DNA from: Oceanicola sp. 502str15
Lineage (GTDB): Bacteria > Pseudomonadota > Alphaproteobacteria > Rhodobacterales > Rhodobacteraceae
Direction: 5' to 3'
Length of the DNA stretch: 64,000 nt
Assembly: GCF_024105635.1 (NCBI RefSeq)
Contig: NZ_WYDQ01000001.1
Coordinates: forward strand, 3,906,501 to 3,970,500
The position numbers were made by a program, and so were the translations under genes. The notes beneath the pieces are model-generated. The model did no database searches. It was given only the letters and a program-made list of their open reading frames with translations, and had not been told where the DNA came from. Numbering within the stretch: the first letter of the stretch is position 1; every line of letters begins with the position of its first letter. This document shows positions 1-64,000 of the stretch, in pieces.

Positions 1-1432
1 CGGCGGCGGCAATCAGCGTGGCGGTGGCCGTCATGTTGGCCAGCGCCTCGCACCCGGGCTGCGCGGCTTCGATGCGGGCGATGCTGGCGAGCGTCCGGGT
101 GAGGCCCTCGGCGGTGCGGATCACGCCGGCCCCGTCTGTCATGGCTTGCCGAAGCTCTGCCACCAGCGTCGCATCGGGCGGCTCTGTCGGGGCAAGTTGG
201 GGCAGGCGGACTTCCTGCGCCGGCGCCGGGGCCGGAAGGGCGGCGTCGATGGCCTGTGCACAGCGGCGACCATAGACCAGCGCCTCCAGCAACCCGTTCG
301 AGGCCAGCCGGTTTGCGCCGTGCAGCCCGGTCGAGGCCACCTCGCCGCAGGCCCAGAGGCCGGGCAGGCTGCTTTGGCCGGAGCCATCGGTGGCGACCCC
401 GCCCATGTGGTAATGCGCGGCGGCAGCCACCGGGATGGGCTGCGTCACCGGGTCGAGTCCGGCCTTCTGGCAGGCGGCGGCCACGGCAGGGAAATCGGTG
501 AGGATCGCCGCGCCAATCGCGGCGCGGGTGTCGAGCGCGGGGGCCAATCCGGCCTGCGTTTGGGCATAGACGGCGCGGGCCACGATGTCGCGCGGGGCAA
601 GTTCGGCGTCGGGGTGTGCGTCCAGCATGAAGCGTGTGCCGTGCCGATTGATCAGCACTGCCCCGTCGCCGCGCAGCGCCTCAGTTGCCAGTGGGGCCGG
701 GTCGATGCCGCAGGCGATGGCCGTGGGATGAAACTGCACGAACTCGGCATCCGCAATCTGCGCCCCGGCGCGGGCCGCCATGCCGATGACCTGCCCGCGA
801 ATGCGCGGCGGGTTGGTGGTGAGCGCATAGAGCCCGCCCGAGCCGCCGCCCGCTAGAAGCACCGCCGCCCCGCGCAGCACGACACTTGCGCTGAGCCCCG
901 CGTTGCAGCGGGCCACGGCGACGCCGGTGACGCGCCCTTCGGATACTTCGAGCGCCGTGGCCATGACCCCTTCGAGCACCTGCACATGCGCTGCCTCGCG
1001 CAACTGAGCGGTGAGGGCGCGCATGATCTCGGCCCCGGCCTGATCGCCGCGCACCCGGACGACGCGGGCAAAACTATGCGCTGCTTCGCGCGACATCACG
1101 TAGGAGCCGTCTTCGGTGCGGTCAAAGGGTGTGCCCAGCCCGGTCAGATCGAGGATATGGTCGCGCGCCTCCTTGGTGACGGCCTCTGCCACGCCCGCAT
1201 CGACCGTGCCTGCGCCCGCGCTCACGGTATCGCGCGCATGGGCTTCGGCGCTGTCCGCCGGGTCCATCGCCGCCGCCACGCCGCCCTGCGCCCATGCCGA
1301 GGAGGCGCCGGTGCCGAGCGGTTCGGGCGAGATCACCAGCACCGGACGCGGGGCCAGCTTCAGCGCGGCATATTGCGCCGCCAGCCCCGCTCCGACGATG
1401 ATGACGCGGGACGTTTCGATTGGGGCGCTCAC
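1..1432 (-). CDS. nadB: L-aspartate oxidase, 3' part cut by window edge
   Basis: Flavoenzyme that oxidises L-aspartate to iminoaspartate, the first step of de novo NAD synthesis; cytoplasmic. The reverse strand reads from a GTG at 1432 into a Rossmann FAD-binding start (VIIVGAGLAAQYAAL) and the succinate-dehydrogenase/aspartate-oxidase motif GTGASSAWAQGGVAAA near residue 45. The family segments EFVQFHPTA and CGEVASTGLHGANRLASN follow further on. The gene begins one base after the nadA stop, so the two are translated as a pair. The C-terminal end lies outside the window. GTG is chosen because it directly follows nadA and the reading starts at the expected N-terminus. Confidence 0.93.
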   Translation of the reverse strand, partial: MSAPIETSRVIIVGAGLAAQYAALKLAPRPVLVISPEPLGTGASSAWAQGGVAAAMDPADSAEAHARDTVSAGAGTVDAGVAEAVTKEARDHILDLTGLGTPFDRTEDGSYVMSREAAHSFARVVRVRGDQAGAEIMRALTAQLREAAHVQVLEGVMATALEVSEGRVTGVAVARCNAGLSASVVLRGAAVLLAGGGSGGLYALTTNPPRIRGQVIGMAARAGAQIADAEFVQFHPTAIACGIDPAPLATEALRGDGAVLINRHGTRFMLDAHPDAELAPRDIVARAVYAQTQAGLAPALDTRAAIGAAILTDFPAVAAACQKAGLDPVTQPIPVAAAAHYHMGGVATDGSGQSSLPGLWACGEVASTGLHGANRLASNGLLEALVYGRRCAQAIDAALPAPAPAQEVRLPQLAPTEPPDATLVAELRQAMTDGAGVIRTAEGLTRTLASIARIEAAQPGCEALANMTATATLIAAA

Positions 1433-1433
1433 C

Positions 1434-2486
1434 TCAACCGGCCAGCCGGGCGGAGAGGTCGATCATCCGTTGCACGGCCACCCGCGCCCTGGCGGCCACG
1501 GCCTCGTCGACCTCCACCGCGCCCTCCATGCTGTGCAGCGACCAGAGCACCTTCTCGAGCGTGATCTTCTTCATGTAGGGGCACATGTTGCAAGGGCCGA
1601 CGAAATCGACCTCGGGCAGCGCGTCGGAGATGTTCGAGGCCATCGAGCATTCTGTCACCAGCATGGCCTTGCCGGGGCGCTCGCGGGTGACATAGTCGAT
1701 TATGCCGCTGGTCGAGCCGGAGAAATCCGCCTCGGCCACCACGTCGGGCGGGCATTCGGGGTGGGCGATGATGCGGGTGTCGGGGCTGTAGCTGCGGAAA
1801 TCGCGCAGGTCCTGCGCCGTGAAGCGCTCATGCACGATGCAGGCCCCGTCCCACCAGACGACCCGTTTTTGCGGCACCTGCTTCGCCACGTTTTGCGCGA
1901 GGTATTTGTCGGGCGTCATGATTACCGTATCGCTCTCCTGCGCCGCCACGATCTGCGCAGCGTTGGAGGAGGTGCAGCAGATATCGGAGGCCGCCTTCAC
2001 CTCGGCGGTGGTGTTGACGTAGCTCACCACCGGCGCGCCGGGATACTGGCGGCGCATCTCGGCGATGCCCTCGGCGGTGATGCTTTCGGCCAGCGAGCAG
2101 CCGGCCTCCATGTCGGGTATCAGAACCGTTTTGGCGGGGTTCAGGATTTTCGAGGTTTCGGCCATGAAATGCACGCCGCATTGCACGATCACCTGCGCCT
2201 CGACCTTGGTCGCCTCGATCGCCAGTTGCAGGCTGTCGCCTACAACGTCGGCGATGCCGTGGTAGATCTCGGGCGTCATGTAGTTGTGCGCGAGGATGAC
2301 CGCGTCGCGCTCCTTCTTCAGCCGGTTGATCGCCGCGACATAGGGCGCGAAAATCGCCCAGTCCGGCGGCGACACAACGCGCTCCATTCGGGCGTAGAGG
2401 TCGGCATTGGCGGAGGCGATTTCGGTGGAGGGGGCGAGATCGTAGTGATCGGCGAGTTCGGCGCGCAAAGCGATCTGGTCGAGCAA
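1434..2486 (-). CDS. nadA: Quinolinate synthase A
   Basis: [4Fe-4S] enzyme that condenses iminoaspartate with dihydroxyacetone phosphate to give quinolinate, the NAD precursor. Family blocks are AHNYMTPEIYHGIADVVGDSL, VQCGVHFMAETSKIL, YVNTTAEVKAASDICCTSSN, HPECPPDV and GPCNMCPYMK. The cluster cysteines are those in QCGVHF, HPECPP and CNMCPY. The frame stays open far upstream, but the conserved protein begins at about LLDQIALRAEL. I place the start at a TTG (2486) with a GAGGA Shine-Dalgarno-like sequence 10 nt upstream, giving 350 aa, a usual length. No ATG lies in this frame near the true N-terminus. It is transcribed first in a nadA-nadB operon. Confidence 0.9.
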   Translation of the reverse strand: MLDQIALRAELADHYDLAPSTEIASANADLYARMERVVSPPDWAIFAPYVAAINRLKKERDAVILAHNYMTPEIYHGIADVVGDSLQLAIEATKVEAQVIVQCGVHFMAETSKILNPAKTVLIPDMEAGCSLAESITAEGIAEMRRQYPGAPVVSYVNTTAEVKAASDICCTSSNAAQIVAAQESDTVIMTPDKYLAQNVAKQVPQKRVVWWDGACIVHERFTAQDLRDFRSYSPDTRIIAHPECPPDVVAEADFSGSTSGIIDYVTRERPGKAMLVTECSMASNISDALPEVDFVGPCNMCPYMKKITLEKVLWSLHSMEGAVEVDEAVAARARVAVQRMIDLSARLAG

Positions 2487-2788
2487 GTGCTGGTGTTCCT
2501 CAGGTCTGGTCTGCCTGCCGGAGCGGCGGGAAACGCGCGAGGCTGCGCGCCAAGTGAGCGATGCCGGCGTTCTAGGGGTTGTGTGACCCAAGGGCAAGTT
2601 CAACCCGGCGGCGGAATCCGGATGTCCGACGCTAACATTATCCCGCGACCGACTGGCGACAGAAAGCGCGAGCAGTCCCGGCGCCGCCTTTCGCCGAGGA
2701 GCGCCAATGCGCCGTTTCTCACCCCGATGAAGGGCTGAACGACCAGCGCTTGACAATCGCCCCCCGCTCCCCGACCTTCGCGCCATCA
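2487..2788. other. Intergenic region between nadA and the TPP riboswitch
   Basis: About 300 bases without a supportable gene. It must hold the divergent promoters for nadAB (minus) and the thiamine operon (plus). On the minus strand a GGATAATGTT stretch near 2636-2645 resembles a -10 element for nadA, but no convincing -35 was found. Nothing else was recognised. Confidence 0.4.
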
Positions 2789-2873
2789 ACCAGGGGTGCT
2801 CCGGTCGGGGCTGAGATGCGCAAGCCTGCGTGAACCCTTCAAAGCTGATCTGGGTAATGCCAGCGGAGCGAGG
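2789..2873 (+). promoter_or_regulatory. TPP riboswitch (THI element)
   Basis: The RNA-sense strand contains the hallmark THI-box segments in order: AGGGGTGC (2792-2799), GGCTGAGA (2809-2816), ACCCTT (2834-2839) and CTGATCTGGGTAATGCCAGCG (2845-2865). These match the TPP aptamer that senses thiamine pyrophosphate. The likely ribosome site GCGAGGA (2868-2874) directly follows the aptamer and the ykoF ATG is at 2879. There is no room for a separate terminator, so control is most likely by hiding the ribosome site. Confidence 0.95.
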
Positions 2874-2878
2874 ATATC

Positions 2879-3490
2879 ATGTTCATTGGCGCGCAAGTGT
2901 CGCTCTATCCGATGACGTCCGATTTCGTGGATGTCATCATGACCGGCCTCAAGGCCCTTTCCCCCTACGAAGACAAGCTGCGGATCGAGACCGACGATAT
3001 GTCGACCCTCATGGTCGGCGCGCCCGAAGCGCTGCTCGATGCGATCCGCGATCTCTTTTCCGAGTCCGCCCGGCGGCCCGAGCATGTGACCATGCATGTC
3101 ACCCTGTCGCGCGGCTGCCCCGGCGAGCCGGATGACCCCTCCTGCCACTGCGAGGCGCTGGTGACGGCGCAGTCGCTGGGGCTGGACGAGCGCAAGGCGC
3201 TGGCGCTGGAAGCGGTGAGGGCCGCACCCGAAAAGGGCGTGGGGATTGATGTGCAATTCTCGCTCTACGTGCTCGGGCAGGACCGGCATATGGACGAGAT
3301 CTATGGCTGCATCGACTTTCTCAAGCAGTCCGGCACTTTCCTGAAGTCCAAGAACTTCTGCACCCGGCTGCGCGGTGATGCGGGGGCAGTTTTCGAGACG
3401 ATCCGGCAGGCCTTCCTGCGGTTCGGTCCGGCGGAGGGGCATGTCACTATCGACCTGACCGCCTCGGCCAACAGCCCCAGCCTGCGCTGA
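2879..3490 (+). CDS. ykoF: YkoF-family thiamine/HMP-binding protein
   Basis: A 203-aa protein of the YkoF family (the Bacillus subtilis member is about 200 aa), which binds thiamine or its hydroxymethylpyrimidine (HMP) moiety. An internal duplication is visible: QVSLYPMTSDFVDVIMTGL near residue 6 recurs as QFSLYVLGQDRHMDEIYGC near residue 122. RPEHVTMHVTLSRGCPG near residue 67 recurs as AEGHVTIDLTASANSP near the C-terminus. This agrees with the two-repeat fold of the family. There is no signal peptide, so it is cytoplasmic. It is first in a riboswitch-controlled operon with thiX-thiZ-thiY and may act as a ligand chaperone or sensor. Confidence 0.88.
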   Translation: MFIGAQVSLYPMTSDFVDVIMTGLKALSPYEDKLRIETDDMSTLMVGAPEALLDAIRDLFSESARRPEHVTMHVTLSRGCPGEPDDPSCHCEALVTAQSLGLDERKALALEAVRAAPEKGVGIDVQFSLYVLGQDRHMDEIYGCIDFLKQSGTFLKSKNFCTRLRGDAGAVFETIRQAFLRFGPAEGHVTIDLTASANSPSLR

Positions 3491-3542
3491 GCCGCTGCCG
3501 CCTTCGGGCGGCGCGCCCAAGCCCCTATTGCGGACCCTTCCG

Positions 3543-4307
3543 ATGCCGATCACCCGTGCCCTGCCAAGCCTGTGCCTCGCTGCCGCCTTTCTCGCGGCAT
3601 GGCAGATTTACTGCACGCTCGCTGCTGTTTCTCCGCTGATCCTGCCCGCGCCGTCCGACGTGGCGCTTGGCCTCTGGGTCAACCGCTCCGCGCTCGCGGG
3701 CCACGCGGCGGCCACCCTCGGCGTGGCGGCGCTCGGCTTCAGCCTCTCGGTCAGCTTCGCCTTCGCCACCTCGGTCGCGCTGCACTTCATCCCTTGGTTG
3801 CGGCGCGGGCTGTTTCCGCTGTTGGTCGCCAGCCAGACCGTGCCCATCGTCGCGCTGGCCCCGCTGATGGTGCTCTGGTTCGGCTTCGGGTTGCTGCCCA
3901 AGGTGCTGCTGGTGATCCTCGTCACGTTCTTTCCCGTGCTGGTCAGCCTCATGGCCGGATATGCCCGGGTGCCGCAGGCCTACCGCGACCAGCTTGCCTC
4001 CATGGGGGCAGGGCGGGGGCAGGTCTTCCGCCGTGCAGCTCTGCCCGTCGCTAGACCTCACTTCTTCAACGGTCTGCGGATCTCGGCCACCTATGCCATC
4101 GTCGCCACGATCTTTGCCGAATACGCCGGCGCTCGGCAGGGCCTCGGCATCTACATCCTCACCGCCAAGAACAACTTCCGCGCCGACCTCGTGCTGGCCG
4201 CCGTGGTGCTTTCGGCCACGCTGACCCTGCTGCTGCTGGGCCTGCTCCACCTGATCGACCGCGCCACAGGGCGGCGCTACCGGAGGGCTGTCGATGCTGC
4301 GGGTTGA
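3543..4307 (+). CDS. thiX: Thiamine-precursor ABC transporter permease
   Basis: Integral-membrane permease of the NitT/TauT-like class, about 254 aa with about six hydrophobic segments. The cytoplasmic coupling (EAA-type) loop is visible as YRDQLASMGAGRGQVFRRAALPVARPHF. It is expected to move N-formyl aminopyrimidine/HMP-type thiamine precursors together with ThiZ and ThiY. I start it at ATG 3543; a TTG at 3528 would add five residues. The 3' end overlaps thiZ by 14 bases. The TPP riboswitch and ykoF upstream make thiamine-related uptake far more likely than taurine or nitrate. Confidence 0.87.
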   Translation: MPITRALPSLCLAAAFLAAWQIYCTLAAVSPLILPAPSDVALGLWVNRSALAGHAAATLGVAALGFSLSVSFAFATSVALHFIPWLRRGLFPLLVASQTVPIVALAPLMVLWFGFGLLPKVLLVILVTFFPVLVSLMAGYARVPQAYRDQLASMGAGRGQVFRRAALPVARPHFFNGLRISATYAIVATIFAEYAGARQGLGIYILTAKNNFRADLVLAAVVLSATLTLLLLGLLHLIDRATGRRYRRAVDAAG

Positions 4308-5034
4308 GGGGCTGGCGATCCGGGCGGGCGAGAGCCTGCTGGTGGAGGAGACCACGCTCGGCCTCTCGGAAGGCGCGATCACCTGCCTGATCGGCCCCTC
4401 GGGCTGCGGCAAGAGCTCCATCATCAAGTGGCTTGCCGGGGTTCTGCCCGCCGAGCTCGCCGCCACCGGCAGGGCCAGCCTTGCGGGCGCGCCGCTTGCG
4501 GCCCCAAACCCGGCGCTGGCCTACCAGCCCCAGCAAGACACGCTCTTTCCATGGCTCACCATCGCAGAGAACGCGGCTCTTGGCCTCGAGCTTGGCGGCC
4601 TTTCCCGCCGCGCCGCCCGTGCCCGCGTGCTGCCCCTCTTCGCGCCCTTCGGCCTTGCAGGGCACGAGGCCAGCTTCCCTGACCAGCTCTCCGGCGGAAT
4701 GCGCCAGCGCGCCACCTTCCTGCGCACCATGGTGCAGGAGAGCCGCTTTCTGCTGCTTGATGAACCCTTCTCCGCCCTCGATGCCGTCACTCGCCTGCGG
4801 ATGCAGGACTGGCTCTGCGACCGCCTCGCCGAGCGCCCGCGCGGCGTGCTGATGGTGACGCATGATCTTTACGAGGCCACCCAGATGGCCGACCGCCTGC
4901 TCGTCATGTCCGCCCGCCCGGGGCGGATCGTGGCCGACATCCCGCTCACCACGCCCCGCAGCGCCCGCACCGAGGCCAGCCTGGCCGAGACCCGGTCGCT
5001 GCTCAAATCCCTGCTTCTGGAGGACACCCCATGA
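4294..5034 (+). CDS. thiZ: Thiamine-precursor ABC transporter ATPase
   Basis: ABC ATPase of 246 aa. Walker A is GPSGCGKSS (about residues 34-42), the Q-loop region is AYQPQQDTLFPW, the signature is LSGGMRQRA, Walker B is FLLLDEPFSALD and the switch histidine is in MVTHDLYEA. It powers the ThiX permease at the inner membrane. It overlaps thiX upstream, and its stop shares bases with the thiY ATG, so translation is coupled. Confidence 0.9.
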   Translation: MLRVEGLAIRAGESLLVEETTLGLSEGAITCLIGPSGCGKSSIIKWLAGVLPAELAATGRASLAGAPLAAPNPALAYQPQQDTLFPWLTIAENAALGLELGGLSRRAARARVLPLFAPFGLAGHEASFPDQLSGGMRQRATFLRTMVQESRFLLLDEPFSALDAVTRLRMQDWLCDRLAERPRGVLMVTHDLYEATQMADRLLVMSARPGRIVADIPLTTPRSARTEASLAETRSLLKSLLLEDTP

Positions 5035-6011
5035 AACTGCTTCCGATCCTTGCCACCTGCCTCGCGCTGCCCGTGGCGGCGCAGGCGCAGGAGAGCGTGA
5101 CCATCGCGCTCGACTGGACGCTGAACACCAACCACATCGGCCTTGTCGTGGCGCAGGAGAAGGGCTTTTACGCCGAGGCCGGGCTGGAGGTGGAGCTTCT
5201 GCCCTATTCCGACAGTGCCTCCACCGCCGTCCTCGCCGCCGGGGCGGCGGATTTTGCCTATATGACCTCGCTCGGCTTCATGAGCGCCAAGGCCGCCGGA
5301 GCCGATATCGTGGCGCTCTGGGCCAGCATGCAGCGCGAGAACGGGCGGTTGGTGTATAATGCCAGCAATACAGAAATCACCCGCCCTGCCGACCTTGAAG
5401 GCAAGATCTACGCGGGCTTCGGCTCCGCCTGGGAGGATGCGCTGATCTCCACCATGATCGAGGCCGATGGCGGCACGGCGGAGTATGACACCGTCACCAT
5501 GGGCACCGGCGCCTATGAGGCGCTGGCCAGCGGCGCGGTGGATTTCACGCTGGAGGTTGCCACATGGGAAGGGGTGAATGGCGAGTTGCTCGGGCGCGAG
5601 CAGAAGCATTTCACCTATGCCGACTACGGAGTGCCCGACCAGCAGAATGGCTACATCGGCACCACCTCGGCCATGCTGGCCGAATCTCTCGAGCAGATCG
5701 CCGCCTTCATGAAAGCCACCCAGCAGGGCTATGCCTGGGCTGCCGATCACCCCGCCGAGGCCGCCGACATCCTGATCGGGACAGGGGACTTCCAGAACCC
5801 CGAACTGGTGCGCGCCTCGATGGCGGCGCTGGCCGAGGGCGCCTATATCAAATCCGGCACCATCCCGGTCGGCAAGATCGACCCCGAGCGGTTTTCCGGC
5901 ATGGCCCGCTTCCTCTTCGACAGCGGCGTGTTGAAAGGACCGGGCGGCGCAGCGCTCACATGGCCGGGCGATGTGTCGAGCTGGTATGATCAAGGCTGGA
6001 TGACGAAGTGA
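5031..6011 (+). CDS. thiY: Thiamine-precursor ABC transporter substrate-binding protein
   Basis: Periplasmic binding protein of the NMT1/ThiY-like family, 326 aa. The signal peptide is MKLLPILATCLALPVAAQAQ with cleavage after AQA-type residues. The mature start VTIALDWTLNTNHIGLVVAQEKGFYAEAGL is typical of pyrimidine-binding NMT1 domains (ALDWxxNTNHxG). Later segments include TSLGFMSAKAAG and GFGSAWEDALISTMI. It is last in the ykoF-thiX-thiZ-thiY operon. The ligand is inferred from the family and the riboswitch: HMP or formylaminopyrimidine rather than thiamine itself. Confidence 0.88.
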   Translation: MKLLPILATCLALPVAAQAQESVTIALDWTLNTNHIGLVVAQEKGFYAEAGLEVELLPYSDSASTAVLAAGAADFAYMTSLGFMSAKAAGADIVALWASMQRENGRLVYNASNTEITRPADLEGKIYAGFGSAWEDALISTMIEADGGTAEYDTVTMGTGAYEALASGAVDFTLEVATWEGVNGELLGREQKHFTYADYGVPDQQNGYIGTTSAMLAESLEQIAAFMKATQQGYAWAADHPAEAADILIGTGDFQNPELVRASMAALAEGAYIKSGTIPVGKIDPERFSGMARFLFDSGVLKGPGGAALTWPGDVSSWYDQGWMTK

Positions 6012-6202
6012 CCGCAGGGTTCTGAACCAGGGTCAGGGCGCATGACCCGCTGGTGACCAAGGCCGCGAGAGCGCTGCACGAGGGCAAGACCTTCGGGCAG
6101 CGCTTTTCGCGTTGCCAACCGCTGCCACCCAGCAAGGATTGCCGCGTTACGCGCCAATCTTGCTCCCGTCCAGCGCCGACGGCGGCTCCCCTTAGCCAAA
6201 AG

Positions 6203-6940
6203 TCAGGGCATGTAGCCGCCGCCATTCACCCAAAGCACCTGTCCGCTCATGAAGCTGCTGTCGGGCCCGAGCAGAAATCGGATCGGGCCGGTAATGTCAG
6301 CCGGCTGCGCAATGCGGTCCAGCGGTGTGATCGCCTTGTAGGAGTCGAGGTTGACGATGCTCTCTGCATCCTCGGCAGACCGCCCGGTGCCGCCCCGCAA
6401 AAAGGCCGTGTCCACCAGTCCGGGTGCAACGGCGTTGACCCGGACCTTCGGCGCGAGCTCCAAGGCCAGGGTCTTGGTCATGGCAATCACGGCGGCCTTC
6501 GAGGCCGAATAGGCTCCGTAGCCGGGCCTCACATGCGAGGCGAGGCCGGAGGTGATCATGATCATGCTGCCCAGTTCGCCCCCCTCGGCCCTTGCAAGAA
6601 GGGGCGCGGCGGCGCGGGCCGCAAGAAAGGCGCCCCGCAGGTTTGCCGAGATGATCTCGTCAAAGTAGCCGGGGTCCATCTCGCCCAAAGGGGTCAGCTC
6701 AGTGTTGTAGCCTGCTAGGTTCACGAACCCATCGAGCGCAGTGCCGAGCTTGCTGAAGGCCCGATCGACCGAGGCCTCGTCGGTCACGTCAATCTCGACT
6801 CCCCCGGAGATGCCGTGGCGTTCGAGCGAGGCCAGCAAGTCGAGGGTCAACACCTCATCGCCCGCGGCCAAAAGCTCGGCCGCCAGAACCCGGCCAATCC
6901 CGCCCGCGCCGCCGAGCAGCGCAATCCGCCTTGCGCTCAT
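6203..6940 (-). CDS. SDR-family NAD(P)-dependent oxidoreductase
   Basis: Classical short-chain dehydrogenase, 245 aa. The nucleotide-binding glycine motif is LLGGAGGIGR (residues 8-17) with G in place of the usual T, followed by an NLAG-type motif (FVNLAGYN). The catalytic Ser is in MIMITSG and the YxxxK is in YSASK. The C-terminal loop ends SGQVLWVNGGGYMP. Its substrate cannot be read from sequence. It overlaps the upstream isochorismatase-family gene by four bases, so the two probably act on one compound. Confidence 0.85.
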   Translation of the reverse strand: MSARRIALLGGAGGIGRVLAAELLAAGDEVLTLDLLASLERHGISGGVEIDVTDEASVDRAFSKLGTALDGFVNLAGYNTELTPLGEMDPGYFDEIISANLRGAFLAARAAAPLLARAEGGELGSMIMITSGLASHVRPGYGAYSASKAAVIAMTKTLALELAPKVRVNAVAPGLVDTAFLRGGTGRSAEDAESIVNLDSYKAITPLDRIAQPADITGPIRFLLGPDSSFMSGQVLWVNGGGYMP

Positions 6941-7587
6941 GCCGCCGCGCCCTTGCCGTCGAGGCTGGCGAGATAGGCGAGAATATCGGCTTCCGAGACC
7001 ACGTCGGCATATTTAGCGTTCATGTCGAACAGGTTGGCCTCATGCGGACCGGCGTGCCGGTCGCCGCATGCCTCGGCCACCACGATGGTCTTGAAGCCGT
7101 ATGACATGGAGTCAACGCAACTGGCCCGCACGCAGCCCGAGGTGGTGAGCCCGGTGAGGATCACGCTGTCATGGCCGGCGGCTGTGAGCGTGGAGGCAAG
7201 GGAGGTGCCGAAAAACGCGGACGGATATTGCTTCGTCACGATCAACTCATCCTCGCGCGGCACCAGCCCCTCCACGAAGCCGCCGCTGCGCTCGCCTTCC
7301 ATGAAGGCCTTGAGCGGCAGGGCCTTCTCGAAGAAGCGTCCGCCATCCTTGCCGCCAAGACCCTTCTGATAGCTCACCTCGGTGAGGATCACCGGCACGC
7401 CGGCGGCATGAGCCGCCTCACGCACCCGGAGTGCCGAGGCCAGCGCTTCATCGACGCCCGCATAAAGCACGTTGTCGGGGTCATAATAGGCCTGCGCGAA
7501 GTCGATCAGCACCAGCCCGGGGCGTTTGCCGTAACCGGCCTTGTTGGAGTAGGCCGCCGAATAGTTGGCTTGAAGATCATCAGACAT
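6937..7587 (-). CDS. Isochorismatase-family cysteine hydrolase
   Basis: A 216-aa amidohydrolase of the isochorismatase/N-carbamoylsarcosine amidase fold. The catalytic triad can be placed as Asp in LVLIDFAQAYYD, Lys in IVTKQYPSAFFGT and Cys in TGLTTSGCVRAS. The TTSGCVRAS block is typical of N-carbamoylsarcosine amidase-like amidases, so an amide or carbamoyl compound is the likely substrate. The start codon lies only about 10 bases from the end of an IS remnant, so the original promoter may be lost or replaced. The downstream SDR is translationally coupled. Confidence 0.85.
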   Translation of the reverse strand: MSDDLQANYSAAYSNKAGYGKRPGLVLIDFAQAYYDPDNVLYAGVDEALASALRVREAAHAAGVPVILTEVSYQKGLGGKDGGRFFEKALPLKAFMEGERSGGFVEGLVPREDELIVTKQYPSAFFGTSLASTLTAAGHDSVILTGLTTSGCVRASCVDSMSYGFKTIVVAEACGDRHAGPHEANLFDMNAKYADVVSEADILAYLASLDGKGAAA

Positions 7588-7597
7588 GCGTGCCGCT

Positions 7598-7622
7598 CTG
7601 AATAGCCCCGCGTTTCTTAGAC
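7598..7622 (-). repeat. IS terminal inverted repeat, transposase 3' side
   Basis: Outer end of the IS remnant next to the isochorismatase-family gene. It pairs imperfectly with 7949-7973 (19 of 25 positions) and overlaps the transposase stop codon, as is common for IS3 right ends. Confidence 0.72.
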
Positions 7623-7922
7623 GCCTTCCTGTCTCAGTTTCTGCAGCCGCTCGAAGTCGAAGGGTGACAGCAGTCCATTCCGGGCGTGCTTGCGCTTCGG
7701 GTTGTAAAACATCTCGATATAGTCGAACACGTCCCGCCTTGCCTCCTCGCGAGTTCGGTAGGTCCGTCGCCTGATCCGCTCGCGCTTGAGCAGTTTGAAG
7801 AAGCTCTCGGCAACCGCATTGTCGTGGCAGTTTCCGTGGCGGCTCATCGATTGCTCCAGATTGTGGGTCCGCAGGAACGCCGTCCAGTCCATGCTGGTGA
7901 ACTGGCTGCTCATCCTAGACAC
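7617..7922 (-). pseudogene. IS3-family transposase (OrfB) C-terminal fragment
   Basis: The reverse strand encodes SSQFTSMDWTAFLRTHNLEQ, SMSRHGNCHDNAVAESFFK and YIEMFYNPKRKHARNGLLSP. This is the C-terminal part of the rve (DDE) integrase domain of IS3-family OrfB, including the last catalytic Glu in NAVAESFF. Residues before SSQFTS, normally the HSDQGSQ motif preceded by about 200 aa, are missing or scrambled. The fragment cannot be catalytically active. Confidence 0.9.
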
Positions 7923-7948
7923 CTTGCCTCAAAATTAGCGAAGAAGGC

Positions 7949-7973
7949 GTCCAAGATACATCGAGCTATTCAG
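7949..7973 (+). repeat. IS terminal inverted repeat, distal side
   Basis: Second end of the IS remnant, ending GAGCTATTCAG. It mirrors 7598-7622 with six mismatches. Its presence shows that the deletion was internal. Confidence 0.68.
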
Positions 7974-8165
7974 GGTGCTCATTCCGACGTCTGCGCCTTT
8001 GCTCGCCACACTGGCCCTCATGATGACCAAATCGGCCCGAACACCCAAACCCTCGCGTATGATGACCTCATGAAGGGTGATGTAAATTTGGTCTGAAGGC
8101 TGGCAGTTTTGCGACGATAACGACAACGATTTTCTGGTCATCTTCCAAACCGAACAAGGCAGTTG

Positions 8166-8185
8166 GGGGTGCTCCAAGGCACCCC
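8166..8185 (-). terminator. Hairpin after the aldo/keto reductase
   Basis: A perfect 7-bp stem, GGGGTGC (8166-8172) with GCACCCC (8179-8185), and a 6-nt loop lie just past the aldo/keto reductase stop on the minus strand. There is no clear T-run, so termination is likely but unproven. Confidence 0.5.
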
Positions 8186-8193
8186 TGCAGGGT

Positions 8194-9018
8194 TCAGTCC
8201 CATTCGGGCGCCAGCCCGTCAGGCGACACGATGCGACCATCGCGCCGCGACAGGCCATCGATCCGATCGATCTCTTCCGCTGTCAGGGTGACCTCCGCCG
8301 CCGCAAGGTTGCCAGCAAGTCGCTCCGCCTTTGCGGTCTTCGGTATTGCGATCCCGTTGGGCTTGTGCAGCACCCACGCCACCGCGATGGCGGCGGGTGT
8401 GGTGCCGTGGGCTTCGGCGATCTGCTGCAACACAGGCTCGGTCATCACGCCACCCTGCGCCAGCGGCGCATAGGCCTCGACCGGGATGCCCTGCGCCTCG
8501 AGGTAGGGCAGCAGCTTCGACTGGTCGATGAAGGGATGCAGCTCCACCTGGTTCGCGGCAATAGGTGCGCGCAGGATGCTGCGGGCCTCCTCCACCTGAG
8601 CGATGGTGAAGTTCGACACGCCGCCAAACCGCACCTTGCCTTCGTCGATCAGCGCGTCCAGCACCGGCAGGGTCTCGGAAAGCGGCACCTCTTTCGACGG
8701 CCAATGCAGCAGCATCAGGTCGATATGGTCGAGCCCAAGCGCGGTCAGCGAGGCTTCTGTCGCCGTGCGGAAATCGGCGGCGGCAAAATCCCGTGGCAGG
8801 ATCTTGGTGGTGAGAAAGATCTGATCGCGCGGCACGCCCGAGGAGTGGATGCCTTTGCCGACCTCGGCCTCGTTACCATAGGCCTGCGCGGTGTCGATGT
8901 GGCGATAGCCCTCGGACAATGCTGCGGCAACGATGTCGCGCGCCTTGCCCGGCTCCATGCGGAAGGTGCCAAGGCCGAGGTTCGGAATGCCGGCCGGGCC
9001 GATGTTTCGGATGGTCAT
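8194..9018 (-). CDS. Aldo/keto reductase (DkgA/DkgB type)
   Basis: NADPH-dependent aldo/keto reductase of the AKR5-like group, 274 aa, cytoplasmic. The catalytic Asp and Tyr are in HIDTAQAYGNEAEVG, the Lys in FLTTKIL and the His in DLMLLHWP. The NADP-binding C-terminus has IPKTAKAERLAGNL. Family members reduce 2,5-diketogluconate, methylglyoxal and other small carbonyls; the exact substrate is not visible. It is monocistronic or follows the MFS gene on the same strand with a 54-base gap. Confidence 0.88.
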   Translation of the reverse strand: MTIRNIGPAGIPNLGLGTFRMEPGKARDIVAAALSEGYRHIDTAQAYGNEAEVGKGIHSSGVPRDQIFLTTKILPRDFAAADFRTATEASLTALGLDHIDLMLLHWPSKEVPLSETLPVLDALIDEGKVRFGGVSNFTIAQVEEARSILRAPIAANQVELHPFIDQSKLLPYLEAQGIPVEAYAPLAQGGVMTEPVLQQIAEAHGTTPAAIAVAWVLHKPNGIAIPKTAKAERLAGNLAAAEVTLTAEEIDRIDGLSRRDGRIVSPDGLAPEWD

Positions 9019-9072
9019 GATATGTGTTTCCTTGAGGTTGGGAGTGGGAGCCTTGGCCCCCGAAGTTAGTGA

Positions 9073-10254
9073 TTACTCTGCCGGAACAGGGTCGGTTTTC
9101 GGTGCGTCGAGGCGCGCTGCCAGACGGGTCAACACGATGCCAATGGCAACAACGGCGGCCCCCACGAAGGGCGTGGCGGCAAGCCCCATTTCTTCGACCA
9201 CATGGCCGCCGCCCCACGAGCCGAACGCGATGCCGAGGTTGAAGGCGCCGATGTTCAGCCCCGAGGCCACCGCCACCGCTTCAGGCGCAACCTGACGTGC
9301 CGTGGCGACCGTGTAGGCCTGCAATGGCGGCACGTTGGCAAAGGCGAAGCCACCCCAAAGTGCTACGACGGCAATCGCCCAGACCGGAGAGTTTATCGCC
9401 AGCCCTAGCACCCCCAGAAGGACTGCAAGGCCGGTGAAGATCAGCGTCAGCGCCGGAATAGGCCCGGTCCGGTCGGCCAGTCTGCCGCCCAGAATGTTGC
9501 CCGCCGCCACCGACGCTCCATAGAGCAGGATGACAAGGCCGACCGATCCGGCAGAAAGGCCGGTCACATCCGTCAACATCGGGGCCAGATAGGTGAAGGT
9601 GATGAAGTTGCCGCCGTAGCCCACAGCCGTGATGAGGTAGACCAGCAAGAGCCGCGGCGAGGTCAGCACGCGGGCCTGGGCGCTCAGGCTGGCCGGGGCG
9701 GGGCGGCTGAGATTTCCGGGCACCAGCAGCGCGCTGGCCACAAGGCCGATGAACCCAAGGGCCACCACACCGAGGAAGGTCGACTGCCAGCCAAGGGTCT
9801 GTCCGATCCACGTGCCAAGCGGCACACCGGTCACAAGCGCGACCGTGAGGCCAAAGAAAACCGTGGCGATGGCCGAGTTTTCCTTCTCGCGGTCAACCAG
9901 ATCGGTCGCGATGGTCGATGCGATGGCGAAGAAAACGCCATGGGCGAGGCCCGTAGCGAAGCGGGCGGCGATCAGGCTGCCGTAGCCCGGCGCAAAAGCC
10001 GCAAAGGCGTTGCCGGCAATGAACAGTGTCAGAAGCGCCAGCAGCAGCGTCTTGCGGGGCATCCGCCCGGCAAGGGCGGTCAGCACCGGCGCGCCGATGG
10101 TCACGCCAAGCGCATAGAGGCTGACGAGCAGCCCCGCACTTGGAAGTGAAACGCCAAGATCGGTGGCAATGGTGGGGATGAGGCCGACGATCACGAACTC
10201 GGTGGTTCCGACGGCAAAGGCGCTGATGGTCAGCGCCCATAAGGCAAGTGGCAT
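9073..10254 (-). CDS. MFS transporter, DHA1 (AraJ/YdhP-like) family
   Basis: Inner-membrane major facilitator protein with about 12 hydrophobic segments, 393 aa from ATG 10254. The N-terminus MPLALWALTISAFAVGTTEF and the motif GRMPRKTLLLALL after TM2 (an MFS motif A variant) are typical of AraJ/YdhP-like exporters of sugars or drugs. The frame continues upstream without a stop, but this ATG begins directly at TM1. It is divergent from a LysR regulator, the usual arrangement for a regulator-controlled exporter. Confidence 0.87.
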   Translation of the reverse strand: MPLALWALTISAFAVGTTEFVIVGLIPTIATDLGVSLPSAGLLVSLYALGVTIGAPVLTALAGRMPRKTLLLALLTLFIAGNAFAAFAPGYGSLIAARFATGLAHGVFFAIASTIATDLVDREKENSAIATVFFGLTVALVTGVPLGTWIGQTLGWQSTFLGVVALGFIGLVASALLVPGNLSRPAPASLSAQARVLTSPRLLLVYLITAVGYGGNFITFTYLAPMLTDVTGLSAGSVGLVILLYGASVAAGNILGGRLADRTGPIPALTLIFTGLAVLLGVLGLAINSPVWAIAVVALWGGFAFANVPPLQAYTVATARQVAPEAVAVASGLNIGAFNLGIAFGSWGGGHVVEEMGLAATPFVGAAVVAIGIVLTRLAARLDAPKTDPVPAE

Positions 10255-10363
10255 GGCCCGGTCTCCTGCGGTTGGGCGTTTGGGGTCGACAGCCCAGATG
10301 GCAGGTCTTAGCCTTTGCGTGAATGAACAGTTTCGGAATGGACTTTTGCGCCGCACGCACGAA

Positions 10364-11236
10364 TTGCCCCAAACCCGCGATCTCGCCGCCTTTGTCGCCG
10401 TGGTGGAGGACGGCGGCTTTGCCGAAGCGGGGCGGCGCCTCGGCATGGCCCCGTCGACCCTCAGCCGCACGGTGACGCGGCTGGAGGACCTGCTTGGTCT
10501 GACCCTGCTGCGCCGTACCACCCGGTCGATCGAGCTGACCCCCGAGGGGCGCGATCTTCTGGATGCGGCGCGCGGAATCCTCGCCCGCACCGAGGCGCTG
10601 AGCGACCTTGCCGCCAGCAGTCGTCGCCCGCGCGGGCCGCTGCGGGTCAACGCGCCGGTGCCCTTCGTGCTGCACGCCATCGCCCCGCGGCTCTCCGAGT
10701 TTCACGCGGCCTATCCCGAGGTTCAGTTGACGCTCGACATGACCGACAGCCTCGTGGACCTGATCGGCTCCCATGCCGATGTCGCGATCCGCTTCGGGCC
10801 GATTCCAGACAGCGACATGCTGCATCGCAAGCTGGGGCGGACCCCGTGGAAACTGGTGGCAGCGCCGGGTTACCTCGACCGCGCTGGCTGGCCGTCTTCC
10901 CCACAAGATCTGACGGGGCTGGAGCAAGTGCGCTTTGCAGCGCCCGACCATATCAACAGCCTGCGGTTCAAGGGGATCACCGGGCCACTTTCTCTCCCGG
11001 CCTCGGTTGTCGCGGGCAATGGCGAGGCGGCTCGGCGCCTCGTGCTGGGCGGCCTCGGGATCGCCCGCTTTTCGGACTTCATGGTCGCCGAAGACCTCGC
11101 AGCGGGCCGTCTCGTCGAGTTGTTCCCGCAGGAGCTGGAGGCCGAACCCCTCGACATCACCGCCCTCTATCTCACCCCAACCGCCGGCCTGCGCCGCCTC
11201 GCCGTCTTTCTCGATTGGGTCGGCGGCCTGTTGTGA
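10364..11236 (+). CDS. LysR-family transcriptional regulator
   Basis: About 290 aa. The N-terminal winged HTH (DLAAFVAVVEDGGFAEAGRR, LGMAPSTLSRTVTRLE, LGLTLLRRTT) is followed by a LysR substrate-binding domain. The start is uncertain. TTG at 10364 gives the usual family N-terminus, and GTG at 10319 is an in-frame alternative. It is divergent from the MFS gene with roughly 110 bases between them, so it probably controls that exporter and itself. It resembles the PBP2_CrgA-like group. Confidence 0.85.
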   Translation: MPQTRDLAAFVAVVEDGGFAEAGRRLGMAPSTLSRTVTRLEDLLGLTLLRRTTRSIELTPEGRDLLDAARGILARTEALSDLAASSRRPRGPLRVNAPVPFVLHAIAPRLSEFHAAYPEVQLTLDMTDSLVDLIGSHADVAIRFGPIPDSDMLHRKLGRTPWKLVAAPGYLDRAGWPSSPQDLTGLEQVRFAAPDHINSLRFKGITGPLSLPASVVAGNGEAARRLVLGGLGIARFSDFMVAEDLAAGRLVELFPQELEAEPLDITALYLTPTAGLRRLAVFLDWVGGLL

Positions 11237-11362
11237 GCGACGTTGATCCAGGGGGCAGCGCCCTGTTGCACTGGAGGAAGGTTCCCGCGGTGGGGATGCG
11301 TTCTTCCCCAGGCACTCCTGGCCTCGCAACCGCTGTCTGCGCCAAACCTGTCCCTGGTGCGG

Positions 11363-12097
11363 CTACTGCCCAAGCCCACCATCGCGCAGGGTAACGCCAA
11401 GGCGTTCAGCGGCACTGTGAATGTGATGGCGCATGGCCTCCCGCGCGCCGGATCGGTCCTGTGCTTCGACATGGCCGAGAATGCCGCGATGTTCGTCGAG
11501 CGTGCGCTTGGCCAAATCGTCAGAGGTGTAAACCGCGGCGGTGTCGCGCGTCGTTCCTTTCAGCCGGAACGATATGTAGGTGGAAAGTCCCATCAGATAG
11601 GTGTTGCCGGTCGCACTCGCGAGGGCCCGGTGAAAGCGCGCATCGGCCTCGAGCTTGGCCTCATCGAAAAACGGTGTTTCGGCGAGGTCAGAGAGCGCCG
11701 AGTGCAGTTCGGCAAGGTCGGCGTCGGTCCGGCGCATCGCGGCGATCCCTGCGATCTCGATTTCCAGCACCCCACGCAGTTCGAAGAGGTCACCGAGGTT
11801 TTCGCTGTCGCCCAGCCCGTTGCCGTCGATCCGAAAGGTCAGGCGCTCGTCTTGCGGGCACACCACCGCGCCGCGTCCCTGCCGGCTATCAAGGATGCCC
11901 TCATATCGAAGCCTTGCGATGGCCTCGCGCACCACATTCCGGCTGACTCCGAAACTCCGGGCAAGCTCTGTCTCCGTGGGCAATACCTGCCCCTCCGCCA
12001 GCGCGCCCGATGCGATCTGCTCCACGAGCTTGTCTGCAATGCGGTCCGGCAGCCCGGTGGGGCGTTCTACGACAAACTTGGTGGTCAACTGTTCCAC
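11363..12097 (-). CDS. FadR/GntR-family (FCD) regulator
   Basis: About 244 aa from GTG 12097. The N-terminal GntR winged HTH is LPDRIADKLVEQIASGALAEGQVLPTETELARSFGVSRNVVREAIARLRYEGIL, and the C-terminal FCD ligand-binding domain is helical. It is divergent from an FAD-linked hydroxyacid dehydrogenase, as LldR- or GlcC-type regulators often are. A TNGTNNNACNA operator lies between them. The frame is open to 12220, but the extra residues do not look like protein of this family. Confidence 0.87.
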   Translation of the reverse strand: MEQLTTKFVVERPTGLPDRIADKLVEQIASGALAEGQVLPTETELARSFGVSRNVVREAIARLRYEGILDSRQGRGAVVCPQDERLTFRIDGNGLGDSENLGDLFELRGVLEIEIAGIAAMRRTDADLAELHSALSDLAETPFFDEAKLEADARFHRALASATGNTYLMGLSTYISFRLKGTTRDTAAVYTSDDLAKRTLDEHRGILGHVEAQDRSGAREAMRHHIHSAAERLGVTLRDGGLGQ

Positions 12098-12185
12098 GTC
12101 CTGCGCTTTTGGTCCGCCCGGCAGGGCGTTTGGGGTGGGATAGCAGACCCGCCCACGGGCAGGATACTGTTTTCCGATAATATGA

Positions 12186-12196
12186 TTGTTGGACAA
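12186..12196. promoter_or_regulatory. Predicted FadR-type operator
   Basis: TTGTTGGACAA is a perfect match to the general FadR-subfamily half-site pattern TNGTNNNACNA. It lies between the divergent FCD regulator (start 12097) and the FAD-dehydrogenase gene (start 12246), where autoregulation and target control are expected. Confidence 0.6.
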
Positions 12197-12245
12197 ATAG
12201 GGCAAAGCTGATATCAGCACCTCCGGCGAACAGCGGAGGAGCCTT

Positions 12246-13685
12246 ATGGATAAGCGTGGAATCGTGGCCGGATTGGCGGAGCTGGTGGGCGACCGCCACG
12301 TGCTGGTCGAACCGGCGGATACGGCGCGCTACGTGCGCGACTGGTCGGGAGACAACCTTGCCGATCCGCTCTGCGTGGTGCGCCCCGCATCAACGGCCGA
12401 GGTCTCCGCCGTGATCCGTTTCGCCGGGGCGCACGGGTTGGCCGTGGTCCCCCAAGGCGGCAACACCGGCCTCGTTGCGGGCACCAGCGCAACCGGCGGG
12501 CGCGATATCTTGCTGAACCTCGGCCGGATGCGGGCGATCCGCAGCATCGAGCCGACAGACATGGTCATGCAGGTCGAGGCCGGCCTGACCGTGGAGGAAG
12601 CGCGCAGCGCGGCAGAGGAGGTGGGCCGCCTGTTCCCGCTCGCCTTCGGCGCGCAAGGCACGGCGCAGATCGGTGGTGCAATCGCGGCCAACGCTGGCGG
12701 GTTGAACGTGCTGCGCTACGGCATGACCCGCAACCTCGTGCTCGGCCTAGAGGTGGTGCTGGCCGATGGGACGGTGGTCGACACGCTCTCTTCCCTCGCC
12801 AAGGACAACCGGGGCCTCGCGCTGCATCAGCTCTTCATCGGCACCGAGGGAGCGCTCGGCGTGGTGACAGCCGCCAGCCTGCGACTCTCCCCGCGCAACA
12901 CCCGACGCCAGACCGCGCTGCTCGCCTTCGAGGGCCTCCCTGAGATCGTGGCCTTCGCCTCCGATGCGCGAGCACATTGCTCCGACCTGCTCTCCGCCTT
13001 CGAGTTCATGCCCGGTGCCGCCATCGACCTGGCCACCGAGCATGTAGAGAGCCTGCGCGACCCACTTGAAGCACGGCACCCCTACTACGTCTTGCTGGAG
13101 ATCTCGGCGTCCGGGCCGATCGACCTCGATGCGCTGCTCATGGGCCTGCTGGAAGAGGCGATGGGTGACGGCCGGGTGCTGGATGGCGTGGTGGCCACAA
13201 GCGATAGTCAGCGGCAGGAGTTGTGGTTGCTCCGCGAGGCGATGGTCGAGGCGCAGGCGGCGCGAGGTCGGCATATGCGAACGGATTTCTCGGTGCCGCT
13301 GTCGCGCGTGGCCCAGCTGGTGAATGCGCTGGAACTGGTTGTGGAGCGCGAACTACCGGGCTGGATCTCGCTGGCTTACGGCCACATGGGCGACGGCAAT
13401 GTGCATTTCAACGTCTTGCCTCCCGAGGGAACAGGGCAGGCCGCCTTCACCACGGCTGTCGGCAAGGCGAGAACGCGCATGTACGAGGTCGTCCGCAGTT
13501 TTGACGGGTCGCTTAGCGCCGAACACGGAATCGGACGCGAGCGCCTTTCCGCGCTCTACGCGGATCGCGCGCCCGAGGTGCTGCGGTTGGCTGAGACGGT
13601 AAAAGCGCGGCTCGATCCTGACAATCGACTCAACCCGGGCTGCCTGTTTCCGGTGCGGCGAGATCATGAAGGAGAACACGCATGA
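12246..13685 (+). CDS. FAD-linked 2-hydroxyacid dehydrogenase (GlcD/D2HGDH type)
   Basis: A 479-aa VAO/PCMH-family flavoprotein. The FAD-binding half contains VVPQGGNTGLVAGTSATGG, AQIGGAIAANAGGLNVLRYG and FIGTEGALGVVTAASL. The C-terminal half has YGHMGDGNVHFN (the conserved His of FAD-oxidase C), SAEHGIGRERL and the terminal LNPGCLFP. Relatives oxidise D-2-hydroxyglutarate, D-lactate or glycolate. There is no partner GlcE/GlcF gene, so it probably passes electrons to ETF or quinone. It overlaps the following FAH-family gene by four bases. Confidence 0.87.
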   Translation: MDKRGIVAGLAELVGDRHVLVEPADTARYVRDWSGDNLADPLCVVRPASTAEVSAVIRFAGAHGLAVVPQGGNTGLVAGTSATGGRDILLNLGRMRAIRSIEPTDMVMQVEAGLTVEEARSAAEEVGRLFPLAFGAQGTAQIGGAIAANAGGLNVLRYGMTRNLVLGLEVVLADGTVVDTLSSLAKDNRGLALHQLFIGTEGALGVVTAASLRLSPRNTRRQTALLAFEGLPEIVAFASDARAHCSDLLSAFEFMPGAAIDLATEHVESLRDPLEARHPYYVLLEISASGPIDLDALLMGLLEEAMGDGRVLDGVVATSDSQRQELWLLREAMVEAQAARGRHMRTDFSVPLSRVAQLVNALELVVERELPGWISLAYGHMGDGNVHFNVLPPEGTGQAAFTTAVGKARTRMYEVVRSFDGSLSAEHGIGRERLSALYADRAPEVLRLAETVKARLDPDNRLNPGCLFPVRRDHEGEHA

Positions 13686-14812
13686 CGTTTGAACTCGAAG
13701 GCGCTGGCTGCTGGCTTGGCCGTGTCTGGAACCCCGAGGTCTCCGGCCCTTCCGTGGTCACTGTGCGTGAGGGCAGGGTGCTTGATATCACATCCCGCGC
13801 CGCGCCCACCGTGCGTGACATCTGTGAAATGGAAGACCCGGCGGCGTATGTCAGGGGTGCATCTGGCACTGATATCGGCGCGCTGGATCAGATCTTTGCC
13901 GAAAGCTCAACCTGGCGCCCCCTTGCGCCCATCGACTTTCAGGCCGTGAAAGCCTGTGGCGTCACCTTCGCGGGCTCTATGGTGGAGCGCGTCATCGAAG
14001 AGAAGGCCGCAGGCGACCCGAGCCGCGCCGAGGCCATCCGGCGCCGCGTGGGCGAGACCATCGGAAACTCCCTGCGCAACTTCGCGCCCGGCTCCGTCGA
14101 GGCGGGCCGGATCAAGGAGGCCCTGATCGCCGAGGGCCTCTGGAGCCAATACCTCGAAGTCGGTATCGGGCCGGATGCCGAAGTGTTCTCCAAGGCCCAG
14201 GTGCTTTCTTCGGTCGGGCATCTGGCCGAGATCGGCCTGCACCCGATGTCACGCTGGAACAACCCCGAGCCCGAGGTGGTTCTCGCGGTCGCCTCGACCG
14301 GGCGCGTGGTCGGCGCGACCCTGGGCAACGATGTGAACCTGCGCGACGTCGAGGGCCGCTCGGCCCTGCTGCTATCGAAGGCAAAGGATAACAATGGCTC
14401 CTGCGCGATCGGCCCGATGCTGCGGCTCTTTGATGGCGCTTTCGGGATAGACGATATCCGTGAGGCCGGGGTGGGGCTGCGGGTGACCGGAACCGATGGC
14501 TTCGTCCTTGAGGGCCGCTCCGACATGACCCGCATCAGCCGCGACCCGCTCGACCTGGTGCGCCAGACGGTGGGGCCGCATCACCAGTATCCCGACGGTT
14601 TCGCGCTGTTTCTGGGAACACTCTTTGCCCCGACCGAGGACCGCGACACTCCGGGGCAGGGCTTCACGCACAAGCTGGGCGATGTGGTCGAGATCAGGTC
14701 GGAGAGGCTCGGCGTCTTGCGCAACACGGTGAACCTTTCCACCGAGTGCCCACCTTGGACGTTTGGGCCGAGTCACCTGATGCGCAACCTCGCGCAGCGT
14801 GCGCTCCTCTAG
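13682..14812 (+). CDS. Fumarylacetoacetate hydrolase-family protein
   Basis: A 376-aa protein with a C-terminal FAH domain. The metal-binding acidic residues are visible in NNPEPEVVLAVASTGRVVG (EPE) and in GNDVNLRDVEG. LLLSKAKDNNGSCAIGPML and LERLG-type segments follow. FAH members cleave or hydrate 2,4-diketo acids and 2-keto-3-deoxy acids. Translational coupling to the hydroxyacid dehydrogenase suggests that the ketoacid product is handled here. The exact reaction cannot be assigned. Confidence 0.82.
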   Translation: MTFELEGAGCWLGRVWNPEVSGPSVVTVREGRVLDITSRAAPTVRDICEMEDPAAYVRGASGTDIGALDQIFAESSTWRPLAPIDFQAVKACGVTFAGSMVERVIEEKAAGDPSRAEAIRRRVGETIGNSLRNFAPGSVEAGRIKEALIAEGLWSQYLEVGIGPDAEVFSKAQVLSSVGHLAEIGLHPMSRWNNPEPEVVLAVASTGRVVGATLGNDVNLRDVEGRSALLLSKAKDNNGSCAIGPMLRLFDGAFGIDDIREAGVGLRVTGTDGFVLEGRSDMTRISRDPLDLVRQTVGPHHQYPDGFALFLGTLFAPTEDRDTPGQGFTHKLGDVVEIRSERLGVLRNTVNLSTECPPWTFGPSHLMRNLAQRALL

Positions 14813-14829
14813 GCTGTTGTGCCACGCAA

Positions 14830-14843
14830 TTTGGAATGCCAAA
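14830..14843. promoter_or_regulatory. Predicted GntR operator upstream of tctCBA
   Basis: TTTGGAATGCCAAA is a near-palindrome, identical over all 14 bases to 29491-29504 upstream of the KGSADH gene and similar to 29395-29408. A weaker relative (TATGGTATGCAAAA) lies near 14914-14927. The GntR/FCD protein at 18068 is the best candidate binder because its gene is in the tct operon. Confidence 0.55.
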
Positions 14844-14854
14844 ATGTCATCTAG

Positions 14855-14891
14855 AATCTAAATAGCGGAATTTAGTAGTTTAATTTAGATT
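14855..14891. repeat. AT-rich inverted repeat before tctC
   Basis: AATCTAAAT (14855-14863) is mirrored by ATTTAGATT (14883-14891) across 19 bases. The segment is strikingly AT-rich for this genome. It is probably promoter or regulator-binding DNA for tctCBA. Confidence 0.5.
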
Positions 14892-14968
14892 GACCTGAAC
14901 GTAATGACAAAAATATGGTATGCAAAACCGACAGAGCCTCTGTTCGGTCTCAAGCAAGGGAGGACAGC

Positions 14969-15934
14969 TTGAAACACTTCAAAACGCTCTTGGCGGCATC
15001 CGTCGCACTGATGATGGGCACCCAGGCGCAGGCGTGGGAGCCTGAGGGCACCGTTGAATTCGTGGTGCCCTACAGCGCCGGTGGCGGGAGCGATGTGAAC
15101 GCCCGCCTGCTTGTCGAAGCCTGGCGGAAGCATGGCATCGTGGACGCCAACGTGGTTGTGCTGAACAAACCCGGCGGCTCCGGCGCGGTGGGCAACACCT
15201 ATACCTTCAGCAAGGACGGCGACCCGAATACCATCCAGACCTATGTGTCCGGCCAGATGATGAGCTCGATCTCCAACAATGCGGCGGTCCAACTCGAACA
15301 CCTCACGCCACTCGGCACCCTGACACTCGACACGCTGCTGCTCGTGACCCGCAGCACGGAGGACTACGCCGATTTCGCAGCGCTCGTCGAAGCAGCCGCC
15401 AAGGAGCCCAACAGCGTCACCATCGGCGGCGTGTCGCGCGGCAGCGAGGATCACCTCGTCTTCACCATGCTGAACGACAGCGTCGATGCCGAGCTGCAAT
15501 ACGTGCCCTTCGACGGCGGCGGTGACGTTCTGTCGGCGCTTCTCGGCGGTCACGTGGACGCGGCCATCTTCAACCCCAGCGAAATCGGCCAGCAGGTCGA
15601 GGCCGGGCGGGCGCATCCCCTCGGGGCCTTCTCCGAAGAGCGCCTCGCCGCGCCGTTCGAAGCCACCGAAACTTTCGGGGAGATGGGCTATGCAGATGTG
15701 GCCATCAGCCTGTTCCGCGGCTACGTCGGCCCGCCCAACATGCCCGCCGAGGCCGTGGCCTATTGGGAGAACGCCCTGAAAGAAGCCTATGAAACCGAGA
15801 CCTGGCAGCAGGAATACATTGCTGACAAAGGCCTGATCGGGCGCTTTATCGGCGCGGCCGACAGCGCCGAGTTCTACGCCCGCGAGGCGGAGAAGTACCA
15901 GCGCCTGCTCGAAGCCGTGGGCTTCGTCAACTGA
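14969..15934 (+). CDS. tctC: Tripartite tricarboxylate transporter substrate-binding protein
   Basis: Periplasmic Bug/TctC-family binding protein. Start is TTG 14969 with GGGAGG shortly upstream, giving 321 aa with a signal peptide (LKHFKTLLAASVALMMGTQAQA). The mature part begins WEPEGTVEFVVPYSAGGGSDVNARLL, the family's ligand-loop region, with VLNKPGGSGAVGNTY further on. It delivers a carboxylate to TctAB. Upstream catabolic genes for a hydroxyacid suggest an organic acid ligand. It is followed by a hairpin and then tctB. Confidence 0.88.
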   Translation: MKHFKTLLAASVALMMGTQAQAWEPEGTVEFVVPYSAGGGSDVNARLLVEAWRKHGIVDANVVVLNKPGGSGAVGNTYTFSKDGDPNTIQTYVSGQMMSSISNNAAVQLEHLTPLGTLTLDTLLLVTRSTEDYADFAALVEAAAKEPNSVTIGGVSRGSEDHLVFTMLNDSVDAELQYVPFDGGGDVLSALLGGHVDAAIFNPSEIGQQVEAGRAHPLGAFSEERLAAPFEATETFGEMGYADVAISLFRGYVGPPNMPAEAVAYWENALKEAYETETWQQEYIADKGLIGRFIGAADSAEFYAREAEKYQRLLEAVGFVN

Positions 15935-15944
15935 CCGATAGGGT

Positions 15945-15970
15945 GGGCGGCGCAACACCTGTCGCCGCCC
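15945..15970 (+). terminator. Intercistronic hairpin between tctC and tctB
   Basis: GGGCGGCG (15945-15952) pairs perfectly with CGCCGCCC (15963-15970) over a 10-nt loop, starting 11 bases after the tctC stop. There is no T-run. It is likely an mRNA-stabilising or partially terminating hairpin that raises tctC over tctBA. Confidence 0.55.
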
Positions 15971-16026
15971 GCCGACCCGCCGCCCGTCGTCGCAACGGGC
16001 ATTGCCCGCTTTCCAGGAGACAGATC

Positions 16027-16491
16027 GTGTCGACTTCCGTTGAACCGCGCCCAGCGCGGTCTCTCTTTGCATCCGCCGTGGCCCTCGCCTGCCTCTGCTT
16101 CGGGGCGCTCTTCCTCGGGTTCGGCCTGTTCAAATACGGCTTCTGGATGGACCGTGGCCCCGGTGCCGGCTTCTTCCCGGCCGTATTCGGTGCGGGCACC
16201 GTGCTGCTTGCCGCCTTCGAGCTGATGCGCCCCGGCCAGATCAAGGGCCGGGTCCAGCTCAGAAACCACGCGCCGATCATCGCCATACTCGCCGCAATCC
16301 TTTGCATCCCGCTCGTAGGAATGATCCCCGCCATGGCGCTGTTCGTGCTGGGATGGCTGAAGCTGGTCGAGGGCGCGCCATGGCTGCGCTCGCTGCTGGT
16401 CGCCGCAGCAACGGCGCTCCTGACCACGCTGATCTTCGACGTGTGGCTGCGGGTGCAATTCCCGCCGAGCCTTCTCGAAAAACTCCTCTGA
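16027..16491 (+). CDS. tctB: Tripartite tricarboxylate transporter small membrane subunit
   Basis: Small inner-membrane protein of about 154 aa from GTG 16027 (AGGAG 10 bases upstream). It has four hydrophobic segments: FASAVALACLCFGALFLGFG, GFFPAVFGAGTVLLAAF, IIAILAAILCIPLVGMIPAM, and a last one around SLLVAAATALLTTLIF. This is the TctB pattern; it works with TctA and TctC. It sits 11 bases before tctA. Confidence 0.85.
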   Translation: MSTSVEPRPARSLFASAVALACLCFGALFLGFGLFKYGFWMDRGPGAGFFPAVFGAGTVLLAAFELMRPGQIKGRVQLRNHAPIIAILAAILCIPLVGMIPAMALFVLGWLKLVEGAPWLRSLLVAAATALLTTLIFDVWLRVQFPPSLLEKLL

Positions 16492-16501
16492 GGTTCCCGA
16501 C

Positions 16502-18010
16502 ATGGACACGCTGATTGCACTACAGAACGGCTTCGCCACCTCCCTGTCGCTCGGAAACCTGAGTGCGGCCCTTATTGGGGCTGCCTTGGGCATCATCGTA
16601 GGCGCCATTCCGGGGCTCGGCTCGGTGACCGGTATCGCGCTCCTGCTGCCACTTACCTTCGGGATGGACCCGACCACCGCCGTCATCCTGCTGGCGGCGC
16701 TCTACTACGGGTGCATGTTCGGCGGCGCCTACAGCGCCATCCTGTTGAACATTCCGGGTGACGCGCCGGCTGTGATGACCGCGCTGGATGGCTACCCGAT
16801 GGCCAAGCGCGGCGAGGGCGGGCAGGCGCTCTTCGCGGCCAATCTCGCCTCCTTCATCGGCGGCACGGTGGGGATCATCGCGCTCTCTTTCATGGGGCCG
16901 CTGCTCGCCGAGATCGGGCTGATGTTTGGCCCGCCCGAAACTGCAGCACTCATCCTGCTGGCCCTCTGCTCGATCGGCTGGATGCTAGGCGACAACGTGG
17001 CCAAGGGGCTGATCGCCACAATGCTGGGCATCCTGCTGGCGGTCGTGGGTATCGGCTCCACCTTCGGGCACGCGCGCTTTACCGGCGGCTCCATGCACCT
17101 GCTCAACGGGGTGTCCTTCATTCCACTTGTCATAGGCATGTTCGGCTTCAGTCAGCTGCTTGAGATGATGACGGATCGTCCGAAGCCGGGCGAGGGGCCA
17201 AGGCAGATCCCGCTGCGGGAGTCGATTCCGGGCCGCAAGCAGGTGGCGCGTCTCGTGCCGCTCAGCCTGCGCTCCGGGCTGATCGGCACCTTTGTCGGCA
17301 TCCTGCCGGGGGCAGGGGCCACAACCGGTGCCTTTCTCTCCTACGTCTTCCAGCGCAAGATCGGCCGCAACGGCGACCAGATGGGCAAGGGCGTGGTCGA
17401 GGGCGTGGCGGCATCGGAGGCGGGCAACAACGGTGCCGCCGCCGGCTCCTTCGCGCCGCTCCTGTCGCTCGGCATTCCGGGCTCGGGCACGTCGGCGGTG
17501 CTTCTCGGTGGCCTGATGATGTGGGGCCTTCAACCCGGCCCACTGCTCTTTACCACCCGGCCTGACTTCGTTTGGGGGCTGATCTCGTCGATGTATATCG
17601 GCACCGTCATGGCCGTGATCGCGGCGATGCTGATCATCCCCTTCCTCATGCAGATCCTGCGCATTCCGATCTCGGTGCTGATCCCGGTCATCGCCACTGT
17701 CTGCGTGTTCGGGGCCTATAGCGTCAACGGCAGCATGTTCGATGTCTGGCTCATGCTGACCGTTGGCATCGCCGCCTACTATCTCAAGGTGGCCGAATAC
17801 CCCATCGCACCCCTCGTGCTCGCCTTCGTGCTCACCCCGAGGCTCGAAAGCAGCATCCGCCGTTCGTTCGATATCTCAAACGGCGATCCGTGGATTTTCC
17901 TTTCAAGCCCGATTAGCGTAACGCTAATTTCGGTGATCTGCGCTTTGGTCGTGATGGGCGTCGCCGGAGCGGTGGTGAACAGGGTCAGAGTTCGCGCCGC
18001 CAGAACGTAA
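16502..18010 (+). CDS. tctA: Tripartite tricarboxylate transporter large permease
   Basis: A 502-aa TctA-family inner-membrane permease with about 12 hydrophobic segments. The diagnostic motifs are GAIPGLGSVTGIALLLPLTFG near residue 35, YYGCMFGGAYSAILLNIPGD near residue 75, and the repeat GILPGAGATTGAFLSYVFQRK near residue 265. SLGIPGSGTSAVLLGGL is also present. It imports the carboxylate caught by TctC using an ion gradient. It is last of the transport genes before the GntR gene. Confidence 0.92.
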   Translation: MDTLIALQNGFATSLSLGNLSAALIGAALGIIVGAIPGLGSVTGIALLLPLTFGMDPTTAVILLAALYYGCMFGGAYSAILLNIPGDAPAVMTALDGYPMAKRGEGGQALFAANLASFIGGTVGIIALSFMGPLLAEIGLMFGPPETAALILLALCSIGWMLGDNVAKGLIATMLGILLAVVGIGSTFGHARFTGGSMHLLNGVSFIPLVIGMFGFSQLLEMMTDRPKPGEGPRQIPLRESIPGRKQVARLVPLSLRSGLIGTFVGILPGAGATTGAFLSYVFQRKIGRNGDQMGKGVVEGVAASEAGNNGAAAGSFAPLLSLGIPGSGTSAVLLGGLMMWGLQPGPLLFTTRPDFVWGLISSMYIGTVMAVIAAMLIIPFLMQILRIPISVLIPVIATVCVFGAYSVNGSMFDVWLMLTVGIAAYYLKVAEYPIAPLVLAFVLTPRLESSIRRSFDISNGDPWIFLSSPISVTLISVICALVVMGVAGAVVNRVRVRAART

Positions 18011-18067
18011 GATTGGCCGGTCGGCTCCCTGCGCGGGGGCGCAGGCCTCAGGGGGTGCCGCGACAGG

Positions 18068-18799
18068 ATGGAAGAGAACGGGACGAGTGAAGCCGTCGAG
18101 ATCGGCACAGCGACCGCGGCGCAACCGGCAGCCACCGAGGAGCACAAGGCCGCCGTGGTGGCGGCCAAGCTGCGGGAGATGATTATTACCAACCGCTTCG
18201 CGCCCGGAAGCCCGGTGCGCGAGCGTGCGCTGGCCGAGGAGCTACAGGTCTCCCGCACCCCGCTTCGCGAGGCGCTGAAGATTCTCGCCAATGAAGGGCT
18301 TCTCGTGCTCAATCCCCGGCGCGGCGCCACCGTCGCAGTGCTGGACGACGACGAAGTGCGCGAGTTGCTCCAGCTGCTGGGCGGGCTTGAGGCTTTTGCC
18401 AGCCGGCTGGCCTGCGAAAATATCACGGATGCCACGCTGCGCGAGTTGCAGGCCCTGCACCACGAGATGATCGCCGCCTATTGGCGCAGTGACCGGATCA
18501 CTTACTTCCATCTGAACCAGAAAATTCACCTCACGCTGGTGCGCAGCGCCGGCAACTCGGTGCTCGAAGAGCATTACCGCATGGTGAATGCACGGCTCTA
18601 CCGCGTGCGCTACGAGTTGAACCTCAAGACCAACCGCTGGGGAGATGCGATCCGCGACCATGAGGTCATCATGGAGGCGCTGGAGGCGCGGGATGGCGCG
18701 CGCCTTGCCACGGTCCTTGAAGACCACGTGCTCAAGGCCTTCGACCGGTTGCGTCGGGGCGAAGTCGGCCCCGACGCAGAAGAAACCGCAGAGGGCTAG
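18068..18799 (+). CDS. GntR-family (FCD) regulator of the tct operon
   Basis: A 243-aa regulator. The winged HTH is LREMIITNRFAPGSPVRERALAEELQVSRTPLREALKILANEGLLVLNPRRGATV, and the FCD domain has the expected helical metal/ligand-binding pattern (HHEMIAAYWRSDRITYFHLNQKIH, then RDHEVIMEAL). It lies 57 bases after tctA on the same strand, so it is probably in the operon. Its last four bases overlap the end of the convergent enoyl-CoA hydratase gene. Predicted target: the TTTGGNATNCCANA motif at 14830 and 29395-29504. Confidence 0.88.
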   Translation: MEENGTSEAVEIGTATAAQPAATEEHKAAVVAAKLREMIITNRFAPGSPVRERALAEELQVSRTPLREALKILANEGLLVLNPRRGATVAVLDDDEVRELLQLLGGLEAFASRLACENITDATLRELQALHHEMIAAYWRSDRITYFHLNQKIHLTLVRSAGNSVLEEHYRMVNARLYRVRYELNLKTNRWGDAIRDHEVIMEALEARDGARLATVLEDHVLKAFDRLRRGEVGPDAEETAEG

Positions 18800-19572
18800 C
18801 TGCCTGTCCAGTCAGGCTTGCGCTTCTCTCCGAAGGCCCGGATACCCTCCCGAAAATCCTTGCTGCCATAGCAAGAGGAGATGAGGTCGTCGATATCGGG
18901 CAGGCTTCCCTGCGTCAGTCGGCTAAGCGCCGCCTTGCTGGCCGCCATCGAGAGCGGCGCGCCGGAGCAAAGCTTCGCCACGAGCTTGTCTGCCGCCTCG
19001 TCGATGTCACCGTCCTCCACGATCCGTGCCAAAAAGCCGGTGCCGGCAAGCTCCTCGGCGGTCAGCAACTCCGCCAGCAGCAACATGCGCTTTGCGATGG
19101 CATCGCCCAATGCGCCCGACATGCGGGCATAGTTTCGGATCGACAGACAGTTGCCCAGCGTCCTGGCGATCGGCACACCAAAACGAGCGCCCGCTGTTGC
19201 GATCCTCAGGTCGCAGCCGCCTGCAATGTTGAGCCCACCCCCAATCGCCAGCCCGTCGATCACCGCAAGTGTCGGGGCGGGGATGGCGGCGAAGGTGTCG
19301 AGGATGCGATCCATCTTGCGCTCGTAAGCAATGCCGTCTTCACCGCTCTCGAACTCGGCAAACTGCGCAATGTCGGACCCGGCCACAAAGGCCCGCCCGC
19401 CGACGCCCCGCAGCATGACCGCACGCAGCCCTTCGGTGTCTGCCAGCTTCTGGCTGATCTCCTCGAATTCGCCATACATCTTCCATGTCATGGCATTCAT
19501 CGCCTCGGGCCGGTCAAACCAGATGCGGGCGACCGGGCCGTCCAGCTCCAGCCGAACTTCGCCTGCGCTCAT
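18796..19572 (-). CDS. Enoyl-CoA hydratase/isomerase-family protein
   Basis: A 258-aa crotonase-fold protein. The oxyanion-hole segments are GVGGRAFVAGSDIAQF and IDGLAIGGGLNIAGGCDLRIA. At the position of the usual first catalytic Glu the sequence reads ARFGVPIARTLGNC, so a simple hydratase mechanism is not assured; an isomerase, lyase or thioesterase-like activity is possible. It overlaps the upstream CoA-transferase gene by four bases, so its substrate is probably the CoA ester made by that enzyme. Confidence 0.83.
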   Translation of the reverse strand: MSAGEVRLELDGPVARIWFDRPEAMNAMTWKMYGEFEEISQKLADTEGLRAVMLRGVGGRAFVAGSDIAQFAEFESGEDGIAYERKMDRILDTFAAIPAPTLAVIDGLAIGGGLNIAGGCDLRIATAGARFGVPIARTLGNCLSIRNYARMSGALGDAIAKRMLLLAELLTAEELAGTGFLARIVEDGDIDEAADKLVAKLCSGAPLSMAASKAALSRLTQGSLPDIDDLISSCYGSKDFREGIRAFGEKRKPDWTGS

Positions 19573-20783
19573 CCGAACGCTCCTTCCGCGCGCAGCTTTG
19601 CAGCGTCGAACCCAAGTTCGCCCGCAAGCTCGTCGGTGTGCTGGCCAAGAAGCGGCGGTGCATAGCGCACCTGCTGCGGCGTGCCGCGCAGCTTTACCGG
19701 AAAGCCGAGCGCATTCATCTCTCCTTCGGTCGGGTGCTCGATCCTCATGATCATGTCCCGTGCCTTCGTGTGATCTGCCTCAAAGACCTGGCCGAAATCG
19801 TTGATCGGCCCGGCAGGCACGCCCCTGTCGAGGAAAGCGTCGACCCAGCCCGTGGCGGTGCGTTCGATGAAGACGGGGGCCAGCGCCTCAACCAGGGCAT
19901 GGCGGTTGGCCACGCGGTCCTTGTTGGTCATGAAGCGTGGGTCTTCATGGATGTCGGGCCGTCCGATCACTTCGCAGAACAGGTCCCAGAGCTTCTGGTT
20001 TGCCGCGCCCACCACGAACATGCCGTCGCTCGCGGTGAACGCCTGGTAGGGCGCGCTCATCCGGTTGGCCGTGCCCAGCGGCTTGGGGGATTGCCCCGTC
20101 GCCCAGAATTCCGTGGTCTCCCAGATCGAGAGCGACAAGGCCGCCTCGAACAGCGAAGCATCCACATATTGCCCCCTGCCAGTGGTGCCGCGGCCAATGA
20201 TCGCGCTGAGAATGCCATAAAGGCAGAACAATCCGGCGCCCAGGTCGCCCACCGACACGCCAGACTTCACCGGCCCGGTATCAGGATGGCCCATCGCGCT
20301 CATCACGCCCGACATAGCCTGTGCGATCAGGTCAAAACCCGGCCGTTGAGACCAGGGCCCGGTCTGCCCGAAGCCGGAGATGCTGGCATAGACCAGCTTT
20401 GGGTTCAGGGCGGAGAGCGTGTCATAGTCAATTCCCAGACGCTTGGTCACGCCGGGGCGGTAATTCTCCACCACCACATCGGCGGTCTTGACCAGTTCGA
20501 GCAGCATCTGCCGGCCGCCCTCCGTCTTCAGGTCGAGCGTGACCGAGCGCTTGTTGCGGTTCAGCGCCAGAAAGCCCGGGCTGTCGGTGCCTTTCATCCG
20601 AAAGCCCATCGAGGCGCGGGTCTGATCCCCTTTGGGCGGTTCGATCTTGATGACGTCGGCGCCCATGTCGCCCAGCATCATGCAGCAGAAAGGCCCGGCC
20701 ATGACCTGCGTCAGGTCGATGATCCGCAGCCCCGCGAGCGGAAGGGGGGTGCTTCCGGTCTGGTCTTGTCTTGGAGTGGTCAT
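19569..20783 (-). CDS. CaiB/BaiF family (class III) CoA-transferase
   Basis: A 404-aa family III CoA-transferase that moves CoA between carboxylic acids. Family blocks are LPLAGLRIIDLTQVMAGPFCCMMLGDMGADVIKIEPPKGD, NRNKRSVTLDLKTEGGR, VENYRPGVTKRLGIDYDTL and SISGFGQTGPWSQRPGFDLIAQAMSG. The catalytic Asp is in VSVGDLGAGLF. It forms an operon with the crotonase. The 18-bp operator 47 bases upstream of its start points to control by the divergent GntR regulator. Confidence 0.9.
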   Translation of the reverse strand: MTTPRQDQTGSTPLPLAGLRIIDLTQVMAGPFCCMMLGDMGADVIKIEPPKGDQTRASMGFRMKGTDSPGFLALNRNKRSVTLDLKTEGGRQMLLELVKTADVVVENYRPGVTKRLGIDYDTLSALNPKLVYASISGFGQTGPWSQRPGFDLIAQAMSGVMSAMGHPDTGPVKSGVSVGDLGAGLFCLYGILSAIIGRGTTGRGQYVDASLFEAALSLSIWETTEFWATGQSPKPLGTANRMSAPYQAFTASDGMFVVGAANQKLWDLFCEVIGRPDIHEDPRFMTNKDRVANRHALVEALAPVFIERTATGWVDAFLDRGVPAGPINDFGQVFEADHTKARDMIMRIEHPTEGEMNALGFPVKLRGTPQQVRYAPPLLGQHTDELAGELGFDAAKLRAEGAFG

Positions 20784-20829
20784 CTTGCGCGTGCTGCCTC
20801 CCTGCCATCACATGTCGCTTCAACTGAGC

Positions 20830-20847
20830 ATTCTTGTATGCAAGATT
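20830..20847. promoter_or_regulatory. Predicted operator of the 20948 GntR regulator, copy 1
   Basis: ATTCTTGTATGCAAGATT lies between the divergent CoA-transferase and GntR genes. It is the exact reverse complement of 21729-21746, upstream of the TRAP operon. The core CTTGTATGCAAG is nearly palindromic, as FCD-GntR operators are. Confidence 0.68.
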
Positions 20848-20947
20848 CGCCCGAGGTCAACCGCTGCGGCCTTCCCGCCGCCGGAAAGATTGCCGTGGCG
20901 GCATGAAATCAGTAGGTCGGTTCAACCTGTGCAGAGGAAAAGGTGTC

Positions 20948-21637
20948 ATGGCCAAGCTACCCGAGAATGCAGAGGCGCAACGCCGCAAGGGCGCGCTGCA
21001 TATGGCGACCACGCAGAAGCTGCGCGACATGATCGTGTCGGGCGAGTTGGCGCCGGGCGAACGGCTTCGCGAATCGCATTATTGCCAGCTCTTCGGTGTG
21101 TCGCGCACACCGTTCCGCGAGGCGGTGAAGGGGCTGGCGGCCGAGGGGCTCATCGAACTTTCCCCCAACAAATCCCCGGTCGTCGCCAAGTTGAGCGCTG
21201 AGGATCTGGAGCATATCTACGTGGTCGTCGCCGCCCTGGAGGCCACGGCGGGCGAGATTGCCTGCACTTTGATGACACAGGGAGAGTTCGCTGAAGTTGT
21301 TGATCTTCATAGCAAAATGCTCGAGGCCTATGAGCACGGCGACCGCAGCGAATACTTGGCGATCAACCACCTGATCCATCGCCGCGTCGTGGAGTTCGCC
21401 CGCAATCCGGTGCTGCTGGCGAGTTGGGAGGTGCTGGTCCCGCGCGTGGAGCGGGCGCGTGCCGTTGCCAACCTTGACCGCAAGCGTTGGCTTGCCGCGG
21501 TGTCGGAGCACTCCCGGATGCTGGCGGCGCTTGGCGCGCGCGATGGGGCCAAGCTGGCGCAGATGACGCGTGAGCATTTCATGAATGGCCTGTCCTTTTC
21601 CCAGCGCCATGCGCGGGAGCAGATGACGCAGGAATGA
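20948..21637 (+). CDS. GntR-family (FCD) regulator next to the TRAP operon
   Basis: About 229 aa from ATG 20948. The HTH is LRDMIVSGELAPGERLRESHYCQLFGVSRTPFREAVKGLAAEGLIEL, followed by an FCD domain (EHIYVVVAALEATAGEIACTLM, then AINHLIHRRVVEFARNPVL). The frame is open from 20834, but those residues are unlike the family. It lies between the divergent CoA-transferase operon and the downstream TRAP operon, with one copy of the same 18-bp element before each. It probably controls both and itself. Confidence 0.88.
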   Translation: MAKLPENAEAQRRKGALHMATTQKLRDMIVSGELAPGERLRESHYCQLFGVSRTPFREAVKGLAAEGLIELSPNKSPVVAKLSAEDLEHIYVVVAALEATAGEIACTLMTQGEFAEVVDLHSKMLEAYEHGDRSEYLAINHLIHRRVVEFARNPVLLASWEVLVPRVERARAVANLDRKRWLAAVSEHSRMLAALGARDGAKLAQMTREHFMNGLSFSQRHAREQMTQE

Positions 21638-21728
21638 AGGCCTGTTCAGCGGGCGGCTTTACCCACGACCAAGGCTTTTCTTCTGCCGTCGGGCCGGATT
21701 TCTTTCGCTTCGCCTATTGACGATCAAA

Positions 21729-21746
21729 AATCTTGCATACAAGAAT
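21729..21746. promoter_or_regulatory. Predicted operator of the 20948 GntR regulator, copy 2
   Basis: AATCTTGCATACAAGAAT is the exact reverse complement of 20830-20847 and sits 67 bases before the dctP start. Two perfect 18-mers 900 bases apart are not expected by chance. It probably overlaps the TRAP promoter and links sugar/acid uptake to the CoA-transferase operon. Confidence 0.68.
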
Positions 21747-21813
21747 GCACATCAGAGGCGACCAAGGGAGGCGTCTCCCTGGCTCGGCCAGACAATCAAT
21801 TGGGAGGAAAACC

Positions 21814-22809
21814 ATGAAGCTCAGTTCCATCCGGCTGGCGTCTGCGGCGCTCGCCGTCACGGCTGCATTCGCCGCGTCCACCGCTGGCGCACAAAGTCTG
21901 CGTTACGCTCACGTCGGCTCCGAGGGCGACATCCAGCATTGGTTCGCCGCCGAAACGGCGACCCGCATTCCAGAGGCCACCGGTGGCGATGTCACCGTCA
22001 CTGTGTTCCCCAACTCGCAACTCGGCGGCGTGCAGGAAACCATCGACGGCGTCCGTTCCGGCTCGATCACGATGGCGCACCATGAGTTCGCTTCGCTGGC
22101 GCAGCTGGTCGAGGATATCGCCGTGTTCAACGCCCCGTTCATCTACCGCGATGGCGAGCATGCGTTGAAGGCCACCGACCCGCGCACATCGCCGGTGCTT
22201 CAGGCCTTCAACGAACAGCTGATCGAGAATGGCAACATGCGTGTCATCGGCCGCCTGTTCCGCGGCGCTCGCCAGATGACCGCCAAGATGCCGGTCTACT
22301 CGCCCGCCGATCTCGAGGGGCAGCCGTTCCGCGGCGTGCCGCTCCAGCTCTGGACGACGATGATCAAGGGTTTCGGCGCCATCCCCACGCCGGTCGAGGT
22401 GAGCGAGCTGCCAACCGCCCTCATGACAGGCATGGTCGTGGGGCAGGAGAACCCGCTCACCATGATTAACGCCAACAAGCTTTATGAAGTGCAGAGCCAT
22501 GTCATGCTGACCGGCCACATGCAGAACGTGCTGCCCGTCTTCATCAACGAAGATGCCTGGCAGTCGATCTCCGAAGAGAACCGGGAGAAGGTGTTGGATG
22601 CGCTCGACACGCTGGCCTACGAAACTCTCGCAACGGCCCAGCAGGCCGAGCAGGATCTGGTGGGTGAGCTGACCGAGAAGGGCATGACCTTCATCACCGC
22701 CGAAGACGGCCTCAAGCTTGACGAGTTCCGCGCCGGCGTGGTCGCACAGGTGAACGAGGACTTCCCGACCTGGGCGCCCTACATCGAACAGATCGCCGCG
22801 ATCGAGTGA
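21814..22809 (+). CDS. dctP: TRAP transporter substrate-binding protein
   Basis: Periplasmic DctP/TeaA-type binding protein, 331 aa from ATG 21814 (GGGAGG 5-10 bases upstream). The signal peptide is MKLSSIRLASAALAVTAAF with an AGA cleavage region. The mature part begins QSLRYAHVGSEGDIQHWFAAE, followed by VFPNSQLGGVQETIDGVRSGSITMAHHEF. The conserved carboxylate-binding Arg is expected in RLFRGARQMTAK. The ligand is unknown; the downstream enzymes suggest a sugar or sugar acid. A strong hairpin follows the stop. Confidence 0.9.
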   Translation: MKLSSIRLASAALAVTAAFAASTAGAQSLRYAHVGSEGDIQHWFAAETATRIPEATGGDVTVTVFPNSQLGGVQETIDGVRSGSITMAHHEFASLAQLVEDIAVFNAPFIYRDGEHALKATDPRTSPVLQAFNEQLIENGNMRVIGRLFRGARQMTAKMPVYSPADLEGQPFRGVPLQLWTTMIKGFGAIPTPVEVSELPTALMTGMVVGQENPLTMINANKLYEVQSHVMLTGHMQNVLPVFINEDAWQSISEENREKVLDALDTLAYETLATAQQAEQDLVGELTEKGMTFITAEDGLKLDEFRAGVVAQVNEDFPTWAPYIEQIAAIE

Positions 22810-22817
22810 TCCCCAGC

Positions 22818-22845
22818 GGGGAGGGGGAGCCTGCTCTCCCTCCCC
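22818..22845 (+). terminator. Intercistronic hairpin between dctP and dctQ
   Basis: A 12-bp GC-rich stem (22818-22829 with 22834-22845, one G-U pair) and a 4-nt loop, starting eight bases after dctP. It probably acts as a partial terminator or 3' stabiliser that makes binding protein more abundant than the membrane subunits. Confidence 0.62.
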
Positions 22846-22884
22846 CAAAGTTCCAAACTCAAGTTCGACGGAGAGGCATGCCCC

Positions 22885-23460
22885 GTGTCGCATGATCCCG
22901 AAGCCGGCGCGCAAGCCGCCGCGCTCCCGACCAACGCCCTTCTGGCCGACCGCATCCTGAATCCGGTGCGCAGGATCCTGCGGCTGTCTGGACTCGTGAT
23001 CCTGGCTGTCATGATCGCAACGCCGATGGCCCAGGTCATCATGCGGCAGTTCTTCAGCATTCCCCTGATCGGGGCCGACGAGCTCTCGCGCTTCATGCTC
23101 ATCAGTGTCGTGATGTTGACCATTCCCTATACCGTCTCCTCGGGAGCGAGCGTCCGAATGGAGGAAGTCCAGCACGTGTTCCCCGAGTGGGTGCAGCGCG
23201 CTCTTCGGGTGATGATCGCCCTCTTGGGCCTCGCCGCCTTCACATTCGCCTCTTGGTCGGTGCTGACCGCAACGCTGAAAAACCTGAATAACGCGACGCC
23301 CACACTCGGCATCCCCTACTACATCTTCTTTTCGGCCACGGCGGTCGGCTTCTTCTGCGCCGCGCTGGAGTTTGCCCTGCTGGCCTGGAAAGCGCTCATG
23401 GGGCTTCCGATGTACGTGACATTCGCGGCCGAGCAACCCACCGAGGAGCTCTCCCTGTGA
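22885..23460 (+). CDS. dctQ: TRAP transporter small permease
   Basis: A 191-aa DctQ-family membrane protein with four hydrophobic segments, beginning at GTG 22885 after GGAGAG. Typical features are MRQFFSIPLIGADELSRFMLISVVMLTIPY near residue 53 and the last segment YYIFFSATAVGFFCAALEFALLAW. It pairs with DctM to form the transport domain. The N-terminal 30 residues are cytoplasmic. Confidence 0.87.
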   Translation: MSHDPEAGAQAAALPTNALLADRILNPVRRILRLSGLVILAVMIATPMAQVIMRQFFSIPLIGADELSRFMLISVVMLTIPYTVSSGASVRMEEVQHVFPEWVQRALRVMIALLGLAAFTFASWSVLTATLKNLNNATPTLGIPYYIFFSATAVGFFCAALEFALLAWKALMGLPMYVTFAAEQPTEELSL

Positions 23461-23497
23461 GCCCCTTTTCCCAGACTGCAAAACTTCGAGGTCCGAC

Positions 23498-24772
23498 GTG
23501 GGCTACCTGATCCTCGCCGTGTTCGCCGGCATGTTCCTGATGGGCTTTCCTATCGTCCTGTCCATCCTCGTGCCATCGGCGCTCTACATCGCGCACAACG
23601 GCTTTCCGATCGAGTTGATCGGCCAGCGGATGACCTACGCGCTCGACAGCTTTCCTCTCGTCGCTGTGCCGGTCTTCATCTTCGTCGGCAACCTGATGAA
23701 TCAGGCCGGCGTCACGGCCCGCATCTTCCGCTTCGCCGATACGCTGGTGGGCCGGGTGCCGGGCGGGCTGGCGCAGGTCAACATCTTCTCCAGCCTTATC
23801 TTCTCTGGCATGAGCGGCGCGGCCCTCGCCGATGTGGGCGGCCTCGGCAAGATCGAAATCAAGGCGATGGCCGAGCGCGGCTTTTCGCGTGCCTTCGCGG
23901 GCGCCGTCACCGCCTCATCTGCCGTTGTCGGCCCGATCTTTCCGCCGTCGATCCCGCTCATCATCTACGGCTCGGTCACCGGCGTCTCTATCGTGCAGCT
24001 CCTGCTGGCGGGCATCATCCCGGCGATCGTCTGCGTGTTGATGCTGATGATCGCCACGGTCATCATCGCCTATCGCAAGAACCTGCCCCGCGCCGAACGC
24101 TGGGCGCGCCCCTCCGAGATCCAAGCCGCTCTGTGGCCCGCAATCCCGGCGCTGCTCACGCCCCTCTTGCTGGTCGGTGGCATGCTTCTGGGCTGGTTCA
24201 CACCCACCGAAGCGGCCTCCGTCACCGTGTTCTACGTGATCTTCATCAGCAGCGTGGTCTACCGCGAGCTGACGATGGGCCACATCCTCTATGCCGCCTA
24301 CGAGACCATCAAGAGCACCGCCGCGATCCTCATCATCGTCTCGGCCGCCGCGCTCTTCGGCTGGATTCTCGCCATCGAGCAGATCCCGCAGAGCTTTGCC
24401 GCCACGCTCACCTCGATCTCGCAGGATCCGGTGATGCTGCTGATGATCGTCAACCTGATCCTGCTGATCGCCGGAATGTTCCTCGACAGCACGACAGCCA
24501 CGCTGCTTATCATCCCCATCATCGCCGGCCCTTTGCACGCAGCGGGCGTCGATCCGGTGCACCTTGGCATCGTGGCGATCTTCAACCTGATGCTGGGGCT
24601 GGTGACGCCGCCGATGGGGCTCTCGCTCTTTCTCATCACCGATATTGCCCAAGTGTCGATGCGGGCGATCCTGAAGGCCATGATGCCTTTCTACATCCCG
24701 CTCGTTGCAACACTTCTTCTGCTCACCCTCGTGCCGGAACTCTCGCTGTTCCTGCCCAAGATGATCCGTTAA
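23498..24772 (+). CDS. dctM: TRAP transporter large permease
   Basis: A 424-aa DctM/SiaM-type permease with about 12 hydrophobic segments, GTG start at 23498. Motifs are SLIFSGMSGAALADVGGLGKIEIKAM, FSRAFAGAVTASSAVVGPIFPPSIPLIIYG and LGLVTPPMGLSLFLIT, all classic for the ion-transporter fold of TRAP systems. It is Na+-coupled in known members. It is followed after 20 bases by an RpiB-like isomerase gene in the same operon. Confidence 0.92.
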   Translation: MGYLILAVFAGMFLMGFPIVLSILVPSALYIAHNGFPIELIGQRMTYALDSFPLVAVPVFIFVGNLMNQAGVTARIFRFADTLVGRVPGGLAQVNIFSSLIFSGMSGAALADVGGLGKIEIKAMAERGFSRAFAGAVTASSAVVGPIFPPSIPLIIYGSVTGVSIVQLLLAGIIPAIVCVLMLMIATVIIAYRKNLPRAERWARPSEIQAALWPAIPALLTPLLLVGGMLLGWFTPTEAASVTVFYVIFISSVVYRELTMGHILYAAYETIKSTAAILIIVSAAALFGWILAIEQIPQSFAATLTSISQDPVMLLMIVNLILLIAGMFLDSTTATLLIIPIIAGPLHAAGVDPVHLGIVAIFNLMLGLVTPPMGLSLFLITDIAQVSMRAILKAMMPFYIPLVATLLLLTLVPELSLFLPKMIR

Positions 24773-24792
24773 TCACCAAAAAGGAGACTGCC

Positions 24793-25245
24793 ATGAAACT
24801 CGTCGTCGGTTCAGATCATGCGGGCTTTCCGCTCAAGGCCTCTGTGGTCGAATACCTCCAGGAACTCGGTCACGAGATCACCGATGTCGGCTCCTACGAT
24901 CCGGCGCCGGTGGATTTTCCGGTGATCTCGGGCAAGGTCTGCGATGCGGTGCTCGATGGCTCGGCCGACCGTGGGCTGCTCATCTGCGGCACCGGCGTGG
25001 GCGCGGTGATCGCGGCCAACAAGCGCGCCGGCATCCGCGCCTCCATCGGCCACGATGTCCATTGCGCCCACCAGGGGGTGGAGCATGACGACGTGAACGT
25101 GATGTGCATCGGCGCCCAGATCGTGGGGCCCTGGCTGGCGCGCGATTTGGTCAAGGCCTATGTCGAAGCCGAGTTCGACGCGACCGAAGACCATGTGCGC
25201 CGGGTGGAAATGCTGCACGAGCTCGACCGCACCCGCGGAGCCTGA
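24793..25245 (+). CDS. RpiB/LacAB-family sugar-phosphate isomerase
   Basis: A 150-aa isomerase of the ribose-5-phosphate isomerase B family. SDHAGFPLK sits at the N-terminus and the catalytic Cys is in LLICGTGVGAVIAANKRAGIRAS. The second His region is HDVHCAHQGVEHDDVNVMCIGAQIVG. RpiB-type proteins in catabolic operons act on pentose, allose, galactose or tetrulose phosphates. No sugar kinase is encoded nearby, so the phosphorylated substrate must come from elsewhere, or the enzyme acts on a free sugar. It lies within the TRAP operon. Confidence 0.87.
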   Translation: MKLVVGSDHAGFPLKASVVEYLQELGHEITDVGSYDPAPVDFPVISGKVCDAVLDGSADRGLLICGTGVGAVIAANKRAGIRASIGHDVHCAHQGVEHDDVNVMCIGAQIVGPWLARDLVKAYVEAEFDATEDHVRRVEMLHELDRTRGA

Positions 25246-25250
25246 GGGCA

Positions 25251-26150
25251 ATGCAGATCATCGACGCCCACCACCACATCTGGGACCCGACGCAGAATTA
25301 CCATCCCTGGCTGTGTGATGACGCGCCGATCCCCTTCCGCTACGGTGATTATTCCGCCCTGAGGCGCCCCTACCTGCCTGCGGATTACCGGGCCGACGCC
25401 GGAAAATATGAGGTTGTCGGGTCGGTCTACGTCGAAACCGAGTATGACCCGGAAGACCCGCTGGGCGAGGTGGAGTGGATCACCGCCATCAGCCGTGACG
25501 CGGGCTTGCCGACGGTCGTGGTGGCGCAGGCCTGGCTCGACCGGGCGGGCCGTGAAGAGCTGCTGGCGGCCCACGGCGCACATCCGCTGGTGCGCGGCAT
25601 CCGCCATAAACCAGCCTCCGCTCCGGCGGCGGACAAGGCCGCGCGCGGAACGCCCGGTTCGATGGACGATCCGGCCTGGCGCGAGGGCTACGCGCTGCTT
25701 GCGCCTAATGGCTTGTCGTTCGACCTGCAAACGCCGTGGTGGCATCTCGATGCCGCCGCCGACCTTGCCCGTGACTTCCCCGAAACCCGGATCATCCTCA
25801 ACCACACCGGCCTGCCCGCCGACCGAGCGCCAGAGCCGCTCGCGCGCTGGCGGGAGGCTCTGCACGGCATGGCCGAGCACCCCAATGTTGCGCTCAAGAT
25901 CTCCGGCCTCGGGCTGCCCGGTCAGCCCTGGCGGGTGGACGACAACCGCAACATCGTTCTGACAGCCATCGAGGCCTTCTCGCCCGAGCGCGTCATGTTC
26001 GCCTCCAACTTCCCCGTCGACTCCCTCGTCGCCGGGTTCGAAACCATTTTCGACGGGTTCGCCGAGATTACTTCGGGCTTTTCCGAAGCCGAGCGGGCGG
26101 CCATGTTCCGCGACAACGCCCGCCGCATCTACCGCATGGAGAATGTATGA
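25251..26150 (+). CDS. Amidohydrolase-family lactonase-like protein
   Basis: A 299-aa TIM-barrel protein of the amidohydrolase-2 group, related to L-rhamnono/L-fucono-lactonases and 2-pyrone-4,6-dicarboxylate lactonase. The metal/active-site segments are IIDAHHHIWDP at the N-terminus, GIRHKPA (HxxP-type), IILNHTGLPADRAP and the late MFASNFPVDSLV with its Asp. In a TRAP operon with sugar-type enzymes, hydrolysis of an aldonolactone is the best guess. It starts five bases after the RpiB-like gene and overlaps the next gene by four. Confidence 0.82.
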   Translation: MQIIDAHHHIWDPTQNYHPWLCDDAPIPFRYGDYSALRRPYLPADYRADAGKYEVVGSVYVETEYDPEDPLGEVEWITAISRDAGLPTVVVAQAWLDRAGREELLAAHGAHPLVRGIRHKPASAPAADKAARGTPGSMDDPAWREGYALLAPNGLSFDLQTPWWHLDAAADLARDFPETRIILNHTGLPADRAPEPLARWREALHGMAEHPNVALKISGLGLPGQPWRVDDNRNIVLTAIEAFSPERVMFASNFPVDSLVAGFETIFDGFAEITSGFSEAERAAMFRDNARRIYRMENV

Positions 26151-27040
26151 CTGCAAATGCCAACCTTCCCCGGATCGGCTTCGTCGGGCTGGGCATCATG
26201 GGCGCGCCGATGGTCCGCCGCCTGCTGTCTCAGGGCTTTCAGGTCACCGTGTGGAATCTCGAGCCCGAGCGTGCCTCCGAGGTCGTGCCCCATGGCGCTA
26301 TCTGGGCCGAGAGCCCCGCGGCGGTGCGCGAGGCCAGCGACATCCTCGCCATGTGCGTGCTCCACGCAGAGGCGGTCCGCAACTGCTGCTTCGGGCCGCA
26401 GGGGTTTGACAAGGCCAGCAGCGGCGCGAAGCTGATCGTGGATTTCTCCACCGTCGCCCGTGATCTGACGCTGGAGATCGCCGCCCGCATGGCGGAGCAT
26501 GGCGTCGGCTGGGTCGACGCCCCCGTCTCGGGTGGGCCGGACCCGGCAGAGACCGGCACGCTCACCGCAATGATCGGAGGTGCCCCGGCGGATGTGGAGC
26601 GCGCCGCGCCAGTTCTTAGCGCCTTGACGCGCACAGCCACACATCTCGGTCCGCTCGGGGCAGGGCAAGTGGCAAAGACTTTGAATCAGGCCATCGTCGG
26701 CACCAACTATGTTCTCATGGCAGAGGTCATCACGCTGGCGCGCCGCGCCGGTATCGACCCCGCCTTGTTGCCCGACGCCCTCGCCGGCGGCCTGGCCGAT
26801 AGCCAAATACTTCAACGCACCTACAAGCAGATGGCATCGGATGATTTCGATCCACCCAAGGCCTATGCCCGCCAGCTATCCAAAGACATGAAGGCGCTGG
26901 CAGACTTCGTGGTGGAGCAGGGTGGGGGAATGCCGCTGATCGACCGCGCGGTCGAAACCTACGTGAGCTATGCCGAAGACGGCAACGCCATGTCGGATGC
27001 GGCGGCCATCAGCGCCTACTACAGCAAAAAGAAGTCATGA
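26147..27040 (+). CDS. 3-hydroxyisobutyrate / tartronate-semialdehyde reductase-family dehydrogenase
   Basis: A 297-aa beta-hydroxyacid dehydrogenase. The Rossmann motif is GFVGLGIMGAPMVRRLL, the substrate-binding block is DAPVSGGPDPAETGTLTAMIGG and the catalytic Lys is in GQVAKTLNQAIVGTNYVLMAE. It uses NAD(P)H to interconvert a 3-hydroxy acid and a semialdehyde. With the lactonase and isomerase genes it suggests a short sugar-acid route ending in tartronate semialdehyde or similar. It is last in the TRAP operon, and a hairpin follows. Confidence 0.87.
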   Translation: MTANANLPRIGFVGLGIMGAPMVRRLLSQGFQVTVWNLEPERASEVVPHGAIWAESPAAVREASDILAMCVLHAEAVRNCCFGPQGFDKASSGAKLIVDFSTVARDLTLEIAARMAEHGVGWVDAPVSGGPDPAETGTLTAMIGGAPADVERAAPVLSALTRTATHLGPLGAGQVAKTLNQAIVGTNYVLMAEVITLARRAGIDPALLPDALAGGLADSQILQRTYKQMASDDFDPPKAYARQLSKDMKALADFVVEQGGGMPLIDRAVETYVSYAEDGNAMSDAAAISAYYSKKKS

Positions 27041-27046
27041 GGGCTT

Positions 27047-27072
27047 CCGGGCGGCACAGCGGCGCCGCCCGG
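27047..27072. terminator. Bidirectional terminator-like hairpin
   Basis: CCGGGCGGC (27047-27055) pairs with GCCGCCCGG (27064-27072) over an 8-nt loop. It lies in the 40-base gap between two convergent genes, where a shared terminator is expected. There is no strong T-run on either side. Confidence 0.65.
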
Positions 27073-27080
27073 TGTAGTCT

Positions 27081-28199
27081 TCAGGCAGCCTCTTCGAGGA
27101 GCGCCACATAATCGGCATGGGTCAGCGGCACCGGGTTCGTGGCCGCCGAGTGATCCTTCAGCGCCGCATCGGCCACGTCCTGCCACTGGCTGCCATCGAA
27201 GCCGATCTCGCCGAGGGTCTTCGGCAGGTTCAGCCGGGCGCAGAGCGCCGCGAAATGGCCCGCCGCATCTCCACCGGCGATCCCGAGCCGCGCGCTCATC
27301 GCTGCAAATTTGTCTGCGGCCGCCGCCGCATTTCGCCTTAGGACCGGCGCCAGAAGGATGCCATTCAGCGTGCCGTGGTGCGGGTTGATGTCCTTGTAGG
27401 CGCCAAGCGGATGCGAAAGCGCGTGGATCGCCCCCAACCCCTTCTGAAAGCACAAACCGCCCTGCAAGGACGCCATCATCATGCCGCTCCGTGCCTCGGC
27501 ATCTTCCGGGTTACTGACCGCGCGCTCGATGTGGGTGACGGCGCGCTGCAACCCGTCGAGGGCGATGGCGTCGGCCACCGGGTTTTCACGCGGGCTGAGA
27601 TAAGTCTCGACGCAGTGGCTGATCGCATCAATGCCGGTGGCGGCGGTGAGCCCGGCAGGCAACCCATAAGTCAGCTCCGGGTCGCAGAGGGCCAGTCGCG
27701 GAATGAGGTGTGGCGAGATGAGGCCCACCTTGCGCCCGTCCTCCAGCGTCATCAGAGAGGCGCGGCCCACCTCGCTGCCGGTACCGGAGGTGGTCGGGAT
27801 CGCAATGATCGGCACAATCGGCTTGATCCGCGCAATACCACCTTCGATGGCAGCGTAGGTTGCCAGCGCCCCTTCGTGGGTCACAAGCAGGCCGACCGCC
27901 TTGGCAAGGTCGATGGGCGAGCCGCCGCCCATCGCAATGATGCTGTCGCAGCCCTCGGCGCGAAATTGCGCGGCTGCCTCGCGCGCGGCCTCCTCCGTCG
28001 GGTTGCCGGGTGTGCCGTCGAACACCGGCAGCGGCTCTGAGAGCGCGGCGTTCAGCCGATCCAGCAAGCCGGCGGCTGCAATGCCCTTGTCGGTCACGAT
28101 CAGTGGCCGCTGTGCCCCAATGCCCGCGCGCAACTCGTCAATCCGGTTCAGCTCACCTGCGCCGAATTCAATCTGGGTGAGATAGTTGATAGTGGCCAA
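27081..28199 (-). CDS. Iron-containing alcohol dehydrogenase
   Basis: Group III metal-dependent alcohol dehydrogenase, 372 aa. NAD binding is by SIIAMGGGSPIDLAKAVGLL and PTTSGTGSEVGRASL. Metal ligands are in GIDAISHCVETYLSP (Asp, His) and HALSHPLGAYKDINPHHGTLNG (two His). It probably reduces or oxidises an aldehyde intermediate such as lactaldehyde, glycolaldehyde or a hydroxy-semialdehyde. It sits downstream of the enolase-superfamily gene with a 48-base gap, apparently in one minus-strand operon. Confidence 0.87.
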   Translation of the reverse strand: MATINYLTQIEFGAGELNRIDELRAGIGAQRPLIVTDKGIAAAGLLDRLNAALSEPLPVFDGTPGNPTEEAAREAAAQFRAEGCDSIIAMGGGSPIDLAKAVGLLVTHEGALATYAAIEGGIARIKPIVPIIAIPTTSGTGSEVGRASLMTLEDGRKVGLISPHLIPRLALCDPELTYGLPAGLTAATGIDAISHCVETYLSPRENPVADAIALDGLQRAVTHIERAVSNPEDAEARSGMMMASLQGGLCFQKGLGAIHALSHPLGAYKDINPHHGTLNGILLAPVLRRNAAAAADKFAAMSARLGIAGGDAAGHFAALCARLNLPKTLGEIGFDGSQWQDVADAALKDHSAATNPVPLTHADYVALLEEAA

Positions 28200-28247
28200 A
28201 TTCCGGCCCTCCCTGTGCTTTCTTGATTGTCCTTGCAGCCCGCGAGC

Positions 28248-29351
28248 TTAGGCGAGCTTGTATTTCTCTGCCGCCTCGGGGTTGATCTCCAGCCCGAGGC
28301 CCGGCGCCGTGGGCGGCTCGAGATAGACCCCGTCGGCCTCGACACGCTCCGAAATTCTCGGACCGCTAAAGAGCATCGTCTGGATGCCCAGCAGGGCATT
28401 GTCCAATTTAAAGTACTCAAGCCACTTCACGCTTTGCAGCCCGCAGGCGAGGTGAATGTGTATCGGCTGAAGGTTCCACGGCGAAACCACGCGCCCATGG
28501 GCCACGGCATGATCGTGGATCCGCATCCACTCGGTGATCCCGCCGCAGATGGCCGCGTTGGGTTGGGCGATATCGATGCCGCCGTACTCGATCAGGGCTT
28601 GGTATTCGTGGAGCGAGGTATGCTGCTCTCCGCCGGCGATATGCACGTCACCGGCCCGGGCCCGCACTGCGCGGTAGCCCGCAAAGTCCTCTGGCTGCAC
28701 CGGCTCCTCCAGCCAGTAGATATTGTGCCGTTCCCATTTGCGGAGCTGCTGTAGCGCCGTATCCACGTCCCAGGTTCCGTTCACATCGACCATCAGCAGC
28801 ACGTCCTCCCCGATTGCCTCGCGCACGGCGGCGACCCGGGCATCGGCCTCCTGGATGGTCACATGGCTGCGCGCGCCCCGGATCTTCAAGGCGCGGTGGC
28901 CATCGGCCACGTAGGAGGCGGCGCGCTCGGCCAGGTCGGCGGGGGGCATGTGGTGGGCGCAGTTGATGTAGGTCGGCACCTTGTCGCGTCGCCCGCCTAC
29001 AAGCTCTGAAAGCGTGCAGTTGGCGGCTTTGGCACGCAGATCCCAGATCGCGAAATCGAGCGCCGAGATGCAGACCCGCACAATGCCCTCGCCGCCTCGG
29101 CGCGGGATCGTCCGGAACATGCGCTCCCAGAGGTCACGGTGCAGCATGGCGTTGGCGCCGATGATCTGAGGGACAAGCACATTTGCGATCAGATCGCGAA
29201 AGATGTGCCCCACGCCACGTGGCGCGCTGGCAAAGCCCGTGCCGACCAGCCCGCTCTCGGTTTCAAGCTCCACCACCACGACCTCGCCAATGTAGGCATC
29301 CCCCGCCTCGCCCCCATAGGCCGACACTTTGGCGTTCACGATCTTCAGCAT
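28248..29351 (-). CDS. Mandelate racemase/enolase-superfamily acid-sugar dehydratase
   Basis: A 367-aa MR-subgroup enolase-superfamily protein. The three metal ligands are in MVDVNGTWD (Asp), YWLEEPVQPED (Glu) and IAGGEQHTSLHE (Glu). The base motif at the end of strand 2 reads HRALKIRGARS (KxR rather than KxK), and a late His is in NLQPIHIHLACG. KxR variants occur among acid-sugar dehydratases, so dehydration of an aldonate or aldarate is likely; the stereochemistry cannot be read. The start at ATG 29351 is set by the conserved N-terminus MLKIVNAKV. The frame stays open upstream through antisense DNA, which is ignored. Confidence 0.84.
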   Translation of the reverse strand: MLKIVNAKVSAYGGEAGDAYIGEVVVVELETESGLVGTGFASAPRGVGHIFRDLIANVLVPQIIGANAMLHRDLWERMFRTIPRRGGEGIVRVCISALDFAIWDLRAKAANCTLSELVGGRRDKVPTYINCAHHMPPADLAERAASYVADGHRALKIRGARSHVTIQEADARVAAVREAIGEDVLLMVDVNGTWDVDTALQQLRKWERHNIYWLEEPVQPEDFAGYRAVRARAGDVHIAGGEQHTSLHEYQALIEYGGIDIAQPNAAICGGITEWMRIHDHAVAHGRVVSPWNLQPIHIHLACGLQSVKWLEYFKLDNALLGIQTMLFSGPRISERVEADGVYLEPPTAPGLGLEINPEAAEKYKLA

Positions 29352-29394
29352 CCCATGGGGTCTCCCTTGCGCGGGCAAACTGCCCTGATTTGAA

Positions 29395-29408
29395 TTTGGC
29401 ATACCATA
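29395..29408. promoter_or_regulatory. Predicted GntR operator, dehydratase side
   Basis: TTTGGCATACCATA matches the TTTGGNATNCCANA pattern seen at 14830 and 29491. It lies 43 bases upstream of the dehydratase start, on its promoter side. Confidence 0.5.
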
Positions 29409-29490
29409 ATTCTCGAATCCTCCGGACTTCAATAGGCAATATGGCGCGTTAAATATCTGTAAATTCATGGATCCATCTTGTGCTTGGACT

Positions 29491-29504
29491 TTTGGAATGC
29501 CAAA
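29491..29504. promoter_or_regulatory. Predicted GntR operator, KGSADH side
   Basis: TTTGGAATGCCAAA is identical to the 14-mer before tctC at 14830-14843 and lies 108 bases before the KGSADH start. With 29395-29408 it gives two sites in one divergent promoter, spaced by 96 bases. Confidence 0.55.
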
Positions 29505-29612
29505 TATCCCGAAATCAGGAATCACCGAGGCTCGCGAGCGCTCGTCACGCCAGAGCGGTTTCCCGATCCGCCGAAGTGGCTCGCATGGCCTGAAAGAAGG
29601 AGGACTATTCAC

Positions 29613-31124
29613 ATGCTGATCGGCAAACATCTGATCGCAGGCAACTGGGTTGCGGCGAGTGAGGTTTTTTTCTCGGAACCGGCCCATGGCGCCGCACATG
29701 CGTTCTCGGTCGGCACGCCCGAGCTGGTGAACAAGGCCTGCGAGGCCGCCGAAGAGGCGTTCTGGACCTACGGCTATGCCTCCCGCGAGACCTGCGCCAA
29801 GTTTCTCGACACCATCGCTGACGAGATCGAGGCGCGGGGTGACGAGATCACCGAGATCGGCACCTCCGAGACCGGCCTGCCCGAGGCCCGCCTGCAGGGC
29901 GAGCGCGGCCGCACCACCGGCCAGCTCCGCCTCTTTGCCAGCCACATCCGCGAGGGCAAACACCTCGACGTCCGCCACGACAAGGCCCTGCCCGACCGGG
30001 CACCGCTGCCCCGCCCCGACCTGAAGATGGTGCAACGCCCGATCGGCCCCGTCGCCGTCTTCGGCGCCTCCAACTTCCCGCTCGCCTTCTCCACCGCGGG
30101 CGGCGACACTGCCGCCGCGCTGGCCGCGGGCTGCCCCGTGGTGGTCAAGGGCCACTCCGCCCACCCCGGCACCGGCGAGATCGTCGCCCAGGCCATCGAC
30201 GCCGCGATCAAGAAATGCGGCATCCACCCCGGCGTCTTCTCCCTCATCCAGGGCGGGAAGCGCGACGTCGGCACCGCCCTCGTCGAGCACCCGCTCATCA
30301 AGGCCGTGGGCTTCACCGGCTCGCTCGGCGGTGGCCGCGCCCTCTTCGACCTCTGCGCCGCCCGCCCCGAGCCGATCCCCTTCTTCGGCGAGCTGGGCTC
30401 GGTCAACCCGATTTTCATCCTGCCGCACGCCGCCAAGGCCCGTGGTGCGGCGATGGGCGAGGGCTGGGCCGGGTCGCTGACCATGGGCGCGGGCCAGTTC
30501 TGCACCAACCCCGGCATCGCCGTCGTCGAGAAGGGCGCGGACGGTGACGCCTTCGTCTCTGCTGCCAAAGCCGCGCTCGAAAAGGCCGCCCCGCAGACCA
30601 TGCTGACCGACGGCATCGCCAAGGCCTACCAGGACGGCAAGGCCCGCTTCGACGGCCGCAACGCGGTGACGGCCCTGCTGACCAACGAGGACGAGGGCCG
30701 CAACGCCTCCCCCAACCTCTACGAGACCGACGCCGCAGCCTACCTGCAAGACCACGCGCTGGGCGAAGAGGTCTTCGGCCCCCTCGGGCTGGTCGTCCGC
30801 GTCTCCGGCAAGGACGAGATGGAGACGCTGGCAAAAGGCTTCGAAGGCCAGCTCACCGCCACCATCCACATGGACGAAGGCGACACCGAGCGCGCCAAGG
30901 CCCTGCTCCCGATCCTCGAGCGCAAGGCAGGCCGCCTGCTGGTCAACGGCTTCCCCACCGGCCTCGAAGTGTCTGACACAATGGTCCACGGCGGCCCCTA
31001 CCCGGCCTCCACCAACTTCGGCGCCACCTCTGTCGGCACCCTCTCGATCCGCCGCTTCCTGCGGCCCGTGTGCTACCAGAACATGCCCGACGCGATCCTC
31101 CCCGAAGATCTCGCCGGAGCCTGA
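29613..31124 (+). CDS. Alpha-ketoglutarate semialdehyde dehydrogenase-like ALDH
   Basis: A 503-aa aldehyde dehydrogenase of the NADP-type KGSADH group. FGASNFPLAFSTAGGDTAAALAAGCPVVVKGHSAHPGT is the subfamily cofactor segment. The general-base Glu is in FFGELGSVNPIF and the catalytic Cys in MGAGQFCTNPGIAVV. The C-terminus has GRLLVNGFPTGLEVSDTMVHGGPYPAST. It oxidises 2-oxoglutarate semialdehyde, the last step of non-phosphorylative pentose, glucarate and galactarate breakdown. It is divergent from the acid-sugar dehydratase, which fits that pathway. The start at ATG 29613 has AAGGAGG just upstream. Confidence 0.9.
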   Translation: MLIGKHLIAGNWVAASEVFFSEPAHGAAHAFSVGTPELVNKACEAAEEAFWTYGYASRETCAKFLDTIADEIEARGDEITEIGTSETGLPEARLQGERGRTTGQLRLFASHIREGKHLDVRHDKALPDRAPLPRPDLKMVQRPIGPVAVFGASNFPLAFSTAGGDTAAALAAGCPVVVKGHSAHPGTGEIVAQAIDAAIKKCGIHPGVFSLIQGGKRDVGTALVEHPLIKAVGFTGSLGGGRALFDLCAARPEPIPFFGELGSVNPIFILPHAAKARGAAMGEGWAGSLTMGAGQFCTNPGIAVVEKGADGDAFVSAAKAALEKAAPQTMLTDGIAKAYQDGKARFDGRNAVTALLTNEDEGRNASPNLYETDAAAYLQDHALGEEVFGPLGLVVRVSGKDEMETLAKGFEGQLTATIHMDEGDTERAKALLPILERKAGRLLVNGFPTGLEVSDTMVHGGPYPASTNFGATSVGTLSIRRFLRPVCYQNMPDAILPEDLAGA

Positions 31125-31179
31125 CAGGCAAGCCGCCGCGCCGCGCGTGGGTGCGCTGCGGCATCGAAGCGCGGGGTAT

Positions 31180-31217
31180 CCACATCTTATCGCAACAACA
31201 ATGTGCCTTTCCCACAT
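31180..31217. promoter_or_regulatory. CCACAT elements upstream of the BKACE gene
   Basis: CCACAT occurs at 31180-31185 and 31212-31217, the second paired with an upstream ATGTG (31201-31205) as a short inverted repeat. The same hexamer appears twice between the divergent GAF/PucR regulator and CoA-transferase genes. This suggests binding sites of that regulator. Confidence 0.4.
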
Positions 31218-31275
31218 GTTTTCGACCTCACTTGCGGCGCTACACCAGCTTCGACGCCAATAACGAGGAAGAGCC

Positions 31276-32220
31276 ATGCGCAGACTGCGAAAGACGATCA
31301 TCACCTGTGCCGTGACTGGATCTGTCCATACACCGTCCATGTCGCCGGCGCTGCCCGTCACACCCGCCGAGATCACCGAGCAGGCGCTCGCCGCCGCCGA
31401 GGCCGGGGCCGCGGTTCTGCATCTGCATGCCCGCGATCCGCAGGACGGGCGGCCCTCGCCCGACCCCGCGATCTTCGCGCAGTTCGTGCCTCAGATCGCG
31501 GCACGGACCGACGCGATCATCAACATCACCACAGGCGGCAGCACCCGGATGACGCTGGACGAGCGGCTGGCCTATCCGCTGGTGGCAAAGCCGGAGCTGT
31601 GCTCGCTCAACATGGGGTCGATGAACTTCAGCTTTCACAAGGCTGCGCAGGGCGTCGAACACTGGCAGCACGACTGGGAGAAGCCCTATGTCGAGGGCAG
31701 CGAAGACCTGATCTTCCGAAATACCTTCCGGGACATGAAATCGGTCATCGCGCGGCTGGGGCAGGCGCATGGCACCCGCTTCGAGTTCGAGTGCTATGAC
31801 GTGGGCCACCTCTACAACCTAGCCTATCTGCGCGACGAGGGGCTGGTCGAGGGGCCGCTGTTCCTGCAATGCGTGCTGGGTATCCTCGGCGGGCTAAACG
31901 CGGATCCAGAGAACCTGTTCCTGATGCGCAGCACCGCCGACCGGCTGTTTGGGCGCGACGGCTATGCCTTCTCTGTTCTGGGGGCAGGTCGGCACCAGAT
32001 GGGCCTTGTCACAATGGGCGCGATCATGGGCGGACATGTGCGCGTCGGGCTCGAGGACAGTCTCTATATCGCGCGCGGCAAGCTGGCGCAGTCCTGTGCC
32101 GAGCAGGTGAGCAAGGTCCGCACTCTGCTCGAAGCCCTGTCGCTGGAGGTCGCAACCCCCGACGAGGCCCGCGCTATCCTTGGCACCAAGGGCCGCGACC
32201 GAACCGCCATCTCAGCCTGA
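31276..32220 (+). CDS. BKACE-family beta-keto acid cleavage enzyme
   Basis: A 314-aa member of the BKACE (DUF849, 3-keto-5-aminohexanoate cleavage enzyme) family. Members cleave a beta-keto acid with acetyl-CoA, giving acetoacetate and a new CoA ester. The N-terminus has ITCAVTGSVHTP, and the Zn ligands are in AAVLHLHARDPQDGRPSPD (HxH). INITTGGSTRMTLDERL, SLNMGSMNF and the late VRVGLEDSLYIARG (Glu/Asp) are characteristic. It has its own promoter region and converges with the GAF regulator gene, overlapping it by nine bases. Confidence 0.92.
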   Translation: MRRLRKTIITCAVTGSVHTPSMSPALPVTPAEITEQALAAAEAGAAVLHLHARDPQDGRPSPDPAIFAQFVPQIAARTDAIINITTGGSTRMTLDERLAYPLVAKPELCSLNMGSMNFSFHKAAQGVEHWQHDWEKPYVEGSEDLIFRNTFRDMKSVIARLGQAHGTRFEFECYDVGHLYNLAYLRDEGLVEGPLFLQCVLGILGGLNADPENLFLMRSTADRLFGRDGYAFSVLGAGRHQMGLVTMGAIMGGHVRVGLEDSLYIARGKLAQSCAEQVSKVRTLLEALSLEVATPDEARAILGTKGRDRTAISA

Positions 32221-34152
32221 GCCGCGCCGTCCCCGATCGGTGCCCGGAGCGGCAGACAGGTGGTCCAGTCGCAGAGCGACATGCAGCTCCAGAAATGTGG
32301 TCGGGTCATCCCAGCCGCCGGTGACATGGCGCAGCGTGTCCAGTCGTTGCCGGACGGTGTTCACATGCACCGACAGGCTGTCGGCCGTGCGCGCCATGTT
32401 ATGCTGGCAATCGAAATAGCACAGCAGCGTCCTGGCCAGCTGGGCTCGTCCTTTAGGGTCGCGGGCGCGGATCGGCGCCAGCCGCCGCGCCACCAGATCC
32501 CGGATGCGCTCAGGGTCAGCCTGCTCGAACAGACGCCCGAACAGGCCGATCTCGGCATGGTCGATCACGCGGGTCAAAGGCGCGATCCGCTGCATCACCC
32601 GCAGTGCACCCGACATCTCGCGCCAGGTGGCAGCGCAGTCTTCGAGTGCCGTGACGGGCGGCGAGAGCAGCCCGCCCGCCGTCACCCCGCGATCCTGGCG
32701 CTGCAACCGCTCCGCCAGTTGAGCGATTTCGGGCAACGGCCCGACCGCCAGATAAGCGTCGTCGACTAGGTCCACCAGCAGGCTCAGCCGCCCCGCCGCC
32801 GTTCGGACATGATCGGTTTGTGCCTCGCGGTCCGGTCCCGAGAAGGTGACGAGCAGCATCTGCACCGGCTCCTGCGCACCCATGTCCAGCCGGTCGCGCA
32901 CCGCCTCCAGCGTCGAGGCGTCGGGCGGCGAAACCAGCACCAGATGCCTCAGCAGCGTCGAAGCGGCGATCAGCTGATCCGCCTGGCGTTTCTCTGCCCA
33001 GAGCTTGGCGATCGACAGTGCCACCGCGCTTCGTTCGAGGTTGCGCAGCGGAATGCGCCCGATGTCGCCCTGATGGCAGATCACCAAGCTGTCGCCGCGG
33101 GGCAGCCCACCGTGCAGCGACAGCACGAGGGCGCGATCACCATCGCGTTCTGCCATCAGCTCGGAGCGTCCGCTGCGGCGCGAGCGCGCAATCGCAGAAA
33201 GAAGCGCCGCGTGGTCCATCTTTCCGTCGCGCAGAGCTTCCCCCAGCGTTCCGGAATAGCGGCTGTCAGCAACCTCGTCGCGAATCTGAAAGCCCGGATC
33301 GAGATAGAAGATCGCGCCCGACACCAGGCTTGCCATGCGTTGCATGAAACTCTGCAAGTCGGCGCCGCGTGCCAGTAGCGACATCATCTCGTCGTGGCTA
33401 TGGGCAGAGTCCTCGACCTCTGCAATATGCCGCTGAAGCGACCCACGGGCCTGTTCCGCCGTGTCCAGCGCCTCGGACAGTCGCGCGAAGCTGCGGGCGT
33501 TGTTCATTGCCACCCCGGCGTGCTGCGCAAAGGACCCGATGACCGAGATCTCGCGACCCGAGTATTTTCGGCTGTAGCGGTCTGCGACGAACAGCAGCCC
33601 CATGACCCGCCCTTCGGACAGGATCGGAAACCCCGCGAGCGAGGAAATGTTCTCGCGCCGGAACTGTTCATCCAGGGCCTCAGAATGGCGGAATCCCGTG
33701 TCATTCAAGTAATCGGCTGTGGTGAAGAAGCTCTTGGTCTGCATGATGTGGCCGACCACACCATGGAGGATGTCGGCCTTCATCTCGGCTGTGCCGGGCG
33801 ACAGGTTGCCCTCCGTGGCGTAGTTGCGAAACAGGCCTTCGTCCTCATCCAGCATGGTCAGCCAGGCAACATGCGCCCCCGCCAGGTTGCGCGCGCGGCT
33901 GACGATCTTGCCCAGCAGCTCTTTCAGCGAAAGTGTACTGGACAGGTCGTGCGCGGTCTCGATCAGGAGTGTCAGGCCCCGCTCGGCGAGCGCCGTTTCC
34001 TCCGGAGCTCGCGCCAGCCGACCGAGATCCTCGGCAAGATCAGCATGGTCGGTCCCCAGCTGGTCCAGCAGCGGCTGGACGGCTGACGCCTGCTGCCCCT
34101 CGACCATTTCGGCCACGATCCGCGATACCAGCGGCAGGCTGTCGCGCTCCAT
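32212..34152 (-). CDS. GAF-domain PucR/CdaR-type transcriptional regulator
   Basis: A 646-aa cytoplasmic regulator from ATG 34152. The GAF domain spans about residues 60-220 ([21 protein letters not shown] to [20 protein letters not shown]). A middle region follows a short coiled segment, and the C-terminal PucR-type HTH is [36 protein letters not shown]. The GAF domain probably senses a small metabolite. It is divergent from the CoA-transferase/LIV operon and convergent with BKACE. It is likely the activator of both, through the CCACAT-containing promoters. It is not a sigma-54 activator because no AAA+ domain is seen. Confidence 0.87.
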
Positions 34153-34218
34153 TCCTCTTCTCCCCTCTTCGTGCCGTGCAGCAAGCCGCCCCTGATGGTG
34201 AAAACAAACATGCTTGGC

Positions 34219-34256
34219 CCACATAAAAAGGCCACGGACATGGAGAATGTCCACAT
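34219..34256. promoter_or_regulatory. CCACAT elements in the divergent regulator/CoA-transferase promoter
   Basis: CCACAT occurs at 34219-34224 and 34251-34256, 32 bases apart. This is the same spacing as the pair before BKACE (31180 and 31212). Matching number and spacing make a common regulator site plausible. Confidence 0.45.
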
Positions 34257-34338
34257 ATCCTGTCACCCTGGATCATGGAAGGTTTTGGCGGAAACGGACA
34301 GGCGGCCGCAAGAGCCGCTGCTTCCAGGGAGGACTACC

Positions 34339-35034
34339 ATGGCCACGATCTACCCGCACGCAGGCGCGGCGCTCGAAGGATTGCTGTCGGACGGGATGCT
34401 GATCGCTGCCGGCGGCTTCGGCCTGTGCGGTATTCCGGAGCTGCTGATCGCGGCCCTGAAAGACAGCGGCGTAAAGAACCTGACCGTGGCCTCGAACAAC
34501 GCGGGCGTAGACGACTTCGGCCTTGGCCCGCTGATGAAGCATCGCCAGATCACCCGGATGATCTCTTCCTACGTCGGCGAGAACGCCGAGTTCATGCGCC
34601 AGTATCTCGCAGGCGAGTTGCAGGTCGAGTTCACCCCGCAGGGCACGCTGGCCGAACGCATGCGCGCGGGCGGTGCGGGCATTCCGGCCTTCTACACGCG
34701 CACCGGCGTCGGCACACAGGTCGCCGAGGGCAAGCCGCACGCCGAGTTCGAGGGCGTCACCTATATCCAGGAACGCGCGCTGGTTGCCGACCTTGCCATC
34801 GTCAAGGCGTGGAAGGCCGACCCCACCGGCAACCTCGTGTTCCGCAAGACCGCGCGCAACTTCAACGTGCCGGCGGCCACCTGCGGGCGCATGTGCGTCG
34901 CCGAGGTCGAAGAGATCGTGCCAGCCGGCAGCCTCGACCCCGACATGATCCACCTGCCCGGCGTCTACGTGCATCGACTGGTGCAGGGGCGCCACGAAAA
35001 ACGCGTCGAGCAGCGCACCGTGCGCGCAGCCTGA
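34339..35034 (+). CDS. 3-oxoacid CoA-transferase subunit A
   Basis: A 231-aa family I CoA-transferase alpha subunit, start ATG 34339 with GGGAGG upstream. Signature segments are [23 protein letters not shown] near residue 18 (the glycine-rich CoA-binding loop), [54 protein letters not shown] and [15 protein letters not shown]. It works with subunit B to move CoA from succinyl-CoA or another donor to acetoacetate or a related acid. Acetoacetate is precisely the by-product of the BKACE reaction. Confidence 0.92.
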
Positions 35035-35114
35035 CCGCAGTGCTGGACGCCGAACAGATCGAGGCCTTTGGCCGCTTTGGAGCGGAGGCCGAACCGGAAC
35101 ACCAGGAGAGAACG

Positions 35115-35741
35115 ATGGGCTGGACACGGGACGAAATGGCCGCGCGGGCCGCGCAGGAGCTTGAGGACGGCAGCTACGTCAACCTCGGCATCGGCATTCC
35201 GACGCTGGTGTCCAATCACATCCCCGAAGGCTTGACCGTGACGCTCCAGTCCGAGAACGGAATGCTGGGCATGGGCCCCTTCCCGCGAGACAGCGAAGTC
35301 GATCCCGACCTGATTAACGCGGGTAAGCAGACCATCACCGAGCTGGCTCATACCGCTTATTTCGACAGTGCCACCAGCTTCGGCATGATCCGCGGCGGCA
35401 AGATCGCCATGGCCATCCTCGGTGCGATGGAGGTCAGCGAGACCGGCGACATTGCCAACTGGATGATCCCCGGCAAGCTGGTCAAGGGAATGGGCGGCGC
35501 GATGGACCTTGTGGCCGGCGTCGGACGGGTCGTGGTGGTGATGGATCACCGCTCCAAGCACGGCGAGTCCAAGCTCTTGCGCGAATGCACCCTGCCGCTG
35601 ACCGGCAAGGGCGTGGTGGATCGCATCATCACCGATCTCGGGGTGCTGGACGTGGTGCCCGGCGGGTTGCGCATCGTCGAATGTGCCCCCGGCGTGACCG
35701 AGGCCGAGCTTCGCACCGCGACCCTGGCCACGATCGTCTGA
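35115..35741 (+). CDS. 3-oxoacid CoA-transferase subunit B
   Basis: A 208-aa family I CoA-transferase beta subunit. The nucleophilic Glu that forms the enzyme-CoA thioester is in [14 protein letters not shown]. Other conserved blocks are [17 protein letters not shown] and [21 protein letters not shown], then the C-terminal [20 protein letters not shown]. It follows subunit A by 80 bases and starts after AGGAGAG. Acting on acetoacetate, it would feed thiolysis to acetyl-CoA and so regenerate the BKACE co-substrate. Confidence 0.92.
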
Positions 35742-35842
35742 CGTCTGACCGAATTCTCACAACGGACCTGCCTCCGTGGCGGCAGGTCCTGTCCGCGCAC
35801 GCCGGCGGAGCAACGTGCCACGCAAACACGGAGGAGGACCCC

Positions 35843-37081
35843 ATGAACAAGACCCTGACAACAACTGCCCTCGCGAGCCTCATGACTCTTGGCGCACAGA
35901 CCGGCGCGCTGACCGCCGAGCCGCTGAAGATCGGCATCATCGAAAGCCTGTCCGGCGCCCAGACATCGACAGGACGGCTCTATGCCTCGGGCATCCACTA
36001 CGGCGTCGAGCGGATCAATGCCGCGGGCGGCTTCAACGGCGAACCGATCGAGGTGGTGGAATACGACAATGCCGGCGGCGCGACCGAGGCCGCCGACAAG
36101 TTTCGCCAGGCAGCGGCGGACGGGGTGCACATCGTCATCCAGGGCTCGTCCTCGGCCATCGCGGGCCAGATCACCGCGGATGTGCGCAAGCACAACCTGC
36201 GCAATCCGGGCGAGGAAATCCTCTACATGAACCTCGGCGCCGAGGCGATGGAGCTGACCGGCGACAAATGCCACTTCTACCATTTCCGCTTCACCACCAC
36301 GGCGCCGATGCGGGTCAACGCTCTGACCGCGGCCATGGCCGAGGCGGGCGAGCTGGGCGGCAAGGTCTATGCCATGAACCAGAACTACTCCTGGGGTCAG
36401 GACATGGAGGCTGCCATCAAGGCTGCCGCCGATCAGGGTGGCTACGAGGTTGTCGATGCCGTGCTGCATGACGTCAACAAGATCCAGGATTTCGCCCCCT
36501 TCGTCGCGCGGATCAAGGCGGCCGAGCCCGATACCGTCATCACCGGCAACTGGTCGAACGATCTGCTGCTGCTGATGAAGGCAACCGGCGACGCGGGCCT
36601 CGACGTGCGCTTCGGCACCACCTACCTCGACCAGCCCGGCAATATCTCCAACGCCGGCGACACGGCGCTGGGGCACTACATCGCCAACGGCTACGTCAAC
36701 GTGCCCGAGGTGTCCGAATTCGCCGAGGCCTTCAAGTCCGAGAGCGGCGATTACCCTGTGTTCGTCGAACCGCAGGGCGCCTTTGCGCTCGGCGCGCTCG
36801 ACGAGGCGCTGAAGACGCTCGACTTCGGCGGCGGCGAGGTCGACGTGACGCAGGTGGCCCTCGCCCTCGAAGGCGCGAGCTACGAAAGCCCCGTGGGCAC
36901 GATCACCGTGCGCCCCGAAGATCACCAGACCATCCGCCCCGTGGTGGTGTCCAAGGTGGTCGAAGGTGCGGCCTTCCCGGTCGATGGCACCGATATGGGC
37001 TTCGAGTTGATCAAGATCGTGCCTGCCGAAGATGCGATCTACCCGGTGCAGGACAGCTGCGACATGCAACGCCCGGGCTGA
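35843..37081 (+). CDS. LIV-type ABC transporter substrate-binding protein
   Basis: Periplasmic binding protein of the branched-chain amino acid/amide family (HAAT), 412 aa from ATG 35843 with GGAGGA upstream. The signal peptide is MNKTLTTTALASLMTLGAQTG. The mature domain begins LKIGIIESLSGAQTSTGRLY and continues with INAAGGFNGEPIEVVEYDNAGGATEAADKF and IVIQGSSSAIAG. Ligand specificity in this family is broad (amino acids, aromatic acids, urea, short-chain acids), so the operon enzymes are the better guide: a 3-hydroxy carboxylate is inferred. Confidence 0.87.
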   Translation: MNKTLTTTALASLMTLGAQTGALTAEPLKIGIIESLSGAQTSTGRLYASGIHYGVERINAAGGFNGEPIEVVEYDNAGGATEAADKFRQAAADGVHIVIQGSSSAIAGQITADVRKHNLRNPGEEILYMNLGAEAMELTGDKCHFYHFRFTTTAPMRVNALTAAMAEAGELGGKVYAMNQNYSWGQDMEAAIKAAADQGGYEVVDAVLHDVNKIQDFAPFVARIKAAEPDTVITGNWSNDLLLLMKATGDAGLDVRFGTTYLDQPGNISNAGDTALGHYIANGYVNVPEVSEFAEAFKSESGDYPVFVEPQGAFALGALDEALKTLDFGGGEVDVTQVALALEGASYESPVGTITVRPEDHQTIRPVVVSKVVEGAAFPVDGTDMGFELIKIVPAEDAIYPVQDSCDMQRPG

Positions 37082-37095
37082 AGCCCGCGCAGATC

Positions 37096-37119
37096 GGGGC
37101 AGGCCACGCGGTCTGCCCC
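37096..37119 (+). terminator. Intercistronic hairpin between the LIV binding protein and livH
   Basis: GGGGCAG (37096-37102) pairs with CTGCCCC (37113-37119) over a 10-nt loop, 14 bases after the stop of the binding-protein gene. It probably sets a higher level of binding protein relative to the permease genes. Confidence 0.55.
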
Positions 37120-37144
37120 CTTCTCCTCACTTGCGGAGACCCTG

Positions 37145-38086
37145 ATGGAATTTCTGATGATCTCGACGCTCAACGGCGTCATCTACGGGCTTTTGCTCTT
37201 CATGGTGTCGGCCGGGCTGACGCTGATCTTCGGCATGATGGGCGTGCTGAACTTCGCCCATGCCTCCTTCTACATGCTGGGCGCCTATATCGCCTACGCC
37301 CTGTCGCCGGTCATCGGTTTCTGGGGCGGGCTGCTGGTGGCGCCCCTCCTCGTGGGGATGATCGGCATGTGGGTCGAACGCGTGCTGCTGCGCCGGGTTC
37401 ATGCCCATGGCCACGCGCATGAACTGCTGCTGACCTTCGGCATCGCGCTGATCGTGGTCGAGGCGGTCAAGCTGGTCTTCGGCGACTTTCCCGTGGCCTA
37501 CCAGGTGCCGGCTGACCTGCGCTTTGCCGCCTTCACGCTGTTCGGCACCGATTACCCCTTCTACCGTATCTTCATTGGCTCGGTCGCGGTGGCGATGTTC
37601 GTCGTGCTCTGGCTGATGCTGACCCGCACCCGCGTGGGCATCGTCGTGCGCGCCGCCGAGCGCCTGCCGCAGATGGCCGAGGCGCTGGGGCACAACATTC
37701 CTGTCGTCTTCATGTCGGTCTTCGGCGTCGGTGCGGCGCTGGCCGGGCTGGCCGGGGCCGTCGCCGGGGCCTTCTATCCGACCAACCCGAACATGGCGGC
37801 CGAGCTGGGCGTGATCGTCTTCGTGGTTGTCGTCGTGGGCGGCCTCGGCTCGCTCAAGGGCTCGCTTCTGGCCTCTCTGTTGATCGGTCTGTTCTCGTCC
37901 TTCGCCGTCGGGCTCGACTGGTCGCTGGCGGGGCTGCTGTCGCTGGTCGGGCTGGGAGACTGGGCCGAGAGCGTAGGCGGGTTGCTGACCACGCAGGTGT
38001 CCTCGATCTCGGGCACGATCCCCTTCGTCCTCATGCTGCTCGTCCTGCTGGTGCGCCCCGCAGGCCTGATGGGAGACCGCAATTGA
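37145..38086 (+). CDS. livH: LIV-type ABC transporter permease 1
   Basis: A 313-aa inner-membrane permease with about eight hydrophobic segments. The family start is STLNGVIYGLLLFMVSAGLTLIFGMMGVLNFAHASFYMLG, and the coupling helix region is VRAAERLPQMAEALGHNIP. GLAGAVAGAFYPTNPNMAAELGVIVFVVVVVGGLGSLKGSLLASLLIG is the typical C-terminal half. It overlaps livM by four bases. Confidence 0.9.
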   Translation: MEFLMISTLNGVIYGLLLFMVSAGLTLIFGMMGVLNFAHASFYMLGAYIAYALSPVIGFWGGLLVAPLLVGMIGMWVERVLLRRVHAHGHAHELLLTFGIALIVVEAVKLVFGDFPVAYQVPADLRFAAFTLFGTDYPFYRIFIGSVAVAMFVVLWLMLTRTRVGIVVRAAERLPQMAEALGHNIPVVFMSVFGVGAALAGLAGAVAGAFYPTNPNMAAELGVIVFVVVVVGGLGSLKGSLLASLLIGLFSSFAVGLDWSLAGLLSLVGLGDWAESVGGLLTTQVSSISGTIPFVLMLLVLLVRPAGLMGDRN

Positions 38087-39333
38087 CCGCTTCCAAACTG
38101 ATATCGGGGGCGATTGCGCTGGCCGCCCTCGCCGGATTGCCGCCGCTGCTGGATGCCGGCTGGCAGAACGCCATGAACACCATGCTGATCGCGAGCCTCT
38201 ATGCGCTGGCCTTCAACCTGCTGGCCGGGCAGGCGGGGCTGCTCTCCTTCGGACACGCCGCCTACTTCGGGGTGGGCAGCTTTGCCGCACTGCACCTGAT
38301 GCTGGCCACCGAGGACGGGCTGGCCTTTCCCACGCCGCTGCTGCCGCTGGCGGGCGCGGCGGCGGGCCTGCTGGCGGGGCTTGTCGCGGGATGGTTCTCG
38401 ACCATGCGCTCCGGCGTCTACTTTGCCCTGGTGACGCTGGCCATCGCCGAGCTGTTCCACAGCTTCGCGCCGCACCTCAAGGCGCTGTTCGGCGGTGAGT
38501 CCGGCATATCAGGAATGCGGATGCCCTGGGCCGGCTTTACCTTCGGCTCGACGCTCGAGGTCTACTACCTGACCCTCGCCTGGGTTCTGGTCTGCGGCGC
38601 GCTGCTCTGGGCCTATACCCGAACCCCCTTCGGCAGGCTGACGCTGGCAATTCGTGACAACGAGCAGCGCGTGCGCTTCATGGGCTACGATGCCCACGTG
38701 ACCAAGACCGTGATCTTTGCCGTCTCGGCGATGTTCACCGGTGTCGCGGGCGCGTTGCAGGCGGTGTCGAACGAAACCGCCAACTACGTGGTCTTCGGCG
38801 CGCATGTCTCGTCGCAGGTTGTGCTCTACGCCTACGTCGGCGGTGCAACGCTGTTTTTCGGGCCGGTCTTCGGTGCCGTGGCCTTCACCTTCTTCGCCTT
38901 CCTTGTCTCCGACCTGACCCGCTCGTGGTTGTTCTACCAGGGCCTGATCTTCGTGCTGGTCATGCTCTACGCCCCCACGGGGATCGGCGGGGCGCTCACG
39001 GATTACCTGCGCAACCGGCGTACCCGCCCCGCCGCACCTATGGTGCTGGCGATGGTCGGCGGCGTCGCCACCGCCTGCGGTGTGGTCTTCGTTACCGAGG
39101 CGCTCTCGGTCCTCTTCGGGCTCGACTATGCCGCCCTGCGGCGGGGGAGCGAGGGCCTGCCCGACTTCTCCCTCTTCGGCCTGACCTGGGCTCCCCTCTC
39201 GCCGCTGACCTGGGCCTTGCCCGCCGTGCTGCTGGGCGCGGGGATCGCGGCGCTGCGCTACGGCACAGCCCGGCTGGCCGGACCCACCGAAGGCGCATCC
39301 GCCGCCGGTGCCAATGAAGGAGTGACCACATGA
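38083..39333 (+). CDS. livM: LIV-type ABC transporter permease 2
   Basis: A 416-aa LivM-family permease. SLYALAFNLLAGQAGLLSFGHAAYFGVGSFAAL near residue 35 is the hallmark, and the cytoplasmic loop LTLAIRDNEQRVRFMGYDAHVTKTVIFAVSAMFTGVAGAL is near residue 190. It is longer than the common 320-350 aa because of an extra hydrophobic tail (residues about 310-400: VLAMVGGVATACGVVFVTEAL, then LTWALPAVLLGAGIAAL). TTG 38083 overlaps the livH stop, and the 3' end overlaps livG. Confidence 0.88.
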   Translation: MTASKLISGAIALAALAGLPPLLDAGWQNAMNTMLIASLYALAFNLLAGQAGLLSFGHAAYFGVGSFAALHLMLATEDGLAFPTPLLPLAGAAAGLLAGLVAGWFSTMRSGVYFALVTLAIAELFHSFAPHLKALFGGESGISGMRMPWAGFTFGSTLEVYYLTLAWVLVCGALLWAYTRTPFGRLTLAIRDNEQRVRFMGYDAHVTKTVIFAVSAMFTGVAGALQAVSNETANYVVFGAHVSSQVVLYAYVGGATLFFGPVFGAVAFTFFAFLVSDLTRSWLFYQGLIFVLVMLYAPTGIGGALTDYLRNRRTRPAAPMVLAMVGGVATACGVVFVTEALSVLFGLDYAALRRGSEGLPDFSLFGLTWAPLSPLTWALPAVLLGAGIAALRYGTARLAGPTEGASAAGANEGVTT

Positions 39334-40094
39334 CCGACCCCATCCAGCATCCCGCCCTGAGCCTGAAGGGCGTCGTCAAGTCCTTTGGTCCCCTGCCGGT
39401 TATCCAGGGTGTCGACCTCGATGTCACCCGGGGCCACCGCCATGCCGTGATCGGCCCGAATGGCGCGGGCAAGTCCACGCTGTTCAACCTGATCTCGGGC
39501 ATGTTCCCGGTGACAGCGGGCGAGATTGTGCTGAACGGCGCCCCGATCACCGGCCTGGCGCCGCACCGGATCAACCGCGCGGGGCTGTCGCGCTCGTTCC
39601 AGATCACCAACATCTTCCACCGGCTGAGTGTGTTCGAGAACATACGCATGGGCGTGCTGGCCCGGCACGGCAGGCGGTTCGACCTGTTCTCTGCCATCGC
39701 CCGCCGCCGCGCGATCAACGATGAAACCGCGCAGATCGTCGACACCGTGGGCCTGACCCGGCGCAGCAACCACCTCGCGGGCGACCTCAGCTACTCCGAG
39801 CAGCGCGCGTTGGAAATCGCGATGACGCTCTCGACCGGGGCCGAGGTGATCCTGCTCGACGAACCCACCGCCGGCATGTCGCGCGAGGAAACCGCACAGG
39901 CGGTCGAGCTGATCCGCAAGGTCACCGAGGGCAAGACCCTGCTCATGGTCGAGCACGACATGAGCGTGGTCTTCCAGCTCTGCGACCGGGTCTCGGTGCT
40001 GGTCTACGGCGACATCCTCGCCACCGGCACGCCCGACGCCATCAGCCAAGACGCCGAGGTGCAGAAGGCCTATCTGGGGGAGGACGCCGCATGA
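39330..40094 (+). CDS. livG: LIV-type ABC transporter ATPase LivG
   Basis: A 254-aa ABC ATPase. Walker A is IGPNGAGKSTLFN, followed by LSRSFQITNIFHRLSVFENIRMG (Q-loop and LivG-type segment). The signature region is LSYSEQRALEIAMTL, in which YSEQ replaces the usual SGGQ as often found in LivG. Walker B is VILLDEPTAGMSREE and the H-loop is MVEHDMSVVF. It overlaps livF by four bases. Confidence 0.9.
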   Translation: MTDPIQHPALSLKGVVKSFGPLPVIQGVDLDVTRGHRHAVIGPNGAGKSTLFNLISGMFPVTAGEIVLNGAPITGLAPHRINRAGLSRSFQITNIFHRLSVFENIRMGVLARHGRRFDLFSAIARRRAINDETAQIVDTVGLTRRSNHLAGDLSYSEQRALEIAMTLSTGAEVILLDEPTAGMSREETAQAVELIRKVTEGKTLLMVEHDMSVVFQLCDRVSVLVYGDILATGTPDAISQDAEVQKAYLGEDAA

Positions 40095-40801
40095 GCCTGC
40101 TGACGATCGAGGGGCTGCACGCCCATTACGGCAAGAGCCACATCCTGCACGGCATCGACATGTCGGTGGGGGAGGGGGCCATCGTCTCGCTGCTCGGGCG
40201 CAACGGCTCGGGGCGCTCGACGCTGATGAAGGCGATCATGGGCATCGTGCCGCCGAGCGCGGGCCAGGTGGTGCTCGACGGGCGCAACCTGGCCGGCTCC
40301 CGGCCCTACGACATCTGCCGCCACGGCATCGGCTACGTGCCCGAGGAGCGGCTGGTCTTCGCCAACCTCACCGTCGCCGAAAACCTCGCCATGGGCGTGC
40401 AGAAGGCGCGGCCTGGGGCGCACCAGTGGTCGGTCGACGACATGTATGCCTACTTCCCCCGCCTGCACGAGCGGCGTGACATCAACGCAGGCTACCTCTC
40501 GGGCGGCGAGCAGCAGATGCTGACCATGTGCCGCTCGCTGCTGGGCAATCCGCGCCTCCTGCTGATCGACGAGCCCACCGAGGGCCTGGCCCCCAAGATC
40601 GTCGAGGTGGTGATGGAGGTTATCCTCGATATCGCGCGCCGCGGCGTCTCGGTGCTGCTGGTCGAGCAGAAACTGACCATCGCGCTGCGCGTGGCCCACG
40701 ACGTGCTGGTGATGGGCCACGGCGAGCTGGTGTTCCACGGCCCCCCAGATGCGCTGGCCGAGCGCCCCGACATCCGCCGCAACTGGCTCGAAGTGGCCTG
40801 A
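40091..40801 (+). CDS. livF: LIV-type ABC transporter ATPase LivF
   Basis: A 236-aa ABC ATPase. The Walker A segment reads LLGRNGSGRSTLMKAIMG, so the usual P-loop Lys is Arg; some LivF proteins carry this variant. The signature LSGGEQQMLTM, Walker B LLLIDEPTEGLAPKIVE and a VEQKLTIAL H-loop region (Gln-Lys where a His often lies) are present. With only LivG fully canonical, the pair may have one main hydrolysis site. It is last of the transporter genes. Confidence 0.9.
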   Translation: MSLLTIEGLHAHYGKSHILHGIDMSVGEGAIVSLLGRNGSGRSTLMKAIMGIVPPSAGQVVLDGRNLAGSRPYDICRHGIGYVPEERLVFANLTVAENLAMGVQKARPGAHQWSVDDMYAYFPRLHERRDINAGYLSGGEQQMLTMCRSLLGNPRLLLIDEPTEGLAPKIVEVVMEVILDIARRGVSVLLVEQKLTIALRVAHDVLVMGHGELVFHGPPDALAERPDIRRNWLEVA

Positions 40802-40831
40802 CTTTCTCTCAAGAACGAAACGGAAATCAAC

Positions 40832-41620
40832 ATGAGCTATCTCGAACGTATGCGTCCCGCTCCGGGACAACGGGTGCTGGTGACGGCAGGGGCCTCGGGC
40901 ATCGGCGCCGCCACCGCGCGCGCCTTTCTCGAAGCTGGCGCCCGCGTGGCGATCTGCGACGTGGACAAGGCCGCGCTCGATGCCTTCGCCGCCGAGCACC
41001 CCGAAGTCATCACGATCGTTGCCGACGTCTCCGATACCGCCGCAGTCGCTGCGATGATCGCCACCGTCGCCGAGAGCTTCGGCGCGCTCGACGTGCTGGT
41101 GAACAACGCCGGCATCGCCGGCCCCACGGGTCGGGTTGAGGATCTGGACCTGGGCGACATCCGCCGCACGCTCGATGTCGATATCCTCGGCCAGTTCATC
41201 GTGCTGCAAGGCGCAATCCCGCTGCTGCGCAAGGGCACGGATGCGCTGATCCTCAATGTCGCCTCCGTGGCGGGGCGTCTTGGTTACCCGCTGCGCACGC
41301 CCTATGCCGCGGCCAAGTGGGGCATCGTCGGGCTGACGGCAAGCCTTGCCAAGGAGATCGGCCCCGATGGCATCCGGGTGAATGCCATTCTGCCCGGCCC
41401 GGTGCGCGGCCCGCGGATGGACCGCGTCATGCAGGATCGCGCCACCGCCGAAGGGCGCAGCTTCGATGAGGTGCAGGACGAGTACCTGCGCATCATCTCG
41501 CTGCGGCGCATGGTCGGCCCCGAGGACATAGCGAGCATGGCGCTCTTTCTCGCCTCCCCCGCCGCCTCCGGCATCGCAGGGCAGGCGCTCAGCGTTTGCG
41601 GCAACGTCGAGACCCTGTGA
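40832..41620 (+). CDS. SDR-family dehydrogenase in the BKACE operon
   Basis: A 262-aa classical short-chain dehydrogenase. The cofactor motif is LVTAGASGIGAATARAFLEAG and the acidic residue for NAD preference is in VAICDVDKAA. NNAG is in VLVNNAGIAGPTG, the Ser in LILNVASVAG, YxxxK is YAAAK, and the C-terminus ends GQALSVCGNVETL. It lies 30 bases after livF and two bases before the 3-hydroxyacyl-CoA-type dehydrogenase gene. It may act on the same hydroxy acid (another stereoisomer) or on 3-hydroxybutyrate formed from acetoacetate. Confidence 0.87.
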   Translation: MSYLERMRPAPGQRVLVTAGASGIGAATARAFLEAGARVAICDVDKAALDAFAAEHPEVITIVADVSDTAAVAAMIATVAESFGALDVLVNNAGIAGPTGRVEDLDLGDIRRTLDVDILGQFIVLQGAIPLLRKGTDALILNVASVAGRLGYPLRTPYAAAKWGIVGLTASLAKEIGPDGIRVNAILPGPVRGPRMDRVMQDRATAEGRSFDEVQDEYLRIISLRRMVGPEDIASMALFLASPAASGIAGQALSVCGNVETL

Positions 41621-41622
41621 CC

Positions 41623-42558
41623 ATGAGCGGCGCAGGCGATCCGATCCGCCACGTCACCGTGGTGGGCGCGGGGCTGATCGGCAGCAGTTGGGCGGCGTTG
41701 TTCCTGCTGCACGGCCTGGATGTCACCGTGACCGACCTGCGCCCCGAGGCCGAGGCCACGATGCGCGAGGCGGTGGCGGGTATTCTGGGCCACCCGGCGC
41801 GCGCCGAGCGCCTGCGCTTCGAGACCGACCTCGCGCGCGCCTGCGCGGGGGCGGATTTCGTGCAGGAATGCGCCATCGAGCGGCGCGACGCCAAGATCGC
41901 GCTGTTCCGCGACCTCGATGCCCACACCCGCCCCGAGGTCATCCTCGCGTCCAGTTCCTCGGCGCTCTCCGTTTCCGATATGCAAAGCGCCTGCACCCAC
42001 CCCGGCCGGGTTGTGCTCGGCCACCCGTTCAACCCGCCGCACCTCGTGCCGCTGGTGGAAATCGGCGCCGGCGCACAGACCGATCCCGAGGCGCTGCAAC
42101 GCGCCGAGAGCTTCTACGCCTCGGTCGGAAAGGTGCCTGTCCGGGTCGACCGCGAGACCTACGGCCATATCGCAAACCGCCTTCAGGCGGCGGTCTTTCG
42201 TGAGGCCATCCACTTGCTCGACAGCGGCATCGCCAGCGTCGAGGCCATCGATGCGGCGGTCAGCGAGGGACCCGGCCTGCGCTGGGCCTTCATGGGGCCA
42301 TTGCTGACATATCACCTGGGCGGCGGCGCGGGTGGGATCGACGGCTTCTGGAAGATGTTCACGCCGATGCAGCGCAAGCTCTTCTCCGAGCTGGGACAGC
42401 CCTCGCTGGACGACGCGCAGATCGCCCGCGTCAGTCGCGCGGTTCAGGAAGCCTATGGGCCCACGCCCGCAGCCGGTCTGGCAGCAGCGCGCGACAGCTT
42501 CTTGGACCGCGTGGTTGCTTTGAAGGCCATGGGCGGAAAGACTAGCGCGGTGGATTGA
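41623..42558 (+). CDS. 3-hydroxy-acid dehydrogenase (CRYL1/carnitine-dehydrogenase-like)
   Basis: A 311-aa protein of the 3-hydroxyacyl-CoA dehydrogenase superfamily. The Rossmann motif is VTVVGAGLIGSSWAALFLLHGLDV. FVQECAIERRDAK and ASSSSALSVSDM follow, and the catalytic His is in VVLGHPFNPPHLVPLVEI. The C-domain IANRLQAAVFREAIHLLDSG with GPGLRWAFMGPLLTYHLGGG resembles lambda-crystallin/L-gulonate 3-dehydrogenase and L-carnitine dehydrogenase, which oxidise free 3-hydroxy acids rather than CoA esters. The product, a free beta-keto acid, is exactly what BKACE enzymes need. It is last in the operon; a GCCCGC/GCGGGC hairpin follows. Confidence 0.86.
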   Translation: MSGAGDPIRHVTVVGAGLIGSSWAALFLLHGLDVTVTDLRPEAEATMREAVAGILGHPARAERLRFETDLARACAGADFVQECAIERRDAKIALFRDLDAHTRPEVILASSSSALSVSDMQSACTHPGRVVLGHPFNPPHLVPLVEIGAGAQTDPEALQRAESFYASVGKVPVRVDRETYGHIANRLQAAVFREAIHLLDSGIASVEAIDAAVSEGPGLRWAFMGPLLTYHLGGGAGGIDGFWKMFTPMQRKLFSELGQPSLDDAQIARVSRAVQEAYGPTPAAGLAAARDSFLDRVVALKAMGGKTSAVD

Positions 42559-42564
42559 GTGCCT

Positions 42565-42580
42565 GCCCGCAACCGCGGGC
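42565..42580 (+). terminator. Short hairpin after the 3-hydroxy-acid dehydrogenase
   Basis: GCCCGC (42565-42570) pairs with GCGGGC (42575-42580) over AACC, seven bases past the stop of the last operon gene. A weak terminator candidate without a T-run. Confidence 0.4.
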
Positions 42581-42719
42581 GTGCTCAGGTATCACGACGC
42601 GAGACGTTCTCACTCTTGCCCCCGAGCAGTTGGGGTCCGCAGCCTGTCTCCCAGAGGCACCTGCCACCTCCGCACGGCAACGCGGGCGGTGCCCAAGCGC
42701 GCGCATCAGCCCGCTCTGC

Positions 42720-42911
42720 AGCAAGGTCTGCGATAAACCGGCGATCAGCTCACACCCCTGCAAAGCAAAACCCGGTCCGGCACTGGCCTGCGCTATTACA
42801 TCTCCAACCAACTGACTGACAGCAGTGCAATTGCAGAACCCAGACGCCCAGAGGTTACCGGCCGAGGAGCTGGAAGGGCCTGTAGTCGGGCTGGTCCGGC
42901 AGATGCTCGCT
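42720..42911 (+). pseudogene. Decayed C-terminal part of a large serine recombinase
   Basis: Three fragments of the usual zinc-ribbon/tail region of large serine recombinases appear in order but in different frames. They are SKVCD (from 42720), GLRYYISNQL (about 42787-42816) and RLPAEELEGPVVGLVRQMLA (42850-42911). Intact relatives read GKVxDxxGxRLTP, RYRYYVSxxL and RxPAxExExxV in one frame. No catalytic N-terminal domain is present. Frameshifts between the pieces make it inactive. It marks the edge of a former mobile element. Confidence 0.55.
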
Positions 42912-43380
42912 GCCCCCCCCTCGCCCGGATATTTGCTGGTCGAGCCGACTGCGGATGCTGTCGGAAGGATCGCACCAAGGCTCGATGCACTCAAGGCTGA
43001 TCGAGACATCGCCACACTGCTTGAACCGATGAATCGGATCGGGATCGCCCGAGACACCCAGCAGCCCAAATCGGATACGTCGGCCATTGCAGCCCAGGTT
43101 GGGGACGAAGGGGATGACATTCGGCCCGAGCCGATCACCGCGCCATCTTCGCCGCGCTCTGACTCCCCAAGGATTCAAACTGCTACCATGGATTTGCCGA
43201 ACTGAGGCCTGGGCCAGAATTGGCGGCCATTCGGCCCTGTCTTCCGGTCTCAGCAAGAGCCCCACATGCGCAAGCCTTTGAACTCACGCCACACAGTGGC
43301 CCCAAACGCGTACCGTCACATTTTCCGGAAAGTGCCTGGCTGCGGTGGTAGTCCACGGCTATCGGGTCTGGGGTAAGAAA

Positions 43381-43411
43381 TCCCTGTTTACAGGGAATTT
43401 ACAGGGAATTT
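43381..43411. repeat. CAGGGAA palindrome and tandem copy
   Basis: TCCCTGT and ACAGGGA (43381-43396) form a 7-bp inverted repeat. The half ACAGGGAATTT recurs immediately at 43401-43411, giving two tandem copies spaced by 11 bases. Confidence 0.75.
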
Positions 43412-43490
43412 GCGCTCCAGGCGGGCTTCCTGGCGCCGGAACTGGCGATATCCATCCGGATTAGGTGCGTGTTATCAATGGCGTGTAGCC

Positions 43491-43522
43491 GATTTCCCTG
43501 TTCCTGAGGGAACAGGGAAATC
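43491..43522. repeat. Perfect 14-bp hairpin with CAGGGAA core
   Basis: GATTTCCCTGTTCC (43491-43504) and GGAACAGGGAAATC (43509-43522) are perfect inverted copies around TGAG. Further GGAACAGGGAA (43530s) and CAACAGGGATT (43570s) copies follow. REP-like elements or relics of a mobile element's end are possible. Confidence 0.85.
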
Positions 43523-43583
43523 TGAGCAGAGGAACAGGGAACGACCAGCTAAGAACAGCGAAGAAATCAAGAGCAACAGGGAT

Positions 43584-44405
43584 TCACCGAAACCCCGGCA
43601 TATTCGGGTCTGTACCATGACCGTTATCGGAACCTTCCTCGGTCAGCTCAACCTGAAGCAAAGTGACCGCGTGGCCGTTTTGGCCAACGCGTGTCTGCTC
43701 CCACATGTCGAGTTCCGACTGGCCAGTCCATGCCATGGAGTGGGTTTCGACCATCTCAGTGAACCCTGTAGAACCGTTCCGTCCGGCCCGGTGTGCGGCG
43801 GTCGTTTTGGGAACCGGGTCGCCCTTCTGCAACGTGACGAACGGAAAGCCGAAACTCCGGACCACGTAGCGGACTTGGCCATGGAGGCTCCAGACCGCAG
43901 CGAGCGCCTCGTCCCTCACCTCTACCAGCCTGCGAACTGAGACCTCCAGGCTGATGTCGAGTGCATCCCGGATCCTTTGGGCCTCCCGCAGATCCGGGTC
44001 ATGCGACAACAGATCGGCCACATACCGCGCGGGCGCCAGGAGGTCCGCTGCAAAACGGTTGGCCTCTGACTCCTGGCGTTGATGGTGCCTGGTTTGTCGG
44101 GTTTCTCGAAGGTCGACCGCTTGGCAAAGGAATCCTGTCTCCCCGGACAGCTCATGCCGTTCGAGCAGGAAATGCCCGAGTTCATGTGCCACTGTGAAGC
44201 GGGCACGCCGACTGCCATGGCGGGTGTTTGCGAGGATCGCGCCGCGGCTCCGAACCCGGTCGGTCAGCAGCATTCCCTCGAAGCCGTCAAACCTTTCGCA
44301 ACGGACCTCCCCGATGTCGAGTTTCCGGGCGATTTCGACGATGGGAACTGAGCAGGTCGGCAAGTCGAGCTGGCCGTGGATTCCTTGCGCCAGCCTTTCC
44401 GGCAC
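43584..44405 (-). CDS. ImmA/IrrE-family metallopeptidase
   Basis: A 273-aa protein from GTG 44405. It has the gluzincin motif HELGH in RFTVAHELGHFLLERHELSG near residue 72, with a later acidic metal ligand in RQESEANRFAADLLAPARYV. ImmA/IrrE peptidases cut or relieve XRE-type repressors, and the XRE gene lies just upstream in the same direction, 40 bases away. The last 90 residues are specific to this protein. It probably controls induction of the surrounding island. Confidence 0.87.
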   Translation of the reverse strand: MPERLAQGIHGQLDLPTCSVPIVEIARKLDIGEVRCERFDGFEGMLLTDRVRSRGAILANTRHGSRRARFTVAHELGHFLLERHELSGETGFLCQAVDLRETRQTRHHQRQESEANRFAADLLAPARYVADLLSHDPDLREAQRIRDALDISLEVSVRRLVEVRDEALAAVWSLHGQVRYVVRSFGFPFVTLQKGDPVPKTTAAHRAGRNGSTGFTEMVETHSMAWTGQSELDMWEQTRVGQNGHAVTLLQVELTEEGSDNGHGTDPNMPGFR

Positions 44406-44445
44406 ATGGATGTCAGTCAGGGTAATCCGGTCGAGCTTCGGGATA

Positions 44446-44775
44446 CTAAGGCACCTTCGGTTCAGAAGACTTCATGGTCTCGATCATCTGCTCGATGATC
44501 CCGCGGTCTCGCTCGCTGAGGCTGCCCAGATCGCGGTGAATGCGATCGACCTGGAGCTCGTCCCTGTTCGGCTCGCTGGCCTGCCCGGTCAGAACGTCGA
44601 TGCTCACGCCGTAGTGGTCGGCAAGCTTGCGCACCAGCTCGAAGCTCGGGTTGCGGCTGCGCCCCTTCTCCAACTCCCAGACATGCGCCTTGGACACCTC
44701 GACCGCGTTCGCAACCTGCTGCAGGGACTCACCGGTCTTCTGCCGCAGGCTGAACAGCTTTTCTCCGATGCTCAT
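44446..44775 (-). CDS. XRE-family HTH regulator
   Basis: A 109-aa repressor-like protein. The HTH is KLFSLRQKTGESLQQVANAVEVSKAHVWELEKGRSRNPSFELVRKLADHYGV (residues 7-58). The C-terminal tail SERDRGIIEQMIETMKS is helical and probably used for dimerisation. It forms an operon with the ImmA/IrrE peptidase, the classic repressor/anti-repressor pair of mobile elements. It is divergent from the methyltransferase gene and likely represses it. Confidence 0.9.
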   Translation of the reverse strand: MSIGEKLFSLRQKTGESLQQVANAVEVSKAHVWELEKGRSRNPSFELVRKLADHYGVSIDVLTGQASEPNRDELQVDRIHRDLGSLSERDRGIIEQMIETMKSSEPKVP

Positions 44776-44905
44776 CGGCCCCTCCGTCTGATCTGGCAGT
44801 CATGGGTATATGCCCCAGTTTGACGAATGGCCAGTCGTAAGATACATCATACTGATGAGGCAGGTCAGTCGTTTCTGCCACCGAGCAGTGCAAAGGAGGC
44901 CCAAA

Positions 44906-46207
44906 ATGGCCCAACAGAATATCGAGATGATCGCTATTGGCGATCTCACCCCTTGGGCAGCGAATGCTCGAACCCATTCGAAGAAGCAGGTCCGGCAGAT
45001 CGCCGACAGTATCGGGACCTTCGGGTGCACCAACCCGGTGCTGATCGACGAGCGGCGACGCATCCTTGCGGGCCATGGCCGGGTTGCGGCCGCACAGCTG
45101 CTCGGCTGGACCGAGGTTCCGTGCCTTCGCATCGAGCACATGAGCGAGGCGGAGAAGCGGGCCTACGTGCTGGCCGACAACAAGCTGGCGCTGAATGCGG
45201 GCTGGGACGACGACTTGCTGGCGGCCGAACTCGGTGCGCTGATGTCTGAGGACCTCGACTTCGACATCGGGGTGACCGGCTTCTCGATCCCGGAGATCGA
45301 CAACCTGCTGGAGACCGTCGCGCCCGAGGAGGACGGGGCGCCGGAGGATGACCTACTGCCGGAGGCCGCGCCCCGGCGGGTCACCCCCGGGGATGTCTGG
45401 CAGCTCGGGCGGCACCGCCTGGTCTGCGGGGATGCGCTGGACGCGGAGACAGTGTCAGCGTTGATGCGCGGGGAGCAGGCCCGGATGGTGTTCTGTGACC
45501 CGCCCTACAACGTGAAGATCGATGGGCACGTCGGCAACTCCGGCAAGATCCAGCACCGGGAGTTCGCAATGGCTTCGGGCGAGATGAGTGAGCCGGAGTT
45601 CACGGCCTTCCTCCGCAGAGCCTTCCAGCACCTGGCCGAACACAGTGTCGATGGCTCCATCCACTTCCTCTGCATGGACTGGCGCCACATGGCCGAGATG
45701 CTTGCGGCGGGGCAGGGGGTCTACGACGAGCTTAAGAACCTGATCGTCTGGGCCAAGGACAACGGCGGGATGGGGAGTTTCTACCGCTCTCTCCACGAGC
45801 TCATCTTCGTGTTCAAGAAGGGCAGGGCGCCACACATCAACACCTTCGAGCTCGGTCAGCACGGGCGCTACCGGACAAATGTCTGGGAGTATCGCGGGGT
45901 GAACTCCCGCCATGCGGGCCGCATGGAAGAGCTGGCGCTGCATCCCACTGTGAAGCCGGTGCAGATGATCGCCGATGCGATCCGCGATGTCTCGGGACGG
46001 GGGGACATCGTGCTCGACATCTTCGGTGGGTCAGGCTCGACCCTCATTGCTGCCGAAAAGACGGGGCGTCGGGGATACCTTTGCGAGCTGGACCCGATCT
46101 ACTGCGACCGGATCCTGGCGCGTTGGGAAACCTTCGCGAAGGACGAGGCGGAGCAACTGGTCTGCGGCTGGTCTGCCAAGCCCGATCTGAAGGTTGCGGC
46201 CGAATGA
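44906..46207 (+). CDS. ParB-domain / site-specific DNA methyltransferase fusion
   Basis: A 433-aa protein from ATG 44906 (AAAGGAGG upstream). The N-terminal ParB/Srx-like domain contains NARTHSKKQVRQIADSIGTFGCTNPVLIDERRRILAGHGRVAAAQLLG and VLADNKLALNAGWDD. The C-terminal N6-adenine/N4-cytosine methyltransferase domain has DPPY (MVFCDPPYNVKIDG) before the SAM motif (VLDIFGGSGSTLIAAEKTGRRGYLCELDP). That motif order indicates the beta class. No restriction enzyme is nearby. Such fusions are typical of prophages and ICEs of alphaproteobacteria. It is followed with overlap by a DUF5681 gene. Confidence 0.9.
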   Translation: MAQQNIEMIAIGDLTPWAANARTHSKKQVRQIADSIGTFGCTNPVLIDERRRILAGHGRVAAAQLLGWTEVPCLRIEHMSEAEKRAYVLADNKLALNAGWDDDLLAAELGALMSEDLDFDIGVTGFSIPEIDNLLETVAPEEDGAPEDDLLPEAAPRRVTPGDVWQLGRHRLVCGDALDAETVSALMRGEQARMVFCDPPYNVKIDGHVGNSGKIQHREFAMASGEMSEPEFTAFLRRAFQHLAEHSVDGSIHFLCMDWRHMAEMLAAGQGVYDELKNLIVWAKDNGGMGSFYRSLHELIFVFKKGRAPHINTFELGQHGRYRTNVWEYRGVNSRHAGRMEELALHPTVKPVQMIADAIRDVSGRGDIVLDIFGGSGSTLIAAEKTGRRGYLCELDPIYCDRILARWETFAKDEAEQLVCGWSAKPDLKVAAE

Positions 46208-46905
46208 GCGGGGCAGGCAAGAAGGGACCGGGGGAGCAGCTCGTGCCGGTCGCACAGGCAAGTTATGAAGTCGGCTACGGCAAGCCGCCGAAGCACGGCC
46301 AGTTCCAGCCGGGGCAATCGGGCAATCCGAAAGGGCGGCCGCGTGGTGCGAAGAACAAGCGGCCCGGTCTCCACGAAGAACGGTTGAAGGACATCATCCT
46401 CGACGAGGCCTACCGTGGCATCACGGTCCGTGACGGCGCCCGCAACGTGACAATCCCGATGGCCCAGGCGATTGTCCGCGCCATGGCCGTCAACGCGGCC
46501 AAGGGCCAGCACCGATCACAGCGCCTCTTTGCGGAATTGCTTGCCGCCACCGAAACCTCCCGCAAGCAGCTGCACGATGCCTACTTCGACAAGGCGCTGA
46601 CCTACAAGCTGGAGTGGGAGGCGGAACTGCGCCGCCGCGAAACGCTGGGCATCACCTATCTGCCGGAGCCGATCCCGCACCCCGACCAGATCGTTCTCGA
46701 CATGCGCGAAGGCACCGTCCGGATCACCGGGCCGATGACACGGGAAGACAAGGCGCTCTATGACCGATGGCAAGCCGACGTGCCGAAGATCCGGGAGGCG
46801 GTGGAGGAACTGAAGGTGGCGCTGGAGGACGAGGAGGACCCGCAGGAGCGGGCGGAGATCAAAAGGCACATCAGACTTGGGGAGAGAATGTTGGAACCCC
46901 GGTAG
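46204..46905 (+). CDS. DUF5681 domain-containing protein
   Basis: A 233-aa protein with the DUF5681 signature GQFQPGQSGNPKGRPRGAKNK near residue 36. A charged helical C-terminus follows (IREAVEELKVALEDEEDPQERAEIKRHI). In my knowledge of phage-like regions this family lies between ParB-methyltransferases and large-terminase genes, but here nothing phage-like follows. It starts within the methyltransferase stop (ATGA). It is the last gene of the island; the function is unknown. Confidence 0.85.
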   Translation: MSGAGKKGPGEQLVPVAQASYEVGYGKPPKHGQFQPGQSGNPKGRPRGAKNKRPGLHEERLKDIILDEAYRGITVRDGARNVTIPMAQAIVRAMAVNAAKGQHRSQRLFAELLAATETSRKQLHDAYFDKALTYKLEWEAELRRRETLGITYLPEPIPHPDQIVLDMREGTVRITGPMTREDKALYDRWQADVPKIREAVEELKVALEDEEDPQERAEIKRHIRLGERMLEPR

Positions 46906-47132
46906 CCTTCGCATGGGTTGGCGCTCAAAACCTTCATGTGATGATCAGCCCAATGAGATTGGCTCGGCCAGGATCAATTGAACGATCTGTCGGGCGGAAA
47001 TGTAGGATGCATCCCACCCAGCAATGAACGGTTCCGCTTTCGTCTCTGCGCGATCAGAATCCAATCCGCTTGCAAGAAGAATCATGGCCGGCGGTTGGGC
47101 TTCATAATCGAGAAATGGACGGACGCGTCGGT
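46906..47132. other. Gap between island and HxlR gene
   Basis: About 227 bases with lower GC than the flanks. No gene, tRNA or attachment repeat could be recognised. It may contain the right end of the island. Confidence 0.4.
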
Positions 47133-47504
47133 TCAGGAGCTCGTCAGACGATCAGGAAGGCTCTCGCTCCATTTCCGCAGCTCGTCCAGGAAACGAAGCG
47201 CCGTGCGCCCCAGGTCGGTGATCTCGTACTGAACCGAAACCGGGGCCGTGTCCATCACCCTGCGCGTGACCAGTTCCTGCGCTTCGAGTTGGCGCAGCCG
47301 TTCGGCGATCATCTTCTTCGAGGCGCCGCCGACCATCCGGGCAAGGTCGTTGAACCGAACCGGCCCGTCCTTGACATGCCACAGGATCGACCCGGTCCAT
47401 TTGCCCCCGATAATCCGCATCCCGCGCTCGATGGCACAGGGCTCCAGGCAGGCGTCATGCACATGTCTGCGCCCCTCTTTGTCTTCCTCAACGCGTGCCT
47501 CCAC
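47133..47504 (-). CDS. HxlR-family transcriptional regulator
   Basis: A 123-aa MarR-like winged-helix protein of the HxlR group. CAIERGMRIIGGKWTGSILWHVKDGPVRFNDLARMVGG, SKKMIAERLRQLEAQELVTRRV and VQYEITDLGRTALRFLDEL are the characteristic blocks. Cys residues at DACLEPCAIERG (about 19 and 23) could sense electrophiles or oxidants, as in YodB/HypR-type members. It is divergent from the mdaB operon, with direct-repeat elements in between. Confidence 0.9.
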   Translation of the reverse strand: MEARVEEDKEGRRHVHDACLEPCAIERGMRIIGGKWTGSILWHVKDGPVRFNDLARMVGGASKKMIAERLRQLEAQELVTRRVMDTAPVSVQYEITDLGRTALRFLDELRKWSESLPDRLTSS

Positions 47505-47540
47505 GACAGATCCTCCTCTCGCCGGCCCAGGTTACCAAAA

Positions 47541-47568
47541 GTATACTGGTTGTTTTTCGTATCTGGTG
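47541..47568. promoter_or_regulatory. Direct repeats in the HxlR/mdaB promoter
   Basis: GTATACTGGT (47541-47550) and GTATCTGGTG (47559-47568) repeat GTAT(A)CTGGT with 18-base spacing, about two helical turns. This is a plausible HxlR-binding site controlling both divergent genes. Confidence 0.45.
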
Positions 47569-47635
47569 TGCTCAATTTCATGTCGAGCGTGCCGCCTGTC
47601 AAGCGGCGCGAAACCTGAAAGCAAGGACGAAACCG

Positions 47636-48244
47636 ATGAGCAAGATCCTGATCCTGAACGGTGCACAACCATATCCCTTCGCGCCCGGCGGCTTGAACGC
47701 GACACTCGCGAGCCGGGCGAAAGACCGTCTTGAGGCGCAAGGCCACGACGTGCGCCTGACCACCGTGGCCGAAGGCTATGACGTGGAGGCCGAAGTCGAA
47801 AATCACCGCTGGGCCGATACCGTGATCATGCAGTTTCCGGTGAACTGGATGGGGGTGCCGTGGTCGTTCAAGAAATACATGGATGAGGTCTATACCGTCG
47901 GCATGGACGGGCGGCTCTGCGCCGGTGACGGCCGCACCGCCGAGGCGCCCAAGTCCAACTACGGAATGGGCGGCACGCTTTCGGGCACGCGCTACATGAT
48001 CTCAGCCACGTTCAATGCACCGCGCGAGGCCTTCGATGATCCCGAAGAGCCGTTCTTCGAAGGGTTGTCGATGGATGACCTGCTGCGCCCGGTCCACCTC
48101 AATGCGAAGTTCTTCGGCATGGCACCGCTACCGAGCTTCGGGGCCTTCGACGTGATGAAGAACCCGGAGGTGAGCGCCGATCTCGTCCGGTTTGACGCGC
48201 ATCTGGATGCCATCTTCGCGGAGGCTGACCATGTCGCAGCCTGA
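47636..48244 (+). CDS. mdaB: NAD(P)H:quinone oxidoreductase, MdaB type
   Basis: A 202-aa flavodoxin-fold quinone reductase from ATG 47636. ILILNGAQPYPFAPGGLNATLASRA is the MdaB N-terminus. QFPVNWMGVPWSFKKYMDEVYTVG is the family block, with GMGGTLSGTRYMISATFNAP further on. It reduces quinones by two electrons and protects against redox cycling. It is first gene of an operon under HxlR control and overlaps the GST gene by 14 bases. Confidence 0.9.
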   Translation: MSKILILNGAQPYPFAPGGLNATLASRAKDRLEAQGHDVRLTTVAEGYDVEAEVENHRWADTVIMQFPVNWMGVPWSFKKYMDEVYTVGMDGRLCAGDGRTAEAPKSNYGMGGTLSGTRYMISATFNAPREAFDDPEEPFFEGLSMDDLLRPVHLNAKFFGMAPLPSFGAFDVMKNPEVSADLVRFDAHLDAIFAEADHVAA

Positions 48245-48932
48245 TATCGTCCTCTACACCGCCAACACGATGAACGGGTGGAAGCCGCTCATCTTTCTCC
48301 ACGAGGCTGAGATCGAGTACGAGTTGGTCAATGTCGACTTCTCGAAGAAGGAGCAGCACGCCCCCGACTACGTGAAGATGAACCCCAACGGAAAGATCCC
48401 GACCATCTGGGACCGGGCGGAGGGCCGCGCCGTTTTCGAGAGCGGCGCGATCCTGTGGCACCTGGCCGAGAAATACGGGCGGTTCCTGTCCTCCGATCCT
48501 GTGGAGCGGTCCGAAACACTGCAATGGCTGTTCTTCCAGGTTGGCCATATCGGCCCGATCATGGGGCAAGCGATGTTCTTCCAGCGCATCGCCAAGCCCA
48601 ATGGCGATGAGGTGCCCTACGCCATCAGCCGCTACGTGACCGAAAGCCGCCGCTTGCTGGAGGTGCTGGATACCCGGCTCAAAGGGCGCGACTGGATGGT
48701 GGGGGGCGAGATGTCCATTGCCGACATCGCAACCTACCCCTGGGCGCGCAGCTATTTCTGGGCAACGGTCGAGGTTGAAGGCTTACCCAACCTCCAGGCC
48801 TGGTTCGACCGACTCGATGCGATGCCGAGAGTGCAGGAGGCCCTGCATCTGCCAGAGCCGCGTCCTTCGGCCTTCGGCAAGGGCGACATCGACGCCGCCG
48901 CTTCGGCCAATGCCGCCCGGTTCAAGGCGTGA
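48231..48932 (+). CDS. Glutathione S-transferase, Nu-class-like
   Basis: A 233-aa GST. The thioredoxin-fold N-terminus YTANTMNGWKPLIFLHEAEIEYELVNVDFSKKEQHAPDY has the Thr/Asn-type active site of YghU/YfcG relatives. The glutathione-binding MNPNGKIPTIWD and FESGAILWHLAEKYGRFL segments follow. The helical C-terminal domain carries the SIADIATYPW motif. It probably has disulfide reductase or conjugating activity on quinones/epoxides made or met by its operon partners. Confidence 0.9.
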   Translation: MSQPDIVLYTANTMNGWKPLIFLHEAEIEYELVNVDFSKKEQHAPDYVKMNPNGKIPTIWDRAEGRAVFESGAILWHLAEKYGRFLSSDPVERSETLQWLFFQVGHIGPIMGQAMFFQRIAKPNGDEVPYAISRYVTESRRLLEVLDTRLKGRDWMVGGEMSIADIATYPWARSYFWATVEVEGLPNLQAWFDRLDAMPRVQEALHLPEPRPSAFGKGDIDAAASANAARFKA

Positions 48933-48936
48933 GACC

Positions 48937-49578
48937 ATGACACTCCGTGTGGATATCGTCTCGGATGTGGTCTGCCCCTGGTGCGTGGTCGGTTATCACC
49001 AGTTGGCCGGGGCCGCAGAACAGACCGGCATAGAGCTTGACGTGCATTGGCACCCATTCGAATTGAACCCGCAGATGGCCCCCGAGGGCGAGAACCTTCG
49101 GGACCATCTGGCAGCCAAATACGGCACAACGCCGGAGGGGTCCCGCAAGGCGCGGGCGCGGTTGACCGAGCTGGGCGCGGCCCTCGGGTTCGAGTTCAAC
49201 TACGCCGACGACATGCGGATGGTGAACACCTTCCGCGCCCACCAGCTGATCGACTGGGCCGGGGAGCACGGCAAGGCGCACGACATGAAGCTGGCGCTCT
49301 TCGCCGCCTTCTTCACCCGCCGCGAAGACCTGAATGACACCGAGGTGCTGGCAAAGGTCGCAGGCCGCATCGGTCTCGACCGCGATGCAGCACTGGCCGT
49401 GCTGGAGAGCGGTGCCTTGGCGAAAGACGTCCGCGACAGCGAGCAGTTCTGGACGTCGCGCGGCATCACCGGCGTTCCGGCGATGCTCTTCGAGCGCCAG
49501 TACCTCATGACCGGCGCACAGGGGGAAGAGACCTACGCCCGCATACTGCAGGAGCTGGCAAGCACCCGATCTGCGTGA
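48937..49578 (+). CDS. DsbA-family oxidoreductase, FrnE type
   Basis: A 213-aa protein with the DsbA/FrnE fold. The CPWC redox motif is in VDIVSDVVCPWCVVGYHQL (Cys about 12 and 15), a helical insertion follows, and cis-Pro is in SRGITGVPAMLFERQYLMTGAQGEE. There is no signal peptide, so it is cytoplasmic like FrnE, which is linked to stress tolerance and polyketide isomerisation. It starts four bases after the GST stop. Confidence 0.88.
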   Translation: MTLRVDIVSDVVCPWCVVGYHQLAGAAEQTGIELDVHWHPFELNPQMAPEGENLRDHLAAKYGTTPEGSRKARARLTELGAALGFEFNYADDMRMVNTFRAHQLIDWAGEHGKAHDMKLALFAAFFTRREDLNDTEVLAKVAGRIGLDRDAALAVLESGALAKDVRDSEQFWTSRGITGVPAMLFERQYLMTGAQGEETYARILQELASTRSA

Positions 49579-49604
49579 AACGCGTACAAACCAGGGAGGA
49601 GAGA

Positions 49605-50594
49605 ATGAGCAAGGCACAAGTGATCCACCGCCTCGGACCGCCGGACGTCATGCAATGGGAGGACTGGCATGTGCCCGACCCGGGCCCGGGAGAGGTGCGG
49701 CTGCGGCACACCGCGGTCGGCGTCAACTTTGCCGACACCTACCACCGGGGCGGCATCTCGCATCCCTGGAAGGTGGATGAGCCTCCGGTGGTGATCGGCT
49801 TCGAGGGCGTGGGCGTAGTCGAAGGCGTCGGTGCGGGCGTCACCGGGTTCAAAACGGGCGACCGCGTGGCCTACGGGATCCCGCCCCTGTGGTCATATTC
49901 CGAGGTTCGCAACTACCCCGCCGACAAGCTGCTGCACATGCCGGAAGGTCTGGACGACAAGCAAGTTGCCGCGCTGCTGATGAAGGGCATGACCGCGCAT
50001 TACCTGCTGCATCGAACCTATGCCGTGCAGCCCGGCGACACGATCCTCGTGCATGCAGCCGCGGGCGGCATGGGGTTGATCCTGTGCCAGTGGGCCAAGG
50101 CGCTCGGCGCAACCGTCGTGGGCACGGTCTCGACCGAGGAAAAGGCCGAGGTCGCCCGCGCGGCAGGCTGCGATTTCCCGGTGGTCCGCGCGCAGCAGAG
50201 CTTCGTCGAGGTGGTTCGCGATGTCACCGACGGCGAAGGCTGCGCCGTGGTCTACGAGGCCATCGGCAAGGACACGCTGCAACACAGCCTCGACAGCCTG
50301 CGCCTCATGGGGGTCTGCGCGGCCTACGGGCACGTTTCAGGCCCGCCCGACCCGGTGGACATCATCCAGGACCTCGGGCGGCGCGGCTCGCTCTTCATCA
50401 CCCGCCCGGCGATCATGCACTACGTCGCCAAGCGCTCGGATCTAGAATGGACCGCGCGAGATCTGTTCAAGGCCATCGGCGACGGCATACTCGATGCCAA
50501 CATCAACTACGAGTACCCGCTCAAGGACGCGGTCAAGGCGCATCAGGCCATCGAATCCGGCAAAACGCTGGGCGCGACCGTCCTGATCCCATGA
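49605..50594 (+). CDS. Zinc-type quinone oxidoreductase (QOR family)
   Basis: A 329-aa MDR-superfamily NADPH:quinone reductase. The N-terminal catalytic domain has VGVNFADTYHRGG and PPVVIGFEGVGVVEGVG. NADPH is bound by TILVHAAAGGMGLILCQWAKALGATVVGTVST (AAxGGxG). It lacks the zinc ligands of alcohol dehydrogenases, as expected for QOR. It reduces quinones or enones. It overlaps the HAD gene by four bases. Confidence 0.9.
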   Translation: MSKAQVIHRLGPPDVMQWEDWHVPDPGPGEVRLRHTAVGVNFADTYHRGGISHPWKVDEPPVVIGFEGVGVVEGVGAGVTGFKTGDRVAYGIPPLWSYSEVRNYPADKLLHMPEGLDDKQVAALLMKGMTAHYLLHRTYAVQPGDTILVHAAAGGMGLILCQWAKALGATVVGTVSTEEKAEVARAAGCDFPVVRAQQSFVEVVRDVTDGEGCAVVYEAIGKDTLQHSLDSLRLMGVCAAYGHVSGPPDPVDIIQDLGRRGSLFITRPAIMHYVAKRSDLEWTARDLFKAIGDGILDANINYEYPLKDAVKAHQAIESGKTLGATVLIP

Positions 50595-51310
50595 GCCTGT
50601 CCGGAATCAAGGCCTTGACCTTCGACACTGGGGGCACCGTGCTCGACTGGCACACCGGCTTCCGCGAGGCCTTCGCGGAGGCCGGCCGGCGCCACGAGAT
50701 CGACCGCGACTGGGGCCAAGTGGCGAACAGGTTTCGCCGCCTGTCGATGGAAATGATGCTCAATCTCGGAAGCGATGGGCCGCCCGGATACAATTTCGAC
50801 GAAGCCCATGCGCTCAGTCTCGAGACCTTGTTGCGCGAAGAGGCGCTTGAGGCCTTCGGCGATGCTGATCGCCGCCGCATCGCCTGGCAGGCCCCCCATC
50901 GCCTCTCGGCTTGGCCAGATGTCCGCGACGGCCTCGCCGCACTGCGCGACCGTTACATCGTTGCCTCCTTCACGCTGCTGTCCTACCGGCTGGTCATCGA
51001 CACCTCGCGGCACAACGGGCTGACCTGGGATGCGGTGCTCTCCTGCGAGGGGCTTGGTATGTACAAGCTCCTGCCGCAAGCCTACCAGCGCGCGGCGAAA
51101 ATGCTGCAACTGCCGCCAGAGGCCTGCCTGATGGTGGCCTGCCATCCTTTCGACTTGGATGCGGCGGCCCAGGTCGGGTTCCGCACCGCGCTGGTGCGGC
51201 GGCCTGTCGAGTGGGGCGCGGATGCGTCAGGGCAGGCCCCATTGCCGCCGCCGGGAACCTACGACCTGGAGGTCGGCAGCTTTACCGAGCTCTCGGAGGC
51301 ACTGACCTAG
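50591..51310 (+). CDS. HAD-superfamily hydrolase, haloacid dehalogenase-like
   Basis: A 239-aa type-II-dehalogenase-like HAD protein. The nucleophile Asp is in ALTFDTGGTVLDWHTG, the Lys in GLGMYKLLPQAYQRA and the acidic motif in MVACHPFDLDAAAQVGF. Two marks of true L-2-haloacid dehalogenases differ. The DxYGT Tyr is Gly, and the usual SNG motif reads ASFTLLSYRLV. Dehalogenation is therefore doubtful, and another small phosphate or ester substrate is possible. It is last gene of the HxlR-controlled operon. Confidence 0.83.
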   Translation: MSLSGIKALTFDTGGTVLDWHTGFREAFAEAGRRHEIDRDWGQVANRFRRLSMEMMLNLGSDGPPGYNFDEAHALSLETLLREEALEAFGDADRRRIAWQAPHRLSAWPDVRDGLAALRDRYIVASFTLLSYRLVIDTSRHNGLTWDAVLSCEGLGMYKLLPQAYQRAAKMLQLPPEACLMVACHPFDLDAAAQVGFRTALVRRPVEWGADASGQAPLPPPGTYDLEVGSFTELSEALT

Positions 51311-51382
51311 CTGCCACGGCAGCGCAGTAGAGGAATAACCCGGATACCCTTGATCGGGCCCGGAGCCAATACAGGCCAGCGT

Positions 51383-52384
51383 TCAGGCGCCCGCGATCCC
51401 GGTCGTGCGTTCAAGGATATCCACGCCCTGCGTCTTCCAGAAGTGCAGAAGGTCGATGAAAATCCAGTTCTCCGCCAGCTTGTCGCCCTCGCGCCGGTAG
51501 ATGTCGATCACCCGCATCTCGCCGGGCTTGTCCGAGCCGGGCATCCCCATGAAACCGCCGGTGTGACGGGCGGTAAAGTTTGGCCAGCCGAAGAAGCCGC
51601 CGTAATGGCCTTCGGCAAGGCGTGCGAGGTGGCGGGTCTTGGAGCGGTCGGTGAAAGCCGCGCGGAAAGGGGCCGAGTGCTGCTTTGCATAACGCTCGAT
51701 CGTGTAGGTCGCGCCAATCCCGGCGGGGCCCCACCAGATCATGTCATCGGCCCATGTGAGCGCCAGTTCCTCCTCCAGCGGCAGGCCAGATTGCCAAGTG
51801 CCCAGGTCTCCGATCATCGCGTTGATCGCGGCGAGCGTGGCCCGGCTTTCGGCCTCCGATGCGTCGTCATGGAGTAGCCCGTCATGGGTCTGCGGTCCGG
51901 GCTGAACGAGGTGGGCCGCGGTCTGGGGCGGAAAGGGGTTGAGTCCGGTCTGCATCATCAGGTGCGGGATATCGAAGAACATGGCGGTCTCGGCAATGCG
52001 GCCACCCTCGATGCGGTTGAACTCGCAATAGCGCAGAAAAACCATCTTGCCGGTCGGGGCGATGCCGAGCCACGGCTGGTCGAACAGGCCCATCAAGTGC
52101 CCCATCGACACCACCCACACGCCCGCAAACCCGTCGATCTCGTTGCGCCCGGCAAAGAAGATATCCTCCCGTCGCTGCAAGCGCGACAGGGCGCGGCGAA
52201 GGGGCTGCCAGAAGCGCTCGGCCACGGCCTCCGGGCCGGTCAGCTCGCCGAAAGGGTGGAAGCCCCGCCAGAGTGCGTCAGGCTCCATCGATTCGGCCAG
52301 GACGCCCCCGATCCGGTCCGCCTCAGCGCCATCGAGTGCCGCATACAGAACTCGCACGACGCCCTTTTCCTGCTGGAAATTCAT
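51383..52384 (-). CDS. Two-domain SnoaL/NTF2-like protein A
   Basis: About 333 aa from ATG 52384 with GGGGAGG upstream. It contains two NTF2/SnoaL-like domains. The first ends GIAPTGKMVFLRYCEFNRIEGGRIAETAMFFDIPHLMMQTG (about residues 100-145). The second ends with GEMRVIDIYRREGDKLAENWIFIDLLHFWKTQGVDIL. The same terminal motif (TGK, E/D-F, G-R/K-I, D-hydrophobic, QxGxD) recurs in three other proteins of this locus. SnoaL-type domains act as cyclases, isomerases or hydratases. It is divergent from the ABC importer operon under two LacI operators. Confidence 0.8.
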   Translation of the reverse strand: MNFQQEKGVVRVLYAALDGAEADRIGGVLAESMEPDALWRGFHPFGELTGPEAVAERFWQPLRRALSRLQRREDIFFAGRNEIDGFAGVWVVSMGHLMGLFDQPWLGIAPTGKMVFLRYCEFNRIEGGRIAETAMFFDIPHLMMQTGLNPFPPQTAAHLVQPGPQTHDGLLHDDASEAESRATLAAINAMIGDLGTWQSGLPLEEELALTWADDMIWWGPAGIGATYTIERYAKQHSAPFRAAFTDRSKTRHLARLAEGHYGGFFGWPNFTARHTGGFMGMPGSDKPGEMRVIDIYRREGDKLAENWIFIDLLHFWKTQGVDILERTTGIAGA

Positions 52385-52400
52385 GGCCCTCCCCATCATA

Positions 52401-52416
52401 TTGCATACGCTTGCAA
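52401..52416. promoter_or_regulatory. Predicted LacI operator 1
   Basis: TTGCATACGCTTGCAA is a LacI-family operator-like palindrome (TTGCANNCGNNTGCAA). Its reverse complement matches 52456-52471 in 15 of 16 positions. It lies 16 bases upstream of the minus-strand SnoaL gene start. Confidence 0.72.
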
Positions 52417-52455
52417 AAAATTCTTGCCAAATCCCCGGCACCGAGTCTAGCCTTT

Positions 52456-52471
52456 TTGCAAGCGCATGCAA
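52456..52471. promoter_or_regulatory. Predicted LacI operator 2
   Basis: TTGCAAGCGCATGCAA, the second palindrome, lies 33 bases before the ABC ATPase start. Centre-to-centre distance from operator 1 is 55 bases, suitable for one tetramer or two dimers acting on both divergent promoters. Confidence 0.72.
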
Positions 52472-52504
52472 AACTGCGACCAGTCACGCCTAGGGGAGGC
52501 CCAA

Positions 52505-53554
52505 ATGGCCGAGATACAGCTTCGCAATGTCAGCAAACGGTGGGGCAGCTTTGTCGGGGTCGACGATTTCGACCTGACGATCGCGGACCGCGAGTTTCTG
52601 GTGCTGCTCGGGCCCTCGGGCTGCGGCAAGACCACCACTATGCGGATGATCGCGGGGCTTGAAGACCCCAGCGACGGCGAGATCTGGATCGGCGAGCGCA
52701 AGGTCAACGACCTGGAGCCGAAAGACCGCGACGTGGCGATGGTGTTCCAGAGCTACGCGCTCTACCCCAACCTCAACGTTTACGAGAACATCCGCTTTCC
52801 GCTGAAAGTCCGCGGCATCGACCCGGCAACCCATGACGAAAAGGTGCGCCGCGCCAGCGCGATGGTCGAGTTGGATGAGTTCCTGCACCGCAAACCGGCA
52901 GAGCTTTCGGGCGGCCAGCGCCAGCGCGTCGCGCTGGCCCGTGCCATCGTTCGCGAGCCCAACGTCTTCCTGATGGACGAGCCGCTGTCGAACCTCGACG
53001 CCAAGCTGCGGGTTTCCACACGGGCGCAGATCAAGAACCTGTCCCACGAGCTGTCCGTAACCACGATCTACGTCACCCACGACCAGATCGAGGCGATGAC
53101 CCTCGCGGACCGCGTGGTGGTGATGGAAAAGGGCATCGTCCAGCAGGTCGGCAGCCCGACCGAGATCTACGACAACCCCGCCAACACCTTCGTCGCCAGC
53201 TTCATCGGCTCACCGGCGATGAACCTGATCGAAGGCTCCTTGGCGGGTGGCAGCTTCACCGCGCCGGAGACCCGGATCGACGGGCTCTCCGCCCCCGATG
53301 GCAAGATCACCCTGGGCTTTCGGGCAGAGGATGCGCAGGTCGTCGCAAGTGACGGACAGATCAATGCGCCGATCTACACGCTCGAGCTTCTGGGCGATGC
53401 CACCATGGTCACCGTTCGCATTGGCAAGACGCTGGTCAGCGTCCGCGCCGACAAGGCCTTCCGCGCCGAGATCCACGACATGGTGTCGATCCAGGTGCCC
53501 CACGATCACTGCCACCTGTTCGACGGTCAGACCGGCCAGCGGATCGGGGCCTGA
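52505..53554 (+). CDS. CUT1-type sugar ABC transporter ATPase (UgpC/MsmX/MalK-like)
   Basis: A 349-aa ABC ATPase with a C-terminal MalK-type (TOBE) regulatory region. Walker A is LLGPSGCGKTTTMRM, Q-loop VFQSYALYPNLNVYENIRFPL, signature LSGGQRQRVALARAI, Walker B VFLMDEPLSNLDAKLR and H-loop YVTHDQIEAMTLAD. The C-terminal part includes LGFRAEDAQVV and YTLELLGDATMVTVRIG. It energises uptake of a carbohydrate or polyol-like solute. It is first gene of the LacI-controlled plus-strand operon. Confidence 0.9.
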   Translation: MAEIQLRNVSKRWGSFVGVDDFDLTIADREFLVLLGPSGCGKTTTMRMIAGLEDPSDGEIWIGERKVNDLEPKDRDVAMVFQSYALYPNLNVYENIRFPLKVRGIDPATHDEKVRRASAMVELDEFLHRKPAELSGGQRQRVALARAIVREPNVFLMDEPLSNLDAKLRVSTRAQIKNLSHELSVTTIYVTHDQIEAMTLADRVVVMEKGIVQQVGSPTEIYDNPANTFVASFIGSPAMNLIEGSLAGGSFTAPETRIDGLSAPDGKITLGFRAEDAQVVASDGQINAPIYTLELLGDATMVTVRIGKTLVSVRADKAFRAEIHDMVSIQVPHDHCHLFDGQTGQRIGA

Positions 53555-53646
53555 GAGGTTTTCGCCTCCGGGGCCACCCCGGGTGCGGTCAGCGGATGCG
53601 TGAAAACAGGGCGTGTCCAGTCCAACAGAAACGCAGGGAGAATGAC

Positions 53647-54903
53647 ATGTTTCTGAAGAAGATCGCCATCACCGGCCTTGTCGCGGGCCTGATGTCCACC
53701 ACCGCCCATGCCGAAGGCCATGCCGCCATGTGCGGCCCCGAAGGCCAGAGCATCCGCATCCTCGCCTCCGATTTCCCGGCGATCCACGCGGTTGCCGATG
53801 CCGCGGAGCAGAACTGCGGTGCGCAGGCCGCCGAATTCACCCGCAACCACACCACCGAGGCGCGCCAGATCATGAACGCCGCGCTGACGCCGAACCCGGC
53901 GGAATACACCTCGGTAATCGTCGCAAACTCGACCCTCACCCAGCTGATGAACGATGGCCTCGTTCGCCCGCTGAACGACCTGGTCGAGAAGTACGGTCAG
54001 AACCTGCCGAAAAACCTGATGATCACCCTTGATGGAAACATCATGGCCGTGGCCTTCATGGCGAATTCGCAGCACCTCTTCTCGCGCAAGGACATCCTTG
54101 CCGAAGTGGGCATCGACACGGTTCCGGCAACCTATGGCGAGGTCATCGCCGCCGCCAAGGCGATCCGTGAGGCCGGGATCATGGAACATCCCCTCGTGAT
54201 GAACATGCAGACCGGCTGGAACGTGGGTGAAACCTTCAACCTCGTGTTCATGGCCCATGGTGGTGAGTTCTTCAAACCGGGCACGGCGGAGCCGGCAATC
54301 AACAGCCCCGCGGGCGTTGCGGCGCTGGCCACGCTTAAGGAGCTTGTCGAATACGCCCACCCCGACCATCTGACCCAGGCCTCCAACGAGACCCAGGGCC
54401 TCTGGGAGGCCGGTCAGGCCGCTCTGGGCATCATGTGGGGCTCGCGCGGCGCGCCGATCCTTGATGACGAGGGCTCGACAGAGGAAATCACCTCGAACAC
54501 GGTCCTGTCCGCAGCGCCATCGGTTGAGCCCGGCGGCGTGCCCGGCGCGACCCTGTGGTGGGACGGCTTTACCATCTCGACCAACATCTCCGACGCAGAA
54601 GCCGAGGCGACCTTTGCCGCGCTGGCCTCCGGCCTGACTGCGGAGATGGTCGCGGCCAACAACGATGATGCGGTCTGGCTGCTGGAAGGCTTCAAGCCCG
54701 GGCCCGCCGCCGCGGGTGTCGCCGCCACGGCGCAGGGCGGGGCAAAGCCCTACCCGATGATCCCGCAGATCGGGCTGATGCATAACGCTCTCGGGGCCGA
54801 ACTGTCCGACTTCCTGAAAGGCGGCGAGAGCGCCGAGAAGGCCCTCGCAGATGTCGAGGCCGCCTACATCACGGCCGCCAAGGAAGCCGGATTCCTCAAG
54901 TAA
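53647..54903 (+). CDS. ABC transporter substrate-binding protein, carbohydrate type
   Basis: A 418-aa family-1 periplasmic binding protein. The signal peptide is MFLKKIAITGLVAGLMSTTAHA, and the mature part begins EGHAAMCGPEGQSIRILASDFPAIHAV. SBP_bac_1-like features include LNDLVEKYGQ, YGEVIAAAKAIREAG, GMWGSRGAP-type hinge residues (ALGIMWGSRGAPILD) and VPGATLWWDGFTIS. The ligand is unknown. It is followed by a very strong hairpin before the permease genes. Confidence 0.88.
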   Translation: MFLKKIAITGLVAGLMSTTAHAEGHAAMCGPEGQSIRILASDFPAIHAVADAAEQNCGAQAAEFTRNHTTEARQIMNAALTPNPAEYTSVIVANSTLTQLMNDGLVRPLNDLVEKYGQNLPKNLMITLDGNIMAVAFMANSQHLFSRKDILAEVGIDTVPATYGEVIAAAKAIREAGIMEHPLVMNMQTGWNVGETFNLVFMAHGGEFFKPGTAEPAINSPAGVAALATLKELVEYAHPDHLTQASNETQGLWEAGQAALGIMWGSRGAPILDDEGSTEEITSNTVLSAAPSVEPGGVPGATLWWDGFTISTNISDAEAEATFAALASGLTAEMVAANNDDAVWLLEGFKPGPAAAGVAATAQGGAKPYPMIPQIGLMHNALGAELSDFLKGGESAEKALADVEAAYITAAKEAGFLK

Positions 54904-54910
54904 CCGACGC

Positions 54911-54940
54911 TCGGGAGGGGCGGCTCATCGCCCCTCCCGA
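54911..54940 (+). terminator. Intercistronic hairpin after the carbohydrate-type binding protein
   Basis: A perfect 12-bp stem, TCGGGAGGGGCG (54911-54922) with CGCCCCTCCCGA (54929-54940), and a 6-nt loop, seven bases after the stop. There is no T-run. It is the strongest of the four binding-protein/permease junction hairpins in this window. Confidence 0.65.
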
Positions 54941-54972
54941 ACACCTTCACCGCAACACTCGGGACGGACGCC

Positions 54973-56004
54973 ATGAAGCATCGCACCTTTTTCTGGTTCA
55001 TCCTGCCGACGCTCTCGGCGATGATCCTCTTCATCGCACTGCCCATCGTCTCGGTGTTCGTGCAATCCCTCTTCGTCGCCCATGAGCAGGTGCAGGTGGT
55101 GTCCGAAAGCTGCGGCCCCTTCGGCTGCACCGAAACCACCTCTGTCGACACCGAAGCCACCGCGAAGCTCCGTGAGGAACAGCCCCTGGGGCGCTTCAAC
55201 GGGCTGAACACCTACTTCAACCGCTCGCATCTTGCCATTTCCGATATCGGCGAGGCCTGGGCGAACACGAACAGCATGGGGGAATTCTGGCGCGAGGTGT
55301 ATAACCTGCCGTTCTACAACGCGCTGACCTTCACGCTGGTCTACACCTTCATCGTGACACCGCTGGTGCTGGTGCTGGGGCTGGCCATCGCCGTCGGGGT
55401 CAACAACCTTCCCGGCGCGCTGAAGGGCCTCGCGATCTTCATCTCGCTGCTGCCCTTTCTCGTCACCCCGCTGGTCGGCTCGCTGATCCTGTTCTGGATG
55501 GTCGACGGCGATGGCGTGATCGGGGCGACGATCCAGAACATCTTCAACGATCCCTCGCTCAGCCTGAAGGCCTCGACACCGCTGATGTGGACGATGCTCA
55601 TTGTCTACGGCGTCTGGCACACCCTGCCGTTCAGCTTCATCACCTTCTATGCGGGGCTGCAAACCGTCCCGGCCGACACGGTCGAAGCCGCCAAGATCGA
55701 CGGCGCCTCGAAGTGGCAGAGCCTGATCCATGTGATCGTGCCGCATCTGATGCCGCTGGTCTCCTTCGTGACGCTGATGCTGATCATGGACAACTTCCGC
55801 GTCTTCGAGCCGATAGTCAGCTTCTCCGCCGAAGCCCACGCCCGTTCCCTGAGCTGGATCATCTTCAACGACCTGCGCGAGAGCGGCAATCCGCTCTACG
55901 CTTCGGCAGGCGCGACATCGCTGCTCACGATCATCCTCGTGGTCATCCTGATGATGCCCGTCCTGATCCGCACATGGCGCGACTTCACCCGCAAAGCCCA
56001 CTGA
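54973..56004 (+). CDS. Sugar ABC transporter permease 1 (MalF-like)
   Basis: A 343-aa inner-membrane permease with an N-terminal helix, an about 80-aa periplasmic loop (SCGPFGCTETTSVDTEATAKL) and a five- to six-helix transport core. The coupling loop is VEAAKIDGASKWQSLIHVIVPHLMPLV. The Cys pair in SCGPFGC could form a periplasmic disulfide. It heterodimerises with the next gene's product. It is ten bases upstream of permease 2. Confidence 0.9.
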   Translation: MKHRTFFWFILPTLSAMILFIALPIVSVFVQSLFVAHEQVQVVSESCGPFGCTETTSVDTEATAKLREEQPLGRFNGLNTYFNRSHLAISDIGEAWANTNSMGEFWREVYNLPFYNALTFTLVYTFIVTPLVLVLGLAIAVGVNNLPGALKGLAIFISLLPFLVTPLVGSLILFWMVDGDGVIGATIQNIFNDPSLSLKASTPLMWTMLIVYGVWHTLPFSFITFYAGLQTVPADTVEAAKIDGASKWQSLIHVIVPHLMPLVSFVTLMLIMDNFRVFEPIVSFSAEAHARSLSWIIFNDLRESGNPLYASAGATSLLTIILVVILMMPVLIRTWRDFTRKAH

Positions 56005-56014
56005 GGAGACGATC

Positions 56015-56896
56015 ATGGCAACCGCAGCAGACTCCCGCCTGACCCCGCTCAAGATCGCCTCCTACGGCCTTGTCCTGCTCTGGCTCCTGATCGCGGCCTT
56101 CCCGTTCTTCTGGACCTTCTGGGGCAGTTTCAAGGTGCAGGCCGACTTCCTGTCGAAGGCCGACTGGATGAACGCGCTGAAAGGCACCAACACCATCGCC
56201 CAGACCGGCAGCGCCTTCACCACCGAGGCCTATCGCGGCGCCTGGGTCGACGAGAGCTTCTGGTTCAACTTCAAGAACACCGGCATCGTCGTCTTCTTCA
56301 CCGTGGTCATCTCCCTGACCTTCGGCACACTGGGCGGCTATGCGCTGGCTCGGTCCGGCTTCCGCTATGCATTCTGGATCCTGATGGCCGCGCTGGTGTT
56401 CCGCGCCATGCCGCATATCACGCTCGTCTCGGGCTATCTGCTGTGGTTCTTCGAGTGGAACGTCTGGGGCATCCTGCCCACGACCATCATCGTGCTCGTG
56501 GCGATCAACCAGCCCTTCACGCTTTGGATGCTGCACTCGTTCTTCAAGAACATCCCCAAGGACATGGACGAGAGCGCCATGGTCGACGGCTGCACCCGGT
56601 TCCAGGCCTTCTGGCATGTGATCGTGCCGGTCATGTGGCCGGGCGTAATCACCACCGGGCTGTTCAGCTTCCTGCTCGCCTACAACGATTTCACCGTGAC
56701 GGTGATGCTCCTGAGCGAGCAGAACGAAACCATCATTCCCGCCATCAACAGCTTCATGGGCACCACGCAGGTCGAGGGCAAGGTGATGTATGCCGTCGCC
56801 GCCGTGGTCTCGGCCACCGCGCCCCTGTTCCTGCTGATCATGTTCTTCCAGCGCCAGATCGTCAGCGGCCTGACCGCCGGCGCCGTGAAAGGGTAA
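56015..56896 (+). CDS. Sugar ABC transporter permease 2 (MalG-like)
   Basis: A 293-aa permease with six hydrophobic segments. Helix 1 is SYGLVLLWLLIAAFPFFWTFWGSF, and the coupling loop is DMDESAMVDGCTRFQAFWHVIVPVMWPG, a slightly divergent EAA motif. A loop of about 50 residues precedes the core. It ends four bases before the next gene's ATG. Confidence 0.9.
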   Translation: MATAADSRLTPLKIASYGLVLLWLLIAAFPFFWTFWGSFKVQADFLSKADWMNALKGTNTIAQTGSAFTTEAYRGAWVDESFWFNFKNTGIVVFFTVVISLTFGTLGGYALARSGFRYAFWILMAALVFRAMPHITLVSGYLLWFFEWNVWGILPTTIIVLVAINQPFTLWMLHSFFKNIPKDMDESAMVDGCTRFQAFWHVIVPVMWPGVITTGLFSFLLAYNDFTVTVMLLSEQNETIIPAINSFMGTTQVEGKVMYAVAAVVSATAPLFLLIMFFQRQIVSGLTAGAVKG

Positions 56897-56900
56897 CGAC

Positions 56901-57431
56901 ATGAAAGGCTCAAGACCCGAGCAGGCCGTCCTGTCCCGCGACACGGACATGGCCAAAACCGAAGAAACCCGCGCCGTGATCGAAGCCATGGTGGACGGTC
57001 TCAATGACCACCGGATCGACGATATCGGCCAGTTCTTTGCCGAGGGCTTCCGCTGGATGGGCAATGAGGGCTGCGGTACCAAGACCGGGCTACAGGAGTT
57101 TCAGGACAACTGGCAGCGCCCGTTTCAGGCTGCCTTCTCCAACAAGAGCTGCATCGATGAGGCCCGGCTTTACATGGGCGAATGGGCTGCAGCTTTCGGG
57201 CGGCAGGAGGCCACGCATTCCGGCCCCTTCATGGGGGTCGCGCCCACCGGCAAGCGCGTCACCATCCGTTACATGGATTTCTGGAAGGTCGAGGACGGCA
57301 AGATCACCGACAACTGGGTGATGGTCGATTTCCCCCACGTGCTGGCCCAGCTGGGCCATGACGTTTTCAACGGCGAAGGCTGGGAGGCCTTCGACCGGGG
57401 CGCAAAAGTGCCGCCCCGCCCCGCAAACTGA
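56901..57431 (+). CDS. Single-domain SnoaL/NTF2-like protein B
   Basis: A 176-aa protein (an inner ATG at 56949 would give 160 aa) with one SnoaL-like domain. ETRAVIEAMVDGLNDHRIDDIGQFFAEGFRWMGNEG is the cone-fold N-terminus. FMGVAPTGKRVTIRYMDFWKVEDGKITDNWVMVDFPHVLAQLGHDVF is the conserved C-terminal sheet, very close to the second domain of protein C. It is encoded between the permease and the HisD-like dehydrogenase, so it probably acts on an early intermediate. Confidence 0.82.
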   Translation: MKGSRPEQAVLSRDTDMAKTEETRAVIEAMVDGLNDHRIDDIGQFFAEGFRWMGNEGCGTKTGLQEFQDNWQRPFQAAFSNKSCIDEARLYMGEWAAAFGRQEATHSGPFMGVAPTGKRVTIRYMDFWKVEDGKITDNWVMVDFPHVLAQLGHDVFNGEGWEAFDRGAKVPPRPAN

Positions 57432-57443
57432 GGATCGAGACAG

Positions 57444-58754
57444 ATGAGCATCGAACGGATCAAGACATCAAAACCCGAAACCGCCCGCGCCGAGGATGAC
57501 GCCAAGGTGCACGGCATCGTGGAGGCGGGCCTCGCCGATATCGAAGCACGCGGCGACGCCGCCGTGCGCGAGATGAGCCAGAAGTTCGACAACTACAACC
57601 CCGAGAGCTTTCGGCTGACCCAAGGCCAGATCGAGGGGCTGATGTCCAAGGTCGCCGCCCGCGACATGGAGGACATCAAGTTCGCCCAAGCCCAGGTGAT
57701 GAACTTCGCCCGCGCCCAGCGAGATTCGATGAAGGATATCGAGGTAGAGACCCTGCCCGGCGTCATCCTCGGCCAAAAGAATATCCCCGTGCAGTCGGTG
57801 GGGTGCTACGTGCCCGCCGGCAAGTTCCCGATGGTCGCCTCGGCGCATATGTCGGTGGCAACTGCCACTGTTGCAGGCGTGCCGCGCATCGTCGCCGCCA
57901 CCGCTCCCTTCAGGGGCGAGCCGAACCCGGCGGTGATCGCCGCCATGCATCTGGGTGGGGCACATGAGATCTACGCGCTCGGCGGCATCCAGGCCATCGG
58001 CGCCATGGCGCTGGGCACCCAGACCATCGACCCCGTGCACATGCTCGTCGGCCCGGGCAATGCCTTCGTTGCCGAGGCCAAACGCCAGCTCTACGGCCGC
58101 GTCGGCATCGACCTCTTCGCCGGCCCGACCGAGACGATGGTGATCGCCGACGACACCGTGGATGCCGAGCTCTGCGCAACCGACCTGCTGGGCCAGGCCG
58201 AACATGGCTACAACTCGCCCGCCTGCCTTATCACCAATTCCCGCAGGCTGGCCGAAGAGACGCTCTCCGAGATCGACCGCCTGCTGCAGGTTCTGCCCAC
58301 GTCTGAAACCGCGCGCGCCTCCTGGGAGGACTACGGCGACGTGGTCCTCTGCGAGACCCACGAGGAGATGCTTCAGGTCGCCAACGACATGGCCTACGAG
58401 CACGTCCAGGTCATGACCGACCGCGACGACTGGTATCTGGAAAACATGCACAGCTACGGCGCGCTGTTCCTCGGCCCCCGCACCAACGTTGCCAACGGCG
58501 ACAAGGTGATCGGCACCAACCACACCCTGCCGACCAAGAAGGCCGGGCGCTACACCGGCGGGCTCTGGGTGGGCAAGTATCTGAAAACCCACAGCTACCA
58601 GAAGATCGTCACCGATGAGGCGGCGGCAATGATCGGTGAATACGGCTCGCGGCTCTGCATGCTTGAGGGCTTCGTGGGCCATGCCGAACAATGCAATATC
58701 CGCGTGCGCCGTTACGGCGGGCGCAATGTGGCTTATGGCACGGCGGCAGAGTGA
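57444..58754 (+). CDS. Histidinol-dehydrogenase-family oxidoreductase (HpsN-like)
   Basis: A 436-aa zinc- and NAD-dependent dehydrogenase of the HisD family. Zn ligands are recognisable as Gln and His in [17 protein letters not shown], Asp in [17 protein letters not shown] and a late His in [13 protein letters not shown]. The catalytic Glu-His pair is in [14 protein letters not shown]. Biosynthetic HisD sits with his genes, but here it lies in a catabolic operon. HisD paralogues in such operons include HpsN, sulfopropanediol 3-dehydrogenase. It would oxidise a terminal primary alcohol twice, to a carboxylate. Confidence 0.86.
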
Positions 58755-58759
58755 CAGAC

Positions 58760-59824
58760 ATGCGAGATGGAGTGATGGACGAACACACCGCCAACAAGAA
58801 GGCTCTAGCTCCGCTTCGGACGGCGATGAAAGACTTCGACGAGGGGGGTGTCCGCGCAGCCCTCGGCGCAGTCCTTGCCAGCGATGCGGTGATCCACATG
58901 CCGCACCCCTTCGGGGACTTCACCGGGCCGGATGCCTTCTATGATGCCTGCTATGCACCCTTGCTCGATGCCCTGCCGGATCTCGAACGCCGCGACTGGA
59001 TCGTGATGGCCGGGCCAGACGAGCACGGCGGCAACTGGGTCGGCTGCGGCGGGCACTACGTCGGCACCTTTGCCGGCCCCTGGCTCGACATTCCGCCGAC
59101 CGGGCATCTCGTTCACATGCGCTTCCACGAGTTCTACCGCTTCGAGCAGGGCCGCGTTGTCGAAATCCAGACCCTCTGGGACATTCCCGAGGTCATGATG
59201 CAGGCGGGCGCATGGCCAATGGCACCGAGCCTCGGGCTGGAATTCTGCATCCCCGGCCCCGCAACCCAGGACGGGATCATTCCCGGCCCGTGGGACGAGG
59301 GGAAATCACGAGCCTCGCAGCAGCATATCATCAACATGCTGACCCACATGAAGAAGCATCCCAAGCAGGGCGGCCCCGAGGTCATGGAAATGCCGCGCTT
59401 CTGGCACGAGCGGATGACATGGTACGGCCCCGCGGGCATCGGCACCGGACGCGGGATCGCGGGCTTCCGCAACTGGCACCAGATCCCGTTTCTGAACGGC
59501 ATGCCCGACCGCGGCCAGTACCTCGACGAGATCACCTATCACTTCTTCGGCGATGGCGATTACGCCGCCGTCACGGGCTGGCCCAACATGGTCCAAACCG
59601 TCACCCATGACGGCTGGATGGGCATCGCCCCGTCGGGCCGGAAAATCACCATGCGGTCACTGGATTTCTGGCGCCTGGAAAACGGCAGAATCCGCGAGAA
59701 CTGGGTCATGGTCGATATCCTCGACGCCTATCGTCAACTCGGGGTCGATGTTTTCGCTCGCCTGCGCGAGTTCAACAAGACCCGCGTGCCCGGCCGCATA
59801 CCCTTCCCGGTCGGGGAGGTCTGA
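58760..59824 (+). CDS. Two-domain SnoaL/NTF2-like protein C
   Basis: About 354 aa from ATG 58760 (ATG 58775 and GTG 58751 are alternatives). Domain 1 ends LDIPPTGHLVHMRFHEFYRFEQGRVVEIQTLWDIPEVMMQAG. A linker containing PGPATQDGIIPGPWDEGKSRA follows. Domain 2 ends MGIAPSGRKITMRSLDFWRLENGRIRENWVMVDILDAYRQLGVDVF. The linker resembles that of protein A (PGPQTHDGLLHDDASEAESRA), so A and C are paralogues from one two-domain ancestor. It overlaps the SDR gene by one base. Confidence 0.82.
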   Translation: MRDGVMDEHTANKKALAPLRTAMKDFDEGGVRAALGAVLASDAVIHMPHPFGDFTGPDAFYDACYAPLLDALPDLERRDWIVMAGPDEHGGNWVGCGGHYVGTFAGPWLDIPPTGHLVHMRFHEFYRFEQGRVVEIQTLWDIPEVMMQAGAWPMAPSLGLEFCIPGPATQDGIIPGPWDEGKSRASQQHIINMLTHMKKHPKQGGPEVMEMPRFWHERMTWYGPAGIGTGRGIAGFRNWHQIPFLNGMPDRGQYLDEITYHFFGDGDYAAVTGWPNMVQTVTHDGWMGIAPSGRKITMRSLDFWRLENGRIRENWVMVDILDAYRQLGVDVFARLREFNKTRVPGRIPFPVGEV

Positions 59825-60588
59825 TGGACCTGCCCCGCACACCCTCCTTCCGTCTCGACGGCAAACGCGCCTTGGTCGCCGGTGCCTCTTCGGGCATAGG
59901 CCAGGCCTGTGCGGTGGCACTGGCCGAGCATGGAGCAAACGTCACCCTGGCCGCGCGTTCAGCGGGCAAGCTTGCAGAACTGGCAGAGGCACTGACGGAA
60001 GCCGGGCATGCCGCCTCGGTCCTCGAACTGGATGTCTCCGACGTTGCGGCGACCGAGGCGACTGTTGCAGCTAATGATCCCTTCGACATATTGGTGAACT
60101 CTGCCGGTCTGGCCCGCCATTCTCCCGCGCTGAAAACCACGGAAGAGGACTTCGACGCCGCCAGCGACCTCAACGTGAAGGGCGCCTACTTTCTGACCCG
60201 TGCGGTTGCCAAGGGGCTGATCGAAGCTGGCAGGCCCGGATCGCTCATCAACATCTCCAGCCAGATGGCCAAGGTCGGCGGGGTTGATCGCGCCGTCTAT
60301 GCAGCCACCAAGCACGCCGTCGAGGGCTTTACGAAGTCGATGGCCATCGAGTGGGGGTCGCTGGGCATCCGCGTGAACACGATCTGCCCGACCTTCATCA
60401 TGACGCCGCTTGCCCAGCAAACCTTCGAACGGCCCGAGCGCCGTGCCTGGGTCGAGGAGAAGATCAAGCTGGGCCGCATCGGCGAAGTGGAGGACATCAT
60501 GGGCGCGGCGGTTTTCCTGGCCTCCGACGCGGCGGCGCTGATCACCGGCACCGCGCTCATGGTGGATGGCGGATGGACGTCGGATTGA
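59824..60588 (+). CDS. SDR-family dehydrogenase in the LacI locus
   Basis: A 254-aa classical SDR, gluconate-5-dehydrogenase-like. LVAGASSGIGQACAVALAEHG is the cofactor motif. NSAG is in ILVNSAGLARHS, the Ser in LINISSQMAKVGG and YxxxK in YAATK. The C-terminus LITGTALMVDGGWTSD is typical. It probably oxidises a secondary hydroxyl of the imported solute or of an intermediate. It ends 14 bases before the LacI start. Confidence 0.88.
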   Translation: MDLPRTPSFRLDGKRALVAGASSGIGQACAVALAEHGANVTLAARSAGKLAELAEALTEAGHAASVLELDVSDVAATEATVAANDPFDILVNSAGLARHSPALKTTEEDFDAASDLNVKGAYFLTRAVAKGLIEAGRPGSLINISSQMAKVGGVDRAVYAATKHAVEGFTKSMAIEWGSLGIRVNTICPTFIMTPLAQQTFERPERRAWVEEKIKLGRIGEVEDIMGAAVFLASDAAALITGTALMVDGGWTSD

Positions 60589-60601
60589 TGAGCGAGAGAG
60601 T

Positions 60602-61636
60602 ATGACCGATACCAAAATAACATCACTCGACGTAGCGCGGCTGGCGGGCGTCAGCCAATCGGCGGTCAGCCGGGTTTTCACTCCCGGGGCCTCGGCCTCC
60701 AAGAAAACCGTCGACAAGGTCCGCAAGGCCGCCGAGGAGCTGGGATATCGCCCCAACATTCTCGCCCGCGCCGTGGTCTCCGGCAAAAGCCGGATCATCG
60801 GCCTCGTGGTGGCTTATCTGGAGAACTATTTCTATCCCGAGGCGCTGGAGAAATTGTCGAATGCCCTGCAACGCGAAGGCTACCACGTCCTGATCTTCAT
60901 GGCCTCGCAGAAGGCGGGCAACATCGATGATGTCGTGGACGAGATGCTCGACTACCAGGTCGACGGGATCGTCTTTGCCTCTGTCGCAATGTCCTCCGAT
61001 ATCGCCGAGCGCTGTCAGAACGCAGGCGTGCCCGTGGTGCAATTCAACCGTTATGAGGACCGCGCGGGCATCGCCGCGATTACCTCCGACAACTTCGGCG
61101 GCGGCCGGAAGGTTGCCGAGTTTCTCCTGGCTGGCGGGCACGAGCGCATCGGTCATATCGCCGGTTGGGAGGGCGCCTCGACCCAGAGGGATCGGGAGTC
61201 GGGCTTCATGGCCGGGCTGTCGGCGGCGGGCCGGACCGTCTTTGCCCGCGAGGTCGGAAACTTCGATGTGGACCAGGCTCGCGAGGCGGCGCTGGCCATG
61301 TTCGATGTCCCGGCCGAGCAGCGCCCCGACGCGCTCTTTGTCGGCAACGACCACATGGCCTTCATGGCGATGGACGTGATCCGGCACGAGCTGGGCCTGA
61401 GCATCCCCGGCGACGTTTCGGTTGTCGGCTTCGATGACGTGCCGCCAGCCGCCTGGCTGTCCTACAACCTCACCACCGTGCGTCAGCGCGCCAACCTCAT
61501 GGTCGAAGAGACCGTCAAGGCGCTGCTCGCGCAGATCGAAACATTCGACACCGCAACCGCCACGAGCATCGCGCTGGAGGCGCCGCTGATCGTGCGGGGG
61601 TCGGCACGCATTCCCGAAGGATGGACGACGACATGA
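60602..61636 (+). CDS. LacI-family transcriptional regulator
   Basis: A 344-aa regulator. The LacI HTH is ITSLDVARLAGVSQSAVSRVFTPGASASKKTVDKVRKAAEELGYRPN (residues about 5-51), followed by the hinge ILARAVVSGKSRIIGLVV and a PBP1-type sensor domain (FDDVPPAAWLSYNLTTVRQ near the end). It is embedded within the operon it probably controls. The two TTGCANNCGNNTGCAA operators at 52401 and 52456 are its likely sites. Confidence 0.92.
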   Translation: MTDTKITSLDVARLAGVSQSAVSRVFTPGASASKKTVDKVRKAAEELGYRPNILARAVVSGKSRIIGLVVAYLENYFYPEALEKLSNALQREGYHVLIFMASQKAGNIDDVVDEMLDYQVDGIVFASVAMSSDIAERCQNAGVPVVQFNRYEDRAGIAAITSDNFGGGRKVAEFLLAGGHERIGHIAGWEGASTQRDRESGFMAGLSAAGRTVFAREVGNFDVDQAREAALAMFDVPAEQRPDALFVGNDHMAFMAMDVIRHELGLSIPGDVSVVGFDDVPPAAWLSYNLTTVRQRANLMVEETVKALLAQIETFDTATATSIALEAPLIVRGSARIPEGWTTT

Positions 61637-62634
61637 CCGCCCCGATGAAAGGCTTCGACCCGAAATTCTCCGACTTTCCCGATTACATTATCGGCATCAC
61701 CAAGGAGATCTGGGAAGATCGCGGCATCGCCACGCTGCACGATTACTACGCGCCCGAGATCGTGGTGCGCTCGCCCGCCTCCGTAGTCGTCGGCAACCAG
61801 GGCGTGATCGCCGCGACCATGGCGACGCTGGCCGAGTTCCCCGACCGCACGCTCTACGGCGAGGACGTGATCTGGTCGGGCGCGCCGGAGGAGGGCATGC
61901 TCTCCAGCCACCGACTGCATTCTACCGCCACCCACGCCAATCCCGGGGTCTACGGCGCGCCCACCGGCAAGCGGTTGCACTACCGCATCCTCGCCGACTG
62001 TCATGCCAAGGATAACCAGATCAACGATGAATGGCTGATCCGCGACCAGGGTGCCATCGTCCGCCAACTCGGCTGGGAGCCCAAGGACTACGCCCGCGAC
62101 CTTATCGCCCGCGAAGGCGGGCCGGAGCATTGCGTCAAGCCCTACACCCCCGCCAATGATGTCGAAGGCCCCTACAAGGGCACCGGCAATCAAAGCGAAT
62201 GGGGCGAGCGCCACGCCGATGTGCTCACCCGCATCATGAATGCCGATTTCACCGTGATCCCCAAGGCCTACGACCGCGGCGCCAACCTCTACTATCCCGG
62301 CGGGCTGGATACGCTGTCCTTCGATGGGGCAGACCGCTTCTGGATGGGCCTCCGCGCCTCCTTCCCCAACGCGAAATTCACCCTCCACCACACCATCGGC
62401 CGCGATGATCCCATGATGCCGCCCCGCTCGGCCCTGCGCTGGACCATGCACGGCAAGCATGAAGGCTGGGGCGGCTTCGGCACGCCCACCGGCGCGGAGG
62501 TCTTCGTGCTGGGCATCAGCCACATCGAATGGGGCGCGCTCGTGGGCGGTGAGCCCCGCATCCGCCGCGAATGGACGCTCTATGACGAGACCTCGATCTG
62601 GAAGCAGATCCTGCTCCAGACGGGCGACCTCTGA
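61633..62634 (+). CDS. Two-domain SnoaL/NTF2-like protein D
   Basis: About 333 aa from ATG 61633, overlapping the LacI stop (ATGA); an ATG at 61621 is possible. Domain 1 has TLHDYYAPEIVVRSPASVVVGNQGV and ends VYGAPTGKRLHYRILADCHAKDNQINDEWLIRDQGAIVRQLG. Domain 2 ends FGTPTGAEVFVLGISHIEWGALVGGEPRIRREWTLYDETSIWKQI. It is more distant from A-C but has the same order of elements. It contains an EW/DE-rich second site unlike simple cyclases. Confidence 0.78.
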   Translation: MTAPMKGFDPKFSDFPDYIIGITKEIWEDRGIATLHDYYAPEIVVRSPASVVVGNQGVIAATMATLAEFPDRTLYGEDVIWSGAPEEGMLSSHRLHSTATHANPGVYGAPTGKRLHYRILADCHAKDNQINDEWLIRDQGAIVRQLGWEPKDYARDLIAREGGPEHCVKPYTPANDVEGPYKGTGNQSEWGERHADVLTRIMNADFTVIPKAYDRGANLYYPGGLDTLSFDGADRFWMGLRASFPNAKFTLHHTIGRDDPMMPPRSALRWTMHGKHEGWGGFGTPTGAEVFVLGISHIEWGALVGGEPRIRREWTLYDETSIWKQILLQTGDL

Positions 62635-62777
62635 TGCTGCCTTGCCCGCAAGAGACCGCGCGGCGCTTTCACGCGCATCGCGCCGGGCTGCGGGCGCGGC
62701 GGCTCAACCTGCATCCGCCAGGCCAGGGGCCTCATGCCCCCACCTCACGGATACAGACAGAAGGACCACACAGATGA
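62634..62777 (+). CDS. Possible 47-aa small ORF bridging SnoaL D and the cupin
   Basis: An ATG overlaps the SnoaL D stop (TGATG) and its frame ends on a TGA that overlaps the cupin ATG (ATGA). The peptide MLPCPQETARRFHAHRAGLR and the rest are rich in Arg, His and Pro, with no recognised motif. It may serve only to carry ribosomes to the cupin start, or it may be chance in GC-rich DNA. Confidence 0.25.
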   Translation: MLPCPQETARRFHAHRAGLRARRLNLHPPGQGPHAPTSRIQTEGPHR

Positions 62778-63742
62778 CCCCGCATGAGATCGAAACCCGC
62801 ATCGTCCGCTACGGCGAGTTGCAACCCTGCAAGACCGCCTTCATCGACGCCCATACGCCCGGCAGCGACCAGAAGGAGAACTTCACCATCATCGGCGGCG
62901 GCGTGTCCGAGTCGCCCGACCAGCACGTTCACATCGCGCTGGCGCACGGCTTTAACATCGGCGCTGCGGGCCAGCCGCCCAAGTGCCGCAACTCGCTGCA
63001 CGATCACCACACCGCCGAGGCGTTCTTCGTGCTGTCGGGGCGCTGGCGCTTCTTCTGGGGCCGCTGGGGCACCGCAGGCGAGGTGGTGCTGGAAGAGGGC
63101 GACATCTTCAACATCCCCACCGGCATCTTCCGCGGTTTCGAGAATATCGGCACCGACTACGGGATGATCATGGCGATCCTCGGTGGCGATGATGCTGGCG
63201 GCGGCGTGATGTGGGCCCCGCAGGTGATCGAGGACGCCGCAGATCACGGGCTGGTGCTCGGCGAGGACGGCAAGCTCTATGACACCAAGCTCCAGCAGCG
63301 CTTGCCCGAGGGTGTTCGACCGATGCCGCTGATGTCCGAGGCGGAGCTTGCAAAGCGGCCCGAACCCAGCACCGCCGAGGTGCTGCCCAATCACGTCGCC
63401 CGCTACTGGGATATGGTGGCCCTGGCCGACAAGAATCCCTGCAAGGTGATCGGCGAACACGGGCTGCTGAAGGACAAACCCGGCTTCGAGGTGGACTTCG
63501 TCACCCGCGCGTCGGCCTCTGAGACAAAACACAGCCATGATCGTCCCTCTGTCCTGATGCCGGTCAAGGGCCACTGGCGAGTAGATTGGGACGGCGGCAC
63601 GACGACAATTGCGCCCGGCGACACGATGTCGGTGCCCGAAGGCCTCGCGCATAGCGCCGTGCCCTCCATGACCGGCGAAGCCGCGCTCTATCACATTGTC
63701 GGAACCAAAGATCCCGCCGGCCCGAGCTGGACCGCGACCTGA
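62774..63742 (+). CDS. Double-cupin protein
   Basis: A 322-aa bicupin. Cupin 1 has the metal motif in KCRNSLHDHHTAEAFFVLSGRWRFFWG and EEGDIFNIPTGIFRGFENIG (residues about 68-120). Cupin 2 has ASETKHSHDRPSVLMPVKGHWRVDWDGG and APGDTMSVPEGLAHSAV near the end. Both keep His residues suitable for metal binding. Relatives include dioxygenases, isomerases and dehydratases. In this operon a ring-cleaving or isomerising role is conceivable; the function is unknown. Confidence 0.82.
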   Translation: MTPHEIETRIVRYGELQPCKTAFIDAHTPGSDQKENFTIIGGGVSESPDQHVHIALAHGFNIGAAGQPPKCRNSLHDHHTAEAFFVLSGRWRFFWGRWGTAGEVVLEEGDIFNIPTGIFRGFENIGTDYGMIMAILGGDDAGGGVMWAPQVIEDAADHGLVLGEDGKLYDTKLQQRLPEGVRPMPLMSEAELAKRPEPSTAEVLPNHVARYWDMVALADKNPCKVIGEHGLLKDKPGFEVDFVTRASASETKHSHDRPSVLMPVKGHWRVDWDGGTTTIAPGDTMSVPEGLAHSAVPSMTGEAALYHIVGTKDPAGPSWTAT

Positions 63743-63761
63743 CAGCAGGGAGAGCGCCCCA

Positions 63762-63806
63762 ATGACCAAAACTCAAACATCTCATGCGGGCGCTTTGCCG
63801 CGATGA
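63762..63806 (+). CDS. Possible 14-aa leader ORF before the hydrolase
   Basis: MTKTQTSHAGALPR follows a GGGAGA ribosome site, and its TGA overlaps the hydrolase ATG at 63803. It could couple hydrolase translation or be the real but frameshifted N-terminus of the hydrolase. Confidence 0.3.
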   Translation: MTKTQTSHAGALPR

Positions 63807-64000
63807 CCCCGCTCCTCTTTCTGCCCGGCATGATGTGCCATGCGCGGCTCTTCGGTGCGCAAACCGCCTACTTCTCGGGCCGCCGCGCCGTGCATCATGC
63901 CCCGATATCGGGCGCCGAGAGCGTTCAGGCGCTGGCCGCATCGGTGCTTGCCGGTGCGCCGGAGCGGTTTGCACTGGCCGGTCTGTCGATGGGCGGCATC
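63803..64000 (+). CDS. Alpha/beta hydrolase, N-terminal part cut by window edge
   Basis: The 66 visible residues start MTPLLFLPGMMCHARLFGAQ (HG-like oxyanion turn PGMMC) and reach the nucleophile elbow FALAGLSMGGI at the window edge. This is an alpha/beta hydrolase. It probably cleaves an ester, lactone or C-C bond in the same pathway. The rest lies outside the window. Confidence 0.8.
   Translation, partial: MTPLLFLPGMMCHARLFGAQTAYFSGRRAVHHAPISGAESVQALAASVLAGAPERFALAGLSMGGI

Follow-up and report, generated by a model that had tools for sequence, protein, structure and literature searches.

Analysis of a 64,000-nt stretch of the Oceanicola sp. 502str15 genome (referred to below as the window) revealed, at its 3' end, a gene cluster that we interpret, on balance, as a LacI-type-regulated operon for the import and degradation of mycosporine-like amino acids (MAAs), a group that includes shinorine, porphyra-334 and mycosporine-glycine. 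Its gene content, conservation, shared operator sites and conserved catalytic residues, as well as the gene partners of the SnoaL-like protein S1, are directly supported; the substrate and every reaction we infer. As sunscreens, MAAs are widespread among algae, corals and cyanobacteria; to our knowledge, little is known about their breakdown by bacteria. No description of this operon or of bacterial MAA-breakdown genes was found in one open-access library, judged from titles and the beginnings of abstracts (most subscription papers and all preprints lie outside this set).

The proposed pathway would begin with MAA uptake by the ABC importer, after which S1 would hydrolyse serine or threonine off the ring to give mycosporine-glycine, and S2, S3 or S4 would free glycine or other substituents to yield the beta-diketone deoxygadusol; SnoaL-like proteins besides S1 probably also release amino acids. 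The ring CH2OH on the tertiary carbinol would be oxidized to COOH by the HisD-like enzyme with NAD+, and the bicupin would use O2 to open the 2-methoxy-1,3-diketone ring, generating a 2-oxo-acid methyl ester. The methyl group would be removed by the alpha/beta hydrolase (a MetE-like methyltransferase being a possible other outlet in many relatives), and an RraA-type aldolase would split 4-carboxy-4-hydroxy-2-oxoadipate into pyruvate and oxaloacetate. The MAA structures and ring chemistry behind this scheme are largely general knowledge. Excerpts of a review cite the suggestion that Vibrio harveyi converts shinorine and porphyra-334 into mycosporine-glycine by hydrolytic removal of their hydroxyamino acids, and state that hot water converts mycosporine-glycine into a beta-diketone and glycine (PMC3083659).

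The genetic organization of the locus is summarized in Table 1. All of the components listed in the initial annotation (importer, HisD-like dehydrogenase, SDR, double cupin, alpha/beta hydrolase, LacI and four SnoaL genes) are present, and its description of a LacI-type-controlled import and catabolic locus is supported, as is its statement that no recognised pathway is represented, since we could match the locus to no described pathway. PF07366 scored above its gathering score in S1, S2, S3 and S4, with two domains each in S1, S3 and S4 and one in S2 (seven in total), in agreement with the three two-domain proteins and approximately seven domains claimed previously. The positions assigned to S1, S3 and S4 (51383, 58760 and 61633) were correct, but that of S2 (56901) probably was not, its start being more likely at 56949. 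S1 is divergent from the importer operon, and two LacI-type operators, of only three in the genome, are located between them. The third copy (C1:1717553) was taken as a chance occurrence; the surrounding ORFs resemble, by eye, integrase, recombinase and reverse transcriptase.

Table 1. Features of the locus (window positions).
Feature	Position	Strand	Remarks
S1, two-domain SnoaL protein	51383..52399	-	PF07366, two stretches; start codon estimated from ORF
LacI-type operator TTGCATACGCTTGCAA	52401..52416	.	putative binding by the locus LacI
LacI-type operator TTGCAAGCGCATGCAA	52456..52471	.	putative binding by the locus LacI
ABC importer ATPase, UgpC/MalK type	52505..53554	+	NF008653 above cut-off
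ABC importer solute-binding protein	53641..54903	+	PF01547; weak similarity to sugar-binding proteins
ABC importer permease	54973..56004	+	PF00528
ABC importer permease (second)	56015..56896	+	permease models, all below cut-off
S2, single-domain SnoaL protein	56949..57431	+	PF07366, one stretch; conserved Asp128
HisD-like alcohol dehydrogenase, proposed CH2OH to COOH	57444..58754	+	PF00815; TIGR00069 above cut-off
S3, two-domain SnoaL protein	58760..59824	+	PF07366, two stretches; conserved Asp in both domains
SDR oxidoreductase	59824..60588	+	PF13561
LacI-family regulator	60602..61636	+	LacI-family models, all below cut-off
S4, two-domain SnoaL protein, second class	61633..62634	+	PF07366, two stretches; 14 percent identical to S1
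Bicupin, proposed ring-opening dioxygenase	62774..63742	+	Cupin_2 twice
Alpha/beta hydrolase, proposed methyl esterase	63803..64498 (window ends at 64000)	+	conserved Ser62, Asp182, His210
RraA-type aldolase	window-equivalent 64495-65190, just past window end		PF03737

An operon with four SnoaL-like enzymes is common to many marine bacteria. The best 80 of 577 confirmed relatives were compared, a selection biased to close kin and including one contig under two names (L046 and L047). A HisD gene accompanied by at least three SnoaL genes was present in 56 of the 59 well-covered loci among these 80, confirming that the neighbourhood is conserved, and a gene for a MetE-like methyltransferase was found in 49 of the same 59, in favour of the MAA reading. 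The absence of any match to the MetE-like protein in the window's own genome argues against it. No cluster of recurrent flanking genes was shared by more than 4 of the 80 loci. When each genus of the window's family was represented by a single genome (149 in all), the cupin was detected in 52, an S1/S3-type SnoaL in 49 and both in 48, compared with 17.1 expected (hypergeometric P of 4e-33, only a guide given shared ancestry); this pairing is more than chance. The residue counts given below refer to the best match per locus with at least 80% coverage, in sets reaching down to 40% identity for HisD and 24% for MetE, those of S1 and S3 overlapping in part. The SnoaL tree comprised only 12 S1 and 3 S5 sequences, partial matches being left out.

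The four proteins resemble SnoaL-type polyketide cyclases in matching PF07366 and in having, towards the end of every domain, a conserved Asp. However, they score far below the cut-off of the methyl ester cyclase model NF033407 (40.4 for S2 and 19.1 for S3, against 200 bits; no match for S1 or S4), three of the four are two-domain proteins, and their setting is catabolic. There is a precedent for a catabolic SnoaL-like protein: in Pseudomonas sp. NGC7, MgaD has been proposed to act as a tautomerase in syringate degradation (PMC12314914).

In Vibrionaceae, an L-serine ammonia-lyase gene was located less than 5 kb from a close S1 orthologue (spacing of 4.3-4.7 kb) in 27 of 37 genomes; the lack of this link in the other 10 speaks against the MAA reading. 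In a narrower set of 26 loci with a Vibrio-type S1, 18 had the lyase, and at least three lyase matches were present in 20 of the 27 S1-lyase genomes versus 6 of 149 genomes without an S1 match. The family was assigned to Vibrionaceae by inference, because S1 matches in the family of genome G252 reach 90-99% with the S1 protein of V. europaeus. Of its 26 genomes with the core cupin, 25 contained an S1-type match, compared with 6.3 expected, whereas 23 of 48 with S1 had no core cupin; S1 therefore appears to act early. P values take no account of shared ancestry. In two loci (L186 and L197) the S1-lyase block adjoins core genes. The kbl-tdh genes of the threonine pathway directly follow the S1 block in one locus, a single case that may be due to chance, and glycine-cleavage genes adjoin the operon in three near-identical loci, which may represent one chance event. 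The lyase link was confined to Vibrionaceae: a scan of 113 other loci revealed the lyase solely in that of V. europaeus, which again counts against the MAA reading.

The proximity of S1 to L-serine ammonia-lyase and its occurrence without the core cupin point to amino acid release as an early step. The initial view of the SnoaL proteins as stepwise isomerases, hydratases or ring-openers was upheld in part: the catabolic setting stands, but not all of them need be isomerases or hydratases acting on a ring.

The lyase link in itself only makes a serine-like product plausible, and would also suit another serine-, threonine- or glycine-bearing conjugate, from which S1 would free the amino acid, with the core breaking down the ring or chain left behind. 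Several distant relatives have amidase or carbon-nitrogen hydrolase genes, which would suit amide conjugates, and the existence of terrestrial carriers (Priestia, Pantoea, Deinococcus and rhizobia) favours such a compound over an MAA. Nevertheless, we regard a non-MAA conjugate as unlikely, since it does not jointly explain the MetE-like gene and the HisD/RraA pairing, and no equally well matched compound came to mind.

A cyclic polyol, sugar acid or lactone, with the SnoaL proteins acting as ring tautomerases, dehydratases or hydratases and the lyase link confined to the Vibrio branch, appears distinctly improbable, because Vibrio genomes that have S1 alone, close to a serine lyase, would be hard to explain, and because a Klebsiella record shows a module of the core type in which no SnoaL genes are annotated, so that the core may not need them. 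It is nonetheless suggested by the combination of LacI with a UgpC-type importer, typical of sugars and polyols, and by the binding protein, which weakly resembles proteins that bind sugars. The tautomerase role proposed for the SnoaL-like MgaD (PMC12314914) is in line with it, as is a 3-oxo-tetronate kinase in Ensifer NER9; this kinase, in a strain with no HisD within the 21 kb examined, also counts in favour of the MAA reading.

The HisD-like protein matched PF00815 (E of 5.6e-129) and TIGR00069 (415.1, cut-off 243.8), and no other histidine genes were seen in the operon. Sequence comparison identified HpsN as its nearest solved relative; this enzyme, also of the HisD fold, depends on zinc and carries out a four-electron oxidation of a CH2OH that adjoins a carbinol, and its His126 is said, in excerpts of the report, to separate DHPS from histidinol dehydrogenases (PMC11382572). 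E319, H320 and D353, equivalent to HpsN Glu318, His319 and the zinc-ligand Asp352 and shared with histidinol dehydrogenases, are present in 86 of 86 sequences, and Lys354, corresponding to the HpsN lysine that contacts the sulfonate, is also kept. In contrast, the His126 position (equivalence read from the alignment) is occupied by Met in 82 and by Leu in 4 of the 86 sequences, window included. The CH2OH oxidation suggested earlier for this enzyme is still plausible, but a sulfonate, also among the compound classes listed earlier for screening, is less so. Catabolism of a DHPS-like sulfonate by an HpsN-type dehydrogenase, despite the relationship to HpsN and the retained zinc, catalytic and lysine positions, is very improbable and was set aside, as the HpsN-marking histidine is replaced and scans of the operon proteins detected no desulfonation family.

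A single-sequence model of the bicupin was discarded (pLDDT 33.3) and replaced by one based on 48 sequences (pLDDT 89.5), whose nearest folds were quercetin dioxygenase and oxalate decarboxylase; no solved structures matched the cupin by sequence. The quercetinase-type metal site consists of three His and one Glu. In the bicupin, H72, H74 and E78 are invariant or nearly so across 87 sequences, but every one of these has Arg116 in the fourth place. The histidines of the second domain are not conserved, and a three-histidine diketone dioxygenase acting through this domain was dropped as a candidate, since the HxH pair occurs in only 29 of the 87 sequences. Ring opening by domain 1 is a guess; the dioxygenase step is weak because Arg replaces the usual metal-ligand His and the second-domain histidines vary.

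HMG/CHA aldolases of the RraA-like type are expected to carry an Arg-Asp pair. The RraA-type protein scored 44.1 bits with PF03737 (cut-off 24.5 bits) and its Arg128-Asp129 pair is kept in 68 of 68 sequences, which is compatible with a CHA-type aldolase. Sequence comparison links it to just one solved structure, the distant relative 3k4i, and the aldolase activity is predicted.

A parallel is provided by the catabolism of syringate and 3-O-methylgallate in Pseudomonas sp. NGC7 where, according to excerpts of the report, the ring is cleaved next to a methoxy group and the cleavage product is handled by an alpha/beta hydrolase, acting together with a SnoaL-like protein and with a CHA aldolase that yields pyruvate and oxaloacetate (PMC12314914); on our side, the likeness concerns predicted reactions. 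As described in those excerpts, the system differs in its aromatic substrate, its LigAB-type dioxygenase, its one SnoaL-like protein instead of four, and the lack of a HisD-like enzyme. Pfam scans of the submitted operon proteins revealed no LigAB-type ring-cleavage dioxygenase.

Shinorine contains serine, glycine, an O-methyl group and a CH2OH-bearing carbinol. The MAA reading is favoured by the S1-lyase link, kbl-tdh, the glycine-cleavage genes, the MetE-like gene and an RraA that fits a CHA-type aldolase, together with the suggestion made for Vibrio harveyi and the syringate parallel. More tentatively, we propose that the locus may represent a complete and widely shared bacterial MAA pathway, in which the two-domain SnoaL proteins would be hydrolases, one paralogue per substituent at imine/enamine positions, followed by a HisD-cupin-esterase-aldolase core leading to pyruvate and oxaloacetate.

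If the MAA reading is correct, the locus would supply marker genes for marine MAA turnover and the suggestion made for Vibrio harveyi would gain an explanation. Moreover, the SnoaL fold would gain a catabolic role in C-N bond breaking, and many proteins labelled "ester cyclase" or "histidinol dehydrogenase" would be explained.

The gene list of the initial annotation, which had described a LacI-controlled catabolic locus with four SnoaL proteins and without a recognised pathway, was borne out: besides the four SnoaL-like proteins (S1–S4), an importer, a HisD-like dehydrogenase, an SDR, LacI, a bicupin and an alpha/beta hydrolase are all encoded. Two PF07366 matches in each of three of the SnoaL-like proteins and one in the fourth give seven SnoaL domains, and profile searches identified the importer of the same locus as a UgpC-type ABC system. 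The alpha/beta hydrolase gene extends beyond the window end (stop at 64498). The dehydrogenase, bicupin, hydrolase and an RraA-type aldolase are referred to as the core. The operon may belong to a mobile region: its upstream side (window 44810–46905) carries ORFs that by eye look like a ParB-type DNA methyltransferase and a phage-type protein, and in one related locus (L010, 11849–13647) recombinase-like ORFs follow downstream.

SnoaL-like and RraA-family genes of the locus
Feature	Type	Position	Strand	PF07366 matches	Context
S1	SnoaL/NTF2 protein	51383	minus	2	
S2	SnoaL/NTF2 protein	56949		1	
S3	SnoaL/NTF2 protein	58760		2	
S4	SnoaL/NTF2 protein	61633		2	
RraA-family gene		64495–65190 (window-equivalent, past window end)			after alpha/beta hydrolase

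An S4-based survey yielded 595 stretches, 577 of them confirmed; the best 80 of the 577 were retained, and gene content was counted in the 59 of these with enough flanking sequence on both sides. The search for a conserved neighbourhood suggested with the initial annotation found HisD together with at least three SnoaL genes in 56 of the 59 loci and with at least four in 48, all four SnoaL families being present in 44. LacI, the binding protein and the permeases occur in 59/59, the cupin in 56/59, the SDR in 52/59, a MetE-like methyltransferase gene in 49/59, and the hydrolase and RraA in 48/59 each. No recurrent flanking gene family was found in more than 4 of the best 80 loci; in this set, the named organism with the closest S4 is Vannielia litorea (96% identity). 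S1 (12 sequences), S3 (64), S4 (81) and S5 (3), a further SnoaL family of relatives, formed separate clades in a tree. Across the best 80, binding proteins and permeases group at about 40%, 50–60% and 75–90% identity to those of the window; the enzymes remain alike, a pattern suggestive of importer exchange. A small SAM-dependent methyltransferase gene lies between the cupin and MetE-like genes in 18 of the 80.

Two copies of TTGCANNCGNNTGCAA lie in the gap separating S1 from the importer. This pattern occurs at three places in the whole 4.44 Mb genome, in which the reversed control pattern was not found. Among the best 80 of 577 relatives, the pattern was detected 95 times, in 58 loci; 70 copies fall between the S1 and importer ATPase genes, against an expectation of 0.2 from shuffled sequence. 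Since the copies are so placed in both window and relatives, S1 and the long operon probably share one switch, and we infer that the window's LacI binds TTGCANNCGNNTGCAA.

Among 149 genomes of the window's family (one per genus), the cupin was found in 52, an S1/S3-type SnoaL in 49 and both in 48 (17.1 expected); S4 is present in 23 of 398 sampled genomes of the phylum. Whole or partial related modules were found in Pantoea, Deinococcus, Priestia, rhizobia, Vibrionaceae and the archaeon Halobellus, their transporters often differing (TRAP, symporter and TonB types, named by eye). In Vibrio pelagius and Phaeobacter piscinae, SnoaL genes accompany an importer without the core in the stretch shown; sarcosine oxidase subunit genes and purU adjoin the V. 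pelagius locus (L019, 14818–20984). On a plasmid of the haloarchaeon Halobellus limi (L020, 8614–15007), five consecutive "ester cyclase" genes are followed by a MetE-like gene, and this row adjoins an ABC importer and an aldehyde dehydrogenase gene. Cupin, alpha/beta hydrolase and HpcH-type aldolase genes occur together on plasmids of Klebsiella (L032, a core accompanied by HisD, SDR, MFS and LacI), Rhizorhabdus (L033) and Roseomonas (L031), the latter two carrying parts of the core; no annotated SnoaL gene was present in the stretches shown of these three. On a Phaeobacter inhibens plasmid (L152) the locus seems to survive as a remnant, with the S3 match in two pieces and transposase genes around.

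The nearest solved chain to the HisD-like protein, which retains the zinc and catalytic positions, was HpsN. Of 86 sequences of the HisD-like family, however, 82 have Met and 4 have Leu at the position of His126, the residue said to mark HpsN through sulfonate recognition (PMC11382572). The Ser-Asp-His triad of the alpha/beta hydrolase is conserved (73 sequences); the protein resembles esterases and 3-oxoadipate enol-lactonase, every score being below the cut-off. Quercetin dioxygenase is the nearest fold to the predicted bicupin model (pLDDT 89.5), in a tie with oxalate decarboxylase, seed storage proteins and salicylate/gentisate dioxygenases; fold similarity of this kind says nothing of function. 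RraA Arg128-Asp129 is retained in 68/68 sequences, and at least 97% of SnoaL sequences keep an Asp in each domain. In relatives, the MetE-like protein retains His243, Cys245 and Cys343, which we read as a putative zinc site.

In Vibrionaceae (family name inferred), an S1-type match was found in 48 of 197 genomes and a close orthologue in 37. The orthologue on a Vibrio europaeus plasmid (46.7% identical to S1, 29.0% to S3) is grouped with MFS transporter, porin and LacI genes, and genes for a sodium symporter and L-serine ammonia-lyase lie opposite this group. The lyase gene lies 4.3–4.7 kb from the S1 orthologue in 27 of the 37; 20 of these 27 have three lyase matches, while three or more occur in 6 of the 149 genomes without S1. 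Among 26 S1 loci examined, the symporter and MFS genes adjoin S1 in all 26 and the lyase in 18. The S1–lyase block adjoins core genes in two loci (L186, L197), and 25 of the 26 genomes that carry the core cupin also have S1 (6.3 expected, P = 2e-17); another 23 have S1 without it. Of 113 other loci scanned for the lyase, one was positive, the V. europaeus locus itself. Glycine-cleavage genes adjoin the operon in three near-identical Rhodobacteraceae loci. In a single case without the lyase (L202, 11447–13791), kbl-tdh (threonine to glycine) starts 83 bases past the S1 block's LacI gene, and in Vibrio sp. THAF191d (L153, 3856–5370) a DNA photolyase/cryptochrome-like ORF (by eye) stands beside the symporter, where others have the serine lyase.

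Shinorine and porphyra-334 combine glycine and either serine or threonine with an O-methyl group and a tertiary carbinol that bears CH2OH. We lean towards the view that the locus serves catabolism of such mycosporine-like amino acids (MAAs), both substrate and reactions being proposed. Amino-acid release from the MAA, which S1 would perform, is the strongest part of this proposal and the ring chemistry the weakest. A review attributes to Dunlap and Shick the suggestion that shinorine and porphyra-334 lose their hydroxyamino acids by hydrolysis in Vibrio harveyi, leaving mycosporine-glycine; in hot water, according to the same review, the latter gives a beta-diketone and glycine (PMC3083659). 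Vibrio genomes with S1 but without the core fit such partial conversion, and those with the core would carry it further. If the CH2OH is oxidised and the diketone cleaved next to the methoxy carbon, the product would be 4-carboxy-4-hydroxy-2-oxoadipate methyl ester; hydrolysis would then yield the free acid, on which CHA aldolases act. The syringate pathway of Pseudomonas NGC7 has the same ending and includes a SnoaL-like protein (PMC12314914). Ensifer NER9 has no HisD in the stretch shown; its 3-oxo-tetronate kinase (above the cut-off) and 3-oxo-tetronate 4-phosphate decarboxylase (just below) would suit a product with the CH2OH left in place.

Counting against the MAA reading, the lyase link is limited to Vibrionaceae and absent in 10 of 37 genomes there; the window lacks the MetE-like gene, to which its whole genome has no match; and the cupin, unlike quercetinases, lacks their fourth metal ligand. 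On land, where the module also occurs, its substrate would have to be mycosporines of fungi or cyanobacteria, or something else. The locus, for which no match to any described system was made, is a real, conserved catabolic system, and we propose MAAs as its substrate with moderate confidence.
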